The notes under the pieces are model-generated. The model did not search any database and was not told the origin of the DNA. It worked only from the letters and a program-made list of their open reading frames with translations. A stretch of DNA of 56,679 bases, taken from the IMG/VR virus record IMGVR_UViG_3300047328_000094, positions 1 to 56,679 of that record, one strand, 5' to 3'. Numbering within the stretch: position 1 is the first letter of the stretch; every line of letters starts with the position of its first letter. Below are positions 1-56,679 of this stretch, in pieces. The position numbers and the translations under genes are program-made. The stretch is from a virus.

Positions 1-162
1 ATGTGGGCAGCGATAGCCGCTGGTGTCTTATGTGTCGTGATTGTCGCTCTCTGGGTGTGCATGCTCCGGGAGGACGAACGGTTTGAAGCCTTACTGGTGC
101 GAATAGACGAGGAGGGGAAAGAATGCCAAACGAAGAGATTCCGCGCCCGGTCAGAGAAATGA
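1..162 (+). CDS. small single-pass membrane protein (53 aa)
   Basis: ATG at the first base opens a 53-codon frame. Residues 2-21 are a strongly hydrophobic helix and the rest is charged (many Glu, Arg and Lys), so it should be an inner-membrane peptide with a cytoplasmic tail. Its last 40 bp overlap the next gene. The gene could be longer, because nothing upstream is visible and the ATG might be internal. I do not recognise a family. Tiny TM proteins recur in this genome (see 46653-47046). Confidence 0.5.
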   Translation: MWAAIAAGVLCVVIVALWVCMLREDERFEALLVRIDEEGKECQTKRFRARSEK

Positions 163-431
163 TGACGGCGCTTCATTGTCTGCTGAACCACGGCGAGATG
201 ATCCACGCCGCAACGGTGAAATTATGCGAGGCCACAGGCCGTCCAATGTCGGACACCTACGCCGCAAGCTGGGCGGCGGCCCGGCATTCTGGCAGGGAAG
301 CGCTGGGGCTCGCGCAGACAATGGTTGCCACGTCGATGGCCAACCGTATCCAGGAGGTTGATAAGGACTGGGACGAGCTGCTGAACAGCGAGCAGCGAGG
401 AGATCAGAGGAAGCCCGAATGGCACACGTAA
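123..431 (+). CDS. hypothetical protein with C-terminal RIxEVxxDWDExL motif
   Basis: 102 aa, ATG preceded by a strong purine-rich ribosome site (gaggagggg). The protein is soluble and mostly helical. Its C-terminal stretch RIQEVDKDWDELL closely resembles RIREVEHDWDEML near the end of the gene at 913-1140, which suggests a shared short helical module or a common partner. It overlaps the upstream gene by 40 bp and the downstream gene by 13 bp, so it is probably translationally coupled. No catalytic motif is visible and the function is unknown. Confidence 0.6.
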   Translation: MPNEEIPRPVREMMTALHCLLNHGEMIHAATVKLCEATGRPMSDTYAASWAAARHSGREALGLAQTMVATSMANRIQEVDKDWDELLNSEQRGDQRKPEWHT

Positions 432-916
432 CCGAGCTGACCGACACCGAGTGTGAAACCCTGAGCCGATGGGTTGAGCAGGAACTGAAGGTATACGCGG
501 ATGCGGACGCCCGGCTCGGTGCCACGGTCATATTGCCAGTCTCCGATGCCGCGATCGCGGCTGTTGCGCGCCGATGCTATGAATTGGTGCGGGAGTTCGC
601 GGCTGTCATTGGTGCGCCGGCGGAGGCAATCATTGCCGAGGTGGAAGGCGTGCAGCCGCCAGGGGAACCTCTTCCGGTGGTCATTGCAACCTCCGATCTT
701 CCCGCCGGAGTGCTGGTCAAAGAATATGCGGCCCGGGCGGGCGGCCTGGTTTACGGGCCCGTGCCCCGGGAGGATATCGCGAAACTATACGGGCACATCG
801 CGTGTAAGCGACAACAACTCGCTTCATTCGAGCTGCTCCGGCTCTGGCGGTGCCCTAGGACGTCGGCGCTTTATGAGACTTCGGACACGATCATTCATCC
901 ACCGGAGGCCGCTTGA
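419..916 (+). CDS. hypothetical protein (165 aa)
   Basis: ATG lies inside the end of the previous gene (13-bp overlap). The product is soluble: an acidic helical N-terminus, an Ala-rich middle and a C-terminal part with two cysteines near residues 135 and 147. It sits in a run of small genes leading to the MazG-like and methyltransferase genes. No family recognised. The coupled overlaps at both ends support it as a real gene. Confidence 0.55.
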   Translation: MAHVTELTDTECETLSRWVEQELKVYADADARLGATVILPVSDAAIAAVARRCYELVREFAAVIGAPAEAIIAEVEGVQPPGEPLPVVIATSDLPAGVLVKEYAARAGGLVYGPVPREDIAKLYGHIACKRQQLASFELLRLWRCPRTSALYETSDTIIHPPEAA

Positions 917-1140
917 ACAGTTTGTCATTGCCAATATTTCTGGTATGCTGCATTCTCCTTCTGCTGTTGTTCAGCCCGCTCTATCGGATGTATACAGACA
1001 AGCTGAACTGCGAAGCCTACCTCCGTTATCACAAGAAGTGGGAAGAAGAACGCTTCAATGAGCGGATCCGCGAGGTCGAGCATGATTGGGACGAGATGCT
1101 GAAAGTAGGAAGGCAGACGGAACATGGCTCCGATCACTAA
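913..1140 (+). CDS. small membrane protein with DWDExL tail (75 aa)
   Basis: TTG start overlapping the preceding TGA (TTGA). Residues 4-22 form one hydrophobic helix rich in Leu and Ile, followed by a charged helical tail. The tail contains RIREVEHDWDEML, close to RIQEVDKDWDELL in the gene at 123-431. The protein is likely anchored in the inner membrane with the tail inside. It overlaps the MazG-like gene by 17 bp. The function is not known. The shared tail hints that the two proteins bind the same partner, one soluble and one membrane-bound. Confidence 0.55.
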   Translation: MNSLSLPIFLVCCILLLLLFSPLYRMYTDKLNCEAYLRYHKKWEEERFNERIREVEHDWDEMLKVGRQTEHGSDH

Positions 1141-1489
1141 TCACTACAAGCTGGTTCGCGACCGCATTCCCGAACGCATGCGCCTGGCTGGCAAAGAGAC
1201 GACGATTCGTCGCCTGGAAGCAACAGATGACTTCGTCGTGAAGGTCGGCAACAATATTATCGAAGAGGCTCACGAAGTGCAGGATGCTCTGTTTGCCGCT
1301 GACAAACGGTATCTCCTGGCTGAGATTGCCGATCTGCAGGACGTCCTCAATCACCTGATGTACGCCTACGGCTTCAACTCCCTTCAGGTCGATGCCGCCA
1401 TTTCACTCAAGCACCGAACACACGTGGGCTTTTCGGATCGAGTGTTTCTCATGACTTCTCGGCCCGCTTGCGCCGAGGGGGAAAAGTAG
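1124..1489 (+). CDS. MazG-like nucleoside triphosphate pyrophosphohydrolase
   Basis: 121 aa. The N-terminal YKLVRDRIPE signature and the acidic helices (EEAHEVQDAL, LLAEIADLQDVL) are characteristic of the all-alpha MazG/PRA-PH NTP pyrophosphatases. The Glu and Asp residues of these helices bind Mg2+ and cleave (d)NTPs to monophosphates and pyrophosphate. Phage copies are thought to remove modified or non-canonical nucleotides or to adjust the host alarmone and nucleotide pools. It lies two bases before the cytosine methyltransferase and is very likely cotranscribed with it. The last ~25 residues, after VDAAISLKH, look like an unstructured tail. Confidence 0.82.
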   Translation: MAPITNHYKLVRDRIPERMRLAGKETTIRRLEATDDFVVKVGNNIIEEAHEVQDALFAADKRYLLAEIADLQDVLNHLMYAYGFNSLQVDAAISLKHRTHVGFSDRVFLMTSRPACAEGEK

Positions 1490-1490
1490 C

Positions 1491-3203
1491 ATGGCCGCCG
1501 AAATAAGACGAAATCCCAACCTGCAATTGTCCTTCGCCGACGATGAATTGATTGTTGACAACTTTGCCGGTGGCGGCGGCGCCAGCACCGGAATCGAACT
1601 TGCATTAGGCCGTCCCATAGATATCGCGATCAATCACGACCCCGAGGCGCTTGCGATGCACGCCGCAAATCATCCCGGTACCACCCATCTTTGTGAGGAC
1701 GTGTGGGCTGTTGACATCGAGAAAGTGGTTGCAGGGCGCAAAGTCGGTCTTGCCTGGTTCAGCCCTGATTGCAAACACTTCAGCAAGGCCAAGGGCGGGA
1801 AGCCCGTGGAGAACAAGATACGCGGGCTTGCCTGGGTAGCTATTAAGTGGGCCAAGAAAGTCAAGCCGCGAGTGATCTTCTTGGAGAATGTCGAGGAATT
1901 TCAGACGTGGAGCCCCCTCGTGAATGGCAGACCTTGCCCAATCCGCAAAGGCCAGACCTTCAAGCGCTGGGTGAACACATTAAAGCGACTGGGCTACCAG
2001 GTCGAATGGCATCAAATGAGGGCTTGCGACTATGGCGCGCCCACAATCCGCAAGCGCTTGTTCATCGTTGCTCGCTGCGACGGTCGGGCGATCGTTTGGC
2101 CGGAGGAGACCCACGCAGCCAAGCCGTGTCCAGGCCGTGAACTTTATCGTGCAGCTTCTGAGTGTATTGACTGGAGCATCCCCTGCCCATCGATCTTTCT
2201 CGCGAATGATGAGGCGAAGTCGCTTGGCGTAAAGCGGCCACTTGCTGACGCGACGCTTCGTCGCATCGCTAGGGGCGTAATGCGCTATGTGGTTGACGCT
2301 GCCGAGCCGTTCATTGTGAGTCTCACACATCATGGATCCGACCGCCTCGAATCCATTCATGAACCATTCCGAACGATCACGGGAGCGCGGCGCGGAGAAA
2401 AGGCGTTGGTCAGGGCTTCTTTTGTTTCTTACGCGCAGCAAGGTGGACGAAATCGATCGGCAACTGATCCGCTTCACACGATCACCGCCTCACAGAAAGA
2501 TCAGAACGCGGTGGTAACGGCTTTCTTGTCCCATCAGTACGGGGCGTCGACAGGATCGTCAATCGCAGATCCCACCCGCACGGCCACGGTCTGCAATCAC
2601 CAAGGCCTGGTAACCGCATTTCTCTCTCAATATTATGGTTCGCATACGAAGGAGCGCGGCGGCGACGGCCGAGGCCAGCAAGTGAGGCTTCCGCTTCCCA
2701 CGCAACCAACCGAGAACAGGCATGCCCTGGTCGCTGCGCACATCATGAAACTGCGGGGCGCTAACATCGGGAGCCCGGTTACAGATCCACTTCACACGCT
2801 GAGCGCCGGCGGACTGCATCATGCGCAAGTGAGCGCATTCCTGCTGAAATACTACGGAACCGATCAGGATCCGCGGCTTGAAGAGTCGATGCACACACTC
2901 ACCACCAAGGATCGGCTCGGACTGGTGACGGTGACGATCGGCGGAGAACCATACTACGTCGCCGACATTGGCATGCGGATGCTGACACCAGCCGAGCTCT
3001 TTCGGGCGCAAGGCTTTCCCGGCGACTACATCATTGAATATGGAATCTCGCAGCATCAGCGCGGAATGTTTGGCTTCGGGGACAAAGTTCCGCTATCGAA
3101 AACGGCGCAAGTGCGATTGGTTGGGAACTCGGTATCGCCGCCGCCCGCCGAAGCGCTTGTGCGGGCGCAATTCTCGCGGATTCCGATGGAGGCGGCGGCA
3201 TGA
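1491..3203 (+). CDS. DNA (cytosine-5) methyltransferase with repeat-built recognition region
   Basis: 570 aa. C5-methyltransferase motifs in order: motif I FAGGGGASTG (25-34, SAM binding); catalytic SPDCKHFSKA (91-100, nucleophile Cys94); ENVEEF (132-137); QMRACDYGAPTIRKR (175-189); C-terminal RLVGNSVSPPPAE (542-554). The recognition region, about 275-475, repeats a ~35-residue unit that ends in P-x-[HR]-T-x-[TS] (near 291, 326, 360, 432 and 465) and carries an [LV]VxAFLxxYYG strand (near 341, 373, 413 and 446). It would methylate phage DNA against restriction. No partner endonuclease is seen next to it, so it is an orphan phage methylase. Target sequence cannot be read. Confidence 0.92.
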   Translation: MAAEIRRNPNLQLSFADDELIVDNFAGGGGASTGIELALGRPIDIAINHDPEALAMHAANHPGTTHLCEDVWAVDIEKVVAGRKVGLAWFSPDCKHFSKAKGGKPVENKIRGLAWVAIKWAKKVKPRVIFLENVEEFQTWSPLVNGRPCPIRKGQTFKRWVNTLKRLGYQVEWHQMRACDYGAPTIRKRLFIVARCDGRAIVWPEETHAAKPCPGRELYRAASECIDWSIPCPSIFLANDEAKSLGVKRPLADATLRRIARGVMRYVVDAAEPFIVSLTHHGSDRLESIHEPFRTITGARRGEKALVRASFVSYAQQGGRNRSATDPLHTITASQKDQNAVVTAFLSHQYGASTGSSIADPTRTATVCNHQGLVTAFLSQYYGSHTKERGGDGRGQQVRLPLPTQPTENRHALVAAHIMKLRGANIGSPVTDPLHTLSAGGLHHAQVSAFLLKYYGTDQDPRLEESMHTLTTKDRLGLVTVTIGGEPYYVADIGMRMLTPAELFRAQGFPGDYIIEYGISQHQRGMFGFGDKVPLSKTAQVRLVGNSVSPPPAEALVRAQFSRIPMEAAA

Positions 3204-3207
3204 TCCG

Positions 3208-3690
3208 CTATTTGCCCTGCATTTTAAGGGTTCGGATAGCATTTGCAAATTTCGGAGCGAAATCTTTCGTCTCAACAAGACGTTGCCAGTCGTCTGTCTG
3301 CCACTGTTTCATAAGGCTGTCGTTCGGCTCCGCATGGTGGAAGCCTTGGCGGAACAGCCAGTTGTTCAGCTCCGTCACAAACGGCTGCAGGTCTCCGCGA
3401 TTGCTAATCGTCTGCGCACCTATCGCAAATTGTTCACGTTCGGCTTCAAAAGCTTCCAGTCTCTGTTTCGCCGCATGTGCCACCCGTTCATTCGCGGCTT
3501 CCTGCTGCGCGGCTATGCGAACTCGCTCCTTTTGTTTTTCCAGGGCGATCTCCATTTGGTGTTTACGTCGAAGAAAGAGAAAACCGGCCAGCCATACGAC
3601 GGCGGCACTCAGGACCGCAACAATTACATTTGCTGCAATGTCCACGCCGTGCCACCAGAGTTTGATCCACCAAGCTACGTCCGTTTGCAT
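3208..3690 (-). CDS. membrane-anchored coiled-coil protein
   Basis: 160 aa from ATG at 3690; a longer TTG start at 3786 would overlap the opposing gene at 3721. Residues ~20-42 are one TM helix (VIVAVLSAAVVWLAGFLFL). About 50 residues of charged, Gln/Glu/Arg-rich coiled coil follow, then a compact aromatic C-terminal domain. The topology suggests an inner-membrane protein with a cytoplasmic domain. It is a lone minus-strand gene between plus-strand genes, ending 5 bp from the methyltransferase stop, which is the usual placement of a lysogenic or exclusion gene. The function is unknown and no clear ribosome site is seen. Confidence 0.6.
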   Translation of the reverse strand: MQTDVAWWIKLWWHGVDIAANVIVAVLSAAVVWLAGFLFLRRKHQMEIALEKQKERVRIAAQQEAANERVAHAAKQRLEAFEAEREQFAIGAQTISNRGDLQPFVTELNNWLFRQGFHHAEPNDSLMKQWQTDDWQRLVETKDFAPKFANAIRTLKMQGK

Positions 3691-3720
3691 GAACAGCGAG
3701 AGTAGCACGGGGGCTCGTCT

Positions 3721-3966
3721 ATGAAAATTCGAGAGGCCTTGAATATCCTGAAGCGTCCGGTCTTCGGAAACGAGCGTCACATCCAAGCCCGCGATCTAAT
3801 CCACCTGGCAAGGAAGGCGAGAACCCTGCGCCGGGCGGCAAGCCGAGCGAAACTCATACTGCCAGCAAACCAATTCCCACCGATCGCTGGCATGACCGCA
3901 GAGGAAATTGAGCGAGAGTTTCTGGCGATCGCTCACCTGGCGGAGGCGAAACGTGCAGCCAATTGA
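3721..3966 (+). CDS. hypothetical basic protein (81 aa)
   Basis: ATG preceded by a G-rich stretch (cgggggctcgtct). The product is basic and helical, with many Arg, Lys and Ala and a C-terminal EEIEREFLAIAHLAEAKR helix. It starts 30 bp upstream (divergently) of the minus-strand membrane gene, so a divergent promoter must lie near 3690-3720. Its 3' end overlaps the next gene by 14 bp. No family recognised. Confidence 0.5.
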   Translation: MKIREALNILKRPVFGNERHIQARDLIHLARKARTLRRAASRAKLILPANQFPPIAGMTAEEIEREFLAIAHLAEAKRAAN

Positions 3967-4309
3967 TGGCGTGTCGATCGGACACCACAACGATATCGGT
4001 GGCACACCAGGTGTGGATTGCCCATGGCCCTGTCAGGTGTTCGGCGGCGCCTGCAAAGGAGGCAGCAGCCCACGGGTCTATGACCATATCTGCGTTGCCT
4101 CGCCTTACAGAGATCGCGCCTGGCTGCACTATCTCGACGTCTCACGGGCTTCAAAAATCAGTTCCGCTCCACGCGGCTCTGAGGGGGCGAAACTATTCTT
4201 CCGAGGCTGCCGGTTCTGCCGAGGCTGCCGGTTCTGCCAAGGTGTCGGTTGCCTTGCGTGTGAGGCGGAGCAAAGGCGCTCTGTTGTCAACACCGAGGCA
4301 ACGGCATGA
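3953..4309 (+). CDS. hypothetical protein with repeated Cys-rich C-terminus
   Basis: 118 aa from GTG with a good ribosome site (ggaggcgaaac). Residues ~88-108 read CRFCRGCRFCQGVGCLAC: seven cysteines, partly created by an 18-bp tandem duplication in the DNA, and the likely metal-binding part. The upstream half has scattered Cys, His and Gly. It couples to the next gene by an ATGA overlap. A role in nucleic-acid binding is guesswork from the Cys pattern. Confidence 0.5.
   Translation: MQPIDGVSIGHHNDIGGTPGVDCPWPCQVFGGACKGGSSPRVYDHICVASPYRDRAWLHYLDVSRASKISSAPRGSEGAKLFFRGCRFCRGCRFCQGVGCLACEAEQRRSVVNTEATA
4202..4237 (+). repeat. tandem repeat, 2 x 18 bp
   Basis: Two perfect adjacent copies of cgaggctgccggttctgc, in frame within the Cys-rich gene, each encoding RGCRFC. 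The copies are identical at DNA level, so the duplication is recent. It adds a second Cys pair to the protein. Confidence 0.9.
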
Positions 4310-4635
4310 ATGTGGATCTGTCGCAGCCCGTCATCATTCGCCCGAAACCGTTAGCGCTCGGCGGCAAGCCGAGCCGCTTAAATCTTCGATCGCTCATCAA
4401 GCAAATCGTCGCAAGTGGCGCATCTTTGACGCCTGTTCAGTTGAGAGACCGAATCGTAGCCAGCTATCCGCAGATCAAGCCAACCTCTGTCCAGCCGACG
4501 ATCTACCGTCTTGTCGGAGAGCGCAAACTCCGCTACGAAGGCGATTGTATTGCACGAGGACCGGACTTCGAAAAGACAGTCCCGCTGCGCGACATCGTGC
4601 AATTGGCACCGTGCTGTAAACAATGCGACGATTAG
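4306..4635 (+). CDS. winged-helix-like small protein
   Basis: 109 aa, ATG overlapping the previous stop. The central part, LIKQIVASGASLTPVQLRDRI then VQPTIYRLVGERKLRYEG, has the helix-helix-wing pattern of a winged-helix DNA-binding fold. The C-terminus ends in CCKQCDD, another possible metal site. It lies among other Cys-rich putative regulators. Fold assignment is by pattern only. Confidence 0.5.
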   Translation: MNVDLSQPVIIRPKPLALGGKPSRLNLRSLIKQIVASGASLTPVQLRDRIVASYPQIKPTSVQPTIYRLVGERKLRYEGDCIARGPDFEKTVPLRDIVQLAPCCKQCDD

Positions 4636-4640
4636 GCATA

Positions 4641-4654
4641 ACGCGCACTATACT
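4641..4654 (+). promoter_or_regulatory. possible promoter element ahead of zinc-finger gene
   Basis: The short gap before 4669 carries ACGCGCACTATACT, which includes TATACT (4649-4654), a near-consensus -10 box. No convincing -35 was found. The 11-mer ACGCGCACTAT recurs at 38747-38757 just before another Cys-rich gene. Confidence 0.25.
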
Positions 4655-4668
4655 GCTAGCAGATAGTG

Positions 4669-5202
4669 ATGGCCGCCAAGTCACACAGGGAGAAAAAGCA
4701 AATCGCAACCATGGTGTTCACGCCGGAGCAGCTCAAAGCCGCAGTGCAGCAAGCCGCTCAGATGGATCCGAAATTGATTTATAGCGAGGCCGGAAAGCTG
4801 ACGGCTCAGCGAGTGCGTGACAACGGCAGCCGGGCCGGTGCACCGCTTCAGGAACCGGTGCTATGCCCGAAGTGTGGCCAGCATGTTCAGAAGGGAAATC
4901 TGTCGCGCTGGCGCGTGTGTCCGCATGATGGCAGCAACAAGGTGGCTTGCAAGCTATGTGGCAAGAAGATGACGGCACTCAAGAAGTCAGAAAATCCTCA
5001 CTGTCCGCACACACCTGGCGCCGAGCCTCTGACCCCCAAGGAAAAAGTCGCCATCGCGCAGCAGCTCACAGCCGAACGTGCAGCGAAGGTTCTGGAAGTG
5101 GTGGAAGCAGCCGGCTCGCAATCCGCGGCCGCGGTGAAGCTGAAGATGTCTCTGAGCAACGTCAACCGTCTCGTGAAGCGGGCGACCCATGCTCAGCAAT
5201 AA
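4669..5202 (+). CDS. zinc-finger / HTH protein (177 aa)
   Basis: Two zinc-ribbon-like pairs are visible: CPKCGQHV...RWRVCPHD (about 66-85) and CKLCGKKM...HCPH (about 95-113). The C-terminal 60 residues form an HTH-like unit (VLEVVEAAGSQSAAAVKLKMSLSNVNRLVKR). It could be a DNA-binding regulator. The start is uncertain: ATG 4669 has no clear ribosome site, and GTG 4666 or the later ATG at 4711 are alternatives. Its last 41 bp overlap the opposing HTH_17 gene tail to tail. Confidence 0.6.
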   Translation: MAAKSHREKKQIATMVFTPEQLKAAVQQAAQMDPKLIYSEAGKLTAQRVRDNGSRAGAPLQEPVLCPKCGQHVQKGNLSRWRVCPHDGSNKVACKLCGKKMTALKKSENPHCPHTPGAEPLTPKEKVAIAQQLTAERAAKVLEVVEAAGSQSAAAVKLKMSLSNVNRLVKRATHAQQ

Positions 5203-5401
5203 GCCTGGCAGCGGCAGCGCGCCGCTTGGATTCTTCGGCCTTCTCTACGATGTGCCGTTCCAGATCTTCTCGCCGGATTCGCCATAATTTTCCGAAGAGT
5301 TGAAACGCTCCTGGTATTTTGCCAGCGCGAAAGTAGATCACTACCGTGCGGGGATGCACATCCAAAATATTCCCGACGGCGGTGGGATCTAACAACTGCA
5401 A
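5162..5401 (-). CDS. HTH_17 / excisionase-type DNA-binding protein
   Basis: 79 aa. The N-terminal 50 residues match the MerR-like winged HTH_17 of excisionases and AlpA-type regulators: VGNILDVHPRTVVIYFRAGKIPG, then KLWRIRREDLERHI. A basic Ala/Arg tail follows. It faces an AT-rich regulatory gap that holds a 30-bp inverted repeat 40 bp upstream of its start, a plausible operator. Its 3' end overlaps the zinc-finger gene on the other strand. It could be an excisionase or a lysogeny regulator. It is far from the integrase on this map, but only about 8 kb away on a circular genome. Confidence 0.75.
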   Translation of the reverse strand: MQLLDPTAVGNILDVHPRTVVIYFRAGKIPGAFQLFGKLWRIRREDLERHIVEKAEESKRRAAAARLIAEHGSPASRDG

Positions 5402-5425
5402 TCAGAAGCGGTGCCTTTCTTCCGA

Positions 5426-5434
5426 TTATGCACA
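5426..5434 (+). promoter_or_regulatory. candidate DnaA box
   Basis: TTATGCACA matches the TTATNCACA consensus exactly. It is single, in an AT-rich intergenic region. The phage encodes its own DnaA domain IV protein (54198-54716), which could read such a box. Confidence 0.4.
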
Positions 5435-5440
5435 GGGGAT

Positions 5441-5470
5441 TTCTACTTGAGTCAACTAGTACCAGTAGAA
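5441..5470. promoter_or_regulatory. inverted repeat, candidate operator
   Basis: Perfect 7-bp arms TTCTACT and AGTAGAA are separated by 16 bp. The spacer itself contains the short palindromes TGAGTCA and ACTAGT. It lies 40 bp upstream of the HTH_17 start and is a plausible binding site for that protein or for the Xre repressor. Confidence 0.45.
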
Positions 5471-5782
5471 CCAGATATCGTCATTTAGCGTCAGGCTAAG
5501 ACACATAAGATCAGTCAATCTGTACTTTTTACAGGCCATAGTTGATTCTTTGGGTAAGAGAGAGGCTGTACTCATCGAACAGAGTCAGCTTTGAGCTTTA
5601 GAATTTAGCTAGATCCAGCCAACACCCGGAGGCTGCGCAAACAAAATCGGGGTTCCCGCCTGCCGCAGATCTACCGCGGCAATCCAAAGCAACCAATTAG
5701 GCAGTTCTGCGTGAATTTGTGTTCGCCCTTTTTCTCGGCGGCGGGCCGAGCCACATCTTCAGTGAACCTAGGGGGGCCTTTG

Positions 5783-6181
5783 ATGCGCAACTTACGACTG
5801 CTCGACTGCAATAACAATTTTGTAAAAATGCTCGAAGAGGAAGAAGCCCGTCTGCTTATCAAGAGCGGTCAGGCAACGATGCGGGAGACCGGGCGCCGCG
5901 CGGTCCTGACGCTCAAGACACATAAGAGCGTGGAGGATTACTCCGGCGGCAACGCCACGGCAGCGCTTTCCACGACATACACAGAGCATCACGCTGGCCA
6001 AAAGATTTGCATCCTGAAGCGCGTTGAGCCCGGCGGCGGCTTTGGCAAGTGGGACAACGACCTGACGTTCGGGGAACTGCGAGCCGGTCAGCATGTTTCC
6101 TCGAAGCAGAGGGTGGAACGTGCTCTCGCGGAGCGAGCCAGACGCAACAGCCCCGGAATGCCGGAGCGCCGGGCAGCCTGA
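5783..6181 (+). CDS. hypothetical protein (132 aa), first gene of late-regulator operon
   Basis: The ATG at 5783 is chosen over an earlier one at 5711 because a strong G-rich ribosome site (aggggggcc) sits just before it. The N-terminus MRNLRLLDCNN... and the acidic EEEEARLLIKSG suggest a small helix/strand fold. The C-terminal 30 residues are Arg-rich and probably bind nucleic acid. It ends with a one-base overlap (TGATG) into the first zinc/HTH paralog. No family recognised. Confidence 0.6.
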   Translation: MRNLRLLDCNNNFVKMLEEEEARLLIKSGQATMRETGRRAVLTLKTHKSVEDYSGGNATAALSTTYTEHHAGQKICILKRVEPGGGFGKWDNDLTFGELRAGQHVSSKQRVERALAERARRNSPGMPERRAA

Positions 6182-6789
6182 TGGAATGGAATCGGTCGGA
6201 GACGTTAGCCCTCGCGCAACAGTCCTGCAGCATTTGCTACGGCGTGGGCCTCCGGCCAGGCCGAGCCGGCAACACGTCTCCATGTAATTGCGTGTTCCGG
6301 GCTATTTTTCGTGCGTGCTATGCGCGCTTTCAACAGTGTTCTTCAAAAGAGAAATACATTAGCAGGGTTTCACTGGAAGCCAACCCAGGACGTCAGCACC
6401 GGTCTGTCTGGGGACTGAAGGACGAAGAGTTCATAGCCGATTTCTGCCTGGTAAGCCGGCGGGCGCTCAGCGAACGTGAACATCGCATTTTCAAGTACCA
6501 CTATCTGCTCGGAGCTGATTGGAAGATCTGCTGCCGAAAACTGAAAATGGAACGCGGCGAATTCTTTCACGAGGTTTATCGCATCGAGCAGCGGCTCGGC
6601 AGAACGTTCCGCGAGCTTGAGCCGCACGCGCTTTTCCCGCTCGACGAATATTTCAACAGCACCGGCCGCGAGGCTGTTGCGCAGAGCTGCATGTTGGTTG
6701 AAATGCAGACTGACAAGGAGCCGCCGCGGTCGAGGAGACTGCTGAGATTTCCCGTGAAGCTAGGCGGGGGAAGGCCAAACGCGGCGTAA
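6181..6789 (+). CDS. zinc/HTH putative late-gene regulator, paralog 1
   Basis: 202 aa; ATG overlaps the previous stop. The N-terminal knuckle is CSICYGVG...PCNCVFRAIFRACYARF (five Cys). The core FKYHYLLGADWKICCRKLK...YRIEQRLG resembles a sigma-region-4/phage late-activator HTH. It is about half identical by eye to the gene at 7061-7654, over both knuckle and HTH. Two similar genes around a sigma4-like gene, directly upstream of the terminase, point to transcriptional control of the late operon. That role is inferred from position and fold. A second possibility is a nuclease or packaging accessory. Confidence 0.65.
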   Translation: MEWNRSETLALAQQSCSICYGVGLRPGRAGNTSPCNCVFRAIFRACYARFQQCSSKEKYISRVSLEANPGRQHRSVWGLKDEEFIADFCLVSRRALSEREHRIFKYHYLLGADWKICCRKLKMERGEFFHEVYRIEQRLGRTFRELEPHALFPLDEYFNSTGREAVAQSCMLVEMQTDKEPPRSRRLLRFPVKLGGGRPNAA

Positions 6790-6793
6790 GGCC

Positions 6794-7045
6794 ATGCCAC
6801 TGCTCGAATTGGAGTCTCTGACAGCCGCCCGAGAGCGCGCCGAACTCCTGCAGGGAGCTTTGGATGTTCTGACCGAGCGGCAGAGAGTCATCGTGCTGTG
6901 CCGGCAGAGCCGGACAGTGCGGCAAATCGCGGAAGACCTGGAGTGCTCTTACGTCAAGGTGCATGACGACTACCAGGCTGCGCTCGTTCGCATGAGGGAA
7001 TACCTCAACGCACGCGGCGTGATTGAGTTGACCGAAATTTTCTGA
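6794..7045 (+). CDS. sigma-70 region 4-like HTH protein
   Basis: 83 aa. LTERQRVIVLCRQSRTVRQIAEDLECS followed by VHDDYQAALVRMREYL is a textbook sigma-region-4 helix-turn-helix without regions 1-3. It probably docks on RNA polymerase or binds promoter DNA, as in ArpU/RinA-type phage late regulators. It lies 4 bp after paralog 1 and 15 bp before paralog 2, so all three should be co-expressed. The ribosome site is weak (gtaaggcc). Confidence 0.8.
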   Translation: MPLLELESLTAARERAELLQGALDVLTERQRVIVLCRQSRTVRQIAEDLECSYVKVHDDYQAALVRMREYLNARGVIELTEIF

Positions 7046-7060
7046 ACCCAAGGAAACAAC

Positions 7061-7654
7061 ATGAAAACTGGCGACTGTTTGGCGATGGCTGCACAGGGAT
7101 GCACCTATTGCATGGGATTGGGTGTGGTCGCAGGCCGCGCGCCGGCCACTGAACGCCCCTGCAAATGTGTATTTCGGGCTGTCTTCCGTGAGTGTTACCG
7201 CAAATTCGTAGATTTCACGCGAATGGAGAGTCGGATCTCCCAGCTCAGGTACGAAGGAGGCCGGAATAAAAATACCGGCTGCGCGAGCCGTTCGTGGGGC
7301 ATGCCGCGAGAAGAGTTCGTGGCTGACTTCTGCCTGGTCGCCAAGCGGACCCTGAACCCATCGCTTTACAAGATTTTCAAGTATCACTATCTGCTGGGTG
7401 CCGACTGGAAGCTTTGCTGCCGGAAATTGAAGATCGAGCGCGGCCCGTTCTTCCATCTTTGCTACAGGGTCGAGGAACTGCTTGGCCTAGCGTTCAAGAC
7501 GATCCAGCCGTACGCGCTTCACCCTGTGGATGAATACATCGCAAGCACGCCTCGCGGAAAGCAGAACCTCCAGGCTTGTGACACACTCGTGCGCGTCAAG
7601 CCAGTGAAAGCCCCTCTACGGGCGCCGAAAGCGCTCGCCGGGAATGTCGGCTAA
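7061..7654 (+). CDS. zinc/HTH putative late-gene regulator, paralog 2
   Basis: 197 aa. It has the same architecture as the protein at 6181: CTYCMGLG...PCKCVFRAVFRECYRKF at 14-50, then FKYHYLLGADWKLCCRKLK and a C-terminal DEYIAST block that matches DEYFNST of paralog 1. The strict conservation of the core with divergence elsewhere suggests old duplication and different roles, not gene decay. A clear ribosome site (aaggaaac) precedes the ATG. Its 3' end overlaps the small terminase gene by 11 bp, which places it in the packaging operon. Confidence 0.65.
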   Translation: MKTGDCLAMAAQGCTYCMGLGVVAGRAPATERPCKCVFRAVFRECYRKFVDFTRMESRISQLRYEGGRNKNTGCASRSWGMPREEFVADFCLVAKRTLNPSLYKIFKYHYLLGADWKLCCRKLKIERGPFFHLCYRVEELLGLAFKTIQPYALHPVDEYIASTPRGKQNLQACDTLVRVKPVKAPLRAPKALAGNVG

Positions 7655-8039
7655 GCGGGGTGGTAAGCGGCCTGGTGCTGGACGGAAGCCCGACGGCATC
7701 ACGGAAGAGCAGTCAGCCATCCTGTGCGAGGCGATCAAGCAGGGCGCGTTCATTGAGACGGCCGTAATCCTGGCGGGCATCGAGAAGTCGACATTCTACG
7801 GTTGGCTCCGATGTGCGCAGCGTGATGAAGCGGATGGCAAAGCTTTCGGAAGCATCTATGTGACCTTCTCGCGCCGCGTGAAGAAAGCTTTGGCTGAGGC
7901 CGAACGAGACTATGTTGCTATCATCCAGGCGCGTGCGTCGACCGTGTGGCAGGCAGCCGCATGGATGCTGGAGCGGCGGTTCCCAAAACGTTGGGCGAGA
8001 AAGGAGAGCAAGGACGATGGCGGAGACAAAGCAGGATGA
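7644..8039 (+). CDS. terS: terminase small subunit
   Basis: 131 aa. A basic AT-hook-like N-terminus (GGKRPGAGRKP) and an HTH (AFIETAVILAGIEKSTFYGWL) precede a helical oligomerisation region and the ERRFPKRW motif common in small terminase subunits of tailed phages. It recognises the packaging start site and loads the large subunit. The position two genes upstream of the large terminase supports the call. It overlaps both neighbours. Confidence 0.8.
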   Translation: MSAKRGGKRPGAGRKPDGITEEQSAILCEAIKQGAFIETAVILAGIEKSTFYGWLRCAQRDEADGKAFGSIYVTFSRRVKKALAEAERDYVAIIQARASTVWQAAAWMLERRFPKRWARKESKDDGGDKAG

Positions 8040-8589
8040 CGTGCTGGCGACAGCCATTTGTTCCTGGCGAACTCATTTGACGCTGGCCTACATGCGGGCG
8101 AACGGCTACACCTCTCGTAACAATTGGTTGCTGGGACCTGACGGCATTATGGTCTGCCGCGGTAAGGAGAATCTCTATCGCCTTCGGCATGACGAGATAT
8201 GGGAATGGTTTTGGGACGAAACGCCGCGTGACTTTATATCGGCCATGGAACTCGATCGAATCGTCAATGAACAGGCCGCTGCGCATGGCTTCGACTGGCA
8301 GAATCGCTCAACGCTCGCACGGGGAAGCTACCAATACATGACGCTGGTCACGATCGCGCTGCGCCATTACGAGACTCCCAAGGGTAAGTGGCTCCTGGCG
8401 CTCCGGGTCGACAAGCCGTATTCCGCCGGCACCGCCGCCCAAGCCGACGAAGCGAACGGAAATGTGACCGCAGCCGAATCGTTGGTGGTGGCGATATTGA
8501 AACGCGTGGGAGGCAGGTTCCTGCCGGATCCGTCCAATCCGGATTCTGAGGCCGTCCAATCCGGATTCAATGAAGGAGTTCGCAAGTGA
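8017..8589 (+). CDS. hypothetical protein between terminase genes (190 aa)
   Basis: ATG at 8017 has an aaggagagc ribosome site; it overlaps the small terminase gene by 23 bp. The product has a Trp-rich segment (EIWEWFWDETPRDF) and a helical C-terminal half. No family recognised. The last ~60 bp carry a 17-bp direct repeat at a 22-bp period; since 22 is not a multiple of three, the repeat is a DNA feature and not a protein repeat. The gene may exist partly to carry a packaging or regulatory site. Confidence 0.6.
   Translation: MAETKQDDVLATAICSWRTHLTLAYMRANGYTSRNNWLLGPDGIMVCRGKENLYRLRHDEIWEWFWDETPRDFISAMELDRIVNEQAAAHGFDWQNRSTLARGSYQYMTLVTIALRHYETPKGKWLLALRVDKPYSAGTAAQADEANGNVTAAESLVVAILKRVGGRFLPDPSNPDSEAVQSGFNEGVRK
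8530..8568. repeat. 17-bp direct repeat between terminase genes
   Basis: CCGTCCAATCCGGATTC occurs at 8530-8546 and again, identically, at 8552-8568. The start-to-start distance is 22 bp, about two helical turns, so a dimeric protein would meet both copies on one DNA face. Candidate small-terminase binding (pac/cos-like) site or operator. Confidence 0.8.
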
Positions 8590-8999
8590 ACTATGTGGCG
8601 AAGCCAGTTGCCGTTGAGGCATTCGTGATTACAGAATTGCATCAAGGGCTCGGGAACGAAACATTAATCTGGCTGGAAGACTGCCGATGCAAAGTTGCCG
8701 ACCATGGCATGCTGGCCCGCTACTATCCGAAACCTGGCGATTACTGGGTTACGCAAGCGGACGGATACGAATACATCAATCCAAAGGCCGTCTTTGAACG
8801 CAAGTATTCGCCGCTGGCCGGCGACGGCACGAAACCGCTGGTCCGCAAGAGCGATGTGTGGTGGATTGTCATACCAGCCGACTTGAGGCACTCGCCAGGT
8901 CCATTTCCCCACCTGGAGTACCATTTCGCATTCTGGGAAGAAGCCTTCCAGCACGCACTGGAAGAAGTGAGTCGGCAGCGATGCGGAATCTTCTCGTGA
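8586..8999 (+). CDS. phage protein with PGDYxV...FERKY motif
   Basis: 137 aa from GTG overlapping the previous stop (GTGA), with an aaggag ribosome site. The N-terminus NYVAKPVAVEAFVI, the motif KPGDYWVTQADGYEYI and INPKAVFERKY match a widespread small phage protein of unknown role, usually seen as PGDWII...YPCKPDIFEATYE. The C-terminal 45 residues (WWIVIPADLRH...) are extra. Family likeness is clear, but no biochemical function is known to me. Confidence 0.65.
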   Translation: MNYVAKPVAVEAFVITELHQGLGNETLIWLEDCRCKVADHGMLARYYPKPGDYWVTQADGYEYINPKAVFERKYSPLAGDGTKPLVRKSDVWWIVIPADLRHSPGPFPHLEYHFAFWEEAFQHALEEVSRQRCGIFS

Positions 9000-9003
9000 C
9001 CGC

Positions 9004-10503
9004 ATGATTGATGAAGAAGTCGACGAAGAGCTGCTCGCTTCGTTGAAAGACTTTGGGCCGGAACTGGCAACGTGGGGCGACGAATACACACCCATAGAGG
9101 ACGAGCTGCCGGAGGTGTACGGCGAGAAGGTAGGCGAAGGCGCCTGGCGCCGCAATTATAAGCCACTGGCGTCCCAGCAGGCGTTTCACGATCTGAAGAC
9201 CCGCTACAAGGGATTCTCAGGGCCGGTCGGATCCGGCAAGTCAGCAGCGCTCTGCCGCGAGGCGTTAAGGCTTGCTTTCGCGAATCCCGGATGTCCTGGC
9301 CTGATCGGCGCGCCGACTTACGGCATGCTGGCGGACGTAACACGGGCGGCGTTTTTTGAACATCTGGATGGAGCTTGCGTCAAATACCGGTTTCTGGCCG
9401 GCCGCAACCTGGTGCGGATCGCGGCCTGTGACGCGACGATCTTTTTTCGTTCGCTGTCGGATCCATCAAAGCTGGTTGGAAAAAACCTGGCGTGGGCCGG
9501 CATCGACGAGGTGACGTTCTGCCCGGAGGAGTCCTGGAAAAAGGTAGAAGCGCGGATCCGCCTGAAGAAGGCAAAGGAACTGGCGCTTTTCGGCGCATGG
9601 ACGCCGCGTGGCTTTGACTGGGCATGGAAGCGATTCCGCAACCCGGACACAAAGCTGCCGAATCACGAATGTATTTTCGCCAAACCGCGCGAGAACGAAG
9701 CGAACCTGGCGGATGGCTATTATGACTCGCTGAAGAATTCCTATGACGCGCAGTTGTTCGCGCAAGAGGCGCTCGGTGAGTACCTGAACGTGTTCTCTGG
9801 TCGCGTCTATTACGGGTTCGACCGGGATCGGAACGGAGCGCTGATCAAGGAGCGCGGAGGGCTGAAGGTAGATGTGGCGCGGCCTATCTGCTGGTCGATG
9901 GATTTCAACGTCGGGCGCATGTCGAGCATCATCGGTCAATACCACGCGGTGATTGGCGATCAGCCGTCCGAGATGAGTGTGCTGGATGAAATCATTCTCA
10001 CGAACTCAAATACGGCAGCTACTTGTGATGAGTTTCTGTATCGGCTGGATCGTCTCACGGCGGGGACGGCACTCGCCAGCGGCGTGGTCAATGTGCGGAT
10101 CTATGGTGATGCTGCCGGCGAGTCTCGCTCGTCGAAGGCGGACACGACGGATTACGAGATCATCCGCCGCTGGGCCCGGCGCAATGCCCACCGGGTCTCG
10201 CTGACCTTTCACGTCCAGGACGCAAACCCGAGCGTCCGCGCGCGCGTCGCGGCCGTGAACGGCATGCTGTTCAACGAGGCTGAGCGGACGCGACTTTTCG
10301 TCGCGCCGCATTGCAAGGGCCTGATCGAAGATCTGGAGCAGGTCGGCTGGGCCAAAGGTCACAATGGCGCCGAAACCGGCGAATTCGACAAGAGCAGCGC
10401 AGCGCTGACGCATATCAGCGACGCAGCCGGTTACTGGGTTTGGAAAGAAGCCGGCATCCGGCAACGGGGCCGGGGATTGGAAAGCACACGGCTGAATTAT
10501 TGA
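9004..10503 (+). CDS. terL: terminase large subunit
   Basis: 499 aa. ATPase: Walker A FSGPVGSGKS (71-80) and Walker B AWAGIDEV (163-170, D168/E169). C-terminal RNase H-like nuclease with Asp residues in SMDFNVG (D300), IYGDAAG (D369) and HISDAAGYW (D473). The protein pumps DNA into the procapsid through the portal and cuts the concatemer. Length and motif order are normal for the terminase_6/terminase_3 type. It starts 4 bp after the preceding gene. Confidence 0.95.
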   Translation: MIDEEVDEELLASLKDFGPELATWGDEYTPIEDELPEVYGEKVGEGAWRRNYKPLASQQAFHDLKTRYKGFSGPVGSGKSAALCREALRLAFANPGCPGLIGAPTYGMLADVTRAAFFEHLDGACVKYRFLAGRNLVRIAACDATIFFRSLSDPSKLVGKNLAWAGIDEVTFCPEESWKKVEARIRLKKAKELALFGAWTPRGFDWAWKRFRNPDTKLPNHECIFAKPRENEANLADGYYDSLKNSYDAQLFAQEALGEYLNVFSGRVYYGFDRDRNGALIKERGGLKVDVARPICWSMDFNVGRMSSIIGQYHAVIGDQPSEMSVLDEIILTNSNTAATCDEFLYRLDRLTAGTALASGVVNVRIYGDAAGESRSSKADTTDYEIIRRWARRNAHRVSLTFHVQDANPSVRARVAAVNGMLFNEAERTRLFVAPHCKGLIEDLEQVGWAKGHNGAETGEFDKSSAALTHISDAAGYWVWKEAGIRQRGRGLESTRLNY

Positions 10504-10509
10504 GGACAC

Positions 10510-10875
10510 ATGGGACATGACGAGATAACCGCGCTGCTTCCGATCTGGCAACGGCGGTTGCGGCTCAACGACTGGGATATCAAGCTTACCTTTGAGAAGC
10601 ACCCGAACTCCCTGGGCAATGTGCGCCTGCAGGCCAACTATAAGAACGCCGAGATTGTGCTCCAGCACACCGACTTCATAGACAACCAAGGCCTCGGAAA
10701 CAAAGATCCCGAAGTCACCCTGGTTCATGAACTGCTGCACGTTCAGGCGGGCGAGTTGACCAGCTTCTTGTGCGCCCGCGACAACGAACGCTACTACGAC
10801 GACATGGAGCGGCTGGTGGAATTGACCGCCATCGCGCTTGTGGATCTGGCGCGCAGGGTACCCAAAGCAGCTTAG
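10510..10875 (+). CDS. HExxH putative zinc metallopeptidase
   Basis: 121 aa. HELLH at 73-77 is a zincin motif, and downstream Glu residues (ERLVELTAIAL) could give the third ligand. The first 60 residues resemble the SprT-like/phage metallopeptidase style (WQRRLRLNDWDIKL). The position, right after the terminase and before head genes, fits a virion-maturation or host-directed protease. It has no signal peptide, so a lytic role outside the cell is unlikely. Activity is inferred from the motif only. Confidence 0.6.
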   Translation: MGHDEITALLPIWQRRLRLNDWDIKLTFEKHPNSLGNVRLQANYKNAEIVLQHTDFIDNQGLGNKDPEVTLVHELLHVQAGELTSFLCARDNERYYDDMERLVELTAIALVDLARRVPKAA

Positions 10876-10899
10876 CTGCGGAAAGTCACGAGGAAATTG

Positions 10900-11331
10900 A
10901 TGGCAACAAAATCAAGAACAGCGAAAGCCAGGGGTAGCCAAACGGAAACACAGGCCGCGGTGTCCGGTATCGCCGACAGGCTGCAGGCAATCGTCGGCAA
11001 CATTAATAAGCAGCGCGCCGACCACCGCGAACAGGAAGCGGCGGCCGATAAGCTTCGGGAAGAAGGTCACGCGGTCGAGCCGAAGCGGGAGGTCATCCAT
11101 CTCTCAAAGCAGGACACGCTGACTTTCCTCGCATGTGACCTACGGGCCGGATTGGTGCGCGCCAACGCCAGAGCAAGCACGATCAACTATCTGCTTTGCG
11201 GTAAAGGCGAGGAAGCCGTGGTGGCCGCGCCCGACGAATGTACGCCAGGATTGTCAGATCTTCTCATCGAATGCAGCGGGCTCCTGGGTTGCCTCAACAC
11301 GAGGCTTTGTCTCATCGAAGGCCGCATTTAA
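10900..11331 (+). CDS. hypothetical coiled-coil protein (143 aa)
   Basis: ATG with an acgagg ribosome site; an in-frame TTG lies one codon upstream. The N-terminal two thirds are Lys/Arg/Gln/Glu-rich helix (RADHREQEAAADKLREEG), probably coiled coil. The C-terminal part carries several Cys. It lies between the metallopeptidase-like gene and the exported-protein block. No family recognised. Confidence 0.55.
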   Translation: MATKSRTAKARGSQTETQAAVSGIADRLQAIVGNINKQRADHREQEAAADKLREEGHAVEPKREVIHLSKQDTLTFLACDLRAGLVRANARASTINYLLCGKGEEAVVAAPDECTPGLSDLLIECSGLLGCLNTRLCLIEGRI

Positions 11332-11400
11332 GGGTGCACCTTACCACTAGCGGCACGATAGTACTAGACGTAATGAGTCTAAAGCTTTAGGCTAAGTGAT
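11329..11400 (+). promoter_or_regulatory. palindrome-bearing gap before exported-protein genes
   Basis: A 69-bp gap holds two palindromes: TAAGG-GTGCA-CCTTA at its start and the perfect 12-mer CTAAAGCTTTAG (about 11379-11390). No standard promoter boxes are clear. The gap may be a regulatory point for the exported-protein genes. Confidence 0.3.
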
Positions 11401-11829
11401 GTGAGGATCCCTATCTTGGCAGCACTGCTGGTCGCTTGGCCGTTTTGCGCAGGCGCGCAGGCGATCTCCACCACGCAGATCGCCGATACGCTGACTGATT
11501 CGTCTGGAAATCCGCTTTCCGGTTCGCTGCGCCTCACCTGGCCAAACTTCACGTCGGGAGCCGGTGATTTCATCCCAGCTGGAAGCCAAACTTACGAGCT
11601 GGTCAGTGGCGCTATGAATATTCAGCTTGCACCCACGGTCAACGGCTCGCCATCGGTTTGTTATTCCGTTCGATTTTTGGACTCCCATGGCGGTCCTGGG
11701 TTCACGCAAATCTGGTCAGTCCCCGTCGCGAATTACGTGCTCCGGCTGGCGAACATTGAGGTCGCTTCTTGCCCGCTGTCGTCTTCAGTGAAGCGCAGGC
11801 GCAGGAAGCCAAATACAGGCACTCACTAA
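11401..11829 (+). CDS. Sec-exported protein with WPxF domain (A)
   Basis: 142 aa from GTG. A signal peptide (MRIPILAALLVAWPFCAGAQA) ends in a good type I cleavage site after residue ~21. The mature beta-rich domain has the pattern DTLTDSSGNPLSGSLRLTWPNF, then a Gly turn, ALNIQL-like strand and WSVPV. The same domain follows the signal peptides of the proteins at 12149 and 14793. It ends in a basic tail (KRRRRK). A phage gene for an exported protein in the head module is unusual. Role unknown: envelope protein, adhesin or tail-associated factor assembled outside. Confidence 0.7.
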   Translation: MRIPILAALLVAWPFCAGAQAISTTQIADTLTDSSGNPLSGSLRLTWPNFTSGAGDFIPAGSQTYELVSGAMNIQLAPTVNGSPSVCYSVRFLDSHGGPGFTQIWSVPVANYVLRLANIEVASCPLSSSVKRRRRKPNTGTH

Positions 11830-11835
11830 CAAAAC

Positions 11836-12165
11836 ATGGCAACACAAGTCGTTCCATTTACGCAAGTCACCGCGGCGACCGCTCTACAGCAGACCGCTTT
11901 TCCGGCCGTCGCCGTCGGAATGCAGGGAAAGTGGGTCGCTGAGCTACATGTGCAACCGGCCGCCGGCAACTATTCCTATATTTCTGTTGTCGACGTGGCA
12001 ACCGGGATTGTCCTGAAGGACCTATTTCCGCCTCCCGCCACCGGCATCGCGGAATCCTGGTGCCTGCACAGCGATCCCGACGAAGATGGCGTGGATCCGA
12101 CGCGCTTCGCAGTGCTGTTTCAGCATGCGGGCGACAAGTGGAATGCCTATGCAGTGGTTCGCTAG
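11836..12165 (+). CDS. small beta-rich protein, possible head decoration
   Basis: 109 aa; no signal peptide, and hydrophobic/beta-rich throughout (SYISVVDVATGIVLKDLF). It starts 6 bp after exported protein A and overlaps exported protein B by 17 bp. A small Ala/Val-rich beta protein in the head region could decorate the capsid, but nothing in the sequence proves it. No family recognised. Confidence 0.5.
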   Translation: MATQVVPFTQVTAATALQQTAFPAVAVGMQGKWVAELHVQPAAGNYSYISVVDVATGIVLKDLFPPPATGIAESWCLHSDPDEDGVDPTRFAVLFQHAGDKWNAYAVVR

Positions 12166-13201
12166 CGCCAGAGCCCTGGCGCTGACTGCGCTGCTGGTGC
12201 TGCTGCTCCCGGCGATTCTGCAGGCCGTCCAGATCACGGATACGCTTCTCGACTCGACGCACGCTCCGGCGAACGGCACACTGCTGATTTCCTGGCCATC
12301 GTTCACCGGTTCAAACTCTCAGGTTCAGAGCGGTGGAACGACCCGTATCAAGATCACGTCCGGCGCGCTAAATATCTTCCTCGCCGCAACAGTCGGTGGA
12401 ACCTCCTTTGGGGGCGGCTCTCCTTATTACACGGCGCAATTCTTTTCCACCACAGGCAACGGCTCGTTCACGGCGACCTGGAACGTGCCGGTAGCGACGG
12501 TGCCTGTGAACCTCGCAGCCATCTGCGTCAGCGGCTGTAACACGTCATCTTCTTCGGGAAGCACCGCAGGTGTCACCGCAATCGCTGTGAATGGCGGCTC
12601 TCTGCAAACGGGAAATGTCGCGCTAACCATCCCCACTGCAGATAGTCAACTGACAAACGATGCCGGCTTTCAGACGGCTTCGCAGGTGGCGACGGCGATC
12701 ACGTCGGCGGTGTCATCCAGCCTGGTGAACGTCGGGTTTTCCGATGCGGAGGTGCCGGGGGGCACCGTGAATGGATCGAACACGGTCTTCACTTTGAGCC
12801 AGGCACCCTACCCAGTGCTCAGCCTGCAGCTCGTCCGCAACGGGCAGACTTTGACCTTAGGCGGGGATTTCACGCTGGGCGGCTCGACCGTTACCTTCAT
12901 TAACGGTGTAGTTCCCGTCGTCGGTGACAACCTGCAGGCCTGGTATCGCTATTCTTCGCTGGGCGCAACTCCCAGCGTTCATTTCTCGGATGCAGAAGTC
13001 CCGGCCGGAGTTGTCAACGGCAGTAACACGGCCTTCACACTGGCGAACACTCCGGTCAACCCGGCCGGCATTTACCTCACTCGCAACGGCCTGGCGCAGA
13101 AATATGGCCTCGATTTCTCCATATCAGGAGCGGCGATCACTTTTTTGAGCGTTGCCATTCCGACAACTGGAGATGTTCTCCTCGCGTGGTACCGATACTG
13201 A
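12149..13201 (+). CDS. Sec-exported protein with WPxF domain and tandem NGxN/RNG domains (B)
   Basis: 350 aa. Signal peptide from ATG 12149 (ASARALALTALLVLLLPAILQA); ATG 12143 is an alternative. Residues ~23-130: the WPxF domain (SWPSF...WNVPV). After a Gly/Ser linker come two tandem ~75-residue repeats: FSDAEVPGGTVNGSNTVFTL...RNGQTL...AWYRY and FSDAEVPAGVVNGSNTAFTL...RNGLAQ...AWYRY. These NGxN/RNG/AWYRY units are common in phage tail fibres, so a cell-surface or receptor role is plausible. It ends by TGATG overlap into the portal gene, so it is translated with virion proteins. Confidence 0.7.
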   Translation: MQWFASARALALTALLVLLLPAILQAVQITDTLLDSTHAPANGTLLISWPSFTGSNSQVQSGGTTRIKITSGALNIFLAATVGGTSFGGGSPYYTAQFFSTTGNGSFTATWNVPVATVPVNLAAICVSGCNTSSSSGSTAGVTAIAVNGGSLQTGNVALTIPTADSQLTNDAGFQTASQVATAITSAVSSSLVNVGFSDAEVPGGTVNGSNTVFTLSQAPYPVLSLQLVRNGQTLTLGGDFTLGGSTVTFINGVVPVVGDNLQAWYRYSSLGATPSVHFSDAEVPAGVVNGSNTAFTLANTPVNPAGIYLTRNGLAQKYGLDFSISGAAITFLSVAIPTTGDVLLAWYRY

Positions 13202-14784
13202 TGGCGACAAACCCTCTCATTCCTCCAGGCATTTCCGTCATCGACCAGGACAGCAACAGCGTCGACGCTAAGCACTCGTATTGGAATTTATGGTCAGGCA
13301 ACTGGGCCAAGATCGACCTGCTGTGTATCGGCGGCGGCGACATCCTGCGCAACGCGCAGACATTCCTGGTCAAGAAACCCAAAGAGAATGGAGATGTGTA
13401 CGAAGCGCGTTGCGCTGACATGACGTACACGAACCTTCTGGGTACCGGCGTTACCTATTACGCCGCGCAGCTCTTTGGCGAAGAATGGACGGCGACGTTT
13501 AGCTCCGTCGACGGATCGTCGTCAAAATCCGCTCTCCCACCTTTCTATGCTGGCTTTGCGGCTGACGTGGACAGGTCGGGCACAGGGATGTCGCCGTTCC
13601 TGCAGCAGGTCTTCAAAGGTGCGCTCAAGTTTGGGACAGTCTGGGTGCTGACCGATCTGCCGCTGCAGGGAGAATACAAAACTCGCGCGGATCAAAAGGC
13701 CGCGGGTGCCGATGCCCCTTATTGGACTATGTTCGACCCGCGTCAGGTCATCAACTGGGACGAGGATGAGCACGGAGTGCTGAACTGGGCGGTGACGTAC
13801 TCCGTGCGCACGGAGCGCACGTTCAAAGCCGGCATAAAAGCAATCGACTGCTGGACCTATTACGACCGCATGACCTTCCAAAAGTGGGAAGCGCCAAGAA
13901 AGCAGCAGACCGGTCAGCCGGATACTTTCGCTGCGACTCTGGTGACAAGCGGTCCCCACGCTCTCGCAGCCGTCAACCGAGTTCCGCTTCGGCGGCTCGA
14001 CATCGATCCCGATTATTGGATAGCCAACCGCGCGTACCCGGCTGCCCTTGATCACCTTAACCTGGACAACCGCTACGCGTGGGCGCTCAAGATGGCGAAC
14101 CTGCCAGTCCCATATATAAAGGGCGAGTTCGACGAACCGCCCGCCGGCTCCACGACGGAGCTGATGCAGATCCCTGCCGGGTCAGACTTCGGCTGGACCG
14201 AGCCGAAGGGGACTAGTTTTGAACACTCAGACCGGCGCCTGGCGTCGCTCGTCGAAGAAATCTACCGGCAGATGCACCTGCAGAACATGGGCAAGCGCGC
14301 CTCTGCAACCGCGTCCAGTTTGTCCGGTGAAAGTAAGCGCGAAGACCGAGAGGCTTCGCAAAGTATTTTGTCCAGTTACGCCAAATGGCTCCGCAACGCC
14401 GGGCGCCAATTGCTGCGCGATGTCCTTGACGCTCGCGGTGACACCAACCTTTCGGCAGAGATCTCCGGCACCGACTTTGAAGAGGTGGACCTCGATGCGG
14501 CCCTGGCCACGCTCGACCTGATGACCACCGTTGACATCCCGAGCGACACGCTCGAAAAGGTGGCCCAGACGCAGGTGGCTTTGAAGATTGCGCGCGACGA
14601 AACGGAAGAGACACGGCAGAAGATCAAAACCGAGATCGAGGCAGCGCCAACCAGATCCGAGCGCGCCGAGCAGCAGTCGCAGTTAGCCTCGCAGCAGTTC
14701 CAGCAGGCGCTCCAGCAGCAGACGGACCGCGCCGCAACCAAGCAACTCACCAACGAAGAACTTCAGGGTGCGCCCGAAGATTGA
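13201..14784 (+). CDS. portal protein
   Basis: 527 aa; ATG at 13201 overlaps the previous stop, chosen over an upstream GTG. Its size, its position between terminase and scaffold/coat, an RRLDID...LDHLNLDNRYAWALKMANLPVP segment and a long Gln/Glu-rich helical C-terminus (AEQQSQLASQQFQQ) are typical of portals in the DUF4055/SPP1 gp6 style. It forms the dodecameric ring at one vertex that docks the terminase and later the neck. Exported-protein genes flank it on both sides. Confidence 0.8.
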   Translation: MATNPLIPPGISVIDQDSNSVDAKHSYWNLWSGNWAKIDLLCIGGGDILRNAQTFLVKKPKENGDVYEARCADMTYTNLLGTGVTYYAAQLFGEEWTATFSSVDGSSSKSALPPFYAGFAADVDRSGTGMSPFLQQVFKGALKFGTVWVLTDLPLQGEYKTRADQKAAGADAPYWTMFDPRQVINWDEDEHGVLNWAVTYSVRTERTFKAGIKAIDCWTYYDRMTFQKWEAPRKQQTGQPDTFAATLVTSGPHALAAVNRVPLRRLDIDPDYWIANRAYPAALDHLNLDNRYAWALKMANLPVPYIKGEFDEPPAGSTTELMQIPAGSDFGWTEPKGTSFEHSDRRLASLVEEIYRQMHLQNMGKRASATASSLSGESKREDREASQSILSSYAKWLRNAGRQLLRDVLDARGDTNLSAEISGTDFEEVDLDAALATLDLMTTVDIPSDTLEKVAQTQVALKIARDETEETRQKIKTEIEAAPTRSERAEQQSQLASQQFQQALQQQTDRAATKQLTNEELQGAPED

Positions 14785-14792
14785 TCCTCTAT

Positions 14793-15746
14793 ATGCGTGT
14801 AAAAACGAAGCTATTCTCCCTCCTCTTACTGATGACCGCCGCGCTGACGGCCCAGGTCACTCTGACCAATATTCCCGCCGTTGACCAGAACGGCACGGCC
14901 GTAACTACGGGCCTCATGTTTCTGACCTGGCCGCAGTTCCTCGATAACAACGGGAACATCGTGCAGGGGAACCAGCAGACCGTCAAGATATCGGGCGGCG
15001 TATTCACCGTCACGCTAACGGCCTCTGATAACGCCGGCTACGTCTATCACGCGCTAGTCATGACTGGCGGGAGCGGCAACGTGCAGGCGTCGCAGTTCCA
15101 GCTCAAAGTGCCGGCGGCCGGCGCAACGACGTGGGCCCAGATCGTGCAGCCAGCACAGCCGCCCATCGCCGGTGACGTTCCTGTTTATGACATTCACGGA
15201 AAGCTGATCGACTCCGGTTCGCCTCCCGGCAGCGGCTCATCGACTAGGACCTGGTCGTACTCATTATCTGGACTTTGCCAGGGATCGGTGGCAACAGCGG
15301 GCATCTGGCTGCCAACCGCGAATCAGCCGACATTCAACAGCTGTACGTCAACGACGCAGCAGGGCGAGTGGGTGATCGCAGCGGCAAATACAACTGCCAA
15401 TTGGGGCCTGCAATTTGTCGTACCTACCGGCACATCCGGAAGCTGGTCGCTGAAGCTAACCTGGCGGACGGCCGACACAACGACGGCGCACGCCCTTGTC
15501 CTGCAGCCATCCTATGCCTGCGTCGCAACCGGGAGCGCGCCGGATAATCCCAGCTACACGACCCTCTCCGCCGTGACACTCAATCCGGGCTCGACAGCAA
15601 GCGTGAACGCCACGGCGTCGCTGACATTCACCCCGACATGCGCGGCAGGGAGTCAATTCAGGCTTTTGCTTACGCCGACTTCGAACAACTTCGCTTCTCC
15701 GGCGCAGTTCTCCTACGAAAGTATTTCGCTGCTGGCCAGCAACTGA
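14793..15746 (+). CDS. Sec-exported protein with WPxF-like domain (C)
   Basis: 317 aa. Signal peptide MRVKTKLFSLLLLMTAALTAQ, cleaved near residue 21; TTG 14781 is an alternative start. N-terminal domain: LTNIPAVDQNGTAVTTG then LTWPQF and a VKISGGVFTVTL strand, a diverged relative of proteins A and B. The C-terminal ~160 residues form a second beta-sandwich rich in Thr/Ser with Cys pairs, consistent with disulfides outside the cytoplasm. It sits between portal and a beta-helix protein that is also exported. Confidence 0.7.
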   Translation: MRVKTKLFSLLLLMTAALTAQVTLTNIPAVDQNGTAVTTGLMFLTWPQFLDNNGNIVQGNQQTVKISGGVFTVTLTASDNAGYVYHALVMTGGSGNVQASQFQLKVPAAGATTWAQIVQPAQPPIAGDVPVYDIHGKLIDSGSPPGSGSSTRTWSYSLSGLCQGSVATAGIWLPTANQPTFNSCTSTTQQGEWVIAAANTTANWGLQFVVPTGTSGSWSLKLTWRTADTTTAHALVLQPSYACVATGSAPDNPSYTTLSAVTLNPGSTASVNATASLTFTPTCAAGSQFRLLLTPTSNNFASPAQFSYESISLLASN

Positions 15747-15753
15747 GGAACCT

Positions 15754-18168
15754 ATGAGATTTCTAAAGTGCAATCTTCAATTACTCATTCTGCTTTTGGG
15801 TATCGCGTCGTTCGCTTCGGCCAATAACACCTGCGCTCTCAACGTGGGTACTGCAGCGCACTACACGTTTTCGACAACAGTTGCCAGCGACTGGACATCG
15901 TGTGGTGGAACCACTCCGCAGGCCGGAGACAACATCACCATAACGGGCACGGCTCACACATTTACATTGGATGCCGCGCACACTTTCGGGATTGGCCAGG
16001 CGCCTTATCTGGCATATCCGTCCTCGATCACTGGCTCGGCTACCGGAGGGACATGCGGCTCGGCGCCCTCATTAGGAGGAACCAGCGTTAACGGCAATTT
16101 GTCGGCGGCGGTTGGTTGTCAGGTGGTGAGCGGCAACTGCACACCCTATCTCTATCAGCGCGGTTATTACAGTGCAACGGGGACGACGGCAATTTCGAGC
16201 ACGTGCTCCGGCGGCACGGCTGCCTGGACACTCAACTGGCAATCCGGCGGCGGAACTCCCGCGATCTTGTCCGGCACCGGGACGCAGGTGATTATCGCCG
16301 CGGCGATCACGGCGCGAGGGGATGTGCTGGCAGTAGACAGTTATGGAGACACGTCGACCGGCCTCAGCTTTACGAACGGCGGCAACTTGGTGTTTGATTT
16401 CTCGCTCTCGGCGGCGTCGACAAATCTGTATAGCTTTGGTAACGAGGGCAATGGCGGTTCCTGGAGCCGCGCCTACTCGTCGGACGGCACCTGCACTACG
16501 GCAACTTGCTCCATAAGCACCACGGGCTCAGGCGTATGGCGGCTGTCAGCGGGCGGAGCCAATCACGGTCCGATTCTGAGCTTCAACCATATGGCGCTCA
16601 GTAACGGCGGTGATTCTACCGAGCCATGGTTTTATACCGTGACTAACGAGGGAACTTATGGCGGGTTCACTCTAAAAAATTCAACGGTGAAGAAGAGTTC
16701 CTTGGCGCAGATCGCGAATGTGAGCGGCGGTTCGGGAGAAACGATCGACATCGAAAACAATCAGTTCGCAAACACGGTGTTTTCGAATCTGCCGTTAGCC
16801 GGCGGTTTTGCTCAAACCAATTTCAACATCAGTTTCCCCACATCGGCAGATTCGGCCACGAAGGTAATCATCAATAACTCTTCAGATAAAGCGCTATTCC
16901 AAAGCAGCAGCTTGCTTGGCGTCACCGTGAAAGGCAATGTCATCGGGGGCAATGTCAATGCCGTAACCGATTATTCAACCCCTTGGGTTGCCGACAACAA
17001 TTTCTTTGTCGGCTATAGTCAGTCTTCGTCTAATTCGTTCAACACGCCGGGCGACGTGACTCATAGCGTCTTCTTTAACTTCGACACCACCAGCAACTGG
17101 CATGTGCTTCTCGACTGGCAGGTGGCGCGGAACACGCTGGAGCAGTACAACATCTTCGGTGTCGCGGTCGCGAATTCTGGCGACTCGGGCGAGATTTCGC
17201 AGGTGCCGATCAGCTCAAGCTACACGATGACCTTCGATAACAACATCATTCTGCCGGATCCCGCGGCGCATTCCTGGTCAGAACCGGCGGGAAGCGCCGG
17301 CACGCGCGCGGGCTACCAGATCACGGATCACAACTATTGGTACGCGGATTACGGCGCGAGCAATCCGGCCTTCGGATTCGCACAATTGGATGAAAACGGC
17401 CAGTCGCACACTGGCGTCATCACGTCGATGCGCTGCAACACCCTCTGGAACCCAGTCGACAGTAACTCATTCGTGAAGATTGACGACCAGTTATATACAT
17501 CGACGGTGAGCAATCCGGGAACGGCGACGGGGCTGGATTACAACTGGGGCCGCGGCTCGTCTGCGACACAGCTCAATACCTGCTCGGGTTGCACGGGCCA
17601 AACAAACGGCTACATCTCGGCCTTCAGTGGCGTTGTGCCTGGCGCGCATGACAACAATGCGATTGATCCGGGCGTGGACTATAAGCGCGTGATCGAGGCG
17701 TTTGCGAGCGACTATCTGCACGTCACTCCCTCGCGCGGCGCGTGGACGTCGACGACGTATGCGCAGGGCGACACGGTGAGCTCCGCGGTAAGCGGCTTTT
17801 ACTGGGGCAAAAGCCTGATCTATACGTGTTACGCGCTGGCGGGCTGCAGCTCGGCTCCGCAGCCGGGCACGTCCGGTGCCTGGTACTCGTATTGGGAACC
17901 GTACACCTTGACCTGGCTCAAGAACAATGTGCCCCTCGGCACCACGCTGGTGGACGGCGCGCTGCAGGTCTATGGAATCGGCGAGGACGCGGCCTGCTCG
18001 ACAGCTTCGCCGTGTGATCCGATCACGGCAGTGCGCCACTGGATCTTCGCTGGACACATCCCGTCGACTACGCAGTTCGTCGGTGCCTGTGCAATGGATG
18101 GCGCGAGCATCGGTCCCGTTGACGCCAAACTGAATCGCAAATCAATCCCTGCGGTCGCGGTGAATTAG
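15754..18168 (+). CDS. large exported parallel beta-helix protein
   Basis: 804 aa. Signal peptide (LQLLILLLGIASFASA) with cleavage near residue 23. The mature protein is Ser/Thr/Gly/Asn-rich, with many short repeats of the form GNxF/IxNN/KGNVIGGN typical of a right-handed beta-helix (about 270-520). Cys pairs (CTTATC, CSGC, CSTASPC) suggest disulfides, fitting export. Beta-helix folds in phages usually bind or cleave polysaccharides. No catalytic residues can be assigned from the sequence. It lies 7 bp after exported protein C. Confidence 0.65.
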   Translation: MRFLKCNLQLLILLLGIASFASANNTCALNVGTAAHYTFSTTVASDWTSCGGTTPQAGDNITITGTAHTFTLDAAHTFGIGQAPYLAYPSSITGSATGGTCGSAPSLGGTSVNGNLSAAVGCQVVSGNCTPYLYQRGYYSATGTTAISSTCSGGTAAWTLNWQSGGGTPAILSGTGTQVIIAAAITARGDVLAVDSYGDTSTGLSFTNGGNLVFDFSLSAASTNLYSFGNEGNGGSWSRAYSSDGTCTTATCSISTTGSGVWRLSAGGANHGPILSFNHMALSNGGDSTEPWFYTVTNEGTYGGFTLKNSTVKKSSLAQIANVSGGSGETIDIENNQFANTVFSNLPLAGGFAQTNFNISFPTSADSATKVIINNSSDKALFQSSSLLGVTVKGNVIGGNVNAVTDYSTPWVADNNFFVGYSQSSSNSFNTPGDVTHSVFFNFDTTSNWHVLLDWQVARNTLEQYNIFGVAVANSGDSGEISQVPISSSYTMTFDNNIILPDPAAHSWSEPAGSAGTRAGYQITDHNYWYADYGASNPAFGFAQLDENGQSHTGVITSMRCNTLWNPVDSNSFVKIDDQLYTSTVSNPGTATGLDYNWGRGSSATQLNTCSGCTGQTNGYISAFSGVVPGAHDNNAIDPGVDYKRVIEAFASDYLHVTPSRGAWTSTTYAQGDTVSSAVSGFYWGKSLIYTCYALAGCSSAPQPGTSGAWYSYWEPYTLTWLKNNVPLGTTLVDGALQVYGIGEDAACSTASPCDPITAVRHWIFAGHIPSTTQFVGACAMDGASIGPVDAKLNRKSIPAVAVN

Positions 18169-18480
18169 TGCTAACAAAACAGGGATTCCGTCGTAGCCTC
18201 GGAATTGGAAGCGAATCGCGAGGCAATGCTTCTATCCCAGCGCGGACACCCTGCGCCCGGCGCGCAATTGTTGGCTGCGCCAGACGGGTGGTCCGAACGA
18301 TAGCTCGAGCTTCATTTCGCGCCGGCGTATCGACAGCGCTAAGCGTGGCTCCGGAGAATACCTCACGATTCGCCGGAGCGCGGGCGGAGGTGCGCCATAA
18401 GTCTCCGGCGACCTCCTCTGCCCGTATCCAACCTGTTCACGTCTCATCCGGCCCTTGGCCATTCCCGAAAGGAAAAACAT
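18169..18480. other. 312-bp gap before scaffold gene, no gene supported
   Basis: Open frames cross this stretch but they are Arg/Ser/Pro-rich, lack a ribosome site and look like GC-rich shadow. One frame (about 18205-18388) reads like a plausible peptide (CFYPSADTLRPARNCWLRQ) but has no start codon and a stop just upstream. It could be a gene remnant or an untranslated leader. The last 15 bp hold the ribosome site gaaagga of the scaffold gene. Confidence 0.5.
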
Positions 18481-19263
18481 ATGCAGTTCGGTAAGTATTT
18501 GCTCAACGGCTCTCTCTTTACCGAGGCCGATGGCTCTGCCAATGGCGGCGGAGACAACAAAGGCGGCACGCCTCCTGCCATCGACCCGAAGGTGCTGGCA
18601 GAAGCATTGAAGAGCGTGATCGGTCCGCAGCTTGCGGACATGGGCAAGCGCCTTGAAGTGTTCGAGAACCGCTTCAAGTCGCAGGATCAGAAGGACGCGG
18701 AAGCGAAAGCCCGGGAAGAGGAAGAGCGTCAGGCGCGCGAGGACGCCGAAGCTGCCAAGAATAAGAGTGGTGCTGACGGCGGCGACGGCAAGGGCGCCAT
18801 GGATGCCCAGGCACGGCAACTTCAGCGCCAGCTTGAACGGGTACAGAAGCAGTTAGACGACGAAAAGAAGCTGCGTGAGCAAACAGAAACGCAGGCCAAA
18901 CAGCAGGCGCGCGCAAGCAAGATTCGTTCCGCGCTGGATCAGTTTGAGTACGCAAAACCAGGGATTGGGAAAGAGCTTGCTTACAAACACGTCGATCCGC
19001 TGCTGAAAACTGACGAGAACGGCGAACTACAGACTCCGGACGGAACTCCGCTCAACGTCTGGCTCAAGGATCTCTTTGAAGGAGATCTCGATACTCTGGC
19101 TGCGCCGCGCAGCGGTGTTGGCGGCAGCGGTGCTTCTGGCACACGAGGCAGTACGGGCACCGTTCGCTTTGACATCAACGACATTAAGCCGGGCGCCAAG
19201 AATCTCGAAGCCATCCGGGCGCATATCTCGCAATTGGCGCGAGAACAAATGGGCCAGCGCTAA
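18481..19263 (+). CDS. capsid scaffolding protein
   Basis: 260 aa with a good ribosome site. A Gly/Asp-rich N-terminus precedes a long charged helix (residues ~60-150: DQKDAEAKAREEEERQAREDAEA, QRQLERVQKQLDDEKKLREQ), then a Gly/Ser linker and a short basic C-terminal helix (AIRAHISQLAREQ). The acidic coiled-coil body with a helical C-terminus is the usual scaffold design, the C-terminus contacting coat. It precedes the coat gene by 88 bp. No protease is fused to it. Confidence 0.8.
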   Translation: MQFGKYLLNGSLFTEADGSANGGGDNKGGTPPAIDPKVLAEALKSVIGPQLADMGKRLEVFENRFKSQDQKDAEAKAREEEERQAREDAEAAKNKSGADGGDGKGAMDAQARQLQRQLERVQKQLDDEKKLREQTETQAKQQARASKIRSALDQFEYAKPGIGKELAYKHVDPLLKTDENGELQTPDGTPLNVWLKDLFEGDLDTLAAPRSGVGGSGASGTRGSTGTVRFDINDIKPGAKNLEAIRAHISQLAREQMGQR

Positions 19264-19351
19264 GCCGCAGCTCAAACTTTTCACATTAAACAGTTTCTCT
19301 CTGGATAGTTCAGAATCTGCGAACAATAGAGAGAAAGAGGAGAACACTTCT

Positions 19352-20263
19352 TTGGCAGATATTACTTCAGCGAATCTCGCAAATGCGATCGTAAAACTCG
19401 TGGCGGCCGAAGCGCTGCCGGCTCTCATGAGCAACATGGTTATGGGCAACCTGGTTAATCGGGATTATGAACCGGTTCTCGCCAACACCGGCGACACGAT
19501 CAACGTCCCGATTCCCCCCGTTCTGGTCGCGAACAACATTGCCCAAGGTGGCACCGTCACCCCGCAGAACCCGAATCTGGGCAACGGCCAGATTGTCCTC
19601 AACACTCACAATGAGGCGACGTTCCAGATTCCGGACGTTACCAAGGCCCTGGCGTTTCCCGGACTGCTGCAGGCTTATATGCAGCCGGCCGTCATCGCGA
19701 TCGCGACCAGCGTCGAGCAATCCCTGCTTAGCAACTACGCTCTGTTCACCGCCAATACACCGCTCGGTACCGGCGGCACTCCGATCACGGAAGCGGTCCT
19801 CGATACGGCTGAGACGAATCTGTTCAACTCGTTCGTTCCGCCGGGCGCTCCCAAATACCTGGTTTGCGATTCCGGCACCTATTCGGCTCTTCGCCAGATT
19901 CCGCGGTTCACGGAATGGCTCAACACTGGTCAGCAGGGTATTGACGCCATCATCCAGGGCCAGATCGGGAAACTGAAGGACTTCTTCATTTTCCGCTCGC
20001 AGAACGTTCCACAGACCGGAACGAGCCCTGTTACCAATCATTCGTTTGCCTTCGCTAAGGATGCACTGGGTTTGGTCGTCCGCCGTCTTCCGATGCCTCT
20101 TCCTGGCACCGGCGCCATTGCCGAATATGCGGAAATTGGCAGCTTCGGAGTCCGTGTCGTGATGTCGTATCAGCCAAACACCTTGGCCCAGCAGTTCACC
20201 GTCGACATCCTCTACGGCGTCGGACAGCTCAGGAACTCATTCGGTCAGGTGATTCAGAGCTAG
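19352..20263 (+). CDS. major capsid protein (P22 coat-like)
   Basis: 303 aa from TTG preceded by aaagaggag; upstream in-frame starts lie inside the scaffold gene and are unlikely. The N-terminus ADITSANLANAIVKLVAAEALPAL and the LVNRDYEPVLANTGDTINVPIPP, GQIVLNTHNEATFQIPDV and QPAVIAIATSVEQSLLSNY blocks fit the P22 gp5-type coat family (HK97 fold). It assembles the icosahedral shell with the scaffold. It is followed by a strong hairpin. Confidence 0.88.
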   Translation: MADITSANLANAIVKLVAAEALPALMSNMVMGNLVNRDYEPVLANTGDTINVPIPPVLVANNIAQGGTVTPQNPNLGNGQIVLNTHNEATFQIPDVTKALAFPGLLQAYMQPAVIAIATSVEQSLLSNYALFTANTPLGTGGTPITEAVLDTAETNLFNSFVPPGAPKYLVCDSGTYSALRQIPRFTEWLNTGQQGIDAIIQGQIGKLKDFFIFRSQNVPQTGTSPVTNHSFAFAKDALGLVVRRLPMPLPGTGAIAEYAEIGSFGVRVVMSYQPNTLAQQFTVDILYGVGQLRNSFGQVIQS

Positions 20264-20297
20264 TCTCCACCGCAGTAGAACACCGCTTTTTGTTATG

Positions 20298-20370
20298 AGA
20301 GCGGCCCGAGAAACAAGCATCGCCCTGAAACCGGCTTTGCCCATGTTTCAAGGCCGCTCTTCCATTTTTG
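20298..20370 (+). terminator. hairpin / terminator-like element after coat gene
   Basis: The perfect 9-bp arms AGAGCGGCC (20298-20306) and GGCCGCTCT (20352-20360) enclose a second stem, CCTGAAAC with GTTTCA(A)GG. The outer stem is followed by TCCATTTTTG. This is either a partial rho-independent terminator, lowering expression beyond the coat gene, or an mRNA-stabilising hairpin. Confidence 0.6.
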
Positions 20371-20395
20371 TGGCAAGCAGCAAGGAGAAATAGCA

Positions 20396-20785
20396 GTGGT
20401 TGATCTTCAGCGCTATTACAAACGCGTTCACGAAATCGAGGCCGAGATCCTGGCGACAGGAACGAAATGGCCTCTTGTCATGTCCGTAGAGGACGAAAGC
20501 AGGGGCTGGAAAGGAGGTACCGTCAGCGAGGTATCGACTTATGTCGCCGGTCAAATGATAGTGGCGGGTTCTCATCGTCTCGCAACACTAGAAGAGATTG
20601 ATGCCTATAAGGCAGAATTGGAACGCCGTCGCGAGGCTTCGCGGCAGGCGGACATTCGCAGCGGTGCCAAGCTGATCGTCGAGCAGTTGAGCCGGACCGG
20701 TATCAGCCAGCACATGCCTGTACCCGCGCCAGCACCCGAGCCCTCAAAGAAGCCGACCGGCAGAAACGAAGACAAGAAGGACTAG
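20396..20785 (+). CDS. hypothetical head-region protein (129 aa)
   Basis: GTG start with an excellent aaggag ribosome site. The N-terminal half is a compact mixed fold (WPLVMSVEDESRGWKGG, VSTYVAGQMIV). The C-terminal half is a charged helix (DAYKAELERRREASRQADIRSG) and a Pro/Lys-rich tail. It is the first gene after the coat hairpin. It could be a head-tail joining or accessory head protein; no family is recognised. Confidence 0.55.
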   Translation: MVDLQRYYKRVHEIEAEILATGTKWPLVMSVEDESRGWKGGTVSEVSTYVAGQMIVAGSHRLATLEEIDAYKAELERRREASRQADIRSGAKLIVEQLSRTGISQHMPVPAPAPEPSKKPTGRNEDKKD

Positions 20786-20788
20786 CTC

Positions 20789-21739
20789 TTGAGTCTTTGG
20801 ACGGACGGCGAAACCATTACCTCAGTAGACCTCGCCGCGCTCGACTCTTCGATACCGAAGGTCGCGAGCGCTGAGAATATTGTGCTCGAAGGTCCGGGGT
20901 CCGTCATCCGTCAGGCGTGGACCGAAACCGGCGGATATCTGCGCGAGCTGATGCTCAGCTTTGATGGTTCGTTCGGCAATTATCAGCAGGGCCAGATCGC
21001 CGCATTGTTCTCGGGGCAGCGGGTGCGCTTCCTTCTCAATCAGGTAATCGTCGGTGGCTGGGACGGGCTGATGACGCCGCTTGAAACTTATACTGCCCGG
21101 CATGCGGCCGTCCTATTCTGGACTCAGGCTGAGCGGCGCTCCGATAAAGACCGCTATACGGCGAAAAGAGTACAGGCCGAAGCCGACAGACGGGAGGCAA
21201 AGCGGACCTTCTGGGCGACCGGTATTCCAGTCGTCTATCTCCCCATCAGCGCACCGGGCGCGCAATTCGACCCGCTGTCCGGCGTCTGGAATCCCGCCAG
21301 CGTGCTCAGCGTGGGGACGACCGGAGGCGCATTCTCTGCGGACGTTCTGTTGAATGTCGCCATTACGTGGATCGATGGAACGGTCTACAAGGGACCATTG
21401 AATATCCTGCAGGGCGAAAGCGGGCCGTCTCGCATTGTCTCTCAGAATTTCGCGGCCGGGAGTTCAGCGCTAGTCTCGATCGCCAACCTGAAACCGCCTG
21501 GCACCATTCCCTATCAGGGTGGAGTTGCAGGCGGCAGCTACTTCTCGCGCAACGCCAGTGGCTGGAATGTCTATGCGGGTTTGCAGGGACAGCCCTTGAC
21601 CCTGCAGAACGTGTCTGCCCCGCTGCCGCTGACAACCACACATTACGAAATCACGACCCTAGGGGTGGGACCCGCTCTGCTTCCCGGCCAGGCGCCTGAG
21701 TCTTACCAGCGGCCAAGCCGCACATTTTCGCTTGGATGA
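20789..21739 (+). CDS. hypothetical structural protein (316 aa)
   Basis: TTG is the first start after the previous stop, with aagga upstream. The protein is mixed: an N-terminal helical part, a middle basic helix (RYTAKRVQAEADRREAKRTF), and a C-terminal half that is Gly/Ser/Thr-rich beta, likely surface-exposed. The position between coat and minor head genes suggests a neck or head-completion protein. No family recognised. Confidence 0.5.
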   Translation: MSLWTDGETITSVDLAALDSSIPKVASAENIVLEGPGSVIRQAWTETGGYLRELMLSFDGSFGNYQQGQIAALFSGQRVRFLLNQVIVGGWDGLMTPLETYTARHAAVLFWTQAERRSDKDRYTAKRVQAEADRREAKRTFWATGIPVVYLPISAPGAQFDPLSGVWNPASVLSVGTTGGAFSADVLLNVAITWIDGTVYKGPLNILQGESGPSRIVSQNFAAGSSALVSIANLKPPGTIPYQGGVAGGSYFSRNASGWNVYAGLQGQPLTLQNVSAPLPLTTTHYEITTLGVGPALLPGQAPESYQRPSRTFSLG

Positions 21740-21749
21740 AGGAGAAGCC

Positions 21750-22316
21750 ATGTTCCTGACAGTCGGAAATCAACATTTCAATTCAGACGACATCGCGGTT
21801 TACACCCCGGACGGCTACATTTATTTCGCCGGAAGACCATCCTGTGTGCAAATCGACAACAGCTTCCGAGACCAGTTTGGCGAGAAGCTGCTGCAGGTCG
21901 GAGGTTTTATCGAACTGGAAGGCGGAAGACTTCTCGGACTGGACAGCATCGCAATTATTTCGAATGGAGAGGCGCGGCTCCGCGGCTCGGGACTGCTGCA
22001 AGCGGTCGTGCTGTCGGCAAAAGATCTACGCGCTGTCATTATGGCCACCAATACCGACCTCGAACCGGTGGGCACCGCGCTAGTCAGGCTCTCCTGCATT
22101 TCGTTCGTTACCTCAGACGGGTATGTGCGGCTGAAAGACGAAGGCATGTCGGTCAAAGTGACTCCAGAAGAGGCTGTGGCATTGACTAGGAAGCTATCGG
22201 GATCAGAAGATCCGCAAACTAAGTCGGCGGACACCGCCGGTCCCGTGGCTCTCGGGAGCGCGCTCAAGGAGATCCCAAAGCAATTGGGGGAGCCCGAGCC
22301 GCCCAAAGCGGCATAA
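21750..22316 (+). CDS. hypothetical beta-rich structural protein (188 aa)
   Basis: ATG 21750 follows aaggagaagcc; in-frame starts upstream are rejected because the ribosome site points here. Residues 1-135 alternate short strands (FLTVGNQHFNSDDIAVYTPDGYIYFAG, VGGFIELEGGRLLGLDSIAIIS), like two copies of a beta-sandwich, and the tail is Pro/Ala/Lys-rich. It probably belongs to the head or neck. It is immediately followed by the Acb2-like gene. Confidence 0.5.
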   Translation: MFLTVGNQHFNSDDIAVYTPDGYIYFAGRPSCVQIDNSFRDQFGEKLLQVGGFIELEGGRLLGLDSIAIISNGEARLRGSGLLQAVVLSAKDLRAVIMATNTDLEPVGTALVRLSCISFVTSDGYVRLKDEGMSVKVTPEEAVALTRKLSGSEDPQTKSADTAGPVALGSALKEIPKQLGEPEPPKAA

Positions 22317-22329
22317 GTATGGCTTAATT

Positions 22330-22554
22330 ATGGACACTCAGCATACGAACATCACCGGCTACCGAAAGCTCACCTCCGAAGAAGTGGACCTGGTCAACAC
22401 AATCAAGGGTAACGCCAACGTCATCGGAATGCTTTGCGATGAACTGGCCAAGTGTGAAACCGTCGACAAACGGTGGCTCGCGATCGCGCGAACGGATTTG
22501 CAGAAGGGGTTCATGTGTCTGACGAGAGCGATTACAAAGCCGGAGAGCTTCTGA
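22330..22554 (+). CDS. Acb2/Tad1-like cyclic-nucleotide sponge (anti-CBASS)
   Basis: 74 aa. It matches the Acb2/Tad1 hairpin domain as I know it: GYRKLTSEEVDLVNTIK (11-27), a middle helix, then DKRWLAIARTDLQKGFMCLTRA (46-67), ending in ITKPESF. Family proteins form hexamers that bind cyclic di- and trinucleotides and so block CBASS (and some Thoeris) immunity. Here it lies between two virion genes, two bases before a minor head gene, so it would be made late and possibly carried in low amount by the structural operon. The identification is from recalled sequence pattern, not a search. An alternative is an unrelated helical hairpin. Confidence 0.75.
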   Translation: MDTQHTNITGYRKLTSEEVDLVNTIKGNANVIGMLCDELAKCETVDKRWLAIARTDLQKGFMCLTRAITKPESF

Positions 22555-22555
22555 T

Positions 22556-23401
22556 ATGAGCCTGGAGAACATCACAATCGAGCACAACGAGTGGATCGAC
22601 AACCTGGTCGCTAAATTCGAGCAGCAGCTTTCCGATATCGTGGCGAAGGCGACGGCGCGCCTGCAGGAGCGCCTCCACGGGCAGTTGAAGCTCGGAAAAA
22701 ACGGCACCGTTCTGCGGACGCCTGCCAACATGCGCGTCATCAAAAAGCTCGATCAGTGGTACATGGAAGCCCTCGACGCGGAAGGATACCTGCAACTCCT
22801 GGCGAGCTTTATTCAGCAGTTCCCTGGTCAGATGAAGTTTTTCACGGAAGTGCTCGATGACCTTGGCAGCAGCCTGAAGCAGCCAATTCCTAAGATCAAC
22901 TTCACTCTGGTCGACCTGCGCTCATTCTCCGATTACGCAGCCGGGGCCAGCCATTCCCTTGAAACACTGATGTCCAATGCTGCGGCAGTCGTGAAGAACC
23001 GCGTGCTGCTTAGCTTCGCCGGCATGAAGTATACAGATCTGGTGACCGCGATTGCCTCCGGCCTGACCAAAAGCGTCAGCCAGGCGGCCTCTCTCGCTGA
23101 TACGGCGACCGCGACGTACTATCGCATCCTTTCGAACGAAGGCTTTCAGAAGCTCGAAAAGCTTTATCCCGGGGCGCTCCGCTACCGCTATTACGGACCG
23201 CCCGCCACCGATCCGCTGATTCGTCCCTTCTGTAAGAAACTCGAACAGCAGGCGGCGACCGGAAAGACCTGGACGCGGCCCGAGATCGACGCCATGGATA
23301 ACAAGTCCACGCTTGGAGATGTTTTCACTAGCGGGGGCGGCTGGCGCTGCCGCCATCAATGGATCGTCGTTTTACAGGACGCAGGAAAGGCGGCTGCATG
23401 A
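22556..23401 (+). CDS. minor head / head morphogenesis protein (gpF/SPP1 gp7-like)
   Basis: 281 aa. It has long helical N-terminal segments and ends in the conserved block YYGPPATDPLIRPFCKK...WTRPEIDAMDN...SGGGWRCRHQWIVV. That C-terminal pattern (R-PFC ... I-xMD ... GG-W-CRH) is the signature of the Mu gpF/SPP1 gp7 minor head family, which joins the portal inside the capsid. It overlaps the next gene by the ATGA arrangement. Confidence 0.75.
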   Translation: MSLENITIEHNEWIDNLVAKFEQQLSDIVAKATARLQERLHGQLKLGKNGTVLRTPANMRVIKKLDQWYMEALDAEGYLQLLASFIQQFPGQMKFFTEVLDDLGSSLKQPIPKINFTLVDLRSFSDYAAGASHSLETLMSNAAAVVKNRVLLSFAGMKYTDLVTAIASGLTKSVSQAASLADTATATYYRILSNEGFQKLEKLYPGALRYRYYGPPATDPLIRPFCKKLEQQAATGKTWTRPEIDAMDNKSTLGDVFTSGGGWRCRHQWIVVLQDAGKAAA

Positions 23402-23619
23402 AGAAGCTGTTTCGATTCCTGGACCGCCTGCTGCACGGCACGCCCTCGATTGCGCACTGCGCCGACTATCACCGCGAGTATTGGGTGTGGGAAGACTACC
23501 GGAACAACGTAAACCATCACGGCAGAGTCTACGGTTTCCGCGTCTGCCTGAAATGCCATCGCCGCTGGTTCTCGAATCACCCGCTTCCTGTTAATTGTCC
23601 CGAACGGAGGGCGGCCTGA
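23398..23619 (+). CDS. small Cys protein (73 aa)
   Basis: ATG overlaps the minor-head stop (ATGA). The product has YxxHCADYH at ~18-26 and FRVCLKCHRRW at ~52-62, with a further Cys near the end, so it could bind zinc. It overlaps the 41-aa gene below by TGATG. The two small proteins share the same C-x2-C and Trp pattern (CLKCHRRW here, CRKCRLMW there), which suggests a duplicated motif. No family recognised. Confidence 0.6.
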   Translation: MKKLFRFLDRLLHGTPSIAHCADYHREYWVWEDYRNNVNHHGRVYGFRVCLKCHRRWFSNHPLPVNCPERRAA

Positions 23620-23744
23620 TGCGCGCGTGGCTATCCGAGTTGCGATGTCTGTTCTTTCACCGACGTCATTGGCGGCAGATCAGCAGCGAGTTAGAGTATC
23701 GGTGCGTCAAAGAGTGCCGGAAATGCAGGCTCATGTGGGGATGA
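23619..23744 (+). CDS. very small Cys-rich protein (41 aa)
   Basis: A 41-codon frame coupled on both sides: TGATG with the preceding stop and ATGA with the next start at 23741. The product is basic and has cysteines at 10, 29, 33 and 36 (RCLFF, CVKECRKC), a CxxC-type metal site. The tight overlaps at both ends are the main support, since the length is too short for composition to decide. Confidence 0.5.
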   Translation: MRAWLSELRCLFFHRRHWRQISSELEYRCVKECRKCRLMWG

Positions 23745-24361
23745 CCTTAGCTACGTTACAGAACCCGGCGCAATTCCTCCAGAAGTGGCGCGCCCGCTCG
23801 TCGCCACGCACTTCGGATGTAGAACTCGCCGTCGAAGAGCAGAAGACGCGCATCCTGGAACGCACGGCGCGCGGCGTGGATTTTGAAGAGCGCGCTTTCG
23901 CTCCCTACTCAGAAAAAGGACCCTATTATTACTACCCGAATGGCCGTATTTCCAAAGTGCAGGGAAGTCAGCAGTCTCGCGCCGCAACACTTAAACAGAA
24001 TGCCGCTGCCGCTAAACGCTTTCACGGAAAGATCAATCAGGGGCGCGGCACGAAACTGGGGCAGCTAACTCCCGGCGGCGGCATCAAGTTCGCCAGCTAC
24101 GCCGAATTCAAGCGGGCACTCGGACGCGCCAACGTTGATCTGTTGGGCCCGCGCGCGCCGCATATGCTGCAGGCTGTGATCAAAGCGGTGCGAGGGTCCA
24201 TGGAAGTAGTGCTCGGTGTCTATGGCGACAAAGGGGCGATTGCCGCGGGCCACAACAAAGGGACGAAAGCTCTCCCGCAGCGAAAGTGGTTTGGGATTTC
24301 GGATGCAGACCGTGCGGCCATCAAAGCGCGCTTACTGCAAGCCGTCCGGGGGCGAAACTGA
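23741..24361 (+). CDS. virion morphogenesis (Mu gpG-like) tail completion protein
   Basis: 206 aa from ATG 23741, overlapping the 41-aa gene. The C-terminal KALPQRKWFGISDADRAAIKARL matches the Mu gpG/phage virion-morphogenesis family (WFGIS then helix). These proteins finish the tail or head-tail joint. An upstream in-frame start at 23627 would destroy the two coupled overlaps and is rejected. It is directly followed by another neck/tail gene with a one-base overlap. Confidence 0.7.
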   Translation: MTLATLQNPAQFLQKWRARSSPRTSDVELAVEEQKTRILERTARGVDFEERAFAPYSEKGPYYYYPNGRISKVQGSQQSRAATLKQNAAAAKRFHGKINQGRGTKLGQLTPGGGIKFASYAEFKRALGRANVDLLGPRAPHMLQAVIKAVRGSMEVVLGVYGDKGAIAAGHNKGTKALPQRKWFGISDADRAAIKARLLQAVRGRN

Positions 24362-24894
24362 TGTCGCTGCAGCTGTTCAGCTATTCGGCCTTGGCGGCGG
24401 TCGCCGCGCGGTTGCAGGACCCCAACTATGGATATAACGCTAACGTCGCGGCTTATAACGCAGTCGCCAATGCCAGCGCCCCGACCGTGGACTTTAACAG
24501 TGGCACCCAGTTCTTTCAGGCTTATGCCGACATCGGCGACTTCGAGGACGGAACCGCCTTCGCCTATCCGCTGATGCAGGCGTATGTGATCAGCGGCCAG
24601 AACAAGAACGAAGAAAAGTTTCGCGAGTTCGCCGGGCCCGTCCAGATCGGGCTGGAGCTGTGGCACACCTTCTCGAAGGAAGAAGTGGACCCGCTGCTGA
24701 CGGAACTCACTGCGGCTGTGGCCGAGGCGGCGGTCTTTCACACGTTCAACGTCCATGGCGTGAATGCGTTTATTCCGGGATGCGGTCTGCTCTGGAGCGG
24801 ACTGATCAAGTATGCCAAGCAGCGCCTTCAGCCCTACGGAGAAGGCTTCCGGCTGGGTCAGGTCTTTGCGCTGACCTTTGAATTGCGAGTTTGA
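24361..24894 (+). CDS. tail/neck protein (177 aa), possible tail terminator
   Basis: ATG overlaps the previous stop (TGATG). It has no signal or membrane segment and is moderately helical. Its position between the morphogenesis protein and the major tail protein is where tail terminator or tail-joining proteins lie. The family is not recognised, so the function is inferred from order. Confidence 0.5.
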   Translation: MSLQLFSYSALAAVAARLQDPNYGYNANVAAYNAVANASAPTVDFNSGTQFFQAYADIGDFEDGTAFAYPLMQAYVISGQNKNEEKFREFAGPVQIGLELWHTFSKEEVDPLLTELTAAVAEAAVFHTFNVHGVNAFIPGCGLLWSGLIKYAKQRLQPYGEGFRLGQVFALTFELRV

Positions 24895-24904
24895 GGAGAG
24901 ACAC

Positions 24905-25282
24905 ATGGAATACAGATTCATCGGTGCCGAATCGCTCGTCGGTAATAACCGGCTGGATTCACTCGGTCAAAAGATCACGCTCAGCGAGGCCGATGGCCTC
25001 ATGGCGATGCAGGGCGGATGTGTCCTGATTCCGGCCGCCGAGTATCAAAAACTCGGCATAACGCCCGAGGAAGAGAAACAATGTCGGTTCGCTGCCCAGC
25101 GGCAAAAGATGCCGGAGGCGCTCAAAGCGAAGCTGGCGGCCGGCGTCCGGCGCTATCAGATTCTCATCGACGAAGCGGCCATGGGGATTGATGTGAGCAA
25201 CGTCAAAGGCGCATCCCCTGTTCTTCCGGCTCCGCCGCCGGTTCAAATGCCGGCAACGCCAGCAGAGGAGAAAGGTAAGTAA
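24905..25282 (+). CDS. hypothetical small tail-region protein (125 aa)
   Basis: ATG 24905 follows gaggagagac, a strong site. The N-terminal half may be mixed alpha/beta (YRFIGAESLVGNNRLDSLGQ, LPAAEYQKLGIT). The C-terminal 30 residues are Pro/Ala-rich, a likely linker or disordered tail. It directly precedes the tail tube gene. No family recognised. Confidence 0.5.
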   Translation: MEYRFIGAESLVGNNRLDSLGQKITLSEADGLMAMQGGCVLIPAAEYQKLGITPEEEKQCRFAAQRQKMPEALKAKLAAGVRRYQILIDEAAMGIDVSNVKGASPVLPAPPPVQMPATPAEEKGK

Positions 25283-26320
25283 ATGAGCTGCACGTATGTA
25301 TTAACACAGGACGAACGCCTCTACGTTCAGGTCGAAACCACCTGGGGCGTCGTTCCCAACACTGCCGGGGTTGCCTCGGTGGCTGGCTCCAACTGCTGCC
25401 GGGCCATCTCGCTCGAGCTTAATCCGAACCGCACGGTGCTGACCAGGCAGGACAAGACAGGCACACGCAGCATGCCGCCCGGGTCTCCCGGGCGTGAAGA
25501 CGGCTCCTGGAAAGCAAAGATGTCTCTTGCTGGCAATGGTACCGGCGGTATCAAACCCGACATGGACCCGTTCCTGCAATCCATCTTTGGACAGGCGCCT
25601 ACGACAGTAGCCAGCACCTCGGTGAGCTATGCGCTGAGCGATAACATCCCGTCGCTCTCCATCTGGAGCTTCCGGACCGACACGGCTGGTACCGGCAATC
25701 CCAATCAGCGAGTCAGTGTTGGAAGCGTGGCCACTTCGGCCACCTTCAATCTCGGCGAGGATATCGCCACCGTGGAATTCGATGGCGCCTCGAAGCTGAT
25801 CCTGGGCAGCTTCGATTACACGTCCCGCTCAACAGCAGGGGATACCGCCGGCCTTTCCGGCCTTTCGGCGTTCCCGGTACAGCCCACAAGTCCCGTGACC
25901 AATGGCAGCGCAGTGCAAGGATTTTACGGAGCGCTTACCATGGATAGCCAGGTCCTGACGACAATCCGGAGCGGCTCTCTCAAGATCGAGACCGGTAACA
26001 AGAACAGCAAGGTGTTCGGCACTCCTTATCCTGGCTGCCCTTACGGCGGCATTCGGAAGATCAGCTTTCAGTGCGATCTTTACGATGGTTCGGACACGGC
26101 CACCAAAGACATCTATCAGCGGGCCTATGACAAAAACCCAATCACCGTGATCATGCAGGTGGGAACAGCGACCGGAAACACCTGGACGTTCACCATCAGC
26201 GGCCTGCAGCTTGCACCTTACAGCTATGACGAAAGCGATCTCGCATACGCGCTGAAGTTTGGCGATTCCATGGCATCGAGCACGGCGGGCCTGACCGAAA
26301 TCGGCCTCAGCATCACATAA
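25283..26320 (+). CDS. major tail protein (tail tube)
   Basis: 345 aa, abutting the previous stop, with aaaggtaagtaa ahead. It is Thr/Ser/Gly-rich and beta-strand-rich throughout, with no signal peptide (GGIKPDMDPFLQSIF, TFNLGEDIATVEFDG, TIRSGSLKIETGNKNSKVFG). The fold style and location just before the assembly-chaperone pair and tape measure identify it as the tube protein that polymerises around the tape measure. Expected length for siphovirus tube proteins. Confidence 0.75.
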   Translation: MSCTYVLTQDERLYVQVETTWGVVPNTAGVASVAGSNCCRAISLELNPNRTVLTRQDKTGTRSMPPGSPGREDGSWKAKMSLAGNGTGGIKPDMDPFLQSIFGQAPTTVASTSVSYALSDNIPSLSIWSFRTDTAGTGNPNQRVSVGSVATSATFNLGEDIATVEFDGASKLILGSFDYTSRSTAGDTAGLSGLSAFPVQPTSPVTNGSAVQGFYGALTMDSQVLTTIRSGSLKIETGNKNSKVFGTPYPGCPYGGIRKISFQCDLYDGSDTATKDIYQRAYDKNPITVIMQVGTATGNTWTFTISGLQLAPYSYDESDLAYALKFGDSMASSTAGLTEIGLSIT

Positions 26321-26327
26321 CCGCCAT

Positions 26328-26555
26328 ATGTCGCAGCCATCCACGCCCTGTATTCTTCGCATCCTGCGTCGCACAATTGAGACACAGGTAAAACTCGCGC
26401 GCGTTCTGGCGGAGCCTCAGTTCCAGGACATCAGCCACCGGAAGCAGATTCTCGATGAGACACTGCTGGCAGCCGCGGAGTTCAACCGTCTCGTCCCCGA
26501 CTTCCAGCTCCAGATCGAGCCCCGAAAGAAACAGCCTGCAAAGAAACATGATTGA
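26328..26555 (+). CDS. small helical protein (75 aa), tail-region
   Basis: ATG 26328, eight bases after the tube stop. The protein is nearly all helix (CILRILRRTIETQVKLARVL, ILDETLLAAAEFNRL) and ends in a Lys-rich tail. It overlaps the next gene by 8 bp. It may be part of the tail-assembly chaperone set, but no signature is visible. Confidence 0.5.
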   Translation: MSQPSTPCILRILRRTIETQVKLARVLAEPQFQDISHRKQILDETLLAAAEFNRLVPDFQLQIEPRKKQPAKKHD

Positions 26556-27120
26556 CCTAACCAGTAAAACCCGCCATCCAAGCAAACTCCTGCCGGACGT
26601 CACCATCGTTATCAAGAAAATGTCGATGGGCGTCCGGCTCGCGCTACGAAAGGAGACCGCCGCCGCGGCGCGACGACTTGTCGAGGCATCTGACGAAGTT
26701 CAGCGCGTCTCGAAGGAGTTCAACGATTCCATCAAGGACCTGTCCGCACAGGAGCAGGCGACCACTCGTTGGCCGAAGGAATTGACCGATGCTTTCGAAG
26801 CTGCAGCGGCAGAACAGGAGGCGATCGACAAAGCCTATATCGATGTGTGCCTTGTCTCAATCGACGGAGCGACGATCGATGGTAAGCCTATCACCGCTAG
26901 CGATGTATACGAGCGTTGCGGGCCGGAATTCTTCCGCGAAGTCTCCGAAGTGATCAAGAGCGAATACGGTTTGACGGAGCGTGAGAAGGGGGAATCCGCG
27001 CCGCCTTCCATTTCCGGCGCAGCGGAGGGTGGCAGCGCGAAGAGTTTCAGTGCGGAGCCTGCAAGCGAAGAGGCAACTACCTTCAACGGAACTGCCGACG
27101 TTACTTCCCCGGTGATGTAG
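26548..27120 (+). CDS. putative tail assembly chaperone (190 aa)
   Basis: ATG 26548 overlaps the previous gene by 8 bp; in-frame upstream starts are rejected. Residues 1-150 form a helical domain (KMSMGVRLALRKETAAAARRLVEASDEVQ), followed by a Ser/Ala/Glu-rich tail. The place between tube and tape measure is that of lambda gpG/gpGT-type chaperones. A run of five G at 26987-26991 sits just after the last stop in the -1 frame; that frame then stays open to 27431, so a frameshift product is possible (see findings). Confidence 0.55.
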   Translation: MIDLTSKTRHPSKLLPDVTIVIKKMSMGVRLALRKETAAAARRLVEASDEVQRVSKEFNDSIKDLSAQEQATTRWPKELTDAFEAAAAEQEAIDKAYIDVCLVSIDGATIDGKPITASDVYERCGPEFFREVSEVIKSEYGLTEREKGESAPPSISGAAEGGSAKSFSAEPASEEATTFNGTADVTSPVM

Positions 27121-27128
27121 GCGAGACG

Positions 27129-27431
27129 GTGGACGGGATCCGTCCAAAAGCGCGTTGGCGGCCAATGTACACGCTGCCCGGAGGAATTGTGTATACGGTT
27201 CCGAGCGTAGATATTCAGGAGTGCCCGGTGTCTTATATCGGGGATGGTGTGGCGGAGTTGGTTCATGATCTGGAGCTGGCCAGGACGGTGCACGCGGCCT
27301 ACGGGGCACCGGTTCTGACAGAACCATTCTTGGAATGGCCGGTGAAAATGGCGGAAGTGCTGGACATATTGGAGCAGGAACGCAGGGCAGACGAGTATCA
27401 CGCATGGAAAGCTTCGCAAAAGAAGGACTGA
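27129..27431 (+). CDS. putative second tail chaperone (gpT-like), 100 aa
   Basis: GTG 27129 is the first start in this frame after the preceding gene's stop; ATG 27165 is an alternative. The protein has a compact beta/alpha N-terminus (YTLPGGIVYTVPSVDIQE) and a helical tail (AEVLDILEQERRADEYHAW). It ends 6 bp before the tape measure, the position of gpT-like partners. It might be made only as the C-terminal part of a frameshift fusion with the previous gene. Confidence 0.5.
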   Translation: MDGIRPKARWRPMYTLPGGIVYTVPSVDIQECPVSYIGDGVAELVHDLELARTVHAAYGAPVLTEPFLEWPVKMAEVLDILEQERRADEYHAWKASQKKD

Positions 27432-27436
27432 GCTAA

Positions 27437-30400
27437 GTGGCTGACGACATCCTGGAGCTGCTGTTTAAAGTCACCACCGCCGACGATGGCGGACTGAACC
27501 GGGTCGATCAGGCAGTTAAGAAGATCGGCCAGGATTCTGGCTTGACCGGCGCGGCGCTCCAGAACCTCGAAGCGGGCGTGCGCAAGTCGTTCGAATCGAT
27601 GGTCCAGTCCGGACTCACGTTTGAGCAATCGCTGAAGCGTATCTCGCAGTCTGGCGACACTATCGGGCGCGGAGTCGGCAACATCGCCAAAGACATGGTC
27701 AAGGCGCTGAACGACGCCGCGACCGCTGCCGGCAATCTTCAGCAGCGCCAGCAGCAACTTCAACAATCAGCAACGGGCTTGCAGTCCGCCCTTGGAAATC
27801 CGCTGCAGGCGATCGGGACCGTCGCCACAAACACCGCCGCCGCGCTGGGCCCTGTAGGCATCGCGATCATCGGTCTCGCCACAGTTTCGACCTTGGGCGC
27901 AAAAGCGATGTTCGACCTGGTCGACGCGCAAGGCCGCGCGGCACAGGCCACGCTCAACATGGCGAACCAGCTCGGCATTTCGACCGGGTCAATGCGCCAA
28001 ATGGAGGTCGAGGCCAAGATCGTTGGGCTCTCCTTCCAGTCCATGATGATTGCCTCGCGCAATCTGGCGGTTGGTCTAGAAGATCCTACCGGAGCGGGGA
28101 GGAATGCGGCGAAGGCGCTGAACGAACTCGGCGTGGCCACCCAGACCGCAAGCGGCGCCGTTCGCGGCGAGGGCCAGGTTTTTCAGGATGCAATCGAGCA
28201 GCTCGCAGGAATTGAAGATCAATCGAAGCGGACCGAGGAAGCAACCCGCCTCTTCGGCTCGCGCGGATCCGCCTCGCTCGTCGCGCTGGTAGCTCGCTAC
28301 AAGGAGCTGAAGCAGGCCACCGAAGAACTCGGATACGGAAGCACCGACCAACTCGTCCAGGGTTTAGCAAAGGCGCAAGAGAGCGTCAATAAGGTATCCG
28401 CGGCATGGGACCTTTTCAAAGCTAAGCTGGCCGAGAAAATAGCACCTATCGTTGTTCCGGTTTTGGTCAAGCTGACGGCCGCACTCAAACCCGACGATCC
28501 CGCCAATGCCATTGGTTCGAAGGGAGCGCAAGACCGCGCAACAAGAGAGAACCAGGCTTTCTATGGCGCCAATGGTGCCAGTGTGTTCAGTGCGCTCTTT
28601 ACCCAGCTCGGCCTCACGAGCGATCAGCTTAGGGGCGGCCTGGGCGGAGACAGGTTCGGTGGCCTAGCACTCGCAGATCAGACCAGGACCCAGGAACTCG
28701 CCGCCGGCAAAAGCATCACCGACAAGTTCAACGCCGAGTATGCCAAGACGTCAGAAGGCCTTGCGGCGCGCCTGCGCGAAAACTCGGATGCGCTGAAGAA
28801 GGTCACGGACAAATTAGCCTTGGGCGGTCTGAGCCAGAGCGCGGCCAGTGATCTCAGCGCGCAGGCGTCCAGCCTCGAAGCGCAGCGCTCCTCTCTAGAA
28901 GCACAAAAGAAAGCGCTGGAGCAGTCTCAAACTGAAGTTGCCAAGCTTCGGGATGACGCAAAATATCCCGATCTCCAATCGCCCATTGAATTTCGCAAGC
29001 TGATAGCGGAGCGCCAGAAAGAGCTGTCCGTTGTCGGACCAGGGAATGCCGGCCTCGTCGATGCGAGTCCAACCTTTGGAACGGACAAAATCAATGACGC
29101 GATACGCAACTTCTTCCAGAAAATCAGCGATGAGATTCAGAAGGATGCCGCGGGCGTCGTCAAAACGGAAGACCGCTTCGACCGAGGCGACCCGGACAGC
29201 GAAGCCTACAAAAAGCAGCTCAAAGACAATCTGGAGCTCGCGAAGCTGCAATATGACCAGTCGCAGAAACAGCTCAAGATCTTCGATGACTCAGACCGGG
29301 ATGCAGCTCGCGCGAAGCGTGACGCGGCCGTCAAGCTCGCAGAACTGAGCACTGGTGGATTCGGTGGCGGTGCGGGCGCGATTCTCACCGGCGCGCAAAC
29401 AAGCATTTCCGATTCTCAGCAGCAGTTCTCCGACCGCATAGCGGAGATTGAACAGGAGGCTGACGCGTACCGACAGGAGGGCGGCGATCGACTGACGCTG
29501 CAGAAGCAGCTCGGGGATCTGGCCACCCAGCAACTGCAGGCAGAGGCAGAGCTTCGCAAGGAAATCGACGCGGCGCAACTGGACTCCGCGGTCAAACTCG
29601 CCGAATACCAGAAACAGCAACTCGACAGCTACAAACAGCAGGGCGAACAGATCTTCGACGCGCTCCGCCAGCGTGGTGGCATTCAGCAATACTTTCGCGG
29701 TCAAGTGACTGATCTGGCCAAGGGTGTCTTCAGCAATGTCACGGCTCCGGTATTGCAGCAGATCGGCCAGAGCCTGGGATCCGCCGGCAGCGCGATTGGC
29801 GGTAACAGCGGCATCTTTCGGGGCACCGCGCTCGATCCTTCCCGGGCCGAGTCGCCGCAGGTGCGATCGCTGGATCTGAACAGGGCATCGCTCGACAAGA
29901 ACACAGCGGCGCTCGGCAATATCACGCGAATCTATGGCGGCGGATCCAGCGCCGCGCCCGCAGGCAGCGCGCCGTCGTCGCTGCTTCGAACTCCTGGCTT
30001 CCTGCCCTCTTCCACCGCCAGCGCAGCGGGCGCGGATCCGCTGTCCGATATCGAAGGATTTCTGGGCGGCGCTGGCGGGGTCGGACCGGTGGCGGGTGCA
30101 ACCGCAACGCTAACCGACGCCATCTCGACAAACACGGACGCCACGAACAAACTGACGGCCACCTATTCAGGGACACCGGTGGGCGGCCAGGCCGCAAGCG
30201 TACAGAGCGGATCCGTAGGCGCCAGCCTTACGAAGCTCGTCGGCGGAGGGGGCAGCGGAGGCGGTTCAGATAATCAATTTCTCGACGGGCTGCTTGGCAT
30301 CGTCGGCGGAAAAGGTGGAATCGGCGGAGGCGGACTGTTCGCGGGCCTGAATTCCAACGCCGGCATGACAGGCACGTACCGGGCGGGTAACATCATCAGC

Positions 30401-31057
30401 AGTGCGGCCGACGTCGGTACCGGTATTTACGAATCGGTCAATCAGTTTTCCAAGGGCGGGGCGGCGGGAATCGCCGGCGGCCTGGGAGCGGCGTCACTCA
30501 CCGCCGGGCAGCTCGCCGGCGGCCCGAGTAATCCGCTCGGGCTCGGCCTCGATATCTTCGGCGGCGTCATGGAGCTGTTCAAAGGCTTGCTCCCGAACCC
30601 TGCCGATATAAGGGCCGCGCAGATTGCCAACCAGACGGCCTATAACCAGTACGTTGCACCGCCGCAGATCAACCAAGCACTCAATCAGGCCGGCTTCCAG
30701 ACGTACACCGACAAGACTGGCCAGGTGCAAGCCAGCGCCTATTCGAGCATTCAGGAAACGCAGCCTTATAAATATTTGAGCCCGATTCCTCAGCCCATCG
30801 GAAGCCTCTATCAAAACTGGGTATCGGCGCCGGGCCAGATCATCGAGCCGTACCAGGCACCCGCCGCGACACCAACCTATGCGCAGCAGCCGGGCGTAAC
30901 GTATACAACCACCGTCAACCTCCAGTCGTGGGATTCGAATGACGTGGGATCGTTCGTGAACAAGAATTCCGCATCGTTCGCCAGTGCCGTTCAAAAGGAA
31001 GTGCAGAACGGGCATCCGGTCGGGCTGGCGCTGCAATCAGCCTTGGTGGGGACTTAA
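27437..31057 (+). CDS. tail tape measure protein
   Basis: 1206 aa, GTG with aaggactgagcta ahead. N-terminal: Gln/Leu-rich helices; a hydrophobic, glycine-containing segment at ~124-157 that could insert in the host membrane during DNA entry. Residues ~370-800 are long coiled coil (KLRENSDALKKV, LDSYKQQGEQIFDAL). The C-terminal third is Gly/Ala/Ser-rich. No muramidase or peptidase motif is visible. At ~0.15 nm per residue it would set a tail of roughly 180 nm. It guides tube length and is ejected ahead of the DNA. Confidence 0.88.
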   Translation: MADDILELLFKVTTADDGGLNRVDQAVKKIGQDSGLTGAALQNLEAGVRKSFESMVQSGLTFEQSLKRISQSGDTIGRGVGNIAKDMVKALNDAATAAGNLQQRQQQLQQSATGLQSALGNPLQAIGTVATNTAAALGPVGIAIIGLATVSTLGAKAMFDLVDAQGRAAQATLNMANQLGISTGSMRQMEVEAKIVGLSFQSMMIASRNLAVGLEDPTGAGRNAAKALNELGVATQTASGAVRGEGQVFQDAIEQLAGIEDQSKRTEEATRLFGSRGSASLVALVARYKELKQATEELGYGSTDQLVQGLAKAQESVNKVSAAWDLFKAKLAEKIAPIVVPVLVKLTAALKPDDPANAIGSKGAQDRATRENQAFYGANGASVFSALFTQLGLTSDQLRGGLGGDRFGGLALADQTRTQELAAGKSITDKFNAEYAKTSEGLAARLRENSDALKKVTDKLALGGLSQSAASDLSAQASSLEAQRSSLEAQKKALEQSQTEVAKLRDDAKYPDLQSPIEFRKLIAERQKELSVVGPGNAGLVDASPTFGTDKINDAIRNFFQKISDEIQKDAAGVVKTEDRFDRGDPDSEAYKKQLKDNLELAKLQYDQSQKQLKIFDDSDRDAARAKRDAAVKLAELSTGGFGGGAGAILTGAQTSISDSQQQFSDRIAEIEQEADAYRQEGGDRLTLQKQLGDLATQQLQAEAELRKEIDAAQLDSAVKLAEYQKQQLDSYKQQGEQIFDALRQRGGIQQYFRGQVTDLAKGVFSNVTAPVLQQIGQSLGSAGSAIGGNSGIFRGTALDPSRAESPQVRSLDLNRASLDKNTAALGNITRIYGGGSSAAPAGSAPSSLLRTPGFLPSSTASAAGADPLSDIEGFLGGAGGVGPVAGATATLTDAISTNTDATNKLTATYSGTPVGGQAASVQSGSVGASLTKLVGGGGSGGGSDNQFLDGLLGIVGGKGGIGGGGLFAGLNSNAGMTGTYRAGNIISSAADVGTGIYESVNQFSKGGAAGIAGGLGAASLTAGQLAGGPSNPLGLGLDIFGGVMELFKGLLPNPADIRAAQIANQTAYNQYVAPPQINQALNQAGFQTYTDKTGQVQASAYSSIQETQPYKYLSPIPQPIGSLYQNWVSAPGQIIEPYQAPAATPTYAQQPGVTYTTTVNLQSWDSNDVGSFVNKNSASFASAVQKEVQNGHPVGLALQSALVGT

Positions 31058-31510
31058 ATGACACCGGTATTCCAGACACGTTTTGGCCGCGGTAACGGGA
31101 ATTGCCTCACCGCGTGCATAGCATCTGTTCTTGACCTGGCCATTGACCAGGTTGCGGAGTTTGCTGACTCGCACGAAGAGTGGTTCGCCGCATTGTCCGA
31201 CTTCTGCGAGGCGCTGGATCTCACGCTTCTTTATTGGGGTTCCGAAGTGCATCAAGGTGTGTTCGCCTCCAACACCGACCTCATCATTTTGTTGAGCGTT
31301 GCCGGAGAAGAGGAGCTTCACGCCGTAGTGGGCAAAGCCGTCATCGAGGAGCGTCCTCGGCCCGGGCATTCCGGCTGGCGCGCCGAGGTAATCCACGATC
31401 CGAATCCGCGCGGTACTGGACCGGTTGAGTCGGCGTTTGGCTTCTTGATAGTGAAACGAAATAGGCAAATCGTGAGCGGGACCAATGGGAGACCGAAATG
31501 GACCGTCTGA
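31058..31510 (+). CDS. C39/papain-like cysteine peptidase-fold protein
   Basis: 150 aa, starting directly after the tape measure stop. GNGNCLTACIASVLDLAIDQVAEF at the N-terminus resembles the Cys-containing helix of C39-type peptidases (nucleophile Cys16), with ELHAVVG (His88) and VIHDPNP (Asp114) completing a C-H-D triad. The order Cys-His-Asp is as in papain-fold enzymes. In this place, after the tape measure, many phages carry NlpC/P60-type tail peptidases that open the cell wall. So a tail-tip peptidase is likely, but activity is inferred. Confidence 0.6.
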   Translation: MTPVFQTRFGRGNGNCLTACIASVLDLAIDQVAEFADSHEEWFAALSDFCEALDLTLLYWGSEVHQGVFASNTDLIILLSVAGEEELHAVVGKAVIEERPRPGHSGWRAEVIHDPNPRGTGPVESAFGFLIVKRNRQIVSGTNGRPKWTV

Positions 31511-31535
31511 AAAGCAGGCTTAGGAGGCCGCGGTA

Positions 31536-31895
31536 ATGGCGGCGTTTCCCACGCTCACCTGCGGGGCCGTGGTCATGGCCGGGTCCAGTTACTCCGTCGC
31601 TTTCCCCGCCACTGTGGTCCGCTTCATCGGCGGCCAGGAGCAGCGCTGGGTCAAAGGCCAGCAGCGGGCAACAGATATTGAGATTGTCCTGGTGGACATC
31701 TCGCAATATGACATCTCACAGGTGCGCGCGTTTTGGATTGCAGCCAAAGGAGCGGCCGGGACGAGTTGGTCGATCACGATTGACGGCATAACCTATACCA
31801 ACATGGCGTTTGCCGATGACAACTTTACGCCGGTCCTCTCCGATTCCGGCGGCGACCTGTGGAATCTCACACTGAAAGCGATGCAGACAATTTAG
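31536..31895 (+). CDS. minor tail protein (119 aa)
   Basis: ATG follows aggaggccgcggta, a very strong site. The protein is beta-rich (SYSVAFPATVVRFIGG, WSITIDGITYTNMAF) without a signal peptide. Its place, after the tape measure and before the large distal proteins, suggests a distal-tail or lambda gpM-like protein. No motif gives a family. Confidence 0.55.
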   Translation: MAAFPTLTCGAVVMAGSSYSVAFPATVVRFIGGQEQRWVKGQQRATDIEIVLVDISQYDISQVRAFWIAAKGAAGTSWSITIDGITYTNMAFADDNFTPVLSDSGGDLWNLTLKAMQTI

Positions 31896-32738
31896 ATGCT
31901 GGTCTATCCGCAGTTGACGAATGCCATGATTGCACAGCGCGGCTACCAGCCGATAGCCGCTTTCAAAACGACTGTCCAGGATACGGACGCAGGCCTGCGA
32001 ACTGCTTGGAGCTGGTACGGCGGCGCGCTGGCCGGTTTCCCGACAGGTCCTCTTTATAACTGGAAGCTGGGTTACAGCATCACTGATGCCGAGCGTATAA
32101 CGCTCGAAGCCTTCTTCGCCTCGGCTCTGGGCAAGTTCTCGCAGTTCACCTACCTTGACCCAGCCGGGAATCTCTGTCAAATATCCGAAGACTTCACCAA
32201 CTCGGCCGCATGGGCGCTGACCGGCGTTACTGTCACGTCCACTGGGCAGGCGGATCCATTCGGCGGCACGAGTGCCTGTGTTTTGACGAGCAGCGCGGCG
32301 AACGGAGGTATTGTTACGCCTGTGCTGCCCGCGACAGCCGCGGCCCTCGGCGTTGTGCTCTGCGGCTCCGTCTACGCAAAAGTCTCCACCGCCATGAATC
32401 TCTTTTTGGCTTTGAGTAACGGCTCTTCGCCGCTGGCATCTGCGACTGTCGCACTGCCTGCGAATATTTGGCGGCGCATCAGTGTGTCCGGTCATTTGAC
32501 CAGCGCCAGCCAGATCGAGTTTCAGATCGGCGGCGATTCGACGTGGAGCTCTGGAACGGCCATTTCGCTGTTCGGAGCGCAATGCGCCCCGAGCTGGGGA
32601 CCTGGCGGCTACGCGAAAACGCCGGGCGATTACGGCTATCACCCGAATGTTCGCTTCGACATGGACGCTATCAAATGGACCCGGTCCGACTATAACGTGA
32701 ACTCGGCCACAGTGATGCTGCGGGAATTCTCCACCTAA
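31896..32738 (+). CDS. minor tail protein with gpH-like/DUF2460-type N-terminus (280 aa)
   Basis: Starts at the base after the previous stop. The first ~95 residues contain WKLGYSITDAERITLEAFFASALGKFSQFTYLDPAGN, which resembles DUF2460-type distal tail proteins. The middle, ~100-240, is a jelly-roll-like beta domain (VTVTSTGQADPFGGT... ISVSGHLTSASQIEFQIGGD), possibly carbohydrate-binding and inserted. The C-terminal WTRSDYN...REFST closes the fold. It may contact the cell surface. Confidence 0.55.
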   Translation: MLVYPQLTNAMIAQRGYQPIAAFKTTVQDTDAGLRTAWSWYGGALAGFPTGPLYNWKLGYSITDAERITLEAFFASALGKFSQFTYLDPAGNLCQISEDFTNSAAWALTGVTVTSTGQADPFGGTSACVLTSSAANGGIVTPVLPATAAALGVVLCGSVYAKVSTAMNLFLALSNGSSPLASATVALPANIWRRISVSGHLTSASQIEFQIGGDSTWSSGTAISLFGAQCAPSWGPGGYAKTPGDYGYHPNVRFDMDAIKWTRSDYNVNSATVMLREFST

Positions 32739-32755
32739 ACCAACCCAAGAAACAA

Positions 32756-33004
32756 ATGAGCCAAAAAACCTATCACATCAGCAACCCCATTCAATTTCTC
32801 GCCATGACATGGCCGGTCCCGGCCGGATCGCTTATCTTCTGGTCACAGCGCGGCGCAGGAGGCGTGCTCTTATTTCTCGATGTTCACTATATTCAGTCAA
32901 CCGAGGGGAACTATGCTTTTGATCTGGAACTGGAGGCGGGAGACCTGATCAGCGTTGTGACATTCGGGGCGGCTGCAGGGGCGAGCGAAACGGTTGTGGT
33001 GTAA
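32756..33004 (+). CDS. small hypothetical protein (82 aa)
   Basis: ATG 32756; hydrophobic and beta-rich (FLAMTWPVPAGSLIFW, LLFLDVHYIQS, YAFDLELEAGDLISVVTFG). No TM helix is clear. It sits before the membrane-protein pair. Possibly a small tail-tip subunit. No family. Confidence 0.45.
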   Translation: MSQKTYHISNPIQFLAMTWPVPAGSLIFWSQRGAGGVLLFLDVHYIQSTEGNYAFDLELEAGDLISVVTFGAAAGASETVVV

Positions 33005-33068
33005 GCGGGGATCACTCCACCAGATAAATCCGTAAGCAAAGTCTCCAATCAAGCCGCACTTAACGATC

Positions 33069-33467
33069 ATGAGTCAATCGGCCACAGGCCAATCCATAGA
33101 ACCAAGTCGTGAGAACAGAAATTCGTCCGTCAGCGTGTGGAAGATCGGCGCCGGCGTTTTCCTTGGCATCGCCGGTATCATTGGACTGATTCTTGTCATT
33201 GCTATTTGGCAAATAATGGCGGACTCCATGAAGGAAGTCCGGTCAGCCGGCACCGACGCCATCAAGACCGTGCGCCGCGACACGCTTTGTGCTTCCAGCG
33301 TCGATGATCTGTTTTCAGGAAGAGGCCAAAAGATATTCCTCTTTACCGGTGACACCGTGAAGCCGCAGATGGTGACCGGATCTTACGCCAACGTTCTTCC
33401 TGTCACCGGAAGAAATAGCAGCGCCATGCCGAAAGGCTGCTGGATGTCGGGGGACGATCTTCAGTAG
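33069..33467 (+). CDS. single-pass membrane protein (132 aa)
   Basis: Residues ~24-48 form one long TM helix (IGAGVFLGIAGIIGLILVIAIW), preceded by a Ser/Asn-rich N-terminus and followed by a polar domain with Cys residues. Its topology is probably C-terminus outside. It lies within the tail genes together with a lipoprotein gene 24 bp downstream, so it may be a moron (membrane exclusion or lysis-related). It is not clearly a holin: only one helix and a large domain. Confidence 0.6.
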   Translation: MSQSATGQSIEPSRENRNSSVSVWKIGAGVFLGIAGIIGLILVIAIWQIMADSMKEVRSAGTDAIKTVRRDTLCASSVDDLFSGRGQKIFLFTGDTVKPQMVTGSYANVLPVTGRNSSAMPKGCWMSGDDLQ

Positions 33468-33491
33468 CAGTGCATTCGATAGCATGGGCGG

Positions 33492-34112
33492 ATGCGTTTT
33501 CCTATCACCACATCGTTTCTGCTTCTGCTGACACTGCTCGGCTGTTCCAACCCAAAAAAGCCAAATGATGCCAATTTCAAAAAAGCCATTCAGGAGGCAC
33601 TTGACCATCAGCCAGTTTGCATCTCGGCCCCGGTTCCGACCCAACGCCCCGACTTTAACGGGGTTCAGCGGCCAGACGCAATGTTGGATGCGCTCGTTAA
33701 AGTTGGTCTGGTATCAGCCACACCCGCCACGATCACGCAGAATGATTTCATCTCTGGGCGGACCAAGATTCAAGGTGTGCAGTACGAACTGACCGAAAAA
33801 GGAAAGAAGTTTCTCACCACAGATAAGCGGATGGCAGGCATGTCTCTGCTGGGCCCCAGTTCCACTTTGTGTTATGCCAGAAAAGAAGTCGTATCTATCG
33901 TGCGTTATTCTGAGCCGTCGAGTGCTATGGGCCAGACCATGAGCGAAGTAACGTACACGTACAAGCTAGCGGGCGTGGCCGATTGGGCGCAGGATGAAGC
34001 AATCCAAAAAGCGTTTTTGCCAGCGCGTCAAATGGCCGCAGCTACAACACCGGAAGAAGCCAAGATTGCGTTGGTCCTTATGAGCGACGGCTGGCGCGTC
34101 CGGGAACTTTAG
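33492..34112 (+). CDS. lipoprotein, probable phage-encoded envelope protein
   Basis: 206 aa. The N-terminus MRFPITTSFLLLLTLLGCS is a type II signal peptide with lipobox LLGC, acylated Cys at residue 18. The mature domain (PVCISAPV..., VQYELTEKGKKFL, SLLGPSSTLCYARKEVV) looks like a helix/strand fold; YELTEKGKKF is winged-helix-like. Lipoproteins from phages often block superinfecting phages at the outer membrane (Cor, T5 Llp). Its function here is not known. It is embedded in tail genes and likely acquired. Confidence 0.7.
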   Translation: MRFPITTSFLLLLTLLGCSNPKKPNDANFKKAIQEALDHQPVCISAPVPTQRPDFNGVQRPDAMLDALVKVGLVSATPATITQNDFISGRTKIQGVQYELTEKGKKFLTTDKRMAGMSLLGPSSTLCYARKEVVSIVRYSEPSSAMGQTMSEVTYTYKLAGVADWAQDEAIQKAFLPARQMAAATTPEEAKIALVLMSDGWRVREL

Positions 34113-34154
34113 AGTAGTTGCGCCTGCCACCGTGCCCGCTGCAACAATGGTTGA

Positions 34155-37100
34155 TTGGGATCCAGCCTAAATGTACTAAAGGAGCAGGCGCAGACCAGCC
34201 AGCCTTTGCTCCTCGCCAGCTTTGTTTGGAACAGTGGCCTTACCGTCTTCCTCTCGACACATAATCTCTCCGCGATCTCTGGAGGCTACGAATATGGCGG
34301 GAACAACTACCTGCCGCGACTGCTCGACCAGAACCTGTCCGCCGTGCAGGCACTGTCCGATCAGGGCGTCAGCCTCACTCCCACGGTGACGCTGAAGATG
34401 GCAGACGCGGACGCTTATCTCTACAACAACATCGAGGCGCCCTACGGGTTCAAGGGAGCTGTCGTCACACTCACTTTTGTGATGATCGACATGACCTCCG
34501 GAACACCGTCGACGGATTCTGCCATTAAGTTTGTAGGAGTTTCTGGGCCGGCGCAGCTCGACGACAAGACGCTGACCGTGACCGCCGTCAATAAGATCAA
34601 CCTCGCACCCCAGAATCTGCCGAAGCTCAAAATTCAGCCGTTCTGTCCATGGATCTTCCCGACAACAGCCGCGCTTCAGCAGTCGGTGGCCAATGGCACA
34701 AATCAACAATCGAAGGAATGTCCCTACAATCCGGCCGGCACCTCTAATCAGCTCGGCAATTTGAATACCACGGTGACGCCCAACGTTCCCTATACCTCAT
34801 GCGGCAAGACCAAGGCGAATTGCCAGGCGCGCGGTATGTATTCGACCGACAGCTCAGGACGCCAGACCGGGACATTCGGCGGCATCCAATACAATCCGCC
34901 GAGCAGCGTCCTTTCGCGCCAGTACGCTGGGCACTGGCAGCAGATCTTCAACACGTCCAACGTCGCAAAATACAACGACCTGGTGCCACTGATGTACGGC
35001 ATGGGCTGGATGCAGAACGGATGCATGACGCTGAACCAGTCGAACGATGCCAACTACACCAGCATGGAGGTTCTGATCTGCTATGGACCGGTCGACGACA
35101 TTTTCATTGTCACGGTCAACGGCATCGAAATTCCTCACGTTGGCCCGGGCACTGACACCGTGTTCCCCGGGGTCGCGCCGGGCGTCAGCAGCGTTAAGGA
35201 TGCTCTCAAGATTGGCTATTGGGCGGGCGTCAATAACGGCGGCATCAAGGGCATTCCGAATCCCTATCCAGGCTACAACTCGCTCGGAGATCCTTACGGC
35301 TCCCTGTGTGTCCTCTTCATCACGGTGGTCAACTCCATAGCCAGTCCTGGCCAGCCGGCTGATGTCGAAGTCCTTTTCCGCTCCGCTGGGCAGCGCGTTT
35401 ATTCGTCCACCACGGTCTACACGGTCGCCTACACTCCGAATCCCGTCTGGCACATCATGGATGCGCTCACCTGGCTGAACCTCGAATACGAAGAGCTGAA
35501 CATTCAGAGCTTCATTAACGAGGCTGCCTACTGCGACGAAGTGATTCCGTATATCAGCCCGTTTGGAGTCAGTTCCTACCACTCGCGATTTGCCTACACG
35601 CTGCCCATGCGCCAGAGGCTCGACGGAGCTTCGGCAATTCGCCAAATGCTGAACGGGATCCGCGCCATTCTGATTCCCAACTATGCGACGGGGCTTCTCG
35701 GCATCCTGATTAAAAAGACGCTCGCCGACCAGCAACCCGCGCCTGTCGATGGCAGCAACTACAACACGGAGGTTGCCTCTTACAATTCATCAGCGACATC
35801 AGCGGGCGGATATTTCGCTTATTACTTCGGCGCCAATTCGATCGCGGAAGATGATCAGGGTAATACCACCCTCAAAGTCACTCAGGAGCAGATGCAGGCT
35901 GCGCCAAACGAGCTTTCTTTCTTGTTTCAAGACTCAGAGAACACGTGGTCGAGCGATTCCATCCTCATTGATGAAGATGATGATATTGCGTTGACCGGCG
36001 CGGTGATGCCAGGATCACTCCAAATCGCGGGCCCCAATACTTACGACCATGGGCAGCGCATCATTGCCAGCTGGTTCGGCGAACACCTGCGCGGCAACCC
36101 GCGCCTGGCGGCCGACGGCGAGACCATAGGCGATACCGGCGGTTCGATGTCTTTTCAGTTTGAGACCAGCGTCAAGGCTGCAAAGCTCGCGGTCGGTCAG
36201 ATCATCGCCATCGACGCTCCCAAATACAACCTGGTCGGCCAGCCGTTGCGCATCCGGCAGATTCAGCCAACCTCTAATTTTGAGCGTGTCAAGATCACAG
36301 CCGACTGGCATAACGACGCCTGGTATTTCGATTTCTACGGGCAGACGGGGGCGCCAAAGTGGACGAACGGCTATCGCAGCAACAATCCGGGACGCGTCAA
36401 CACTTTGCTCGGCGGCGCCGCGTCTTATCTCAGTGATGTCGTCGATCCCGTGTTCAATACGGCCACCAGTGGCAAATCACTTTCCTATATGGGCCTCGCG
36501 CCGGTCCAGTACATAACAGCCGGTGGCGCTGCCAGCGCCATCCTGGTTGTGCGCATTGCGCCTCCAGTCAACGTTTTCGATTCAAGCCTGCAGCCGCCTT
36601 TCACTCCGGTGCAGGGCATGACTGCGAATACGGGGGGTGCCCTGCCCGGAAACTACACCTACTACATCGCGCTGGCTCCTCTCAGCGCCAATGGCGTGGG
36701 ACACGTCTCTCAGATGGCGCGCGTTTTTGTTGCGGCCGGGACGAACACCAACACAATCAGCGTCTCCTCGCTGTTCTGGGATGCGCATACGACCGGGTAC
36801 CAACTCTTCGCCGGAATCGCGCCTGACCAGTTATTCCTGCAGAACGGGAATTACAGCGGGAGCGGAGGGACGACAGCCCAGCCGGAAACAATCACTATCA
36901 CGGGCAAACTGTCGCAGCTCGGCGGCCCTCCGGATCCGCTGCTGAGCAAAATTCGTTTCCGGGCCAAGTCGCTCTACTTACCCGGCATTTTTACTGCCTT
37001 GTTGTCATCCGCAGTGTTGACCGGCAGCACCTGGTCGCTTGGATTGACCATCGGCGGATCACTAATCGTCAACAGCCTCGCAGGACGGAAGCTTGCTCTC

Positions 37101-38693
37101 CTCGGCCGCGCCTCAGCCGCGGAGGCCGACATTTATCCGAGCGAATTGACAATCACAGCGAACACCGCCAATACGCTGACCGTCAATGCCGACGCACTGC
37201 TGGCGGTGGCGCTCCAGGCGGGCGATCAGATTACGGTGCGCATGCAGCCCACCATCGGCAGTGACGGAACCGGCAACTATATTCAGGATGCACTTTTCGT
37301 TAATCCCTATCAGACATACGGGCTGAGCCAGATCACCGTTGCCGACTGGGTTACGGTCACCGGCACAACCATCAGCACTCTCGCCAATCTGGTCCTGCGG
37401 ATTACTCAGGGAACCGGTGAGGGGACGACGGCCACGATTCAGAGCAGCACAGCCACCAAGATCTACATCGCGGGTGAGTGGGTGATTCCGCCTGATTCCA
37501 CCAGTGTTTTCGTCGTCGAAAATCCATCCTGGTTTCAGACCACGGATACTGCCGTCCTTTCCAATAACGGCACCATGGGCATCATTAGCTGCACCATCGA
37601 CGCGAGCGCCTATCGCGGGCAATGCGTGCTCATTGAGGCAATTCCCGTTGACGTAAACGGCAACGAAGGCCTGGAAGCCGGCACACCGGTGCGCGAAGTC
37701 TACCTGTTGGGCTCCGGCGGGGGCGGTGACAGCGACGCCCCGCCGGCGCCCAACGCCAGCATTGGAAGTGACCTTCTTGGCGACTTCACCATTGAATCAG
37801 TCGGGTTTTCCACCCTGACGAATGCTTCAACTGTCAGCTCGATCACGTTGACTCTCTTTACCTGGGACTGTGGGAATGTAAATGCCCCGGAATTCACTCT
37901 CGCGGCAGCCATGAGCTCATCCAGCGCCACTCTCACCGTGACTGGCGTCGGGTCGTTCATCCCCTATGTGGGCCAGCTCCTCGCCATCGACACGGAGCTG
38001 GTCTCCTTCGTCAGCAGATCAGGAAACGTCTTTACCGTACTGCGAGGCGCCGTCAACTCAGTTGCCGCAACCCACACGTCTGGTACGAACGTCTGGGCTA
38101 TCGAAAGCGCGCAATTTGTGATGAGCTTTCCGCCGCTCTATTTCGAGAGCCCCTTGTCATCGAACTATGTCGACACATTCGCCTATCCCAATCGTCTGCT
38201 GGTGGCTTCAGAAATGTATGCCACAAATCAGATCGGGAATGGATTGACGACCACCGTCTGTTACATGACGCTCAATGGGTCCGTGTATTCGTCAATTATT
38301 CCTGCCTACGCGCTCGCACCCGGCATGCCCGCAGGAGGTCTGCTGAGCCTTGGATACGGAAGCGCGACGGTCAATATCAGCGTCGATGGGACGCTCGCGA
38401 TCGCCCCGGATGTCGCGCCGCATTACACGACAGTGGGAACTCTTGCCGTTTCGCGCATCGATGTGCTGCTGAAACAGGCGACGACAGGCGGTCCGTTCAC
38501 CGTCAATATCAAAGTCACTGGCTCGGTCTGGTACACGATGACAATAGCCGATGGCGGCACGGTGGCCGTCACCACGACGGCGGAAGTGGCGCCGCTACCG
38601 ATCATCGGGCCAGGCTCGTCCATCACGGTCGACATTACGGCGGTGGGCCCGACGTTTCCTGGTGCAGGCCTGACGATCCTCATTTACGGCTAG
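34155..38693 (+). CDS. tail tip protein, gpL-like Fe-S module fused to gpJ-like hub
   Basis: 1512 aa; TTG is the first possible start, with no ribosome site in view. Residues 1-160 resemble the DUF2163/gpL-type N-terminus. Cys164, 189, 216 and 223, in QPFCPWIFP, ECPYNPAG, TSCGKTK and ANCQARG, match the four-Cys 4Fe-4S pattern of gpL-like proteins, with FGGIQYNPP after. The remainder (about 400-1500) is gpJ-like: a hub region (ILIPNYATGLLGILIKK) and Thr/Ser-rich fibronectin-like beta domains. Joining the two functions in one chain is unusual. It should attach the tail to the receptor. Confidence 0.7.
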   Translation: MGSSLNVLKEQAQTSQPLLLASFVWNSGLTVFLSTHNLSAISGGYEYGGNNYLPRLLDQNLSAVQALSDQGVSLTPTVTLKMADADAYLYNNIEAPYGFKGAVVTLTFVMIDMTSGTPSTDSAIKFVGVSGPAQLDDKTLTVTAVNKINLAPQNLPKLKIQPFCPWIFPTTAALQQSVANGTNQQSKECPYNPAGTSNQLGNLNTTVTPNVPYTSCGKTKANCQARGMYSTDSSGRQTGTFGGIQYNPPSSVLSRQYAGHWQQIFNTSNVAKYNDLVPLMYGMGWMQNGCMTLNQSNDANYTSMEVLICYGPVDDIFIVTVNGIEIPHVGPGTDTVFPGVAPGVSSVKDALKIGYWAGVNNGGIKGIPNPYPGYNSLGDPYGSLCVLFITVVNSIASPGQPADVEVLFRSAGQRVYSSTTVYTVAYTPNPVWHIMDALTWLNLEYEELNIQSFINEAAYCDEVIPYISPFGVSSYHSRFAYTLPMRQRLDGASAIRQMLNGIRAILIPNYATGLLGILIKKTLADQQPAPVDGSNYNTEVASYNSSATSAGGYFAYYFGANSIAEDDQGNTTLKVTQEQMQAAPNELSFLFQDSENTWSSDSILIDEDDDIALTGAVMPGSLQIAGPNTYDHGQRIIASWFGEHLRGNPRLAADGETIGDTGGSMSFQFETSVKAAKLAVGQIIAIDAPKYNLVGQPLRIRQIQPTSNFERVKITADWHNDAWYFDFYGQTGAPKWTNGYRSNNPGRVNTLLGGAASYLSDVVDPVFNTATSGKSLSYMGLAPVQYITAGGAASAILVVRIAPPVNVFDSSLQPPFTPVQGMTANTGGALPGNYTYYIALAPLSANGVGHVSQMARVFVAAGTNTNTISVSSLFWDAHTTGYQLFAGIAPDQLFLQNGNYSGSGGTTAQPETITITGKLSQLGGPPDPLLSKIRFRAKSLYLPGIFTALLSSAVLTGSTWSLGLTIGGSLIVNSLAGRKLALLGRASAAEADIYPSELTITANTANTLTVNADALLAVALQAGDQITVRMQPTIGSDGTGNYIQDALFVNPYQTYGLSQITVADWVTVTGTTISTLANLVLRITQGTGEGTTATIQSSTATKIYIAGEWVIPPDSTSVFVVENPSWFQTTDTAVLSNNGTMGIISCTIDASAYRGQCVLIEAIPVDVNGNEGLEAGTPVREVYLLGSGGGGDSDAPPAPNASIGSDLLGDFTIESVGFSTLTNASTVSSITLTLFTWDCGNVNAPEFTLAAAMSSSSATLTVTGVGSFIPYVGQLLAIDTELVSFVSRSGNVFTVLRGAVNSVAATHTSGTNVWAIESAQFVMSFPPLYFESPLSSNYVDTFAYPNRLLVASEMYATNQIGNGLTTTVCYMTLNGSVYSSIIPAYALAPGMPAGGLLSLGYGSATVNISVDGTLAIAPDVAPHYTTVGTLAVSRIDVLLKQATTGGPFTVNIKVTGSVWYTMTIADGGTVAVTTTAEVAPLPIIGPGSSITVDITAVGPTFPGAGLTILIYG

Positions 38694-38746
38694 GATTATT
38701 CAGGGTTCGAGACAGCGCATTTTCCTAAATGCTAAAAGGTCAACTT

Positions 38747-38757
38747 ACGCGCACTAT
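38747..38757 (+). promoter_or_regulatory. ACGCGCACTAT motif before Cys-rich gene
   Basis: Exact copy of the 11-mer found at 4641-4651. In both cases it lies within 20 bp of the start of a Cys-rich gene. The following TATGTATT could serve as a -10 box. No -35 box was found. Confidence 0.25.
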
Positions 38758-38763
38758 GTATTC

Positions 38764-39111
38764 ATGAGAACACAAGGTGTGCTGAACCCAATGGACCTCG
38801 AAAACGCCCCTGGCTGCCGCGAATGCGACTTCGCGCACGCCGACAAATGTGAAGGCTATGGCTGCGCAGGTGATCGCTACGCCTACGTTTGCGAGGACCA
38901 TGGAGTCCTGGTGCGCCGCACAATCGGCAAGTTTTCAGCAACTTTCCGCCTCTGCCTCGACTGCTACCAGGCCGATCGGAATTCCTTGGGCGACAAACTT
39001 ACCGTCATCGAAGGCCGGGAGCTCGCCGCTGCTATGCACCTGGAGTTGGGAGAATCGTTGCCCGCAGACCTCAAAGACCTGGGCGGCGACAGGCGTCGCG
39101 AAGCGGCATAG
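38764..39111 (+). CDS. Cys-rich zinc-binding-like protein (115 aa)
   Basis: ATG 38764, or the internal ATG ten codons later. Cysteines are at 18, 21, 29, 34, 43, 64 and 67 or so (GCRECDFAHADKCEGYGCAG, VCEDHG, LCLDCYQ), in C-x2-C style with two His, so zinc binding is likely. It is placed between the two largest tail genes, not in an early operon. The next gene is preceded by a strong hairpin. Function unknown. Confidence 0.6.
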   Translation: MRTQGVLNPMDLENAPGCRECDFAHADKCEGYGCAGDRYAYVCEDHGVLVRRTIGKFSATFRLCLDCYQADRNSLGDKLTVIEGRELAAAMHLELGESLPADLKDLGGDRRREAA

Positions 39112-39247
39112 TCCCATTTCATTGCTATATTAGAAGCGTTCGGTGCAACACTGAATACTCCTTAACGGCTTCGCGTGGTGTGTAGCCAAGGACGGGGAGC
39201 TTTCGCTGGGTAAGCTCCCTCGTCCTCCTGTGTAATTCTCGGAGCTG
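39112..39247. other. 136-bp gap between tail genes with strong hairpin
   Basis: TATATT (39126-39131) is a possible -10 box. Near 39139-39156 there is an imperfect palindrome (TTCGGTG...CACTGAA). A long hairpin follows at 39190-39225. The gap probably separates transcription of the two tail genes. Confidence 0.45.
39190..39225 (+). terminator. 13-bp-stem hairpin
   Basis: GGACGGGGAGCTT (39190-39202) pairs with AAGCTCCCTCGTCC (39212-39225) with a single bulged base; the loop is TCGCTGGGT. There is no U-run after it, so it may be an attenuator or processing site and not a standard terminator. It is 22 bp before the start of the next gene and may also affect its translation. Confidence 0.6.
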
Positions 39248-42200
39248 ATGCCGCTGGAAGCCATCTATAAATTTCAGCCGAATCGGATCTTATATCTCCG
39301 AGGCAGCGACGGTTTCGGTGCAAACGCCTCGCTCTGCAACGCCACATCGAACAGCTTCGACGTCTATGGTGTCTTTCGGGATCAAGGTGATTTCACCGTC
39401 CTGATGATCTGGGATCAAGACAACCAGTATGAAAACTATCTGCTTCGATACTTGCCTGACTCAAATGTCAGCGGCGTTTCCCTGAGCTTTGATGTTCAGT
39501 ATGGCGGCATCCAGCCTTTTGACTCCGCGCGTTATAGCTGGATCGGCTGGGCCCAGATTCAGACCATTCAGGAAGACGGCACCTCGACAGCGAATATCTA
39601 CCTGTTCGATCACGCCACTCTAATCTCCAACCCATCGACCACTTTCAATGTCGCGAGCGGTAGTTTTACGTTCACAAACCCGTCCTATGGCGACAACGTC
39701 TACATCATCGTGAACAATGTGACCTTCCTCTATCAGGACTATACCTACGGCGTTGACACAGCCGCCAGCGTGGCCGCTTACCTCGCCGAAGCCATCAATA
39801 ATCACGACTGGAGCACTTACTTCAACGCCGACATCGCCGTGGTGGGAACCGCCAGCGGCGCCACCCTGCAAATCCAATATGGGCGCACGGGCACCGTCAG
39901 AGTGTCGGGAATAACCGTCACCTGGACGGCCGGCACGAAGTTTCCAGGACTGAAAGCCGGCGATTCCATCAATATCGGCGCGAACGTTGGGAATACCGTG
40001 GTGGGCGGAAACCTCCAGTACACGGTCGCCGCGGTCAATAGTCCGACCAGCCTGACGCTCTCCAGAAGCTATTCAGGCAGCGGCTCGACAGGGCTTTCCT
40101 ATACGTCCACTTATGGCGGCGTCGACGGCAACGAACTGACAATCTATGCGCTTCTCAATCCAGCCAATACCGCCTTGTCAGTGAGTCCACTGGTTCTCCC
40201 GCTCACTGGCGGCACGTCCTTCGATGCCGTCTGGAACATTAGCGTTGCATTCTCTACTTATGGCATCACTGCCCTGCGCCAGGCGTGGTTTACCTTCGCG
40301 CCGGCGCTCGCGGACGGAGCGGCTTATGCGGATACCGAATGGTCGGCGGTCTTTACAAACTGGACCGTCACTGACCCCGACAGCGTCACTCCGCTCCAGT
40401 GCGCCGGGCCCGGAAGCGTCCGCGTGGGCTGTTACGACGCATGGACGACGTTCTCGGGGCCTTGGGATAATCAGGATGGCAATAACAATACCTATCTGGG
40501 CCGGGCGAAAAGCATCACCGCCTCCGATACCTGGGTGACCACCGAGCCCAGCCCAGGGGTCTTCGATACATCGCACACTCTCACGATCGCGTCCAACTCG
40601 ATCACAATTCAATACGATTGCGACTACACGCACGATCTTTATCTGGGAACGTTTCTCTATGTGGACCGGGGAATTGTCGCCGTGTCAATCGACGGCGGCA
40701 CGGCGTCATCGCTCGATTGCTACCTGAATACGGGTGCGCCGTTTCCCGCTCGGCGCCTTATCCAGGGCGGGATCGCCGCCGGATCGCATACCGTCACGAT
40801 TTCGCTGACCGGCTTCAATACCACAGCGTTCAACGATTCCCAGAGCGCAGCCGGCAGCGGTTCGTTTCCGTTCTACTATTGGCACGATTTTCTGGAGGCC
40901 GCGGTTCCCTCTGACATTCCCTCCATCAGCGAACCCACCTACCTGGGAAGCCCGAAGATCAGTCCTGCTCTCGACTACGACACGGACCAGACCTACAAGC
41001 TCAGCCCGGCCCGGATCATGTGGCAGCTCAGTAAGCTGGGGTTCACCGGCGACATTGATTTTTACATCGGCGTCTTTTACTTTCCAAACCGCATTCGCGG
41101 GACGAACGCCGCCTTCGGTGAATCGATTGTGGTGTTTTCCGGGACGTTTGTCTATGGCGATGTGATCACGCTGACGATTGGCGGAACGCCCTATCTCAAA
41201 TACGTCCGCGACTTCGGCGAGTCGCTGTCGACGATAGCGGCGCATTTCGCTTACTACATCAACAGCGGCTCGGTCGGAGTCTGGGCCGCGGCTTCGGGCG
41301 GCACTTTGACAATCACGGTCCGCAGCACCGGTTCTACCTACGTCTACGCAGTAACTGTCTCAACCGCCCTGGCGAGCGGCTCCGCCGGCGCAGCGACCGT
41401 CGCGTCAGACGGAACCAACTCGGCCGGTACAGAAGGGGACTGGATCGTCAACACCGGCGCTTCCAATTTCATCAACTATCCGGCCCGGCAGTTCATGACC
41501 GATCTCTTCGCTCAATGCGCTGCTTCGTCCCTGAATTGCGTTGCAGCCTTTTCCATGGAGCTGGTCAACCCGCCGGATTACTCGACATCACCGATCAGCT
41601 CTCCCGGCATCTGGCAAGCGCGTTTCGCGGATGGTTCGGGCGTGAAGACCGACACGGACCTGTCCTATAACGGCAACCTGCTCAGCTCCTTTCAATGCGC
41701 GCCCATGAGCGCCCTGACGGCTTACCAGGAGAGCCTTTACGTCACGGTGGCAGGCCTGCAGACGGCAGCCAGTCTCACGCCATGGCTCCAATTCGGTGAG
41801 TTCCTCTGGTGGTTCTTTAGCCGCCTCCAAAACGTGGCCGCGGGTTACGTCGCCTACACTTCTCCGATCTCAATTGGTCTCGCGGATCCGCACGGGTTCA
41901 GCAGCGGGGACCGCGTAATTGTCTCCGGTGTAGAGGGAATGACCTCGGCCAACGGCACATGGACCATCACGGTAACAGACGCGACGCACTTTACGTTAAA
42001 CGGGTCAACTCCGAATGGCGCCTGGGTGTTCGGTAGCGGCTATATCAGCGGCGGCGGGATGGCCTTCTTCGATTCGCTGACAACCGCGGCGGCCGCGACA
42101 GCGCTCGGGCATACGCTGACCAAGTTCACTTGCCAGGACGATGATCCGGCGGCGTTCTACGGCGGCGCCGACGCCTCGTTTCTGGCTGCACGTCTCAAAG

Positions 42201-42667
42201 CCCACGTCGACGGGATCCGGTCCGCTGTCCTGGGTGTCTACCCGTCTGCCAAGTTCGAATTGCTGTTTCCTGACGACGTCAATCACCCGAGCGCCATCAC
42301 GACGGCAGCCATTCCCTACCCGCAGGGCGGTCGGCTGAATGCTGCGGTGAATCTGCCGGCGCAATGGAGTTCCCCGTCCACCAGCGGCCTCGACCGCATC
42401 AAAATCGAGTGCCTGAGCTGGGGCTCGCAGTATCGGAGCCTGGTTGTGGCTCAATCCTCCATGGCGCGCTTCCCGAACTACCCGGCCAGCCAGCTCGCCT
42501 ACCTGGTGCCGGTGTTTAATGGCGGCTGTCCGTGGAAGGCCGAGTTTCTGGCGGCGGTCAACACCCTGTCGTTCGCCCTTATCTGCTTCTGGGCGTGGGA
42601 TCAGTTTCAATCGCAGTCTTTCCCGCTGCCACTGCCCGTCAACGCGTCGCGTGTCGGCTCATCCTAA
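39248..42667 (+). CDS. large tail fibre / receptor-binding protein (1139 aa)
   Basis: ATG 39248 with ggag four bases upstream. It is Thr/Ser/Gly/Tyr-rich and beta-rich, with no signal peptide. Several domains of about 80-100 residues repeat the style TLTIGGTPYLKYVRDFGES / TYGVDTAASVAAYLAEAINN (near 165 and 640), suggesting duplicated beta modules. The C-terminal 300 residues (QFGEFLWWFF, CQDDDPAAFYGG, FELLFPDDVNHPS, LDRIKIECLSWGS) look like an enzyme-like alpha/beta domain, possibly a glycan-acting fold. It ends with a 9-bp overlap against the minus-strand recombinase fragment. Confidence 0.65.
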   Translation: MPLEAIYKFQPNRILYLRGSDGFGANASLCNATSNSFDVYGVFRDQGDFTVLMIWDQDNQYENYLLRYLPDSNVSGVSLSFDVQYGGIQPFDSARYSWIGWAQIQTIQEDGTSTANIYLFDHATLISNPSTTFNVASGSFTFTNPSYGDNVYIIVNNVTFLYQDYTYGVDTAASVAAYLAEAINNHDWSTYFNADIAVVGTASGATLQIQYGRTGTVRVSGITVTWTAGTKFPGLKAGDSINIGANVGNTVVGGNLQYTVAAVNSPTSLTLSRSYSGSGSTGLSYTSTYGGVDGNELTIYALLNPANTALSVSPLVLPLTGGTSFDAVWNISVAFSTYGITALRQAWFTFAPALADGAAYADTEWSAVFTNWTVTDPDSVTPLQCAGPGSVRVGCYDAWTTFSGPWDNQDGNNNTYLGRAKSITASDTWVTTEPSPGVFDTSHTLTIASNSITIQYDCDYTHDLYLGTFLYVDRGIVAVSIDGGTASSLDCYLNTGAPFPARRLIQGGIAAGSHTVTISLTGFNTTAFNDSQSAAGSGSFPFYYWHDFLEAAVPSDIPSISEPTYLGSPKISPALDYDTDQTYKLSPARIMWQLSKLGFTGDIDFYIGVFYFPNRIRGTNAAFGESIVVFSGTFVYGDVITLTIGGTPYLKYVRDFGESLSTIAAHFAYYINSGSVGVWAAASGGTLTITVRSTGSTYVYAVTVSTALASGSAGAATVASDGTNSAGTEGDWIVNTGASNFINYPARQFMTDLFAQCAASSLNCVAAFSMELVNPPDYSTSPISSPGIWQARFADGSGVKTDTDLSYNGNLLSSFQCAPMSALTAYQESLYVTVAGLQTAASLTPWLQFGEFLWWFFSRLQNVAAGYVAYTSPISIGLADPHGFSSGDRVIVSGVEGMTSANGTWTITVTDATHFTLNGSTPNGAWVFGSGYISGGGMAFFDSLTTAAAATALGHTLTKFTCQDDDPAAFYGGADASFLAARLKAHVDGIRSAVLGVYPSAKFELLFPDDVNHPSAITTAAIPYPQGGRLNAAVNLPAQWSSPSTSGLDRIKIECLSWGSQYRSLVVAQSSMARFPNYPASQLAYLVPVFNGGCPWKAEFLAAVNTLSFALICFWAWDQFQSQSFPLPLPVNASRVGSS

Positions 42668-43117
42668 GCGACGACTCGTCGCCCCGGGAGTCGGGTCGCC
42701 CGCGAAGGAAGCAAGATAAGTCCGGCGGAGCCGGTAAACCGACGAGCCATCCAATCCCGCTTCCAAAAACACTTTGCGGAGCTCGGCCCTCCAGCGGCGA
42801 ACGGTTTCGCGGCTGGATTCGCCGGCAATTTGAAAGAGGCTTCCGGCACGCGCCAACCCCGAGAGCTTTGCATGCAGCGCCGGAGTAACAGCATGGAACC
42901 GCGCAGGACGTCCGTCACTATCACGGATCCATCTTGCTACCACGCAACCTCCTCCGCCTAGGATGCCGCGGGGTTCAAGCGTCACCGCCTCTTCGAGCCG
43001 CATCCCGCTTTCAAGGAGTAGATGTAGCAGGCAAGCTTTTGGGAGGTCCTCTGATTCACAAACCGAAAACAGTCGTTCCAGTTCGGGTCCGGTGAGCGGG
43101 CTGGTATTGACTCGCAT
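42659..43117 (-). pseudogene. truncated tyrosine recombinase
   Basis: 152 aa. LERLFSVCES...LPKACLLHLLLESGMRLEEAVTL (14-47) is the catalytic-domain start with box I Arg40 (SGMRLEE). YRLRRTYLASFAGD (128-141) corresponds to the HxLRHTFA box, but His is replaced by Tyr and the second His by Arg. The C-terminal GH...Y box with the nucleophile is missing, and so is the core-binding domain. So it cannot recombine DNA as a standard enzyme: a decayed integrase, or a domain reused as a DNA binder. It is a minus-strand gene at the tail/accessory boundary, consistent with an old mobile-element insertion. Confidence 0.6.
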
Positions 43118-43336
43118 AACGCAGCTCTCATTCTGCTACGAAAGCAAGCGCCAAAACCAGACGGATACCGAAATACGAAGACGTAGTCGGAGGCGGAGAC
43201 GTTCGCGCGCGCGAGGCGTGCAACTGTCCGCCGACCGCCGTCAATTGCCGGACAACGCGTAGCGGTCGTCGTTAGCGGGCCACTCTCTCCCACACAGCCT
43301 ATAGAAAGCTACCACGGAAAAGCGCCGGTAAAAGGC

Positions 43337-43364
43337 AAGAGGCCCGGGTTACCCCGGACCTCTT
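43337..43364 (-). terminator. rho-independent terminator (minus strand)
   Basis: AAGAGG-CCCGGG on the plus strand pairs with CCCGG-CCTCTT, around a short loop and one mismatch. On the minus strand the stem is followed by GCCTTTTACC. It lies ~30 bp past the stop of the H1-like gene, so it should end minus-strand transcription. Confidence 0.65.
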
Positions 43365-43394
43365 CGGAGAATCCCAACTAGGAATGAATCTGGG

Positions 43395-43607
43395 TTAGCG
43401 GGCAGCGCGGGCCGTTTTGGCCGTCGCACTTCCTGCTTTGGCCGCAGCGGTTTTCTTTGCGGCTGCTGCCGGAGTAGTCTTTTTCTGCGCGCTTGCGGTC
43501 TTCTTTGCCGCAGTGGGTTTTGCCGAAGCCGCAACGGGCTTCGCGCTATGGACCGACGCGCTTGATTGTTTGGAAGCCGGCTTGCCGGTCTTCTTTTTGA
43601 GACTCAT
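43395..43607 (-). CDS. histone H1-like Lys/Ala-rich basic protein (70 aa)
   Basis: The whole protein is Lys/Ala/Thr/Ser/Pro with short AAKKTA-type repeats, like bacterial H1-like and other C-terminal H1 tails. It has no Asp or Glu, so it is very basic and surely binds nucleic acid. In phages such proteins may condense DNA or silence host genes. It is followed by a terminator. The reverse-strand reading of this repetitive stretch is the only one with sensible composition; the plus-strand shadow is Ala/Phe/Val-rich. Confidence 0.6.
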   Translation of the reverse strand: MSLKKKTGKPASKQSSASVHSAKPVAASAKPTAAKKTASAQKKTTPAAAAKKTAAAKAGSATAKTARAAR

Positions 43608-43648
43608 ATTGTGATGGTCGGACGTTTACCTCTTCCGGGTCAACTAAA

Positions 43649-44011
43649 TCAGCCAGCCGCTGCTGAAGTTGTCGCTGTCAGGTCCGTCTCGGCCACGCCC
43701 AGAAGTTTTATGAGCGATTTCAGTTCTTCGTCGCTAACCGGACCCTCGGAGGGCGTGAGCACGCGGACGATAATGTCCTCGTCCTCATGCACGGCCACGC
43801 AGGAGATGCGGCCCTGCGATTGAGTTCGGTCGACGCCGCGGCCGAGTGTCATCACGTTTGCCCACTGGGTCGTCATTTCGAAAATGGATGAGCGCAGCGG
43901 CTCAGCCTGGAGTCCGGGTGAAAGCAATAGGTCAAAGCTGCTTCCATTGGCCGACATCAAAATAGTTCCACCGTCGAAGGTGATCATCGGAAAAGTATTT
44001 GCACTTGTCAT
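43649..44011 (-). CDS. hypothetical protein (120 aa)
   Basis: ATG 44011 with agaggtttc before it on the minus strand; a longer frame to 44086 lacks a ribosome site. Alternating strands and helices (MITFDGGTILMSANGSSFDLLL, IIVRVLTPSEGPVSDEELKSLIKLLG) indicate a compact alpha/beta fold. The C-terminus is Ala/Thr-rich. It is probably cotranscribed with the H1-like gene (gap of 41 bp). No family recognised. Confidence 0.55.
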   Translation of the reverse strand: MTSANTFPMITFDGGTILMSANGSSFDLLLSPGLQAEPLRSSIFEMTTQWANVMTLGRGVDRTQSQGRISCVAVHEDEDIIVRVLTPSEGPVSDEELKSLIKLLGVAETDLTATTSAAAG

Positions 44012-44122
44012 GAAACCTCTACTGTCTAGGATGCTAGTGACACGGTGACAAACGCAAGGAGTCGCAAGACAGACCTGCTCCCGCACTGAGAGTTTTAGCA
44101 GTAATCGGCACTACTATTACCG

Positions 44123-44929
44123 ATGAATTGTGTGGATATAGCCCTGTGGCTGCTGACGGACGCCTGCGCCGCCGCCGCATTGACGCGGCTGTTTCTTTTG
44201 CGCCTGCAGAGCCGATACCGGGCGTTCGAATGGATGCTGATCGTAATTCTGCTGCGCGATCTGGTTCTGGTTTTCTGCCGCCGCAATGTTTTTATTCCAT
44301 GGTCAGGAATGCACCTGTACACTCTGGCCTGGATCATCACGCTCGTGCCGGCGCTCCTGACTCAGGCGGCTGCTGGATTCGAATGTTACCGCCGCATGGC
44401 CGGGCTATACCCAAAAATCGGACGGTTTGCCGCGTGGCTTTATGGCGCGTGCCTGACGGTTTCAGTGCTGATCTGTCTCACCGGACTGCGAACGGAAACG
44501 CGTCATATCTCGGGCGCAGAGGCAACTTTCCGCGTCGCCATACTCGCCATCCGCTGGCAGACGGCATTGGAGTGTGGGGCGCTTGTCCTTGCAGCTTTCT
44601 TCCTGGCTCTTTTCCCGCCTCCCATGCGGCGGCGTCCGCGTAATGTCCTGTTGCACGTTTCGCTGCTGGCTGCCTACTTCGCGGCGTATGCCATCACGAC
44701 ATGGCTCAAGAATGCGCTACCGATGGGCGATGCCATTTGGATCGAGCGCGGATTGTTTCTGCTGGTGAGTGGGTTCTACGCGACTTGGGCTGTGCGCCTT
44801 CACTCCAGCGGGGAAGAAGTAGAACGCTGGCCACGCCTCGATGACGAAGTCGTCAAATACATCAAGCGCAGAGAACAGGTAGCTCTCGAATTACTCCGCA
44901 GCCTGGCCCGATCCGCCGGCCAGGAATAA
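44123..44929 (+). CDS. multi-pass membrane protein (268 aa)
   Basis: Six to seven hydrophobic helices can be counted (for instance IALWLLTDACAAAALTRLFLL, LYTLAWIITLVPALL, LYGACLTVSVLICLTGL, CGALVLAAFFLALFPPP, LLHVSLLAAYFAAYAITTWL, GLFLLVSGFYATWAVRL), then a ~40-residue basic cytoplasmic tail. It sits in an island of accessory genes and is divergent from the 43649-44011 gene. Role unknown; a bacterial-type sensor or transport-like protein picked up by the phage is likely. Confidence 0.6.
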   Translation: MNCVDIALWLLTDACAAAALTRLFLLRLQSRYRAFEWMLIVILLRDLVLVFCRRNVFIPWSGMHLYTLAWIITLVPALLTQAAAGFECYRRMAGLYPKIGRFAAWLYGACLTVSVLICLTGLRTETRHISGAEATFRVAILAIRWQTALECGALVLAAFFLALFPPPMRRRPRNVLLHVSLLAAYFAAYAITTWLKNALPMGDAIWIERGLFLLVSGFYATWAVRLHSSGEEVERWPRLDDEVVKYIKRREQVALELLRSLARSAGQE

Positions 44930-44931
44930 AA

Positions 44932-45483
44932 TCACGCGAAAGTGCCGTTCGGCGTGAGAGCGGCTCGCATGAGAGACGTTGCCGCCGCATCACAAAAGTC
45001 CATGGCTCCTGGGATTCCAAGGCGATAAGAAATACCCGCCCAGCGCAGAATCAGGCGCGGTCTGAGTCCGAGAGGCATGTCACTCAGATAGGTAGGGAGA
45101 TCCGACCAGTTCTCCCCCACGGCCATCGCCGCACGCCGCATGCGTCGTGTCAGTTTCAGCTCCAGTTCGAACAGCTCGCGGTATTGAATGAACTGCTTAT
45201 GGCGCTCGCGCCTCGTGGCGATCGCCGAGGCTCTGGGAAGTTCCGCGGCGTCCCCTATACCCCGGAAATCCGCTTCCGACAGGGCGTGTTTCATCCCCGT
45301 ATAAAAAGTCAGTAAATTCACAGAAGATGGAGCTTCCATATCCTGTTGAGCTATGAGCTTCAGAAGGCGAGCCGCTTCTTCAGCCGATTCATCTCGCATG
45401 ATTCTGTCCATAAAGTTCTCCACTGTTTTGATTCTGGCCTTTTCAGTGATGGCAATGAATGCCAGTTCTTCCTTTGTGAGCAC
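44932..45483 (-). CDS. hypothetical basic helical protein (183 aa)
   Basis: GTG 45483 is chosen because gagaggaaaag lies at a good distance; a TTG at 45567 would add 28 residues. The protein is largely helical, with Arg-rich stretches (KLTRRMRRAAM, PRLILRW). It converges with the membrane-protein gene (2-bp gap). No family recognised; a DNA-binding or envelope-associated role cannot be told apart. Confidence 0.5.
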   Translation of the reverse strand: MLTKEELAFIAITEKARIKTVENFMDRIMRDESAEEAARLLKLIAQQDMEAPSSVNLLTFYTGMKHALSEADFRGIGDAAELPRASAIATRRERHKQFIQYRELFELELKLTRRMRRAAMAVGENWSDLPTYLSDMPLGLRPRLILRWAGISYRLGIPGAMDFCDAAATSLMRAALTPNGTFA

Positions 45484-45578
45484 TGCCTGACTTTTCCTCT
45501 CGTTGTGAGCCGCAACGGCAACTTCTACTAACAAGAAACCGTGCCTAACTCGTAATCCGATTCTCAATAGAACACGAT

Positions 45579-45597
45579 ATTAATCCACAGGATTAAT
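45579..45597. promoter_or_regulatory. palindrome ATTAATCC-aca-GGATTAAT
   Basis: Perfect 8-bp arms, 3-bp spacer; TAATCC recurs at 45553 and 45594. This looks like an operator array upstream of the 44932-45483 gene. It includes TTAATCCACA, one base off a DnaA box. Confidence 0.45.
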
Positions 45598-45610
45598 CCG
45601 AGAACTAACA

Positions 45611-45634
45611 AAACAGGCAATGTCAGTACTGTTT
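45611..45634 (-). terminator. possible weak terminator after repressor
   Basis: AAACAG and CTGTTT are 6-bp arms with a 12-bp loop. On the minus strand the hairpin is followed by TTGTT. It lies ~50 bp past the repressor stop. Low GC in the stem makes it weak. Confidence 0.3.
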
Positions 45635-45683
45635 GGGGATTTGGATTGGGAGACGTCGGGAGACCAGCGCCGCAGTGGTAGTA

Positions 45684-46067
45684 CTATTTCGCCTTTTTAG
45701 GTTTGCGAATAACGAGTAGTTGCTTCACAAGGTCCCGAATGCTGTCTTCCATCGGTCCCTCTGGATTGTGAAACCAGTCGTATAGCGCTTTGTCTTCCGC
45801 CGAAAGAACTTTTGGCTCGGGAGTGCCGAGCGCCCGCGAAAGCAAATGCAGCTGATCCTTCGAAACTTCGCTGAGCCGGACCCACTCCGCGCGGTCCGAG
45901 CCTTCGGCCAAGCCGCTGAGAATCAGACAAGCGAATTCACCAGGCGTTCGCTCGCCTGAAAGATAGCGCGTGATCTGGGTGCGATCAATGTCACAAAGAT
46001 CGGCGAGATCTTTGTGCGAGAGGTTGCGCGCGTCAAGTATTTTCTTAATTAGATCAGCAACTTCCAT
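45684..46067 (-). CDS. Xre-family lysogeny repressor (CI-like)
   Basis: 127 aa from ATG 46067, chosen for its GGGGG ribosome site; a longer frame to 46127 would overlap the operator. Residues ~4-45 (VADLIKKILDARNLSHKDLADLCDIDRTQITRYLSGERTP) are a canonical Xre/lambda-repressor HTH. The C-terminal part is a helical domain without a LexA-type protease. It is transcribed leftwards against the early operon, with a shared operator at 46076. This is the arrangement of a CI-type switch. Confidence 0.82.
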   Translation of the reverse strand: MEVADLIKKILDARNLSHKDLADLCDIDRTQITRYLSGERTPGEFACLILSGLAEGSDRAEWVRLSEVSKDQLHLLSRALGTPEPKVLSAEDKALYDWFHNPEGPMEDSIRDLVKQLLVIRKPKKAK

Positions 46068-46075
46068 CGAGTACC

Positions 46076-46096
46076 CCCAACAAAATGTAGGTTGGG
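46076..46096. promoter_or_regulatory. inverted-repeat operator of the repressor/early switch
   Basis: CCCAAC (46076-46081) and GTTGGG (46091-46096) are perfect arms with a 9-bp spacer (extends to TACCC...GGGTA, imperfectly). It sits 9 bp upstream of the repressor start, between it and the early promoter, a place to repress both. Confidence 0.6.
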
Positions 46097-46098
46097 TA

Positions 46099-46128
46099 TT
46101 GCATTTGGCACTGTTCCAGATACACAAT
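46099..46128 (+). promoter_or_regulatory. candidate early promoter (rightward)
   Basis: TTGCAT (46099-46104) as -35 and CACAAT (46123-46128) as a weak -10, spacer 18 bp, 10 bp before the start codon at 46139. The very short leader and missing ribosome site suggest a leaderless or nearly leaderless transcript. Confidence 0.4.
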
Positions 46129-46138
46129 AGCCCTAGCG

Positions 46139-46381
46139 ATGGCTAAAAATTGTCTTACAAAAACAAAGAAGGGCAAGCGTAAGAATAGCACCGCGCGGCC
46201 ACCTCGACGTGACGAGCTGTTGACGTTCCGGTTGACGCCCGACGTGCGGCGGTCACTCGAAATGTGTTCTCTGGCGGACGAACGGTCTATGTCAGCGACT
46301 GGCCGTCTGTTGATCGCCGATGGATTGCGCAAGCGCGGGTATCTCAAAGAGTCAGCGTACAGACAGGAGGCAGGCCGGTGA
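46139..46381 (+). CDS. ribbon-helix-helix-like regulator (80 aa)
   Basis: First gene of the early operon. It has a basic N-terminus (MAKNCLTKTKKGKRKN) and then a strand-helix-helix: ELLTFRLTPDVRRSLEMCSLADERSMSATGRLLIADGLRKR, matching the Arc/CopG fold. Likely a Cro-like or early regulator. Start ATG 46139 with no ribosome site, consistent with a leaderless message. It overlaps the next gene by GTGA. Confidence 0.65.
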   Translation: MAKNCLTKTKKGKRKNSTARPPRRDELLTFRLTPDVRRSLEMCSLADERSMSATGRLLIADGLRKRGYLKESAYRQEAGR

Positions 46382-46653
46382 AAGCGCAACAAGTTTTAGG
46401 ACTGGGCGTGAGGGAAACAGTACCCGCACACTCATCCGGTGACGTTTTGGACGAGGCGGTGCAAATAGTTTCTGGCGAAAACCAGAAGGCGCCCACTCGC
46501 GCTCACTTGGCGTGCCTCGCCATACAGAACGACATTCTGCGCGACGAAGTGACCATACTGCGGCGCGCTCTTTTGCTCAGAGTTTTGCAGGAGGCGGAAT
46601 TTGAGGAGTTTGACTCCACGCCATCCGGCAAGCCGAGAGAGTGGATGAACTGA
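46378..46653 (+). CDS. hypothetical early protein (91 aa)
   Basis: GTG overlapping the RHH stop (GTGA), with a strong caggagg site. Central helices (HLACLAIQNDILRDEVTILRRALLLRVLQEAEFEEF) suggest a helical bundle or coiled coil. It is coupled to the next tiny gene by TGATG. No family. Confidence 0.55.
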   Translation: MKAQQVLGLGVRETVPAHSSGDVLDEAVQIVSGENQKAPTRAHLACLAIQNDILRDEVTILRRALLLRVLQEAEFEEFDSTPSGKPREWMN

Positions 46654-46769
46654 TGACGCTCCTTTTTCTGATCTGGGTTTCCGGCGCGCTTGTTTCGGTG
46701 GTGGCCTGCATTCGCGAACGCGGTGAGGATCGGCGTTTTGCGGAAGGCCGGGAGGGATACCGTTCGTGA
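46653..46769 (+). CDS. tiny membrane peptide (38 aa)
   Basis: ATG overlaps the preceding stop (TGATG). Residues 3-20 (LLFLIWVSGALVSVVACI) are a single TM helix, followed by a charged tail. It is the first of three overlapping small TM proteins. The GTGA stop overlap into the next gene supports translation. Confidence 0.55.
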   Translation: MTLLFLIWVSGALVSVVACIRERGEDRRFAEGREGYRS

Positions 46770-46861
46770 GAACGACGACATACTTGGCACCAGTCAAGAT
46801 GCAGGGAATCGTTCTGATTCTGGTAGCGCTGGCCGAATTCATTTCTTGGAGGATGTCGTGA
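46766..46861 (+). CDS. tiny membrane peptide (31 aa)
   Basis: GTG overlapping the previous TGA (GTGA). A hydrophobic helix (MQGIVLILVALAEFISW) occupies most of the protein. It ends by GTGA overlap with the next gene; the start of that next gene is preceded by ttggagg, inside this one. The short size makes composition unhelpful; the chain of overlaps is the support. Confidence 0.45.
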   Translation: MRTTTYLAPVKMQGIVLILVALAEFISWRMS

Positions 46862-47046
46862 CAGGCCGGTTTGTGCAATGGCTCTTTTCCGGGAAGCTGG
46901 ATCGGCTCCAAGTCCTCCGCGACGCCCAGGGTGCGGTCGTAGTGATCGGTATTTTGCTGCTTCTGCGATCGGCAATTTCACTATTTGAAAACGGAGGACC
47001 TCTTTCGTCCCAGAGCTTGCTTGGATCTTCCGAGGACAAGAAGTAG
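46858..47046 (+). CDS. small membrane protein (62 aa)
   Basis: GTG with a very good ttggagg site, overlapping the previous stop. An amphipathic N-terminus (FVQWLFSGKLDRLQVLR) and one TM helix (GAVVVIGILLLLRSAISLF) are followed by a Ser/Lys tail. An upstream in-frame start at 46690 is rejected, as the ribosome site supports 46858. Could be a holin-like or inhibitor peptide, but the early position argues for an exclusion or host-takeover role. Confidence 0.55.
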   Translation: MTGRFVQWLFSGKLDRLQVLRDAQGAVVVIGILLLLRSAISLFENGGPLSSQSLLGSSEDKK

Positions 47047-47048
47047 TT

Positions 47049-47279
47049 ATGAGTCAGGAAATCACATTTCGGACCTTGCGCAGTCCCGTTCGACGAGTGT
47101 GCCGCGCCAGCGAAAGAATCTCGGAAGCAAAATGCAAGCTAGCAAGGACAACCGAGCGAATACCAGAGACATTTGCGGATGCCGAAAAGGTCCGTCGAGA
47201 GCTGGCGGAAGTCCTTCTCATCTTGCACGATGCCGAGGACTGGCTGACGCCGGCCTTGGAGGAGGGGATGGTTCAATGA
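47049..47279 (+). CDS. hypothetical helical early protein (76 aa)
   Basis: ATG 47049, two bases after the previous stop, with gacaagaag ahead. Basic N-terminal half (RSPVRRVCRASERI), then a helix ending in EVLLILHDAEDWLTPALEEG. Couples to the next gene (ATGA). No family. Confidence 0.5.
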   Translation: MSQEITFRTLRSPVRRVCRASERISEAKCKLARTTERIPETFADAEKVRRELAEVLLILHDAEDWLTPALEEGMVQ

Positions 47280-47482
47280 CGACTCCTGCCTTTACAGCCG
47301 CCGCGAATATTACGGTGATCGTGGCGACGCGTCATCCGAAGCCGCCCTTCGATTTTGAAGAGTCCGTTCGGACGGCAGCGATCTCGGCAGATGCTATAGG
47401 CAATGTCGACATTGGACTGGAGCTTTATCGGGCTGTCGAGCTGCGGACCTGCATCTGCGAACTCAACGGGGAGGCTGTCTAA
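47276..47482 (+). CDS. hypothetical early protein (68 aa)
   Basis: ATG overlapping the previous TGA. A hydrophobic N-terminal strand (FTAAANITVIVATRH), then acidic helices and a Cys pair (LRTCICEL). An upstream in-frame start at 46985 lies deep inside other genes and is rejected. No family. Confidence 0.5.
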   Translation: MTTPAFTAAANITVIVATRHPKPPFDFEESVRTAAISADAIGNVDIGLELYRAVELRTCICELNGEAV

Positions 47483-47484
47483 AC

Positions 47485-47727
47485 ATGCCCGCGCTGCATT
47501 CGTCCGTCACACTGTGCGCTTGCGACCTGATTGTCGCGGTGTCCGAAATGTTGCCTTGCGAAGGCGGCTGCGGCCAGAAGATCTGCCCGGAGTGCGCGAT
47601 CACAGTTGGCAATCAGATCGCCTGTTCGGAATCGTGCGCTGCCCATATCCGCGCCGAGAAGGCAGCGGGCGTTCTTTGTATCACCCATAAAGCGGGAGGC
47701 TATCAGAACTATCTGAATTGCATGTAA
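47485..47727 (+). CDS. Cys-rich zinc-finger-like protein (80 aa)
   Basis: It contains CEGGCGQKICPECAITVG and NQIACSESCAAHI with about ten Cys in 60 residues, a zinc-ribbon or treble-clef pattern. It is placed just before the AAA/Gp157 recombination genes, so a role in DNA binding is plausible. ATG two bases after the preceding stop. Confidence 0.6.
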   Translation: MPALHSSVTLCACDLIVAVSEMLPCEGGCGQKICPECAITVGNQIACSESCAAHIRAEKAAGVLCITHKAGGYQNYLNCM

Positions 47728-47819
47728 ATCAGATTGTCCGCAACATGGAGTTGCGAAGGAAAGCGGAGGCCGCAGCGAACGGCCAGCGCCAACCGGAACA
47801 AAAAGCCCCAAGCCGCTGA
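47718..47819 (+). CDS. possible 33-aa peptide (low support)
   Basis: TTG 47718 opens LHVNQIVRNMELRRKAEAAANGQRQ, a helical basic peptide that overlaps the previous gene by 10 bp. It has no clear ribosome site. A shorter start at ATG 47745 would give 24 residues. It fills a 150-bp gap before the ATPase gene. May be noise. Confidence 0.2.
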   Translation: MHVNQIVRNMELRRKAEAAANGQRQPEQKAPSR

Positions 47820-47878
47820 GCGAGGGCAATCAGCTTCCGACGTGAGGCTGGGAAATAAAACACTTCGAGGGAAAAAAG

Positions 47879-49177
47879 ATGATTGTCGAATTCAAAAAAG
47901 CAGTACGTTACGGAGCCAAAGCCCGAGTCTCATTGACCGGCCCTGGCGGTTCAGGGAAAAGCCTCACGATGTTGCGGATGGCCCGTTTGCTGGCAGGACC
48001 CGCTGGCCGCATTGCGGCGGCGGATACCGAGCACGGATCACTGAGCAAGTACGCTCCAGCGCCCGGCCAGCCAGCGGACAATATCACCACATTCGATTTC
48101 GACGTGATCGAACTGGACAGCTATTCACCCCAAACCTTCATTGCGCTTCTCGACGCAGCCGAACAGCAAAAGATGGACGTCCTCTGCGTTGATTCACTCT
48201 CGCATTTCTGGATGGGCAAGGATGGCGCATTGGAGTTCGTCGACGAGAAGAAAAAGCTGGCGCGCGCGAAGGCCGGCGATCAGATGGACGGCTGGAAGGA
48301 ATTCCGTCCCGAGGAGCGCAAGATGCTAGAACGCATTCTCGCCTCTCCCTGCCACGTCCTCGTCACCATGCGCACCAAGAATGAATACCGCGCGGTCGAC
48401 TATACGACCTCGGATGGCAAGACCAAGACCAAACGCGAAAAGGTAGGCCTCGCGCCCGTTCAGCGCGACGGACTGGAATATGAGTTTGACCTCTGCTTGG
48501 TCATGACTGACGAGAATGAGGCGCTGGTCGACAAGACGCGCTGCCCTTCCTATCGTGGCAAACTCATCAGTCAGCCAAGCGCAAAGGACTTTCAACCGTT
48601 CGCGGATTGGCTGAAGGGTGCGGAACCGCCGGCGCAGACAAAACCCGCCAACATCCCGGAATGGCGCCTCAACGCGAAAAACGCCTTCGGCGCCATCGAG
48701 CAGCGCATCGGAAAGGAAGCATTCGCCGTTCTGCTGGCAAAGTACGGCTACGTCGGTGTGGATGACATCCCTAGCCGGGAGATCGCGGGCAAGGTATTTC
48801 GAGCGGTCGATGACGAAGCGGTGTTCATGCCTCGGGCAGTTGCCCAGGAAGAGAAGAAGCCTCAGGCGGCACCGGGCCCGGTGATTGTGGCACAGCGCGA
48901 GCAACCGGCTGCCGATGATTTCCAAAAGATCGCGGCAGGTATGACCAACATGGCCGGAGTCGTAAAGACGTTTCAGGACTTGCGGGCGGAAGCTATTCGG
49001 CTCACCAGCGAGGACGCGGCCGACACGCTCGTGCAAGAATCCCTCGGCCGCCACGGTGTCGATCATCCAAGCAAGCTAAGGAGCATGTCGGCGGCTCGCA
49101 AGTGCGCGCGCGAATTATGGGACAAGATCCAGGCGTTTAACGGCAGCGACAGCGCGGCGAAAGCGATGGTGGCTTAA
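47879..49177 (+). CDS. AAA/RecA-like ATPase (Sak4-like recombination protein)
   Basis: 432 aa. Walker A GPGGSGKS at 21-28; Walker B VLCVD at 101-105, with the RecA-fold pattern between. Residues ~130-260 (KEFRPEERKMLERIL, VLVTMRTKNEYR, QRDGLEYEFDLCLVMTDEN) resemble phage AAA_24/Sak4 single-strand-annealing-associated ATPases. The C-terminal ~180 residues are an extra helical domain. It is next to Gp157, a frequent partner of phage recombination genes. It likely loads an annealase or SSB on ssDNA in phage recombination; none is obvious here. Confidence 0.75.
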   Translation: MIVEFKKAVRYGAKARVSLTGPGGSGKSLTMLRMARLLAGPAGRIAAADTEHGSLSKYAPAPGQPADNITTFDFDVIELDSYSPQTFIALLDAAEQQKMDVLCVDSLSHFWMGKDGALEFVDEKKKLARAKAGDQMDGWKEFRPEERKMLERILASPCHVLVTMRTKNEYRAVDYTTSDGKTKTKREKVGLAPVQRDGLEYEFDLCLVMTDENEALVDKTRCPSYRGKLISQPSAKDFQPFADWLKGAEPPAQTKPANIPEWRLNAKNAFGAIEQRIGKEAFAVLLAKYGYVGVDDIPSREIAGKVFRAVDDEAVFMPRAVAQEEKKPQAAPGPVIVAQREQPAADDFQKIAAGMTNMAGVVKTFQDLRAEAIRLTSEDAADTLVQESLGRHGVDHPSKLRSMSAARKCARELWDKIQAFNGSDSAAKAMVA

Positions 49178-49179
49178 CC

Positions 49180-49890
49180 ATGGCAACCGCAGCACTCGTC
49201 CCAATCGACGCCAACGGCGCAGCTCCAGCCAAGGCCCGCAACGAAAAGTCGAATTACCTCGGCACGCTCTATGAGATTGCTAGCGATTTGCAGGCGCTGG
49301 TGGACACCGAAGAAATGGTGCCGCCCGAACTGCTCGCGCAGTTCCACGCCGACCTCACCGGCCAGCAAGCGAAGGCGACACAGAAGCTCAACAGCATTTA
49401 TGGATTCCTGAGGCACCTGGCCCTGAATCAGGAAACGCTGAAGACCGAGATTACCCGGCTGCAGCGGGTCAAAAAATCCTCCGAAAACGCCACTGACCGC
49501 ATGTATGATCTGGTCCAGGGCGTGATCGAGGCGCTGGGTCCCGACGCGGCTGGCAAATACAAAAAGCTCAAGTGCGACTACGCATCGTTCTTTGTCACTC
49601 CGAAGCCATCGCACTTACAAGTAGAAGATCCGGAAGCCGTGCCAGCCAAGTTCAAGACAATCCACGTCGAACTCCCGCTTGAAACGTGGAACGGGCTACT
49701 CGCCATGCTGCACTGCGACGACGCGTCGTTTGACGATCCTGGCTACGTGATGGAGCAGGCACTGATCGCCGCCGGTGAAACGGCAAAGAAGTCGCTCGAC
49801 GAGAAGCGCGTGAAGGCCGCTATCGAAGCGGGCGAGGACGTTCCTGGTGCCGATCTTCACATTGGCGAATTGACGCTGGTGGTGCGCTGA
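49180..49890 (+). CDS. siphovirus Gp157-like protein
   Basis: 236 aa. LGTLYEIASDLQALVDTEEMVPPELLAQ, KLNSIYGFLRHLALNQETLKTEITRLQRVKK and the C-terminal AAIEAGEDVPGADLHIGELTLVVR match the Gp157 family (first seen in Streptococcus thermophilus phages, where it confers partial phage resistance). The family is tied to phage recombination loci. Acidic coiled-coil middle. Start ATG two bases after the ATPase stop. Confidence 0.75.
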   Translation: MATAALVPIDANGAAPAKARNEKSNYLGTLYEIASDLQALVDTEEMVPPELLAQFHADLTGQQAKATQKLNSIYGFLRHLALNQETLKTEITRLQRVKKSSENATDRMYDLVQGVIEALGPDAAGKYKKLKCDYASFFVTPKPSHLQVEDPEAVPAKFKTIHVELPLETWNGLLAMLHCDDASFDDPGYVMEQALIAAGETAKKSLDEKRVKAAIEAGEDVPGADLHIGELTLVVR

Positions 49891-50171
49891 TGGGATGCGC
49901 CCGAATTATCAAGATCGAGGAACGCAGCCGCACCAAGGAGCGCGAGATCGTGACGAAGAATGCTCTTCCTCGGCTCTTTGAGCCAACCGCCGAGGATCTT
50001 CCCGGCTTGCGTCTGGCCTGGCGGGAGGCTCAGTGCCATGTCATCGACGCCGAGCAGCGCGGCGATATGCCAGCCGCCGGTGTAGCTGACCGAATTTGCG
50101 CCGATATCGAAAAACGCATCGCGGAGGCCCACGCAGCCGCTTCGAGGCAGAAAGGCGGTGTTGCGGACTAA
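49890..50171 (+). CDS. hypothetical small protein (93 aa)
   Basis: ATG overlaps the Gp157 stop (TGATG). Basic N-terminus (ARIIKIEERSRTKEREIVTK) and a helical C-terminus (ADRICADIEKRIAEAHAAASRQK). Probably DNA-associated. No family recognised. Confidence 0.55.
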   Translation: MGCARIIKIEERSRTKEREIVTKNALPRLFEPTAEDLPGLRLAWREAQCHVIDAEQRGDMPAAGVADRICADIEKRIAEAHAAASRQKGGVAD

Positions 50172-50312
50172 TTTCCAGAGCAAAGACAACATGCCGTCCG
50201 GGAGCAAACATGCAGGCTCCCGGCGGTCCCGGTCCCTTATCCCTGCTGGTCTCATCAACCAGTCCCCACGTTGCGCTGAACGTCTGGGGATGAGGGGCCA
50301 GGACCCAGTGCA
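50172..50312. other. 141-bp gap with two hairpins
   Basis: No gene is supported. Hairpin 1: CCGGGAGC (50198-50205) and GCTCCCGG (50216-50223), perfect 8-bp arms, 10-nt loop. Hairpin 2: TCCCCACGTT (50263-50272) with AACGTCTGGGGA (50279-50290), a 2-nt bulge. No T-run follows either stem. Confidence 0.6.
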
Positions 50313-50480
50313 TTGAAAGAAACCACTCCGAAACTGCCCGATGCGGCGGAACTGAAGGAAGACATCTCGCCCGTTGAGGCGACTCTCGCCGACGGCAGCG
50401 AAACTGGCGGCGAACCGACTGGCGCGGACGTGCGCCGGATCATTTTGGCGCTTGGATCAAACCAGGCGTCAAGCCAATAA
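50313..50480 (+). CDS. small acidic protein (55 aa)
   Basis: TTG 50313 opens a frame of 55 codons with good composition (KETTPKLPDAAELKEDISPVEATLADGSE, VRRIILALGSNQ). A gagggg purine stretch is ~20 bp upstream. Acidic first half, then a short helix. It fills the gap between the helix pair and the next gene. No family. Confidence 0.4.
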   Translation: MKETTPKLPDAAELKEDISPVEATLADGSETGGEPTGADVRRIILALGSNQASSQ

Positions 50481-50525
50481 CCAGCAGCCCTGACCAGGGC
50501 AAAGAGGAGAAAGTTTACACACCAC

Positions 50526-51023
50526 ATGCAAACCCACATCAGCCCCGTGCCCCAGCACATCATCGCCACCATTGCGGACCTGAAGTTTACCCGCGATCAA
50601 GTCACTAGCGCGATCAGCGTCCTGGAGGCGATGTTCGGCGGAGGAGAACAGCCGGCGGAATTATTAGAAGCAGAGAAGGCAGTCAGACCGAAAAAGCGCA
50701 AGCTGGGCTCCCGGCCCGCCAAGAGGGCTCGCGTCGCCGCTCCCGAGGCTTCCGAGGCGGAGCAGCCGGCCGAAGCTAATCGGCTTTCTAACCGTGATCT
50801 CATCCGCTCGGTAATCGGCGAGAACAAGAAGCGGAATGCCGTCGAGGTCTGTGATCGCGTTCTGGAACTGAGACCCGGCCTGGATCGCGGCGCTGTCTCG
50901 ACTGCGATTTCACAATTGATCGCAGCCAAAGAGGCGCGTAAGCTTGACGATCTGACGGTGATTCCGTTTAACCTCAAACTGCCGGTGGCCGCAAACGGCG
51001 CAGCCAATGGGGCTCGGGGCTAA
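50526..51023 (+). CDS. hypothetical winged-helix-like protein (165 aa)
   Basis: ATG 50526. The N-terminal ~45 residues form a helix pair (HIIATIADLKFTRDQVTSAISVLEAM). A basic linker (RPKKRKLGSRPAKRARVAAPE) precedes a C-terminal winged-helix-like domain (DLIRSVIGENKKRNAVEVCDRVLELRPGLDRGAVSTAISQLIAAKEARKL). Looks like a regulator or replication accessory. TAATG overlap into the ParB-like gene. Confidence 0.55.
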   Translation: MQTHISPVPQHIIATIADLKFTRDQVTSAISVLEAMFGGGEQPAELLEAEKAVRPKKRKLGSRPAKRARVAAPEASEAEQPAEANRLSNRDLIRSVIGENKKRNAVEVCDRVLELRPGLDRGAVSTAISQLIAAKEARKLDDLTVIPFNLKLPVAANGAANGARG

Positions 51024-52783
51024 TGAGAGCGCAGACCAGACAAGCAAACGGCCAGCCGGGTGTGCCCATTGCACCCCCGTCCGCCTTTATGTCTCCATCG
51101 GAGGACAGGTTCGAGCTTCTGCCCCTATATCGAGTCCGCGAATCAGAGGACAATCCGCGGAAGCAGTTCGATACCGGCAGGCTTCAGGAGTTGGCGCAAA
51201 GCATCCGTCAGCACGGCGTGATCGAGCCTATCATTGTGCGGCGGCACCCAAAACCGTTGGCGGATGAAGATTACGAACTCATCTGCGGTGCCCGTCGGCT
51301 CCGGGCATCCGCGCTGGCCGGACAAACCAGAATCCCGGCCCTCATTCGCGACATGAGCGACAAGGATGTCCTTGAGGTCATGTGTATTGAAAATGCCAAC
51401 CGCGAGGACGTGCACCCGCTGGAGGAAGGCGAGGCATTTCTCCAGCTCCTGCGCGAATACGGAAGCACCGTCGCCCAGATCTCGGAGAAGATCGGTAAGT
51501 CCGACCGCTATGTGCAGCGCCGCCTCAAACTCGCCACATTGATTCCGGCCGCCAAAGAGATCTATCTCGACGGCAAGCTGACGCTCGAACATTTCAATAT
51601 CCTCGCGCGCCTGGAGCCCAGCTCACAGGAAAAGGCACTCCCGAAAGCCTGGCGTCGCGATTTCAGCCGGTACGAGGGCGCGGATAACGAATATCCGCCA
51701 GATTACAGCAAGCCCCTGACTGCCAAAGAGTTCGAAGAAGCTATCCGAACAGAGTTCTTCCTGTCACTCAAGTCCGCACCCTGGGACCTGACGGATCCGA
51801 AGCTGGACCCGGCGGCGGGCTCCTGCGCCAGTTGCACAAAGCGGAGCGGTGCCAGTCCGCTGTTGTTCGATGAGGCGGAAAAAGCTGACCACTGTTTGGA
51901 CGCCGCCTGTTTCGACTCAAAACGCAAGCTGTATCTGATTGAGTCGGAGAATGCAGCAAAGCAGTCCGGGTCGCCGCTTGTTCGCGTGGCGACAACCTAC
52001 ATCTCGACTTCTGACCAGAAAGCCCTCGACTGCCTGCCGAGTCATGGTGCCTTCGAGAAGGTCACCAAGAGCAATCGCTGCCAGCACACGCAAAGGGCGG
52101 TTGTGGTGGTGGGCGACAACATCGGCACCCAGTTCGATATCTGCGCCAACAAAAAGTGCAAGCAGCACGTGGGCAAAGAAGCGGGATCTGGCTCCTTTCA
52201 CGGCTCACCGGAAGAACAGCGCCGTCGCGCCGAATCACAGCGCAAGCGGGAAGAGTCGGAGACGTTCATACATGCGCTGGCAAAAGGCATTCTGGCGAAA
52301 GTCCCGAAACAACCGGGTCGGCGCGAATTGCTGGTCGTCGCACGCGAACTACTAAATGCCGGCACCCTCGAAGACATTGCTGAGCTGCTTGGCATGGATG
52401 AGCTTCCGAAATCTGGCTGGAAGGCAGAACGTAACGCATTCTGTGCCCGCCTGGAGGCATCTTCTGACGGCGAAATCGGCCGCGCGTTGATCGCGATGTG
52501 TTTGTCGACCATGGTGGACAACAGCACCATCGACGACCCGGCCGCGGAACTGATCCAGACCGCAAAAGAATATGGTGTGGATCCGAAAGCAATCGAGAAA
52601 GAGGCACGGGCAACGGTAGCCGCAAAGTACGCAGAAGAAGAGAAGCCAGTCAAATCAGGAGCAGTGAAACCAAGTGGAAAAGTGTCCAGGGCGAGTAGGC
52701 AGAAGAAAGCCGCGGTGGCGGCCGGCGGCGGCGACTGGGACGAAGACTTCAACCAGGAGGCCGGAGATGATGACGGCCTCTAG
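51023..52783 (+). CDS. ParB-like protein with internal zinc-type Cys region (586 aa)
   Basis: ParB/Srx N-domain: NPRKQF (44-49), GARRLRA (89-95), ENANREDVHPLEEGEAF (123-139), then an HTH (about 148-175: VAQISEKIGKSDRYVQRRL). Between ~260 and 380 are Cys motifs (CASCTKRSG, CLDAACFDS, CQHTQRAVVVVG, CANKKCKQH), a possible zinc or Fe-S site. The C-terminal third is helical. No ParA gene is adjacent, so partition is not certain. It may rather act as a DNA-binding nuclease/CTPase-like regulator in replication. Confidence 0.75.
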   Translation: MRAQTRQANGQPGVPIAPPSAFMSPSEDRFELLPLYRVRESEDNPRKQFDTGRLQELAQSIRQHGVIEPIIVRRHPKPLADEDYELICGARRLRASALAGQTRIPALIRDMSDKDVLEVMCIENANREDVHPLEEGEAFLQLLREYGSTVAQISEKIGKSDRYVQRRLKLATLIPAAKEIYLDGKLTLEHFNILARLEPSSQEKALPKAWRRDFSRYEGADNEYPPDYSKPLTAKEFEEAIRTEFFLSLKSAPWDLTDPKLDPAAGSCASCTKRSGASPLLFDEAEKADHCLDAACFDSKRKLYLIESENAAKQSGSPLVRVATTYISTSDQKALDCLPSHGAFEKVTKSNRCQHTQRAVVVVGDNIGTQFDICANKKCKQHVGKEAGSGSFHGSPEEQRRRAESQRKREESETFIHALAKGILAKVPKQPGRRELLVVARELLNAGTLEDIAELLGMDELPKSGWKAERNAFCARLEASSDGEIGRALIAMCLSTMVDNSTIDDPAAELIQTAKEYGVDPKAIEKEARATVAAKYAEEEKPVKSGAVKPSGKVSRASRQKKAAVAAGGGDWDEDFNQEAGDDDGL

Positions 52784-53009
52784 GCAATCCACCCGTTTGT
52801 CCTGCGGAACCTGGGTCAAGCAGGCAACTGGTGTCTTGGTGTTTCAGCTTGACGGCGTGGATAAGGCGAAGGTTACGTCCGTCAACGGTCGTTTTGCGGT
52901 CCATTTTGTTGGCCAGCGCGTTGAAGCCAACCTGGTCCGTGATACTGAGCGCGAGGCCATTGAGGCGGTAGCCGATCTGGTGTCTTTCGGAGCCTGCGAT
53001 GTTCGGTAA
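52767..53009 (+). CDS. hypothetical small protein (80 aa)
   Basis: ATG 52767 with an aggaggccggag site; overlaps the ParB-like gene by 17 bp. Mostly beta-strand with a helix at the end (WVKQATGVLVFQLDG, GRFAVHFVGQRVEANLVRDTEREAIEAVADL). No family. It overlaps the Cys-rich gene by 11 bp. Confidence 0.5.
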   Translation: MMTASRQSTRLSCGTWVKQATGVLVFQLDGVDKAKVTSVNGRFAVHFVGQRVEANLVRDTEREAIEAVADLVSFGACDVR

Positions 53010-53232
53010 ATGCATCATCTGCGGATGCACCGAGCGAAACGCCTGTCTGGTGGGCGGCGCGCCTTGTGGCTGGGCCATACCGGGCGAACTGTGTGATAAC
53101 CCGGCATGCCTGACGGAAGCCGAGGTGCGGATCGCGGCTGACGATGAGGAGTCAGCAAATTGCGGGACCGCCGCCAAATCGAGCAGCGGCCTGTTGATGA
53201 AGGAGTCAGGACTTGCCCACACGGGTATTTAG
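52999..53232 (+). CDS. phage small zinc-finger-like protein (77 aa)
   Basis: CIICGCTERNACLVGGAPCGW then ELCDNPACL: the C-x2-CG-x5-C-x6-C-W...LC-x3-C pattern common in small phage proteins of early regions. It probably binds zinc. It overlaps the previous gene (11 bp) and the next one (20 bp). The second half is a Ser/Glu-rich tail. Function unknown. Confidence 0.65.
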   Translation: MFGKCIICGCTERNACLVGGAPCGWAIPGELCDNPACLTEAEVRIAADDEESANCGTAAKSSSGLLMKESGLAHTGI

Positions 53233-54205
53233 AGATGGATTACTAACAAGCCAGCGCGTAGACGCCTTATCCAGCGGTGCCTTTGAATTCTATGTCCGCT
53301 TCCTGCTCGTCGTGGACGACTATGGACGTCATGAATTCAATCCCAACGTGATCTTATCGGAAGTGTTTCCGACCAGGCCGGGACGTTATTCGACCGTTCA
53401 GCTTCATGGCTGGATTGACGAGTGCTCTGCGGTTTCCGAGGAATGGGATGAGCCGCTCCTTTTCATGTACAAGGTGGGCCGCAAAACCTATATTCAGTGC
53501 AACGACACGAGACAGCGCACGCGCGCGGCGAGCAAATGCCCGCCGCCCCCTGGCATTGTGGATCCGGTGTACTCGGATGGAAAACTAGTACGCGAGGGAT
53601 TCGCGGGTGAGCCGCCCGTGCCGCCACTTTTCGCGGCCATGGCACCGCCGGTGGCGATATCGCCTGCGGCTCCGGCGGTTGAGTTTGTACCAGCCGCAGA
53701 CTCACCCAGTCAGCCATGCGACGAACTGACTACTGCCGCTGCGGCAGACTGGGCGGCAGCTATCTACAATTCGCACCCAAAACAGACGGGCAGACGGGAA
53801 TCTATCGAAGCGCTGGTGCGCAGGTTCGCCCGCGACGGCTCGTCGCGAAAGACTTTCGAGCAAAACCATGCGCTCTGGCTCATGACCGAAGAATGGCGAA
53901 AAAAGAACGGAGTGTTCTGCCCGCCGCTCGCCAGGCGAGACGGATCCGGCTGGATTGCCGACGAAGGCTGGCGCTCGCCGCCCGGCAATATGCGGGTTAA
54001 GGCGCCGGACCCTGAGCGTTTTTCCGAGGAGCAGCGCAGACCGCCATCCATCGAGGAGATTAACAACTACATCGAGATGGCGAACGAGATGCGAGCCAGC
54101 TGCCTGTCCAAGGCAGACCAGCAGGGTGCGGAGAATTGGGAAAGGACGATTGAGATGTGGTCGAAGCAGCTGGCGGAAACAGAAGAAAGGAGGCAGTGTG
54201 CCTGA
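53213..54205 (+). CDS. putative replication initiator / helix-turn-helix replication protein (330 aa)
   Basis: TTG 53213 with aaggagtcaggac before it. Residues 1-100 (TRVFRDGLLTSQRVDALSSGAFEFYVRFLLVVDDYGRHEFNP...SEVFPTRP) match the N-terminal winged-helix of phage DnaD/O-like replication initiators. A Pro-rich linker precedes a helical C-terminal part (~160-330). It is followed immediately by the DnaA domain IV gene, so both likely act at the phage origin. Confidence 0.65.
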   Translation: MPTRVFRDGLLTSQRVDALSSGAFEFYVRFLLVVDDYGRHEFNPNVILSEVFPTRPGRYSTVQLHGWIDECSAVSEEWDEPLLFMYKVGRKTYIQCNDTRQRTRAASKCPPPPGIVDPVYSDGKLVREGFAGEPPVPPLFAAMAPPVAISPAAPAVEFVPAADSPSQPCDELTTAAAADWAAAIYNSHPKQTGRRESIEALVRRFARDGSSRKTFEQNHALWLMTEEWRKKNGVFCPPLARRDGSGWIADEGWRSPPGNMRVKAPDPERFSEEQRRPPSIEEINNYIEMANEMRASCLSKADQQGAENWERTIEMWSKQLAETEERRQCA

Positions 54206-54716
54206 GACGGAGTTATTGAGCCAAACTGGTTTACCTGCTTCACCAGCGAGAATACGCCGTGCTGAAAGAACAGCTATGAAGCATCTTCGAGCCGCTGTCG
54301 AAGACACTTATGGGCCTGTCTATGCGGCGGGGGACAATGAAAAGCGGTCGCCCAGCGAGGTAATATTTGCCAGGCACGTTTGGATGTATCTATCCCGCGC
54401 AGCCGGCTGGAGTTTGCCTGAAATAGCGCGCCGTGTGAACCAGCACCATACGACCGTCCTTCACGGCTGCCGCAAAGTCACGGAATACTGCAACTCGGAT
54501 CCCGAGTTTGCACGGGATCTCGCAGAACTTGCTGCGCGGGCAGCTACCGGCGCTTCTGAAGAGCGAGAAGCAGCGCGGGAATATCGCCGGAAGCCCATAT
54601 CGGTTCGCATGGTTCGTCTTTACCCGGACCAAGTGGAAGAGATCGCCGTACTGGTTGCGAAGAAAATGATGCAATCCCAGGGTCAGTTACTAGAACGTGA
54701 GAGAGGAGTTGCCTGA
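54198..54716 (+). CDS. stand-alone DnaA domain IV-like protein (172 aa)
   Basis: GTG 54198 with a very strong aaaggagg site. Residues 51-100 match bacterial DnaA domain IV: ARHVWMYLSRAAGWSLPEIARRVNQHHTTVLHGCRKV, including the HHTTVLHG (83-90) signature that reads DnaA boxes. No AAA+ domain (domain III) is present, so it cannot be a full DnaA. It may bind phage or host DnaA boxes, to recruit the host replication machinery or to compete with DnaA. Its C-terminal 40 residues form a helix. Confidence 0.8.
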   Translation: MPETELLSQTGLPASPARIRRAERTAMKHLRAAVEDTYGPVYAAGDNEKRSPSEVIFARHVWMYLSRAAGWSLPEIARRVNQHHTTVLHGCRKVTEYCNSDPEFARDLAELAARAATGASEEREAAREYRRKPISVRMVRLYPDQVEEIAVLVAKKMMQSQGQLLERERGVA

Positions 54717-55000
54717 TGTTCAGCAAAGAAGCTGTCGCTAGCTTGGCTGCGGAGCTGGCACCGGCAATTGCAGCGCAAATTGCAAAAGGCGACAAGCGCT
54801 CGGCGCCGCTGGAATGGCCGGAGACCATGACGCTCGAAACTGTGGCCAAATTTCTGGACATCGCGTCGGCCGACTCGGCGCGCCATCTGATGGACAATCT
54901 CGAAAAGGCCGGCGAAATAAAGCGCTGTGAACTTGATGGCCGGAGGCGCTATCGCAAAGTCGACCTCTTGCGGCTGATCGAGCGGAAGACCGGAGGATAA
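54716..55000 (+). CDS. small HTH-like protein (94 aa)
   Basis: ATG overlaps the previous stop (TGATG). Residues ~35-94 have the shape of a winged HTH: TLETVAKFLDIASADSARHLMDNLEKAGEIKRCELDGRRRYRKVDLLRLIER. Probably a DNA-binding regulator, like excisionase or MarR-type. It abuts the decayed ATPase gene. Confidence 0.6.
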   Translation: MFSKEAVASLAAELAPAIAAQIAKGDKRSAPLEWPETMTLETVAKFLDIASADSARHLMDNLEKAGEIKRCELDGRRRYRKVDLLRLIERKTGG

Positions 55001-55386
55001 ATGGCAAAGCAAACGAACCTGCAGCTCGGCACAGACGGATTCTCGGTGCCGATCGAGGCCATCACCAACACTTTCGCCATCTTTGGAGTGCGCGGCAGCG
55101 GGAAATCAAATGTGGCCACAGTCTTTGCGGAAGGAATCGTCAGAGCGGGCCAGCCCATGCCGACTTCCTGCGCCAGCACTGGATGTCGGTTCTGGGAAAA
55201 GCAGAGAGGTCGCTCTTCGCAGTCCTGTGCGACAGGCATTCCCTTAGCAAACAGAAGCTAAGCGAATTGACAGGCTATTCCATTACCAGCAGCAGCTTCG
55301 CCAATGCCATCGGACGCCTGCGCTCCCTCCAACTCGTGTCGTCGGGCCCGGGCGGAACAATTGATCTCGCCGAAGAGCTTTTGTGA
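55001..55386 (+). pseudogene. decayed HerA/DUF87-like ATPase with internal deletion
   Basis: The 5' frame (MAKQTNLQLGTDGFSVPIEAITNTFAIFGVRGSGKS...FAEGIVRAG) is the Walker A start of a HerA/FtsK-like ATPase. From about 55150 the reading changes frame: ADFLRQHWMSVLGKAERSLFAVLCDRH...LVSSGPGGTIDL continues in another frame (55159-55386) and ends like a C-terminal winged-helix domain. The middle of the protein (Walker B, ATPase core, several hundred residues) is missing. So a large out-of-frame deletion removed it. It may have been an ICE/phage ATPase gene before. Confidence 0.7.
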
Positions 55387-55503
55387 ATTATCGGTCACGC
55401 CGCTGACCCCCGCCGTAACCACAAAACATTTCAAGTACTTAGCGTTTTAACCCGGACCATCTGATTTTTGAGCCGGTGTTAGGATGTCATTCGCACACAC
55501 CAT
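55387..55503. other. 117-bp region before integrase
   Basis: Contains an AT-rich stretch with the short palindrome AAGTACTT and no clear promoter or ribosome site for the integrase, suggesting weak integrase translation. May hold arm-type or core att sites, none of which can be proved here. Confidence 0.3.
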
Positions 55504-56679
55504 ATGCCAAGAACGAAATCAAAACCGAAAGCGCGCCGCTCATACGGAGACGGCGCCATAAAACTGCGGGGGACAATCTGGTGGGTTGTCGTTTACGTGG
55601 ATGGAAAGCGCATCCAGAAATCTACCGGCTCCCGCGATCGCGAAGAGGCGCTTCAATACCTCGCCAGAATGCAGCGGGAGCGCAGCCGGGGTGAACTCGT
55701 CGCGATCAATGAGCCATCGGCACAAGGAACGATCGGCGGGGTTCTCGACGACTACCTAGCGCGGCGGTCGCGCCTAGCGCCCGGCACACTCACGACTTAT
55801 GAGCTGCAGGTCCGACGCTATCTCAAACCGCACTTCGGATTGTTGCCTGTCGAAAAACTCACTACCGACATGCTCAGTGAATATCGATCAGCACGCGGCA
55901 AGGAGCAGGTTTGTAACTGGAACGCTCCCGAAGAGACAAAGCGCAAAGCCCGGACTGTCACGGATACGTCCATCAATCGCGAGGTAGGCCTGCTCCGGTC
56001 GGCCATGCGCGATTACGCGAAGCGGTATCCAAACCGCCTGCCAACGCTTCCCTATTTCCCGATGGAGAGCGAGCGCGGCAACGCGCGCCAAGGTTTTATC
56101 ACCGAAACTGACTTTATCAACAAACTGTATCCCGCGATGCCGCGACATCTTAAGGCGCTCTCGGCCTGCGCTTTCTACGCAGGCGGCAGGAAAAGCGAGT
56201 GGCTGCAGCTGAACTGGACTGAAGTGGATTTCGAGCAGCTGATCATACGCTTCGTGAAGACGAAGAATAAAGAGCAGCGCGAGGTACCAATCGTCGCCGG
56301 CCTTATGCTCGATTCACTTCTGGATTTGTTGAGGCTGCGCAACATCCAAACAGACTGGGATCAGCAGGCAGTGTTTTGCTATGACGGCAAACGTATGGCA
56401 TCGCCTAAAAGAGCCTGGGCGAATGCCTGCAAGCGAGCCGGTTTCGAGAATCTGCTATTCCATGACATGCGTCGGTCAAGCAACAAAAACATGCGAGACA
56501 GTGGCGTCAGTCAGCCGGTGCGCATGAAACTCCTCGGCCACAAAACGCCTTCGATGGATATTAGATATGGCATCACCGACCTCAACGATGTTGCCGACGC
56601 GAGAGAAAAACTCGAACTTGTTAAAAAGGGGCCGGGCAGACATACGCTGCTTCCTGAGCCAGTGCGAAAAGTGAGGTAG
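55504..56679 (+). CDS. int: tyrosine-type integrase
   Basis: 391 aa. An N-terminal AP2-like DNA-binding part (about 15-60), then a core-binding helix domain (~72-190). Catalytic residues in order: Arg229 (AGGRKSEW), Lys252 (VKTKNKE), His320 and Arg323 (HDMRRS), His346 (LGHKT), nucleophile Tyr355 (IRYGI). Full length and intact. It should integrate the phage at its attB. The gene ends on the last base of the window, pointing outwards, so the attachment site should lie beyond. Confidence 0.92.
   Translation: MPRTKSKPKARRSYGDGAIKLRGTIWWVVVYVDGKRIQKSTGSRDREEALQYLARMQRERSRGELVAINEPSAQGTIGGVLDDYLARRSRLAPGTLTTYELQVRRYLKPHFGLLPVEKLTTDMLSEYRSARGKEQVCNWNAPEETKRKARTVTDTSINREVGLLRSAMRDYAKRYPNRLPTLPYFPMESERGNARQGFITETDFINKLYPAMPRHLKALSACAFYAGGRKSEWLQLNWTEVDFEQLIIRFVKTKNKEQREVPIVAGLMLDSLLDLLRLRNIQTDWDQQAVFCYDGKRMASPKRAWANACKRAGFENLLFHDMRRSSNKNMRDSGVSQPVRMKLLGHKTPSMDIRYGITDLNDVADAREKLELVKKGPGRHTLLPEPVRKVR

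Follow-up and report, generated by a model that had tools for sequence, protein, structure and literature searches.

Predicted Sec-exported, fibre-type proteins interleaved with the head genes of a probable acidobacterial phage

Results

Four predicted exported proteins within the head module

According to our best reading, four proteins encoded among the packaging, portal and coat genes of the window (the whole 56,679-bp stretch of a virus record, from a soil-type phage, analysed here) are exported fibre or glycan-binding proteins of acidobacterial phages. Together with similar proteins in unrelated phages and in a conserved phage-derived cluster of Acidobacteria, they suggest that certain fibres leave the cell ahead of their action. 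We assign a probability of roughly 0.4 to the more specific proposal that these exported fibre-type proteins attach to virions outside the cytoplasm or at lysis. We know of no phage that exports fibres before joining them to virions, and a search of open-access PMC returned no description of exported phage fibres.

All genes of the module lie on the + strand. The terminase large subunit (9004..10503; phrog_2, E 4.9e-34; PF03237, E 7.7e-10) is followed by two genes starting at 10510 and 10897, and then by the first of the four proteins (11401..11829, GTG start), which has 142 aa and three Cys residues and comprises a putative signal peptide at residues 1-19 (cleavage between AGA and Q) and a WPxF domain at about 20-125. 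The next gene (11836..12165) encodes a 109-aa protein without a signal peptide, whose function was not identified by Pfam or PHROG; it overlaps by 17 nt the gene of the second predicted exported protein (12149..13201, ATG start, 350 aa), which is composed of a signal peptide at 1-26 (cleavage between LQA and V), a WPxF domain at 25-130, and a pair of DAEVP/CBM_X2-like repeats at about 194-350. The stop codon of 12149 overlaps the ATG of the portal gene (13201..14784; phrog_145, E 1.4e-47), and a gap of 8 nt separates the latter from the third predicted exported protein (14793..15746, ATG start, 317 aa), with a signal peptide at about 1-20, a diverged WPxF domain and a C-domain at 133-317 carrying four conserved Cys residues. 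Another 7 nt further begins the fourth (15754..18168, ATG start), an 804-aa Cys-rich protein with a predicted signal peptide at 1-23 (cleavage between ASA and NNTC) and without the WPxF domain. The module continues with a scaffold-like charged coiled-coil protein (18481..19263) and a major coat protein of the P22 type (19334..20263, start codon approximate; PF11651, E 2.3e-11).

The four ORFs are situated as claimed in the original prediction and are tightly coupled to the head genes, by overlaps or by gaps of 7-8 nt. Their placement around the portal and ahead of the coat is likewise borne out by the family matches, while a scaffold role for 18481, which they were also said to precede, is plausible from position and charge, with no family match. 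Scanning of the region 8900-20500 revealed no excess of sigma70-like promoters or of terminators. Elsewhere in the window, after the tail genes, the segment 33069-34112 encodes a single-TM protein and then a putative lipoprotein with an LLGC lipobox-like motif, i.e. further predicted envelope-directed proteins.

Signal peptides were called not with SignalP but with our own tripartite rule, which combines a positive n-region, a hydrophobic h-region and small residues at positions -3 and -1. Proteins 11401, 12149, 14793 and 15754, for which clear signal peptides had been claimed, all pass this rule with strong scores, compared with 37 of 1080 shuffled window proteins (3.4%) and 9 of 161 antisense ORFs. 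The remaining passes in the window are the lipoprotein (33492), the single-TM protein (33069) and two weak matches.

A related cassette of predicted exported proteins in an unrelated phage

Comparison with other phages strongly supports the predicted Sec export of the window proteins. A 47-kb contig (L154) encodes a Mu-gpT-like coat, as opposed to the P22-type coat of the window, and tblastn searches with the window portal, terminase and coat found no match in it. Between its portal and coat genes lies a predicted exported protein of 316 aa, which shares 67% identity with 14793 in the C-domain, where all four Cys residues are kept, and differs in the N-domain; swapping of the N-domain behind a retained signal is expected where selection acts on export. 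The gene immediately after it encodes a 795-aa protein that is 77% identical to the 804-aa protein of the window. The signal peptides of this pair are unlike and the mature starts are identical (NNTC), and 16 of 17 Cys residues are kept, the odd one being located in the signal peptide. Further on, a predicted exported 305-aa protein exhibits 58% identity to the C-terminus of 12149; its signal peptide (MLRCFALLLAVWLPMAA followed by Q) was read by eye, as the rule missed it owing to a Met at -3. The Cys residues, described as disulfide-like in the original prediction, are conserved in the 804-aa protein and in the C-domain of 14793. What is retained in the predicted signal peptides is their function rather than their sequence. 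A DUF2190-like decoration domain, suspected in the 316-aa protein, is not claimed, as Pfam and PDB sequence searches came out empty.

The WPxF domain and its likeness to fibre anchors

The WPxF domain of ~100 aa is common to 11401, 12149 and 14793, as had been proposed for three of the four proteins, and the three copies are homologous, with significant matches of 11401 as the query to 12149 (E 1e-19) and to 14793 (E 1e-5). In an AlphaFold model of 12149, for which nine related rows were supplied, the WPxF domain alone reaches good confidence (residues 25-130, pLDDT 75-92), and the rest is of low confidence. When these residues were compared with known structures by VIA-align, the top five matches were N-terminal domains of phage fibres: the Bxb1 tail tip (Z 9.8), the A-1(L) neck fibre (9.4), the Ur-lambda tail tip (9.0), the XM1 neck (8.9) and the A-1(L) tail fibre (8.8). 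All other folds, including pilins and other surface proteins, scored Z <= 7.8, and a Foldseek search against viral models yielded tailspikes, fibres and an endosialidase adaptor among its matches. According to the model, the mature form of 12149 would start with a beta-sandwich of the neck/tail-fibre type, a likeness of fold only, and by homology the same N-terminal domain is predicted in 11401 and 14793; 15754 is without it. In cyanophage A-1(L), the neck fibre is held on the neck by its gp82N domain (PMC10966104). The fold by itself does not prove a virion role, because the authors of that study note that gp82N is also similar to a pilus component (PMC10966104).

The WPxF domain was also found without a signal peptide, at the extreme N-terminus of fibre proteins (L034, L008, L011), so that its occurrence in ordinary fibres, named in the original prediction as an argument against a separate exported assembly, is in part a fact. 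Removal of the signal peptide from the window proteins would therefore yield the same N-terminus as in the fibres of L034 and L011. Taken together with the fold of virion-bound fibre N-termini, this means that the window proteins may be fibres that, once exported, are added to the particle, rather than a separate secreted complex. Two other candidate relationships were discarded: a collagen adhesin, the sole match of the WPxF profile among PDB sequences (E 0.4), was not used, and tape-measure-like ORFs matched by a degenerate DNA pattern proved unrelated on inspection by eye.

The beta-helix suggested earlier for the 804-aa protein was not confirmed, the AlphaFold model having a pLDDT of 30 and the sequence having no Pfam or PHROG match. 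Nor did Pfam or PHROG reveal an enzymatic module (beta-helix, esterase) in any of the predicted exported proteins of the window, and the CBM_X2 match of the C-terminal repeats of 12149 is sub-threshold only. We found no close relatives of the window portal among viral contigs and none in 200 Acidobacteriaceae-family genomes; the 804-aa protein gave no match in 297 genomes of the phylum, and together with 12149 none in the phage collection. The host is probably a member of Acidobacteriota; with no relatives of the portal or the 804-aa protein in the acidobacterial genomes searched, this assignment follows only from the distribution of the WPxF domain.

Other phages and host loci

Predicted signal peptides in front of WPxF domains and in neighboring proteins recur in several other phage-like loci. 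In one of them (G568, L019), the terminase (phrog_38, 4.5e-34) is immediately succeeded by four signal-peptide proteins of 117, 117, 340 and 1081 aa; one more, which bears WPxF, is located at the contig end. The block spans G568 26888-31860 (L165 8888-13857), and its 1081-aa protein has 18 Cys residues. In L027, a predicted exported WPxF protein and a second predicted exported protein come after an HK97-type coat and an adaptor. L143, a prophage-like contig of an acidobacterial genome, carries two predicted exported proteins after the tail genes (9795-16403), one with Ig-like and WPxF domains and the other with tail-spike PHROG matches. After a tape-measure-like gene of L004 (7845-12507) we found two proteins predicted to be exported: one is collagen-like and contains a WPxF-related domain, the other has 633 aa and a C-terminal TM anchor. 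Stand-alone genes for signal-peptide WPxF proteins are present outside phage clusters in two acidobacterial genomes (L141 9244-10545, L142 8247-9572). Predicted export is not confined to the head module, as such proteins occur where tail fibres are encoded in L143, behind the tape measure in L004 and near lysis genes in L019.

A phage-derived cluster next to purE-purK in Acidobacteriaceae

A WPxF profile matched 138 of 200 genomes of the family to which an Acidobacteriaceae MAG belongs, nearly always once per genome, and 38 of 396 genomes in a sample of the phylum. In about 20 genomes of the family (L083-L102 and extensions), the domain belongs to a phage-derived, single-copy cluster of ~20 kb, which comprises genes for a terminase, a HipA-like protein, DUF3037, a portal (PF04860, 9e-55), a coat-like protein, a head-tail adaptor, tail-like proteins and the predicted exported WPxF protein, in two variants of gene order. 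The HipA-like kinase and DUF3037 genes are fixed members, located between terminase and portal (L089 11096-13068). In 18 of the 21 genomes examined purE-purK adjoin the cluster. Its portal was found in 114 of the 200 genomes, 107 of which also have WPxF (odds ratio 27, P 3e-19). Distances for all cluster genes track those of RecA (Mantel r 0.64-0.88, with 0 of 2000 permutations as high), as do those of the flanking purE/purK (r 0.80-0.83), and dN/dS is about 0.03-0.21 for the terminase, portal, coat, adaptor, WPxF and other genes, as calculated for all but the last three. No replication or integration genes were detected among the gene families common to the clusters. The cluster is a vertically inherited, phage-derived element under purifying selection at a fixed chromosomal site.

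We saw no fibre-like gene in the cluster other than WPxF, which is also its fastest-evolving gene, with a mean identity of 36% versus 81% for the coat. Among 60 distinct WPxF proteins of the family, 56 have a predicted signal peptide whose end lies immediately ahead of the domain; the residue at -1 is Ala in 54 of these, and the identity within the signal peptides is lower (37%) than within the domain (54%). With a cruder choice of start codons, 15 of 20 WPxF proteins pass the tripartite rule, compared with 0-3 of about 20 in each of the other gene families of the cluster. Pfam modules at the C-terminus of WPxF homologs include a pectate-lyase-type beta-helix (PF12708) and GDSL, and in a related Acidobacteriaceae MAG a GDSL module is carried by a predicted exported neighbor protein.

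The purE-purK cluster is a good candidate for a gene transfer agent or another kind of particle, and a search of open-access PMC returned no description of gene transfer agents in Acidobacteria. Two acidobacterial prophage clusters, 140 and 153, have been described as conserved phage-like regions of Granulicella/Terriglobus-type genomes and treated as prophages, and the part of that report available to us makes no mention of signal peptides or of a purEK position (PMC5900883). They may overlap with the purE-purK locus.

Discussion

Virion fibres or secreted surface proteins

In order to explain why fibre-type proteins should carry signal peptides, we propose the following sequence of events. 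The proteins would be translated late, together with the head genes, and would pass through the Sec pathway, where signal peptidase would cut off the first 19-26 residues. Three of the mature proteins would then consist of a beta-sandwich of ~100 aa, of the type that fastens fibres to virions, followed by a variable module that is likely to bind or process glycans. Folding and disulfide formation would take place in the periplasm or at the cell surface, and there, or at lysis, the proteins would join virions as neck/head fibres or spikes, on which they may serve as auxiliary adhesins or glycan-processing parts. Attachment to the virion is favored because the fold is that of an anchor, because the mature N-terminus corresponds to that of fibres without signal peptides, because the genes are linked with particle genes, and because WPxF is the sole fibre-like gene seen in the purEK cluster.

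A quite possible alternative, to which we give somewhat less than an even chance, is that the proteins are secreted or displayed on the surface and at no stage become part of virions: cells that are infected or lysogenic would export fibre-derived adhesins and glycan-active proteins that act in superinfection exclusion, in degradation of the matrix aiding release, or in adhesion, an interpretation that also covers morons and auxiliary genes. All four window proteins have predicted Sec signals, the C-terminal repeats of 12149 weakly resemble CBM_X2, and enzyme- or surface-like proteins predicted to be exported occupy related positions, such as the GDSL protein of L029. A surface or secreted function alone would also account for the stand-alone host genes, for the TM anchor in L004, and for the fibre-like genes without signal peptides at 34155 and 39248 of the window, in whose presence the exported proteins would not be needed for basic adsorption. 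Against it, WPxF resembles the virion anchors of fibres and starts fibres devoid of signal peptides, and its homologs in L143 are found at the tail-fibre position. Morons normally have their own promoter and terminator, and the overlap of the window genes with head genes, without an excess of promoters, argues against that variant. A shared extracytoplasmic role of the four proteins, as put forward in the original prediction, is well supported by the recurrence of the same predicted exported cassette in unrelated phages and by the glycan-active modules of the homologs; the idea of a separate secreted complex is weakened insofar as the proteins may be virion fibres instead.

It is unlikely that we are dealing with ordinary virion fibres that are produced in the cytoplasm and in which the hydrophobic N-terminus would be an uncut segment contacting the capsid or a membrane, because the signal sequences diverge and yet keep the form of a signal peptide. 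Such a segment should be conserved in sequence; instead, the n/h/c pattern and the Ala at -1 persist despite divergence and end right before the conserved mature part, both in WPxF proteins and in the 804/795-aa pair that lacks the domain, and the mature parts are rich in conserved Cys residues. Gene order would suit head or neck fibres on this interpretation, and WPxF also starts fibres without signal peptides. Still far less credible is an artefact, with N-termini that are hydrophobic by chance or start codons that are wrongly assigned, and with no biological unit behind it. Some antisense ORFs in GC-rich DNA do pass the rule, but here four strong passes stand in a row, and the pattern is repeated in L154, G568, L027, L143 and about 56 acidobacterial loci, so that the statistics of the rule and the conservation in homologs rule this explanation out for practical purposes.

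Comparison with known systems and implications

As far as we know, fibres of tailed phages are taken to fold and to join the particle in the cytoplasm. The predicted WPxF fold matches the N-domains of the A-1(L) neck fibre gp82 (PDB 8KEG) and of the Bxb1, Ur-lambda and XM1 proteins, with identities of about 15-18%, but the aligned regions of these fibre proteins begin at residues 1-2, and to our knowledge none of these fibres has a Sec signal peptide. WPxF homologs of the acidobacterial clusters carry PF12708 beta-helix and GDSL modules like those of tailspikes and fibres, from which they differ by the signal peptide in front, while the window proteins are without a confirmed enzymatic module. 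Exported proteins encoded among structural genes are known from morons of the lambda Lom and Cor type; in contrast to these, the window genes overlap head genes, several of them are consecutive, they encode fibre-type domains, and they show no promoter signal. Gene transfer agents of the RcGTA type are single-copy, vertically inherited and under purifying selection, with head and packaging genes at a fixed place. The Acidobacteriaceae cluster, known here from its genes, shares all these traits, and differs by adjoining purE-purK and by including HipA-like and DUF3037 genes and a predicted exported fibre.

If the preferred reading of exported fibres is extended to the cluster, a phage lineage and a domesticated, GTA-like element of Acidobacteriaceae would both finish their particles outside the cytoplasm, with Sec-exported, disulfide-bonded fibres joined at or after lysis; we advance this wider proposal tentatively and regard it as rather more doubtful than not. 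The comparison has in any case exposed a selected, vertically inherited, phage-derived cluster in Acidobacteriaceae, which is nearly always accompanied by a predicted exported WPxF fibre. If true, our interpretation would add a new extracytoplasmic step to phage assembly, or else a new class of phage-coded surface or glycan-acting proteins, in the phages of a phylum that ranks among the most abundant in soil.
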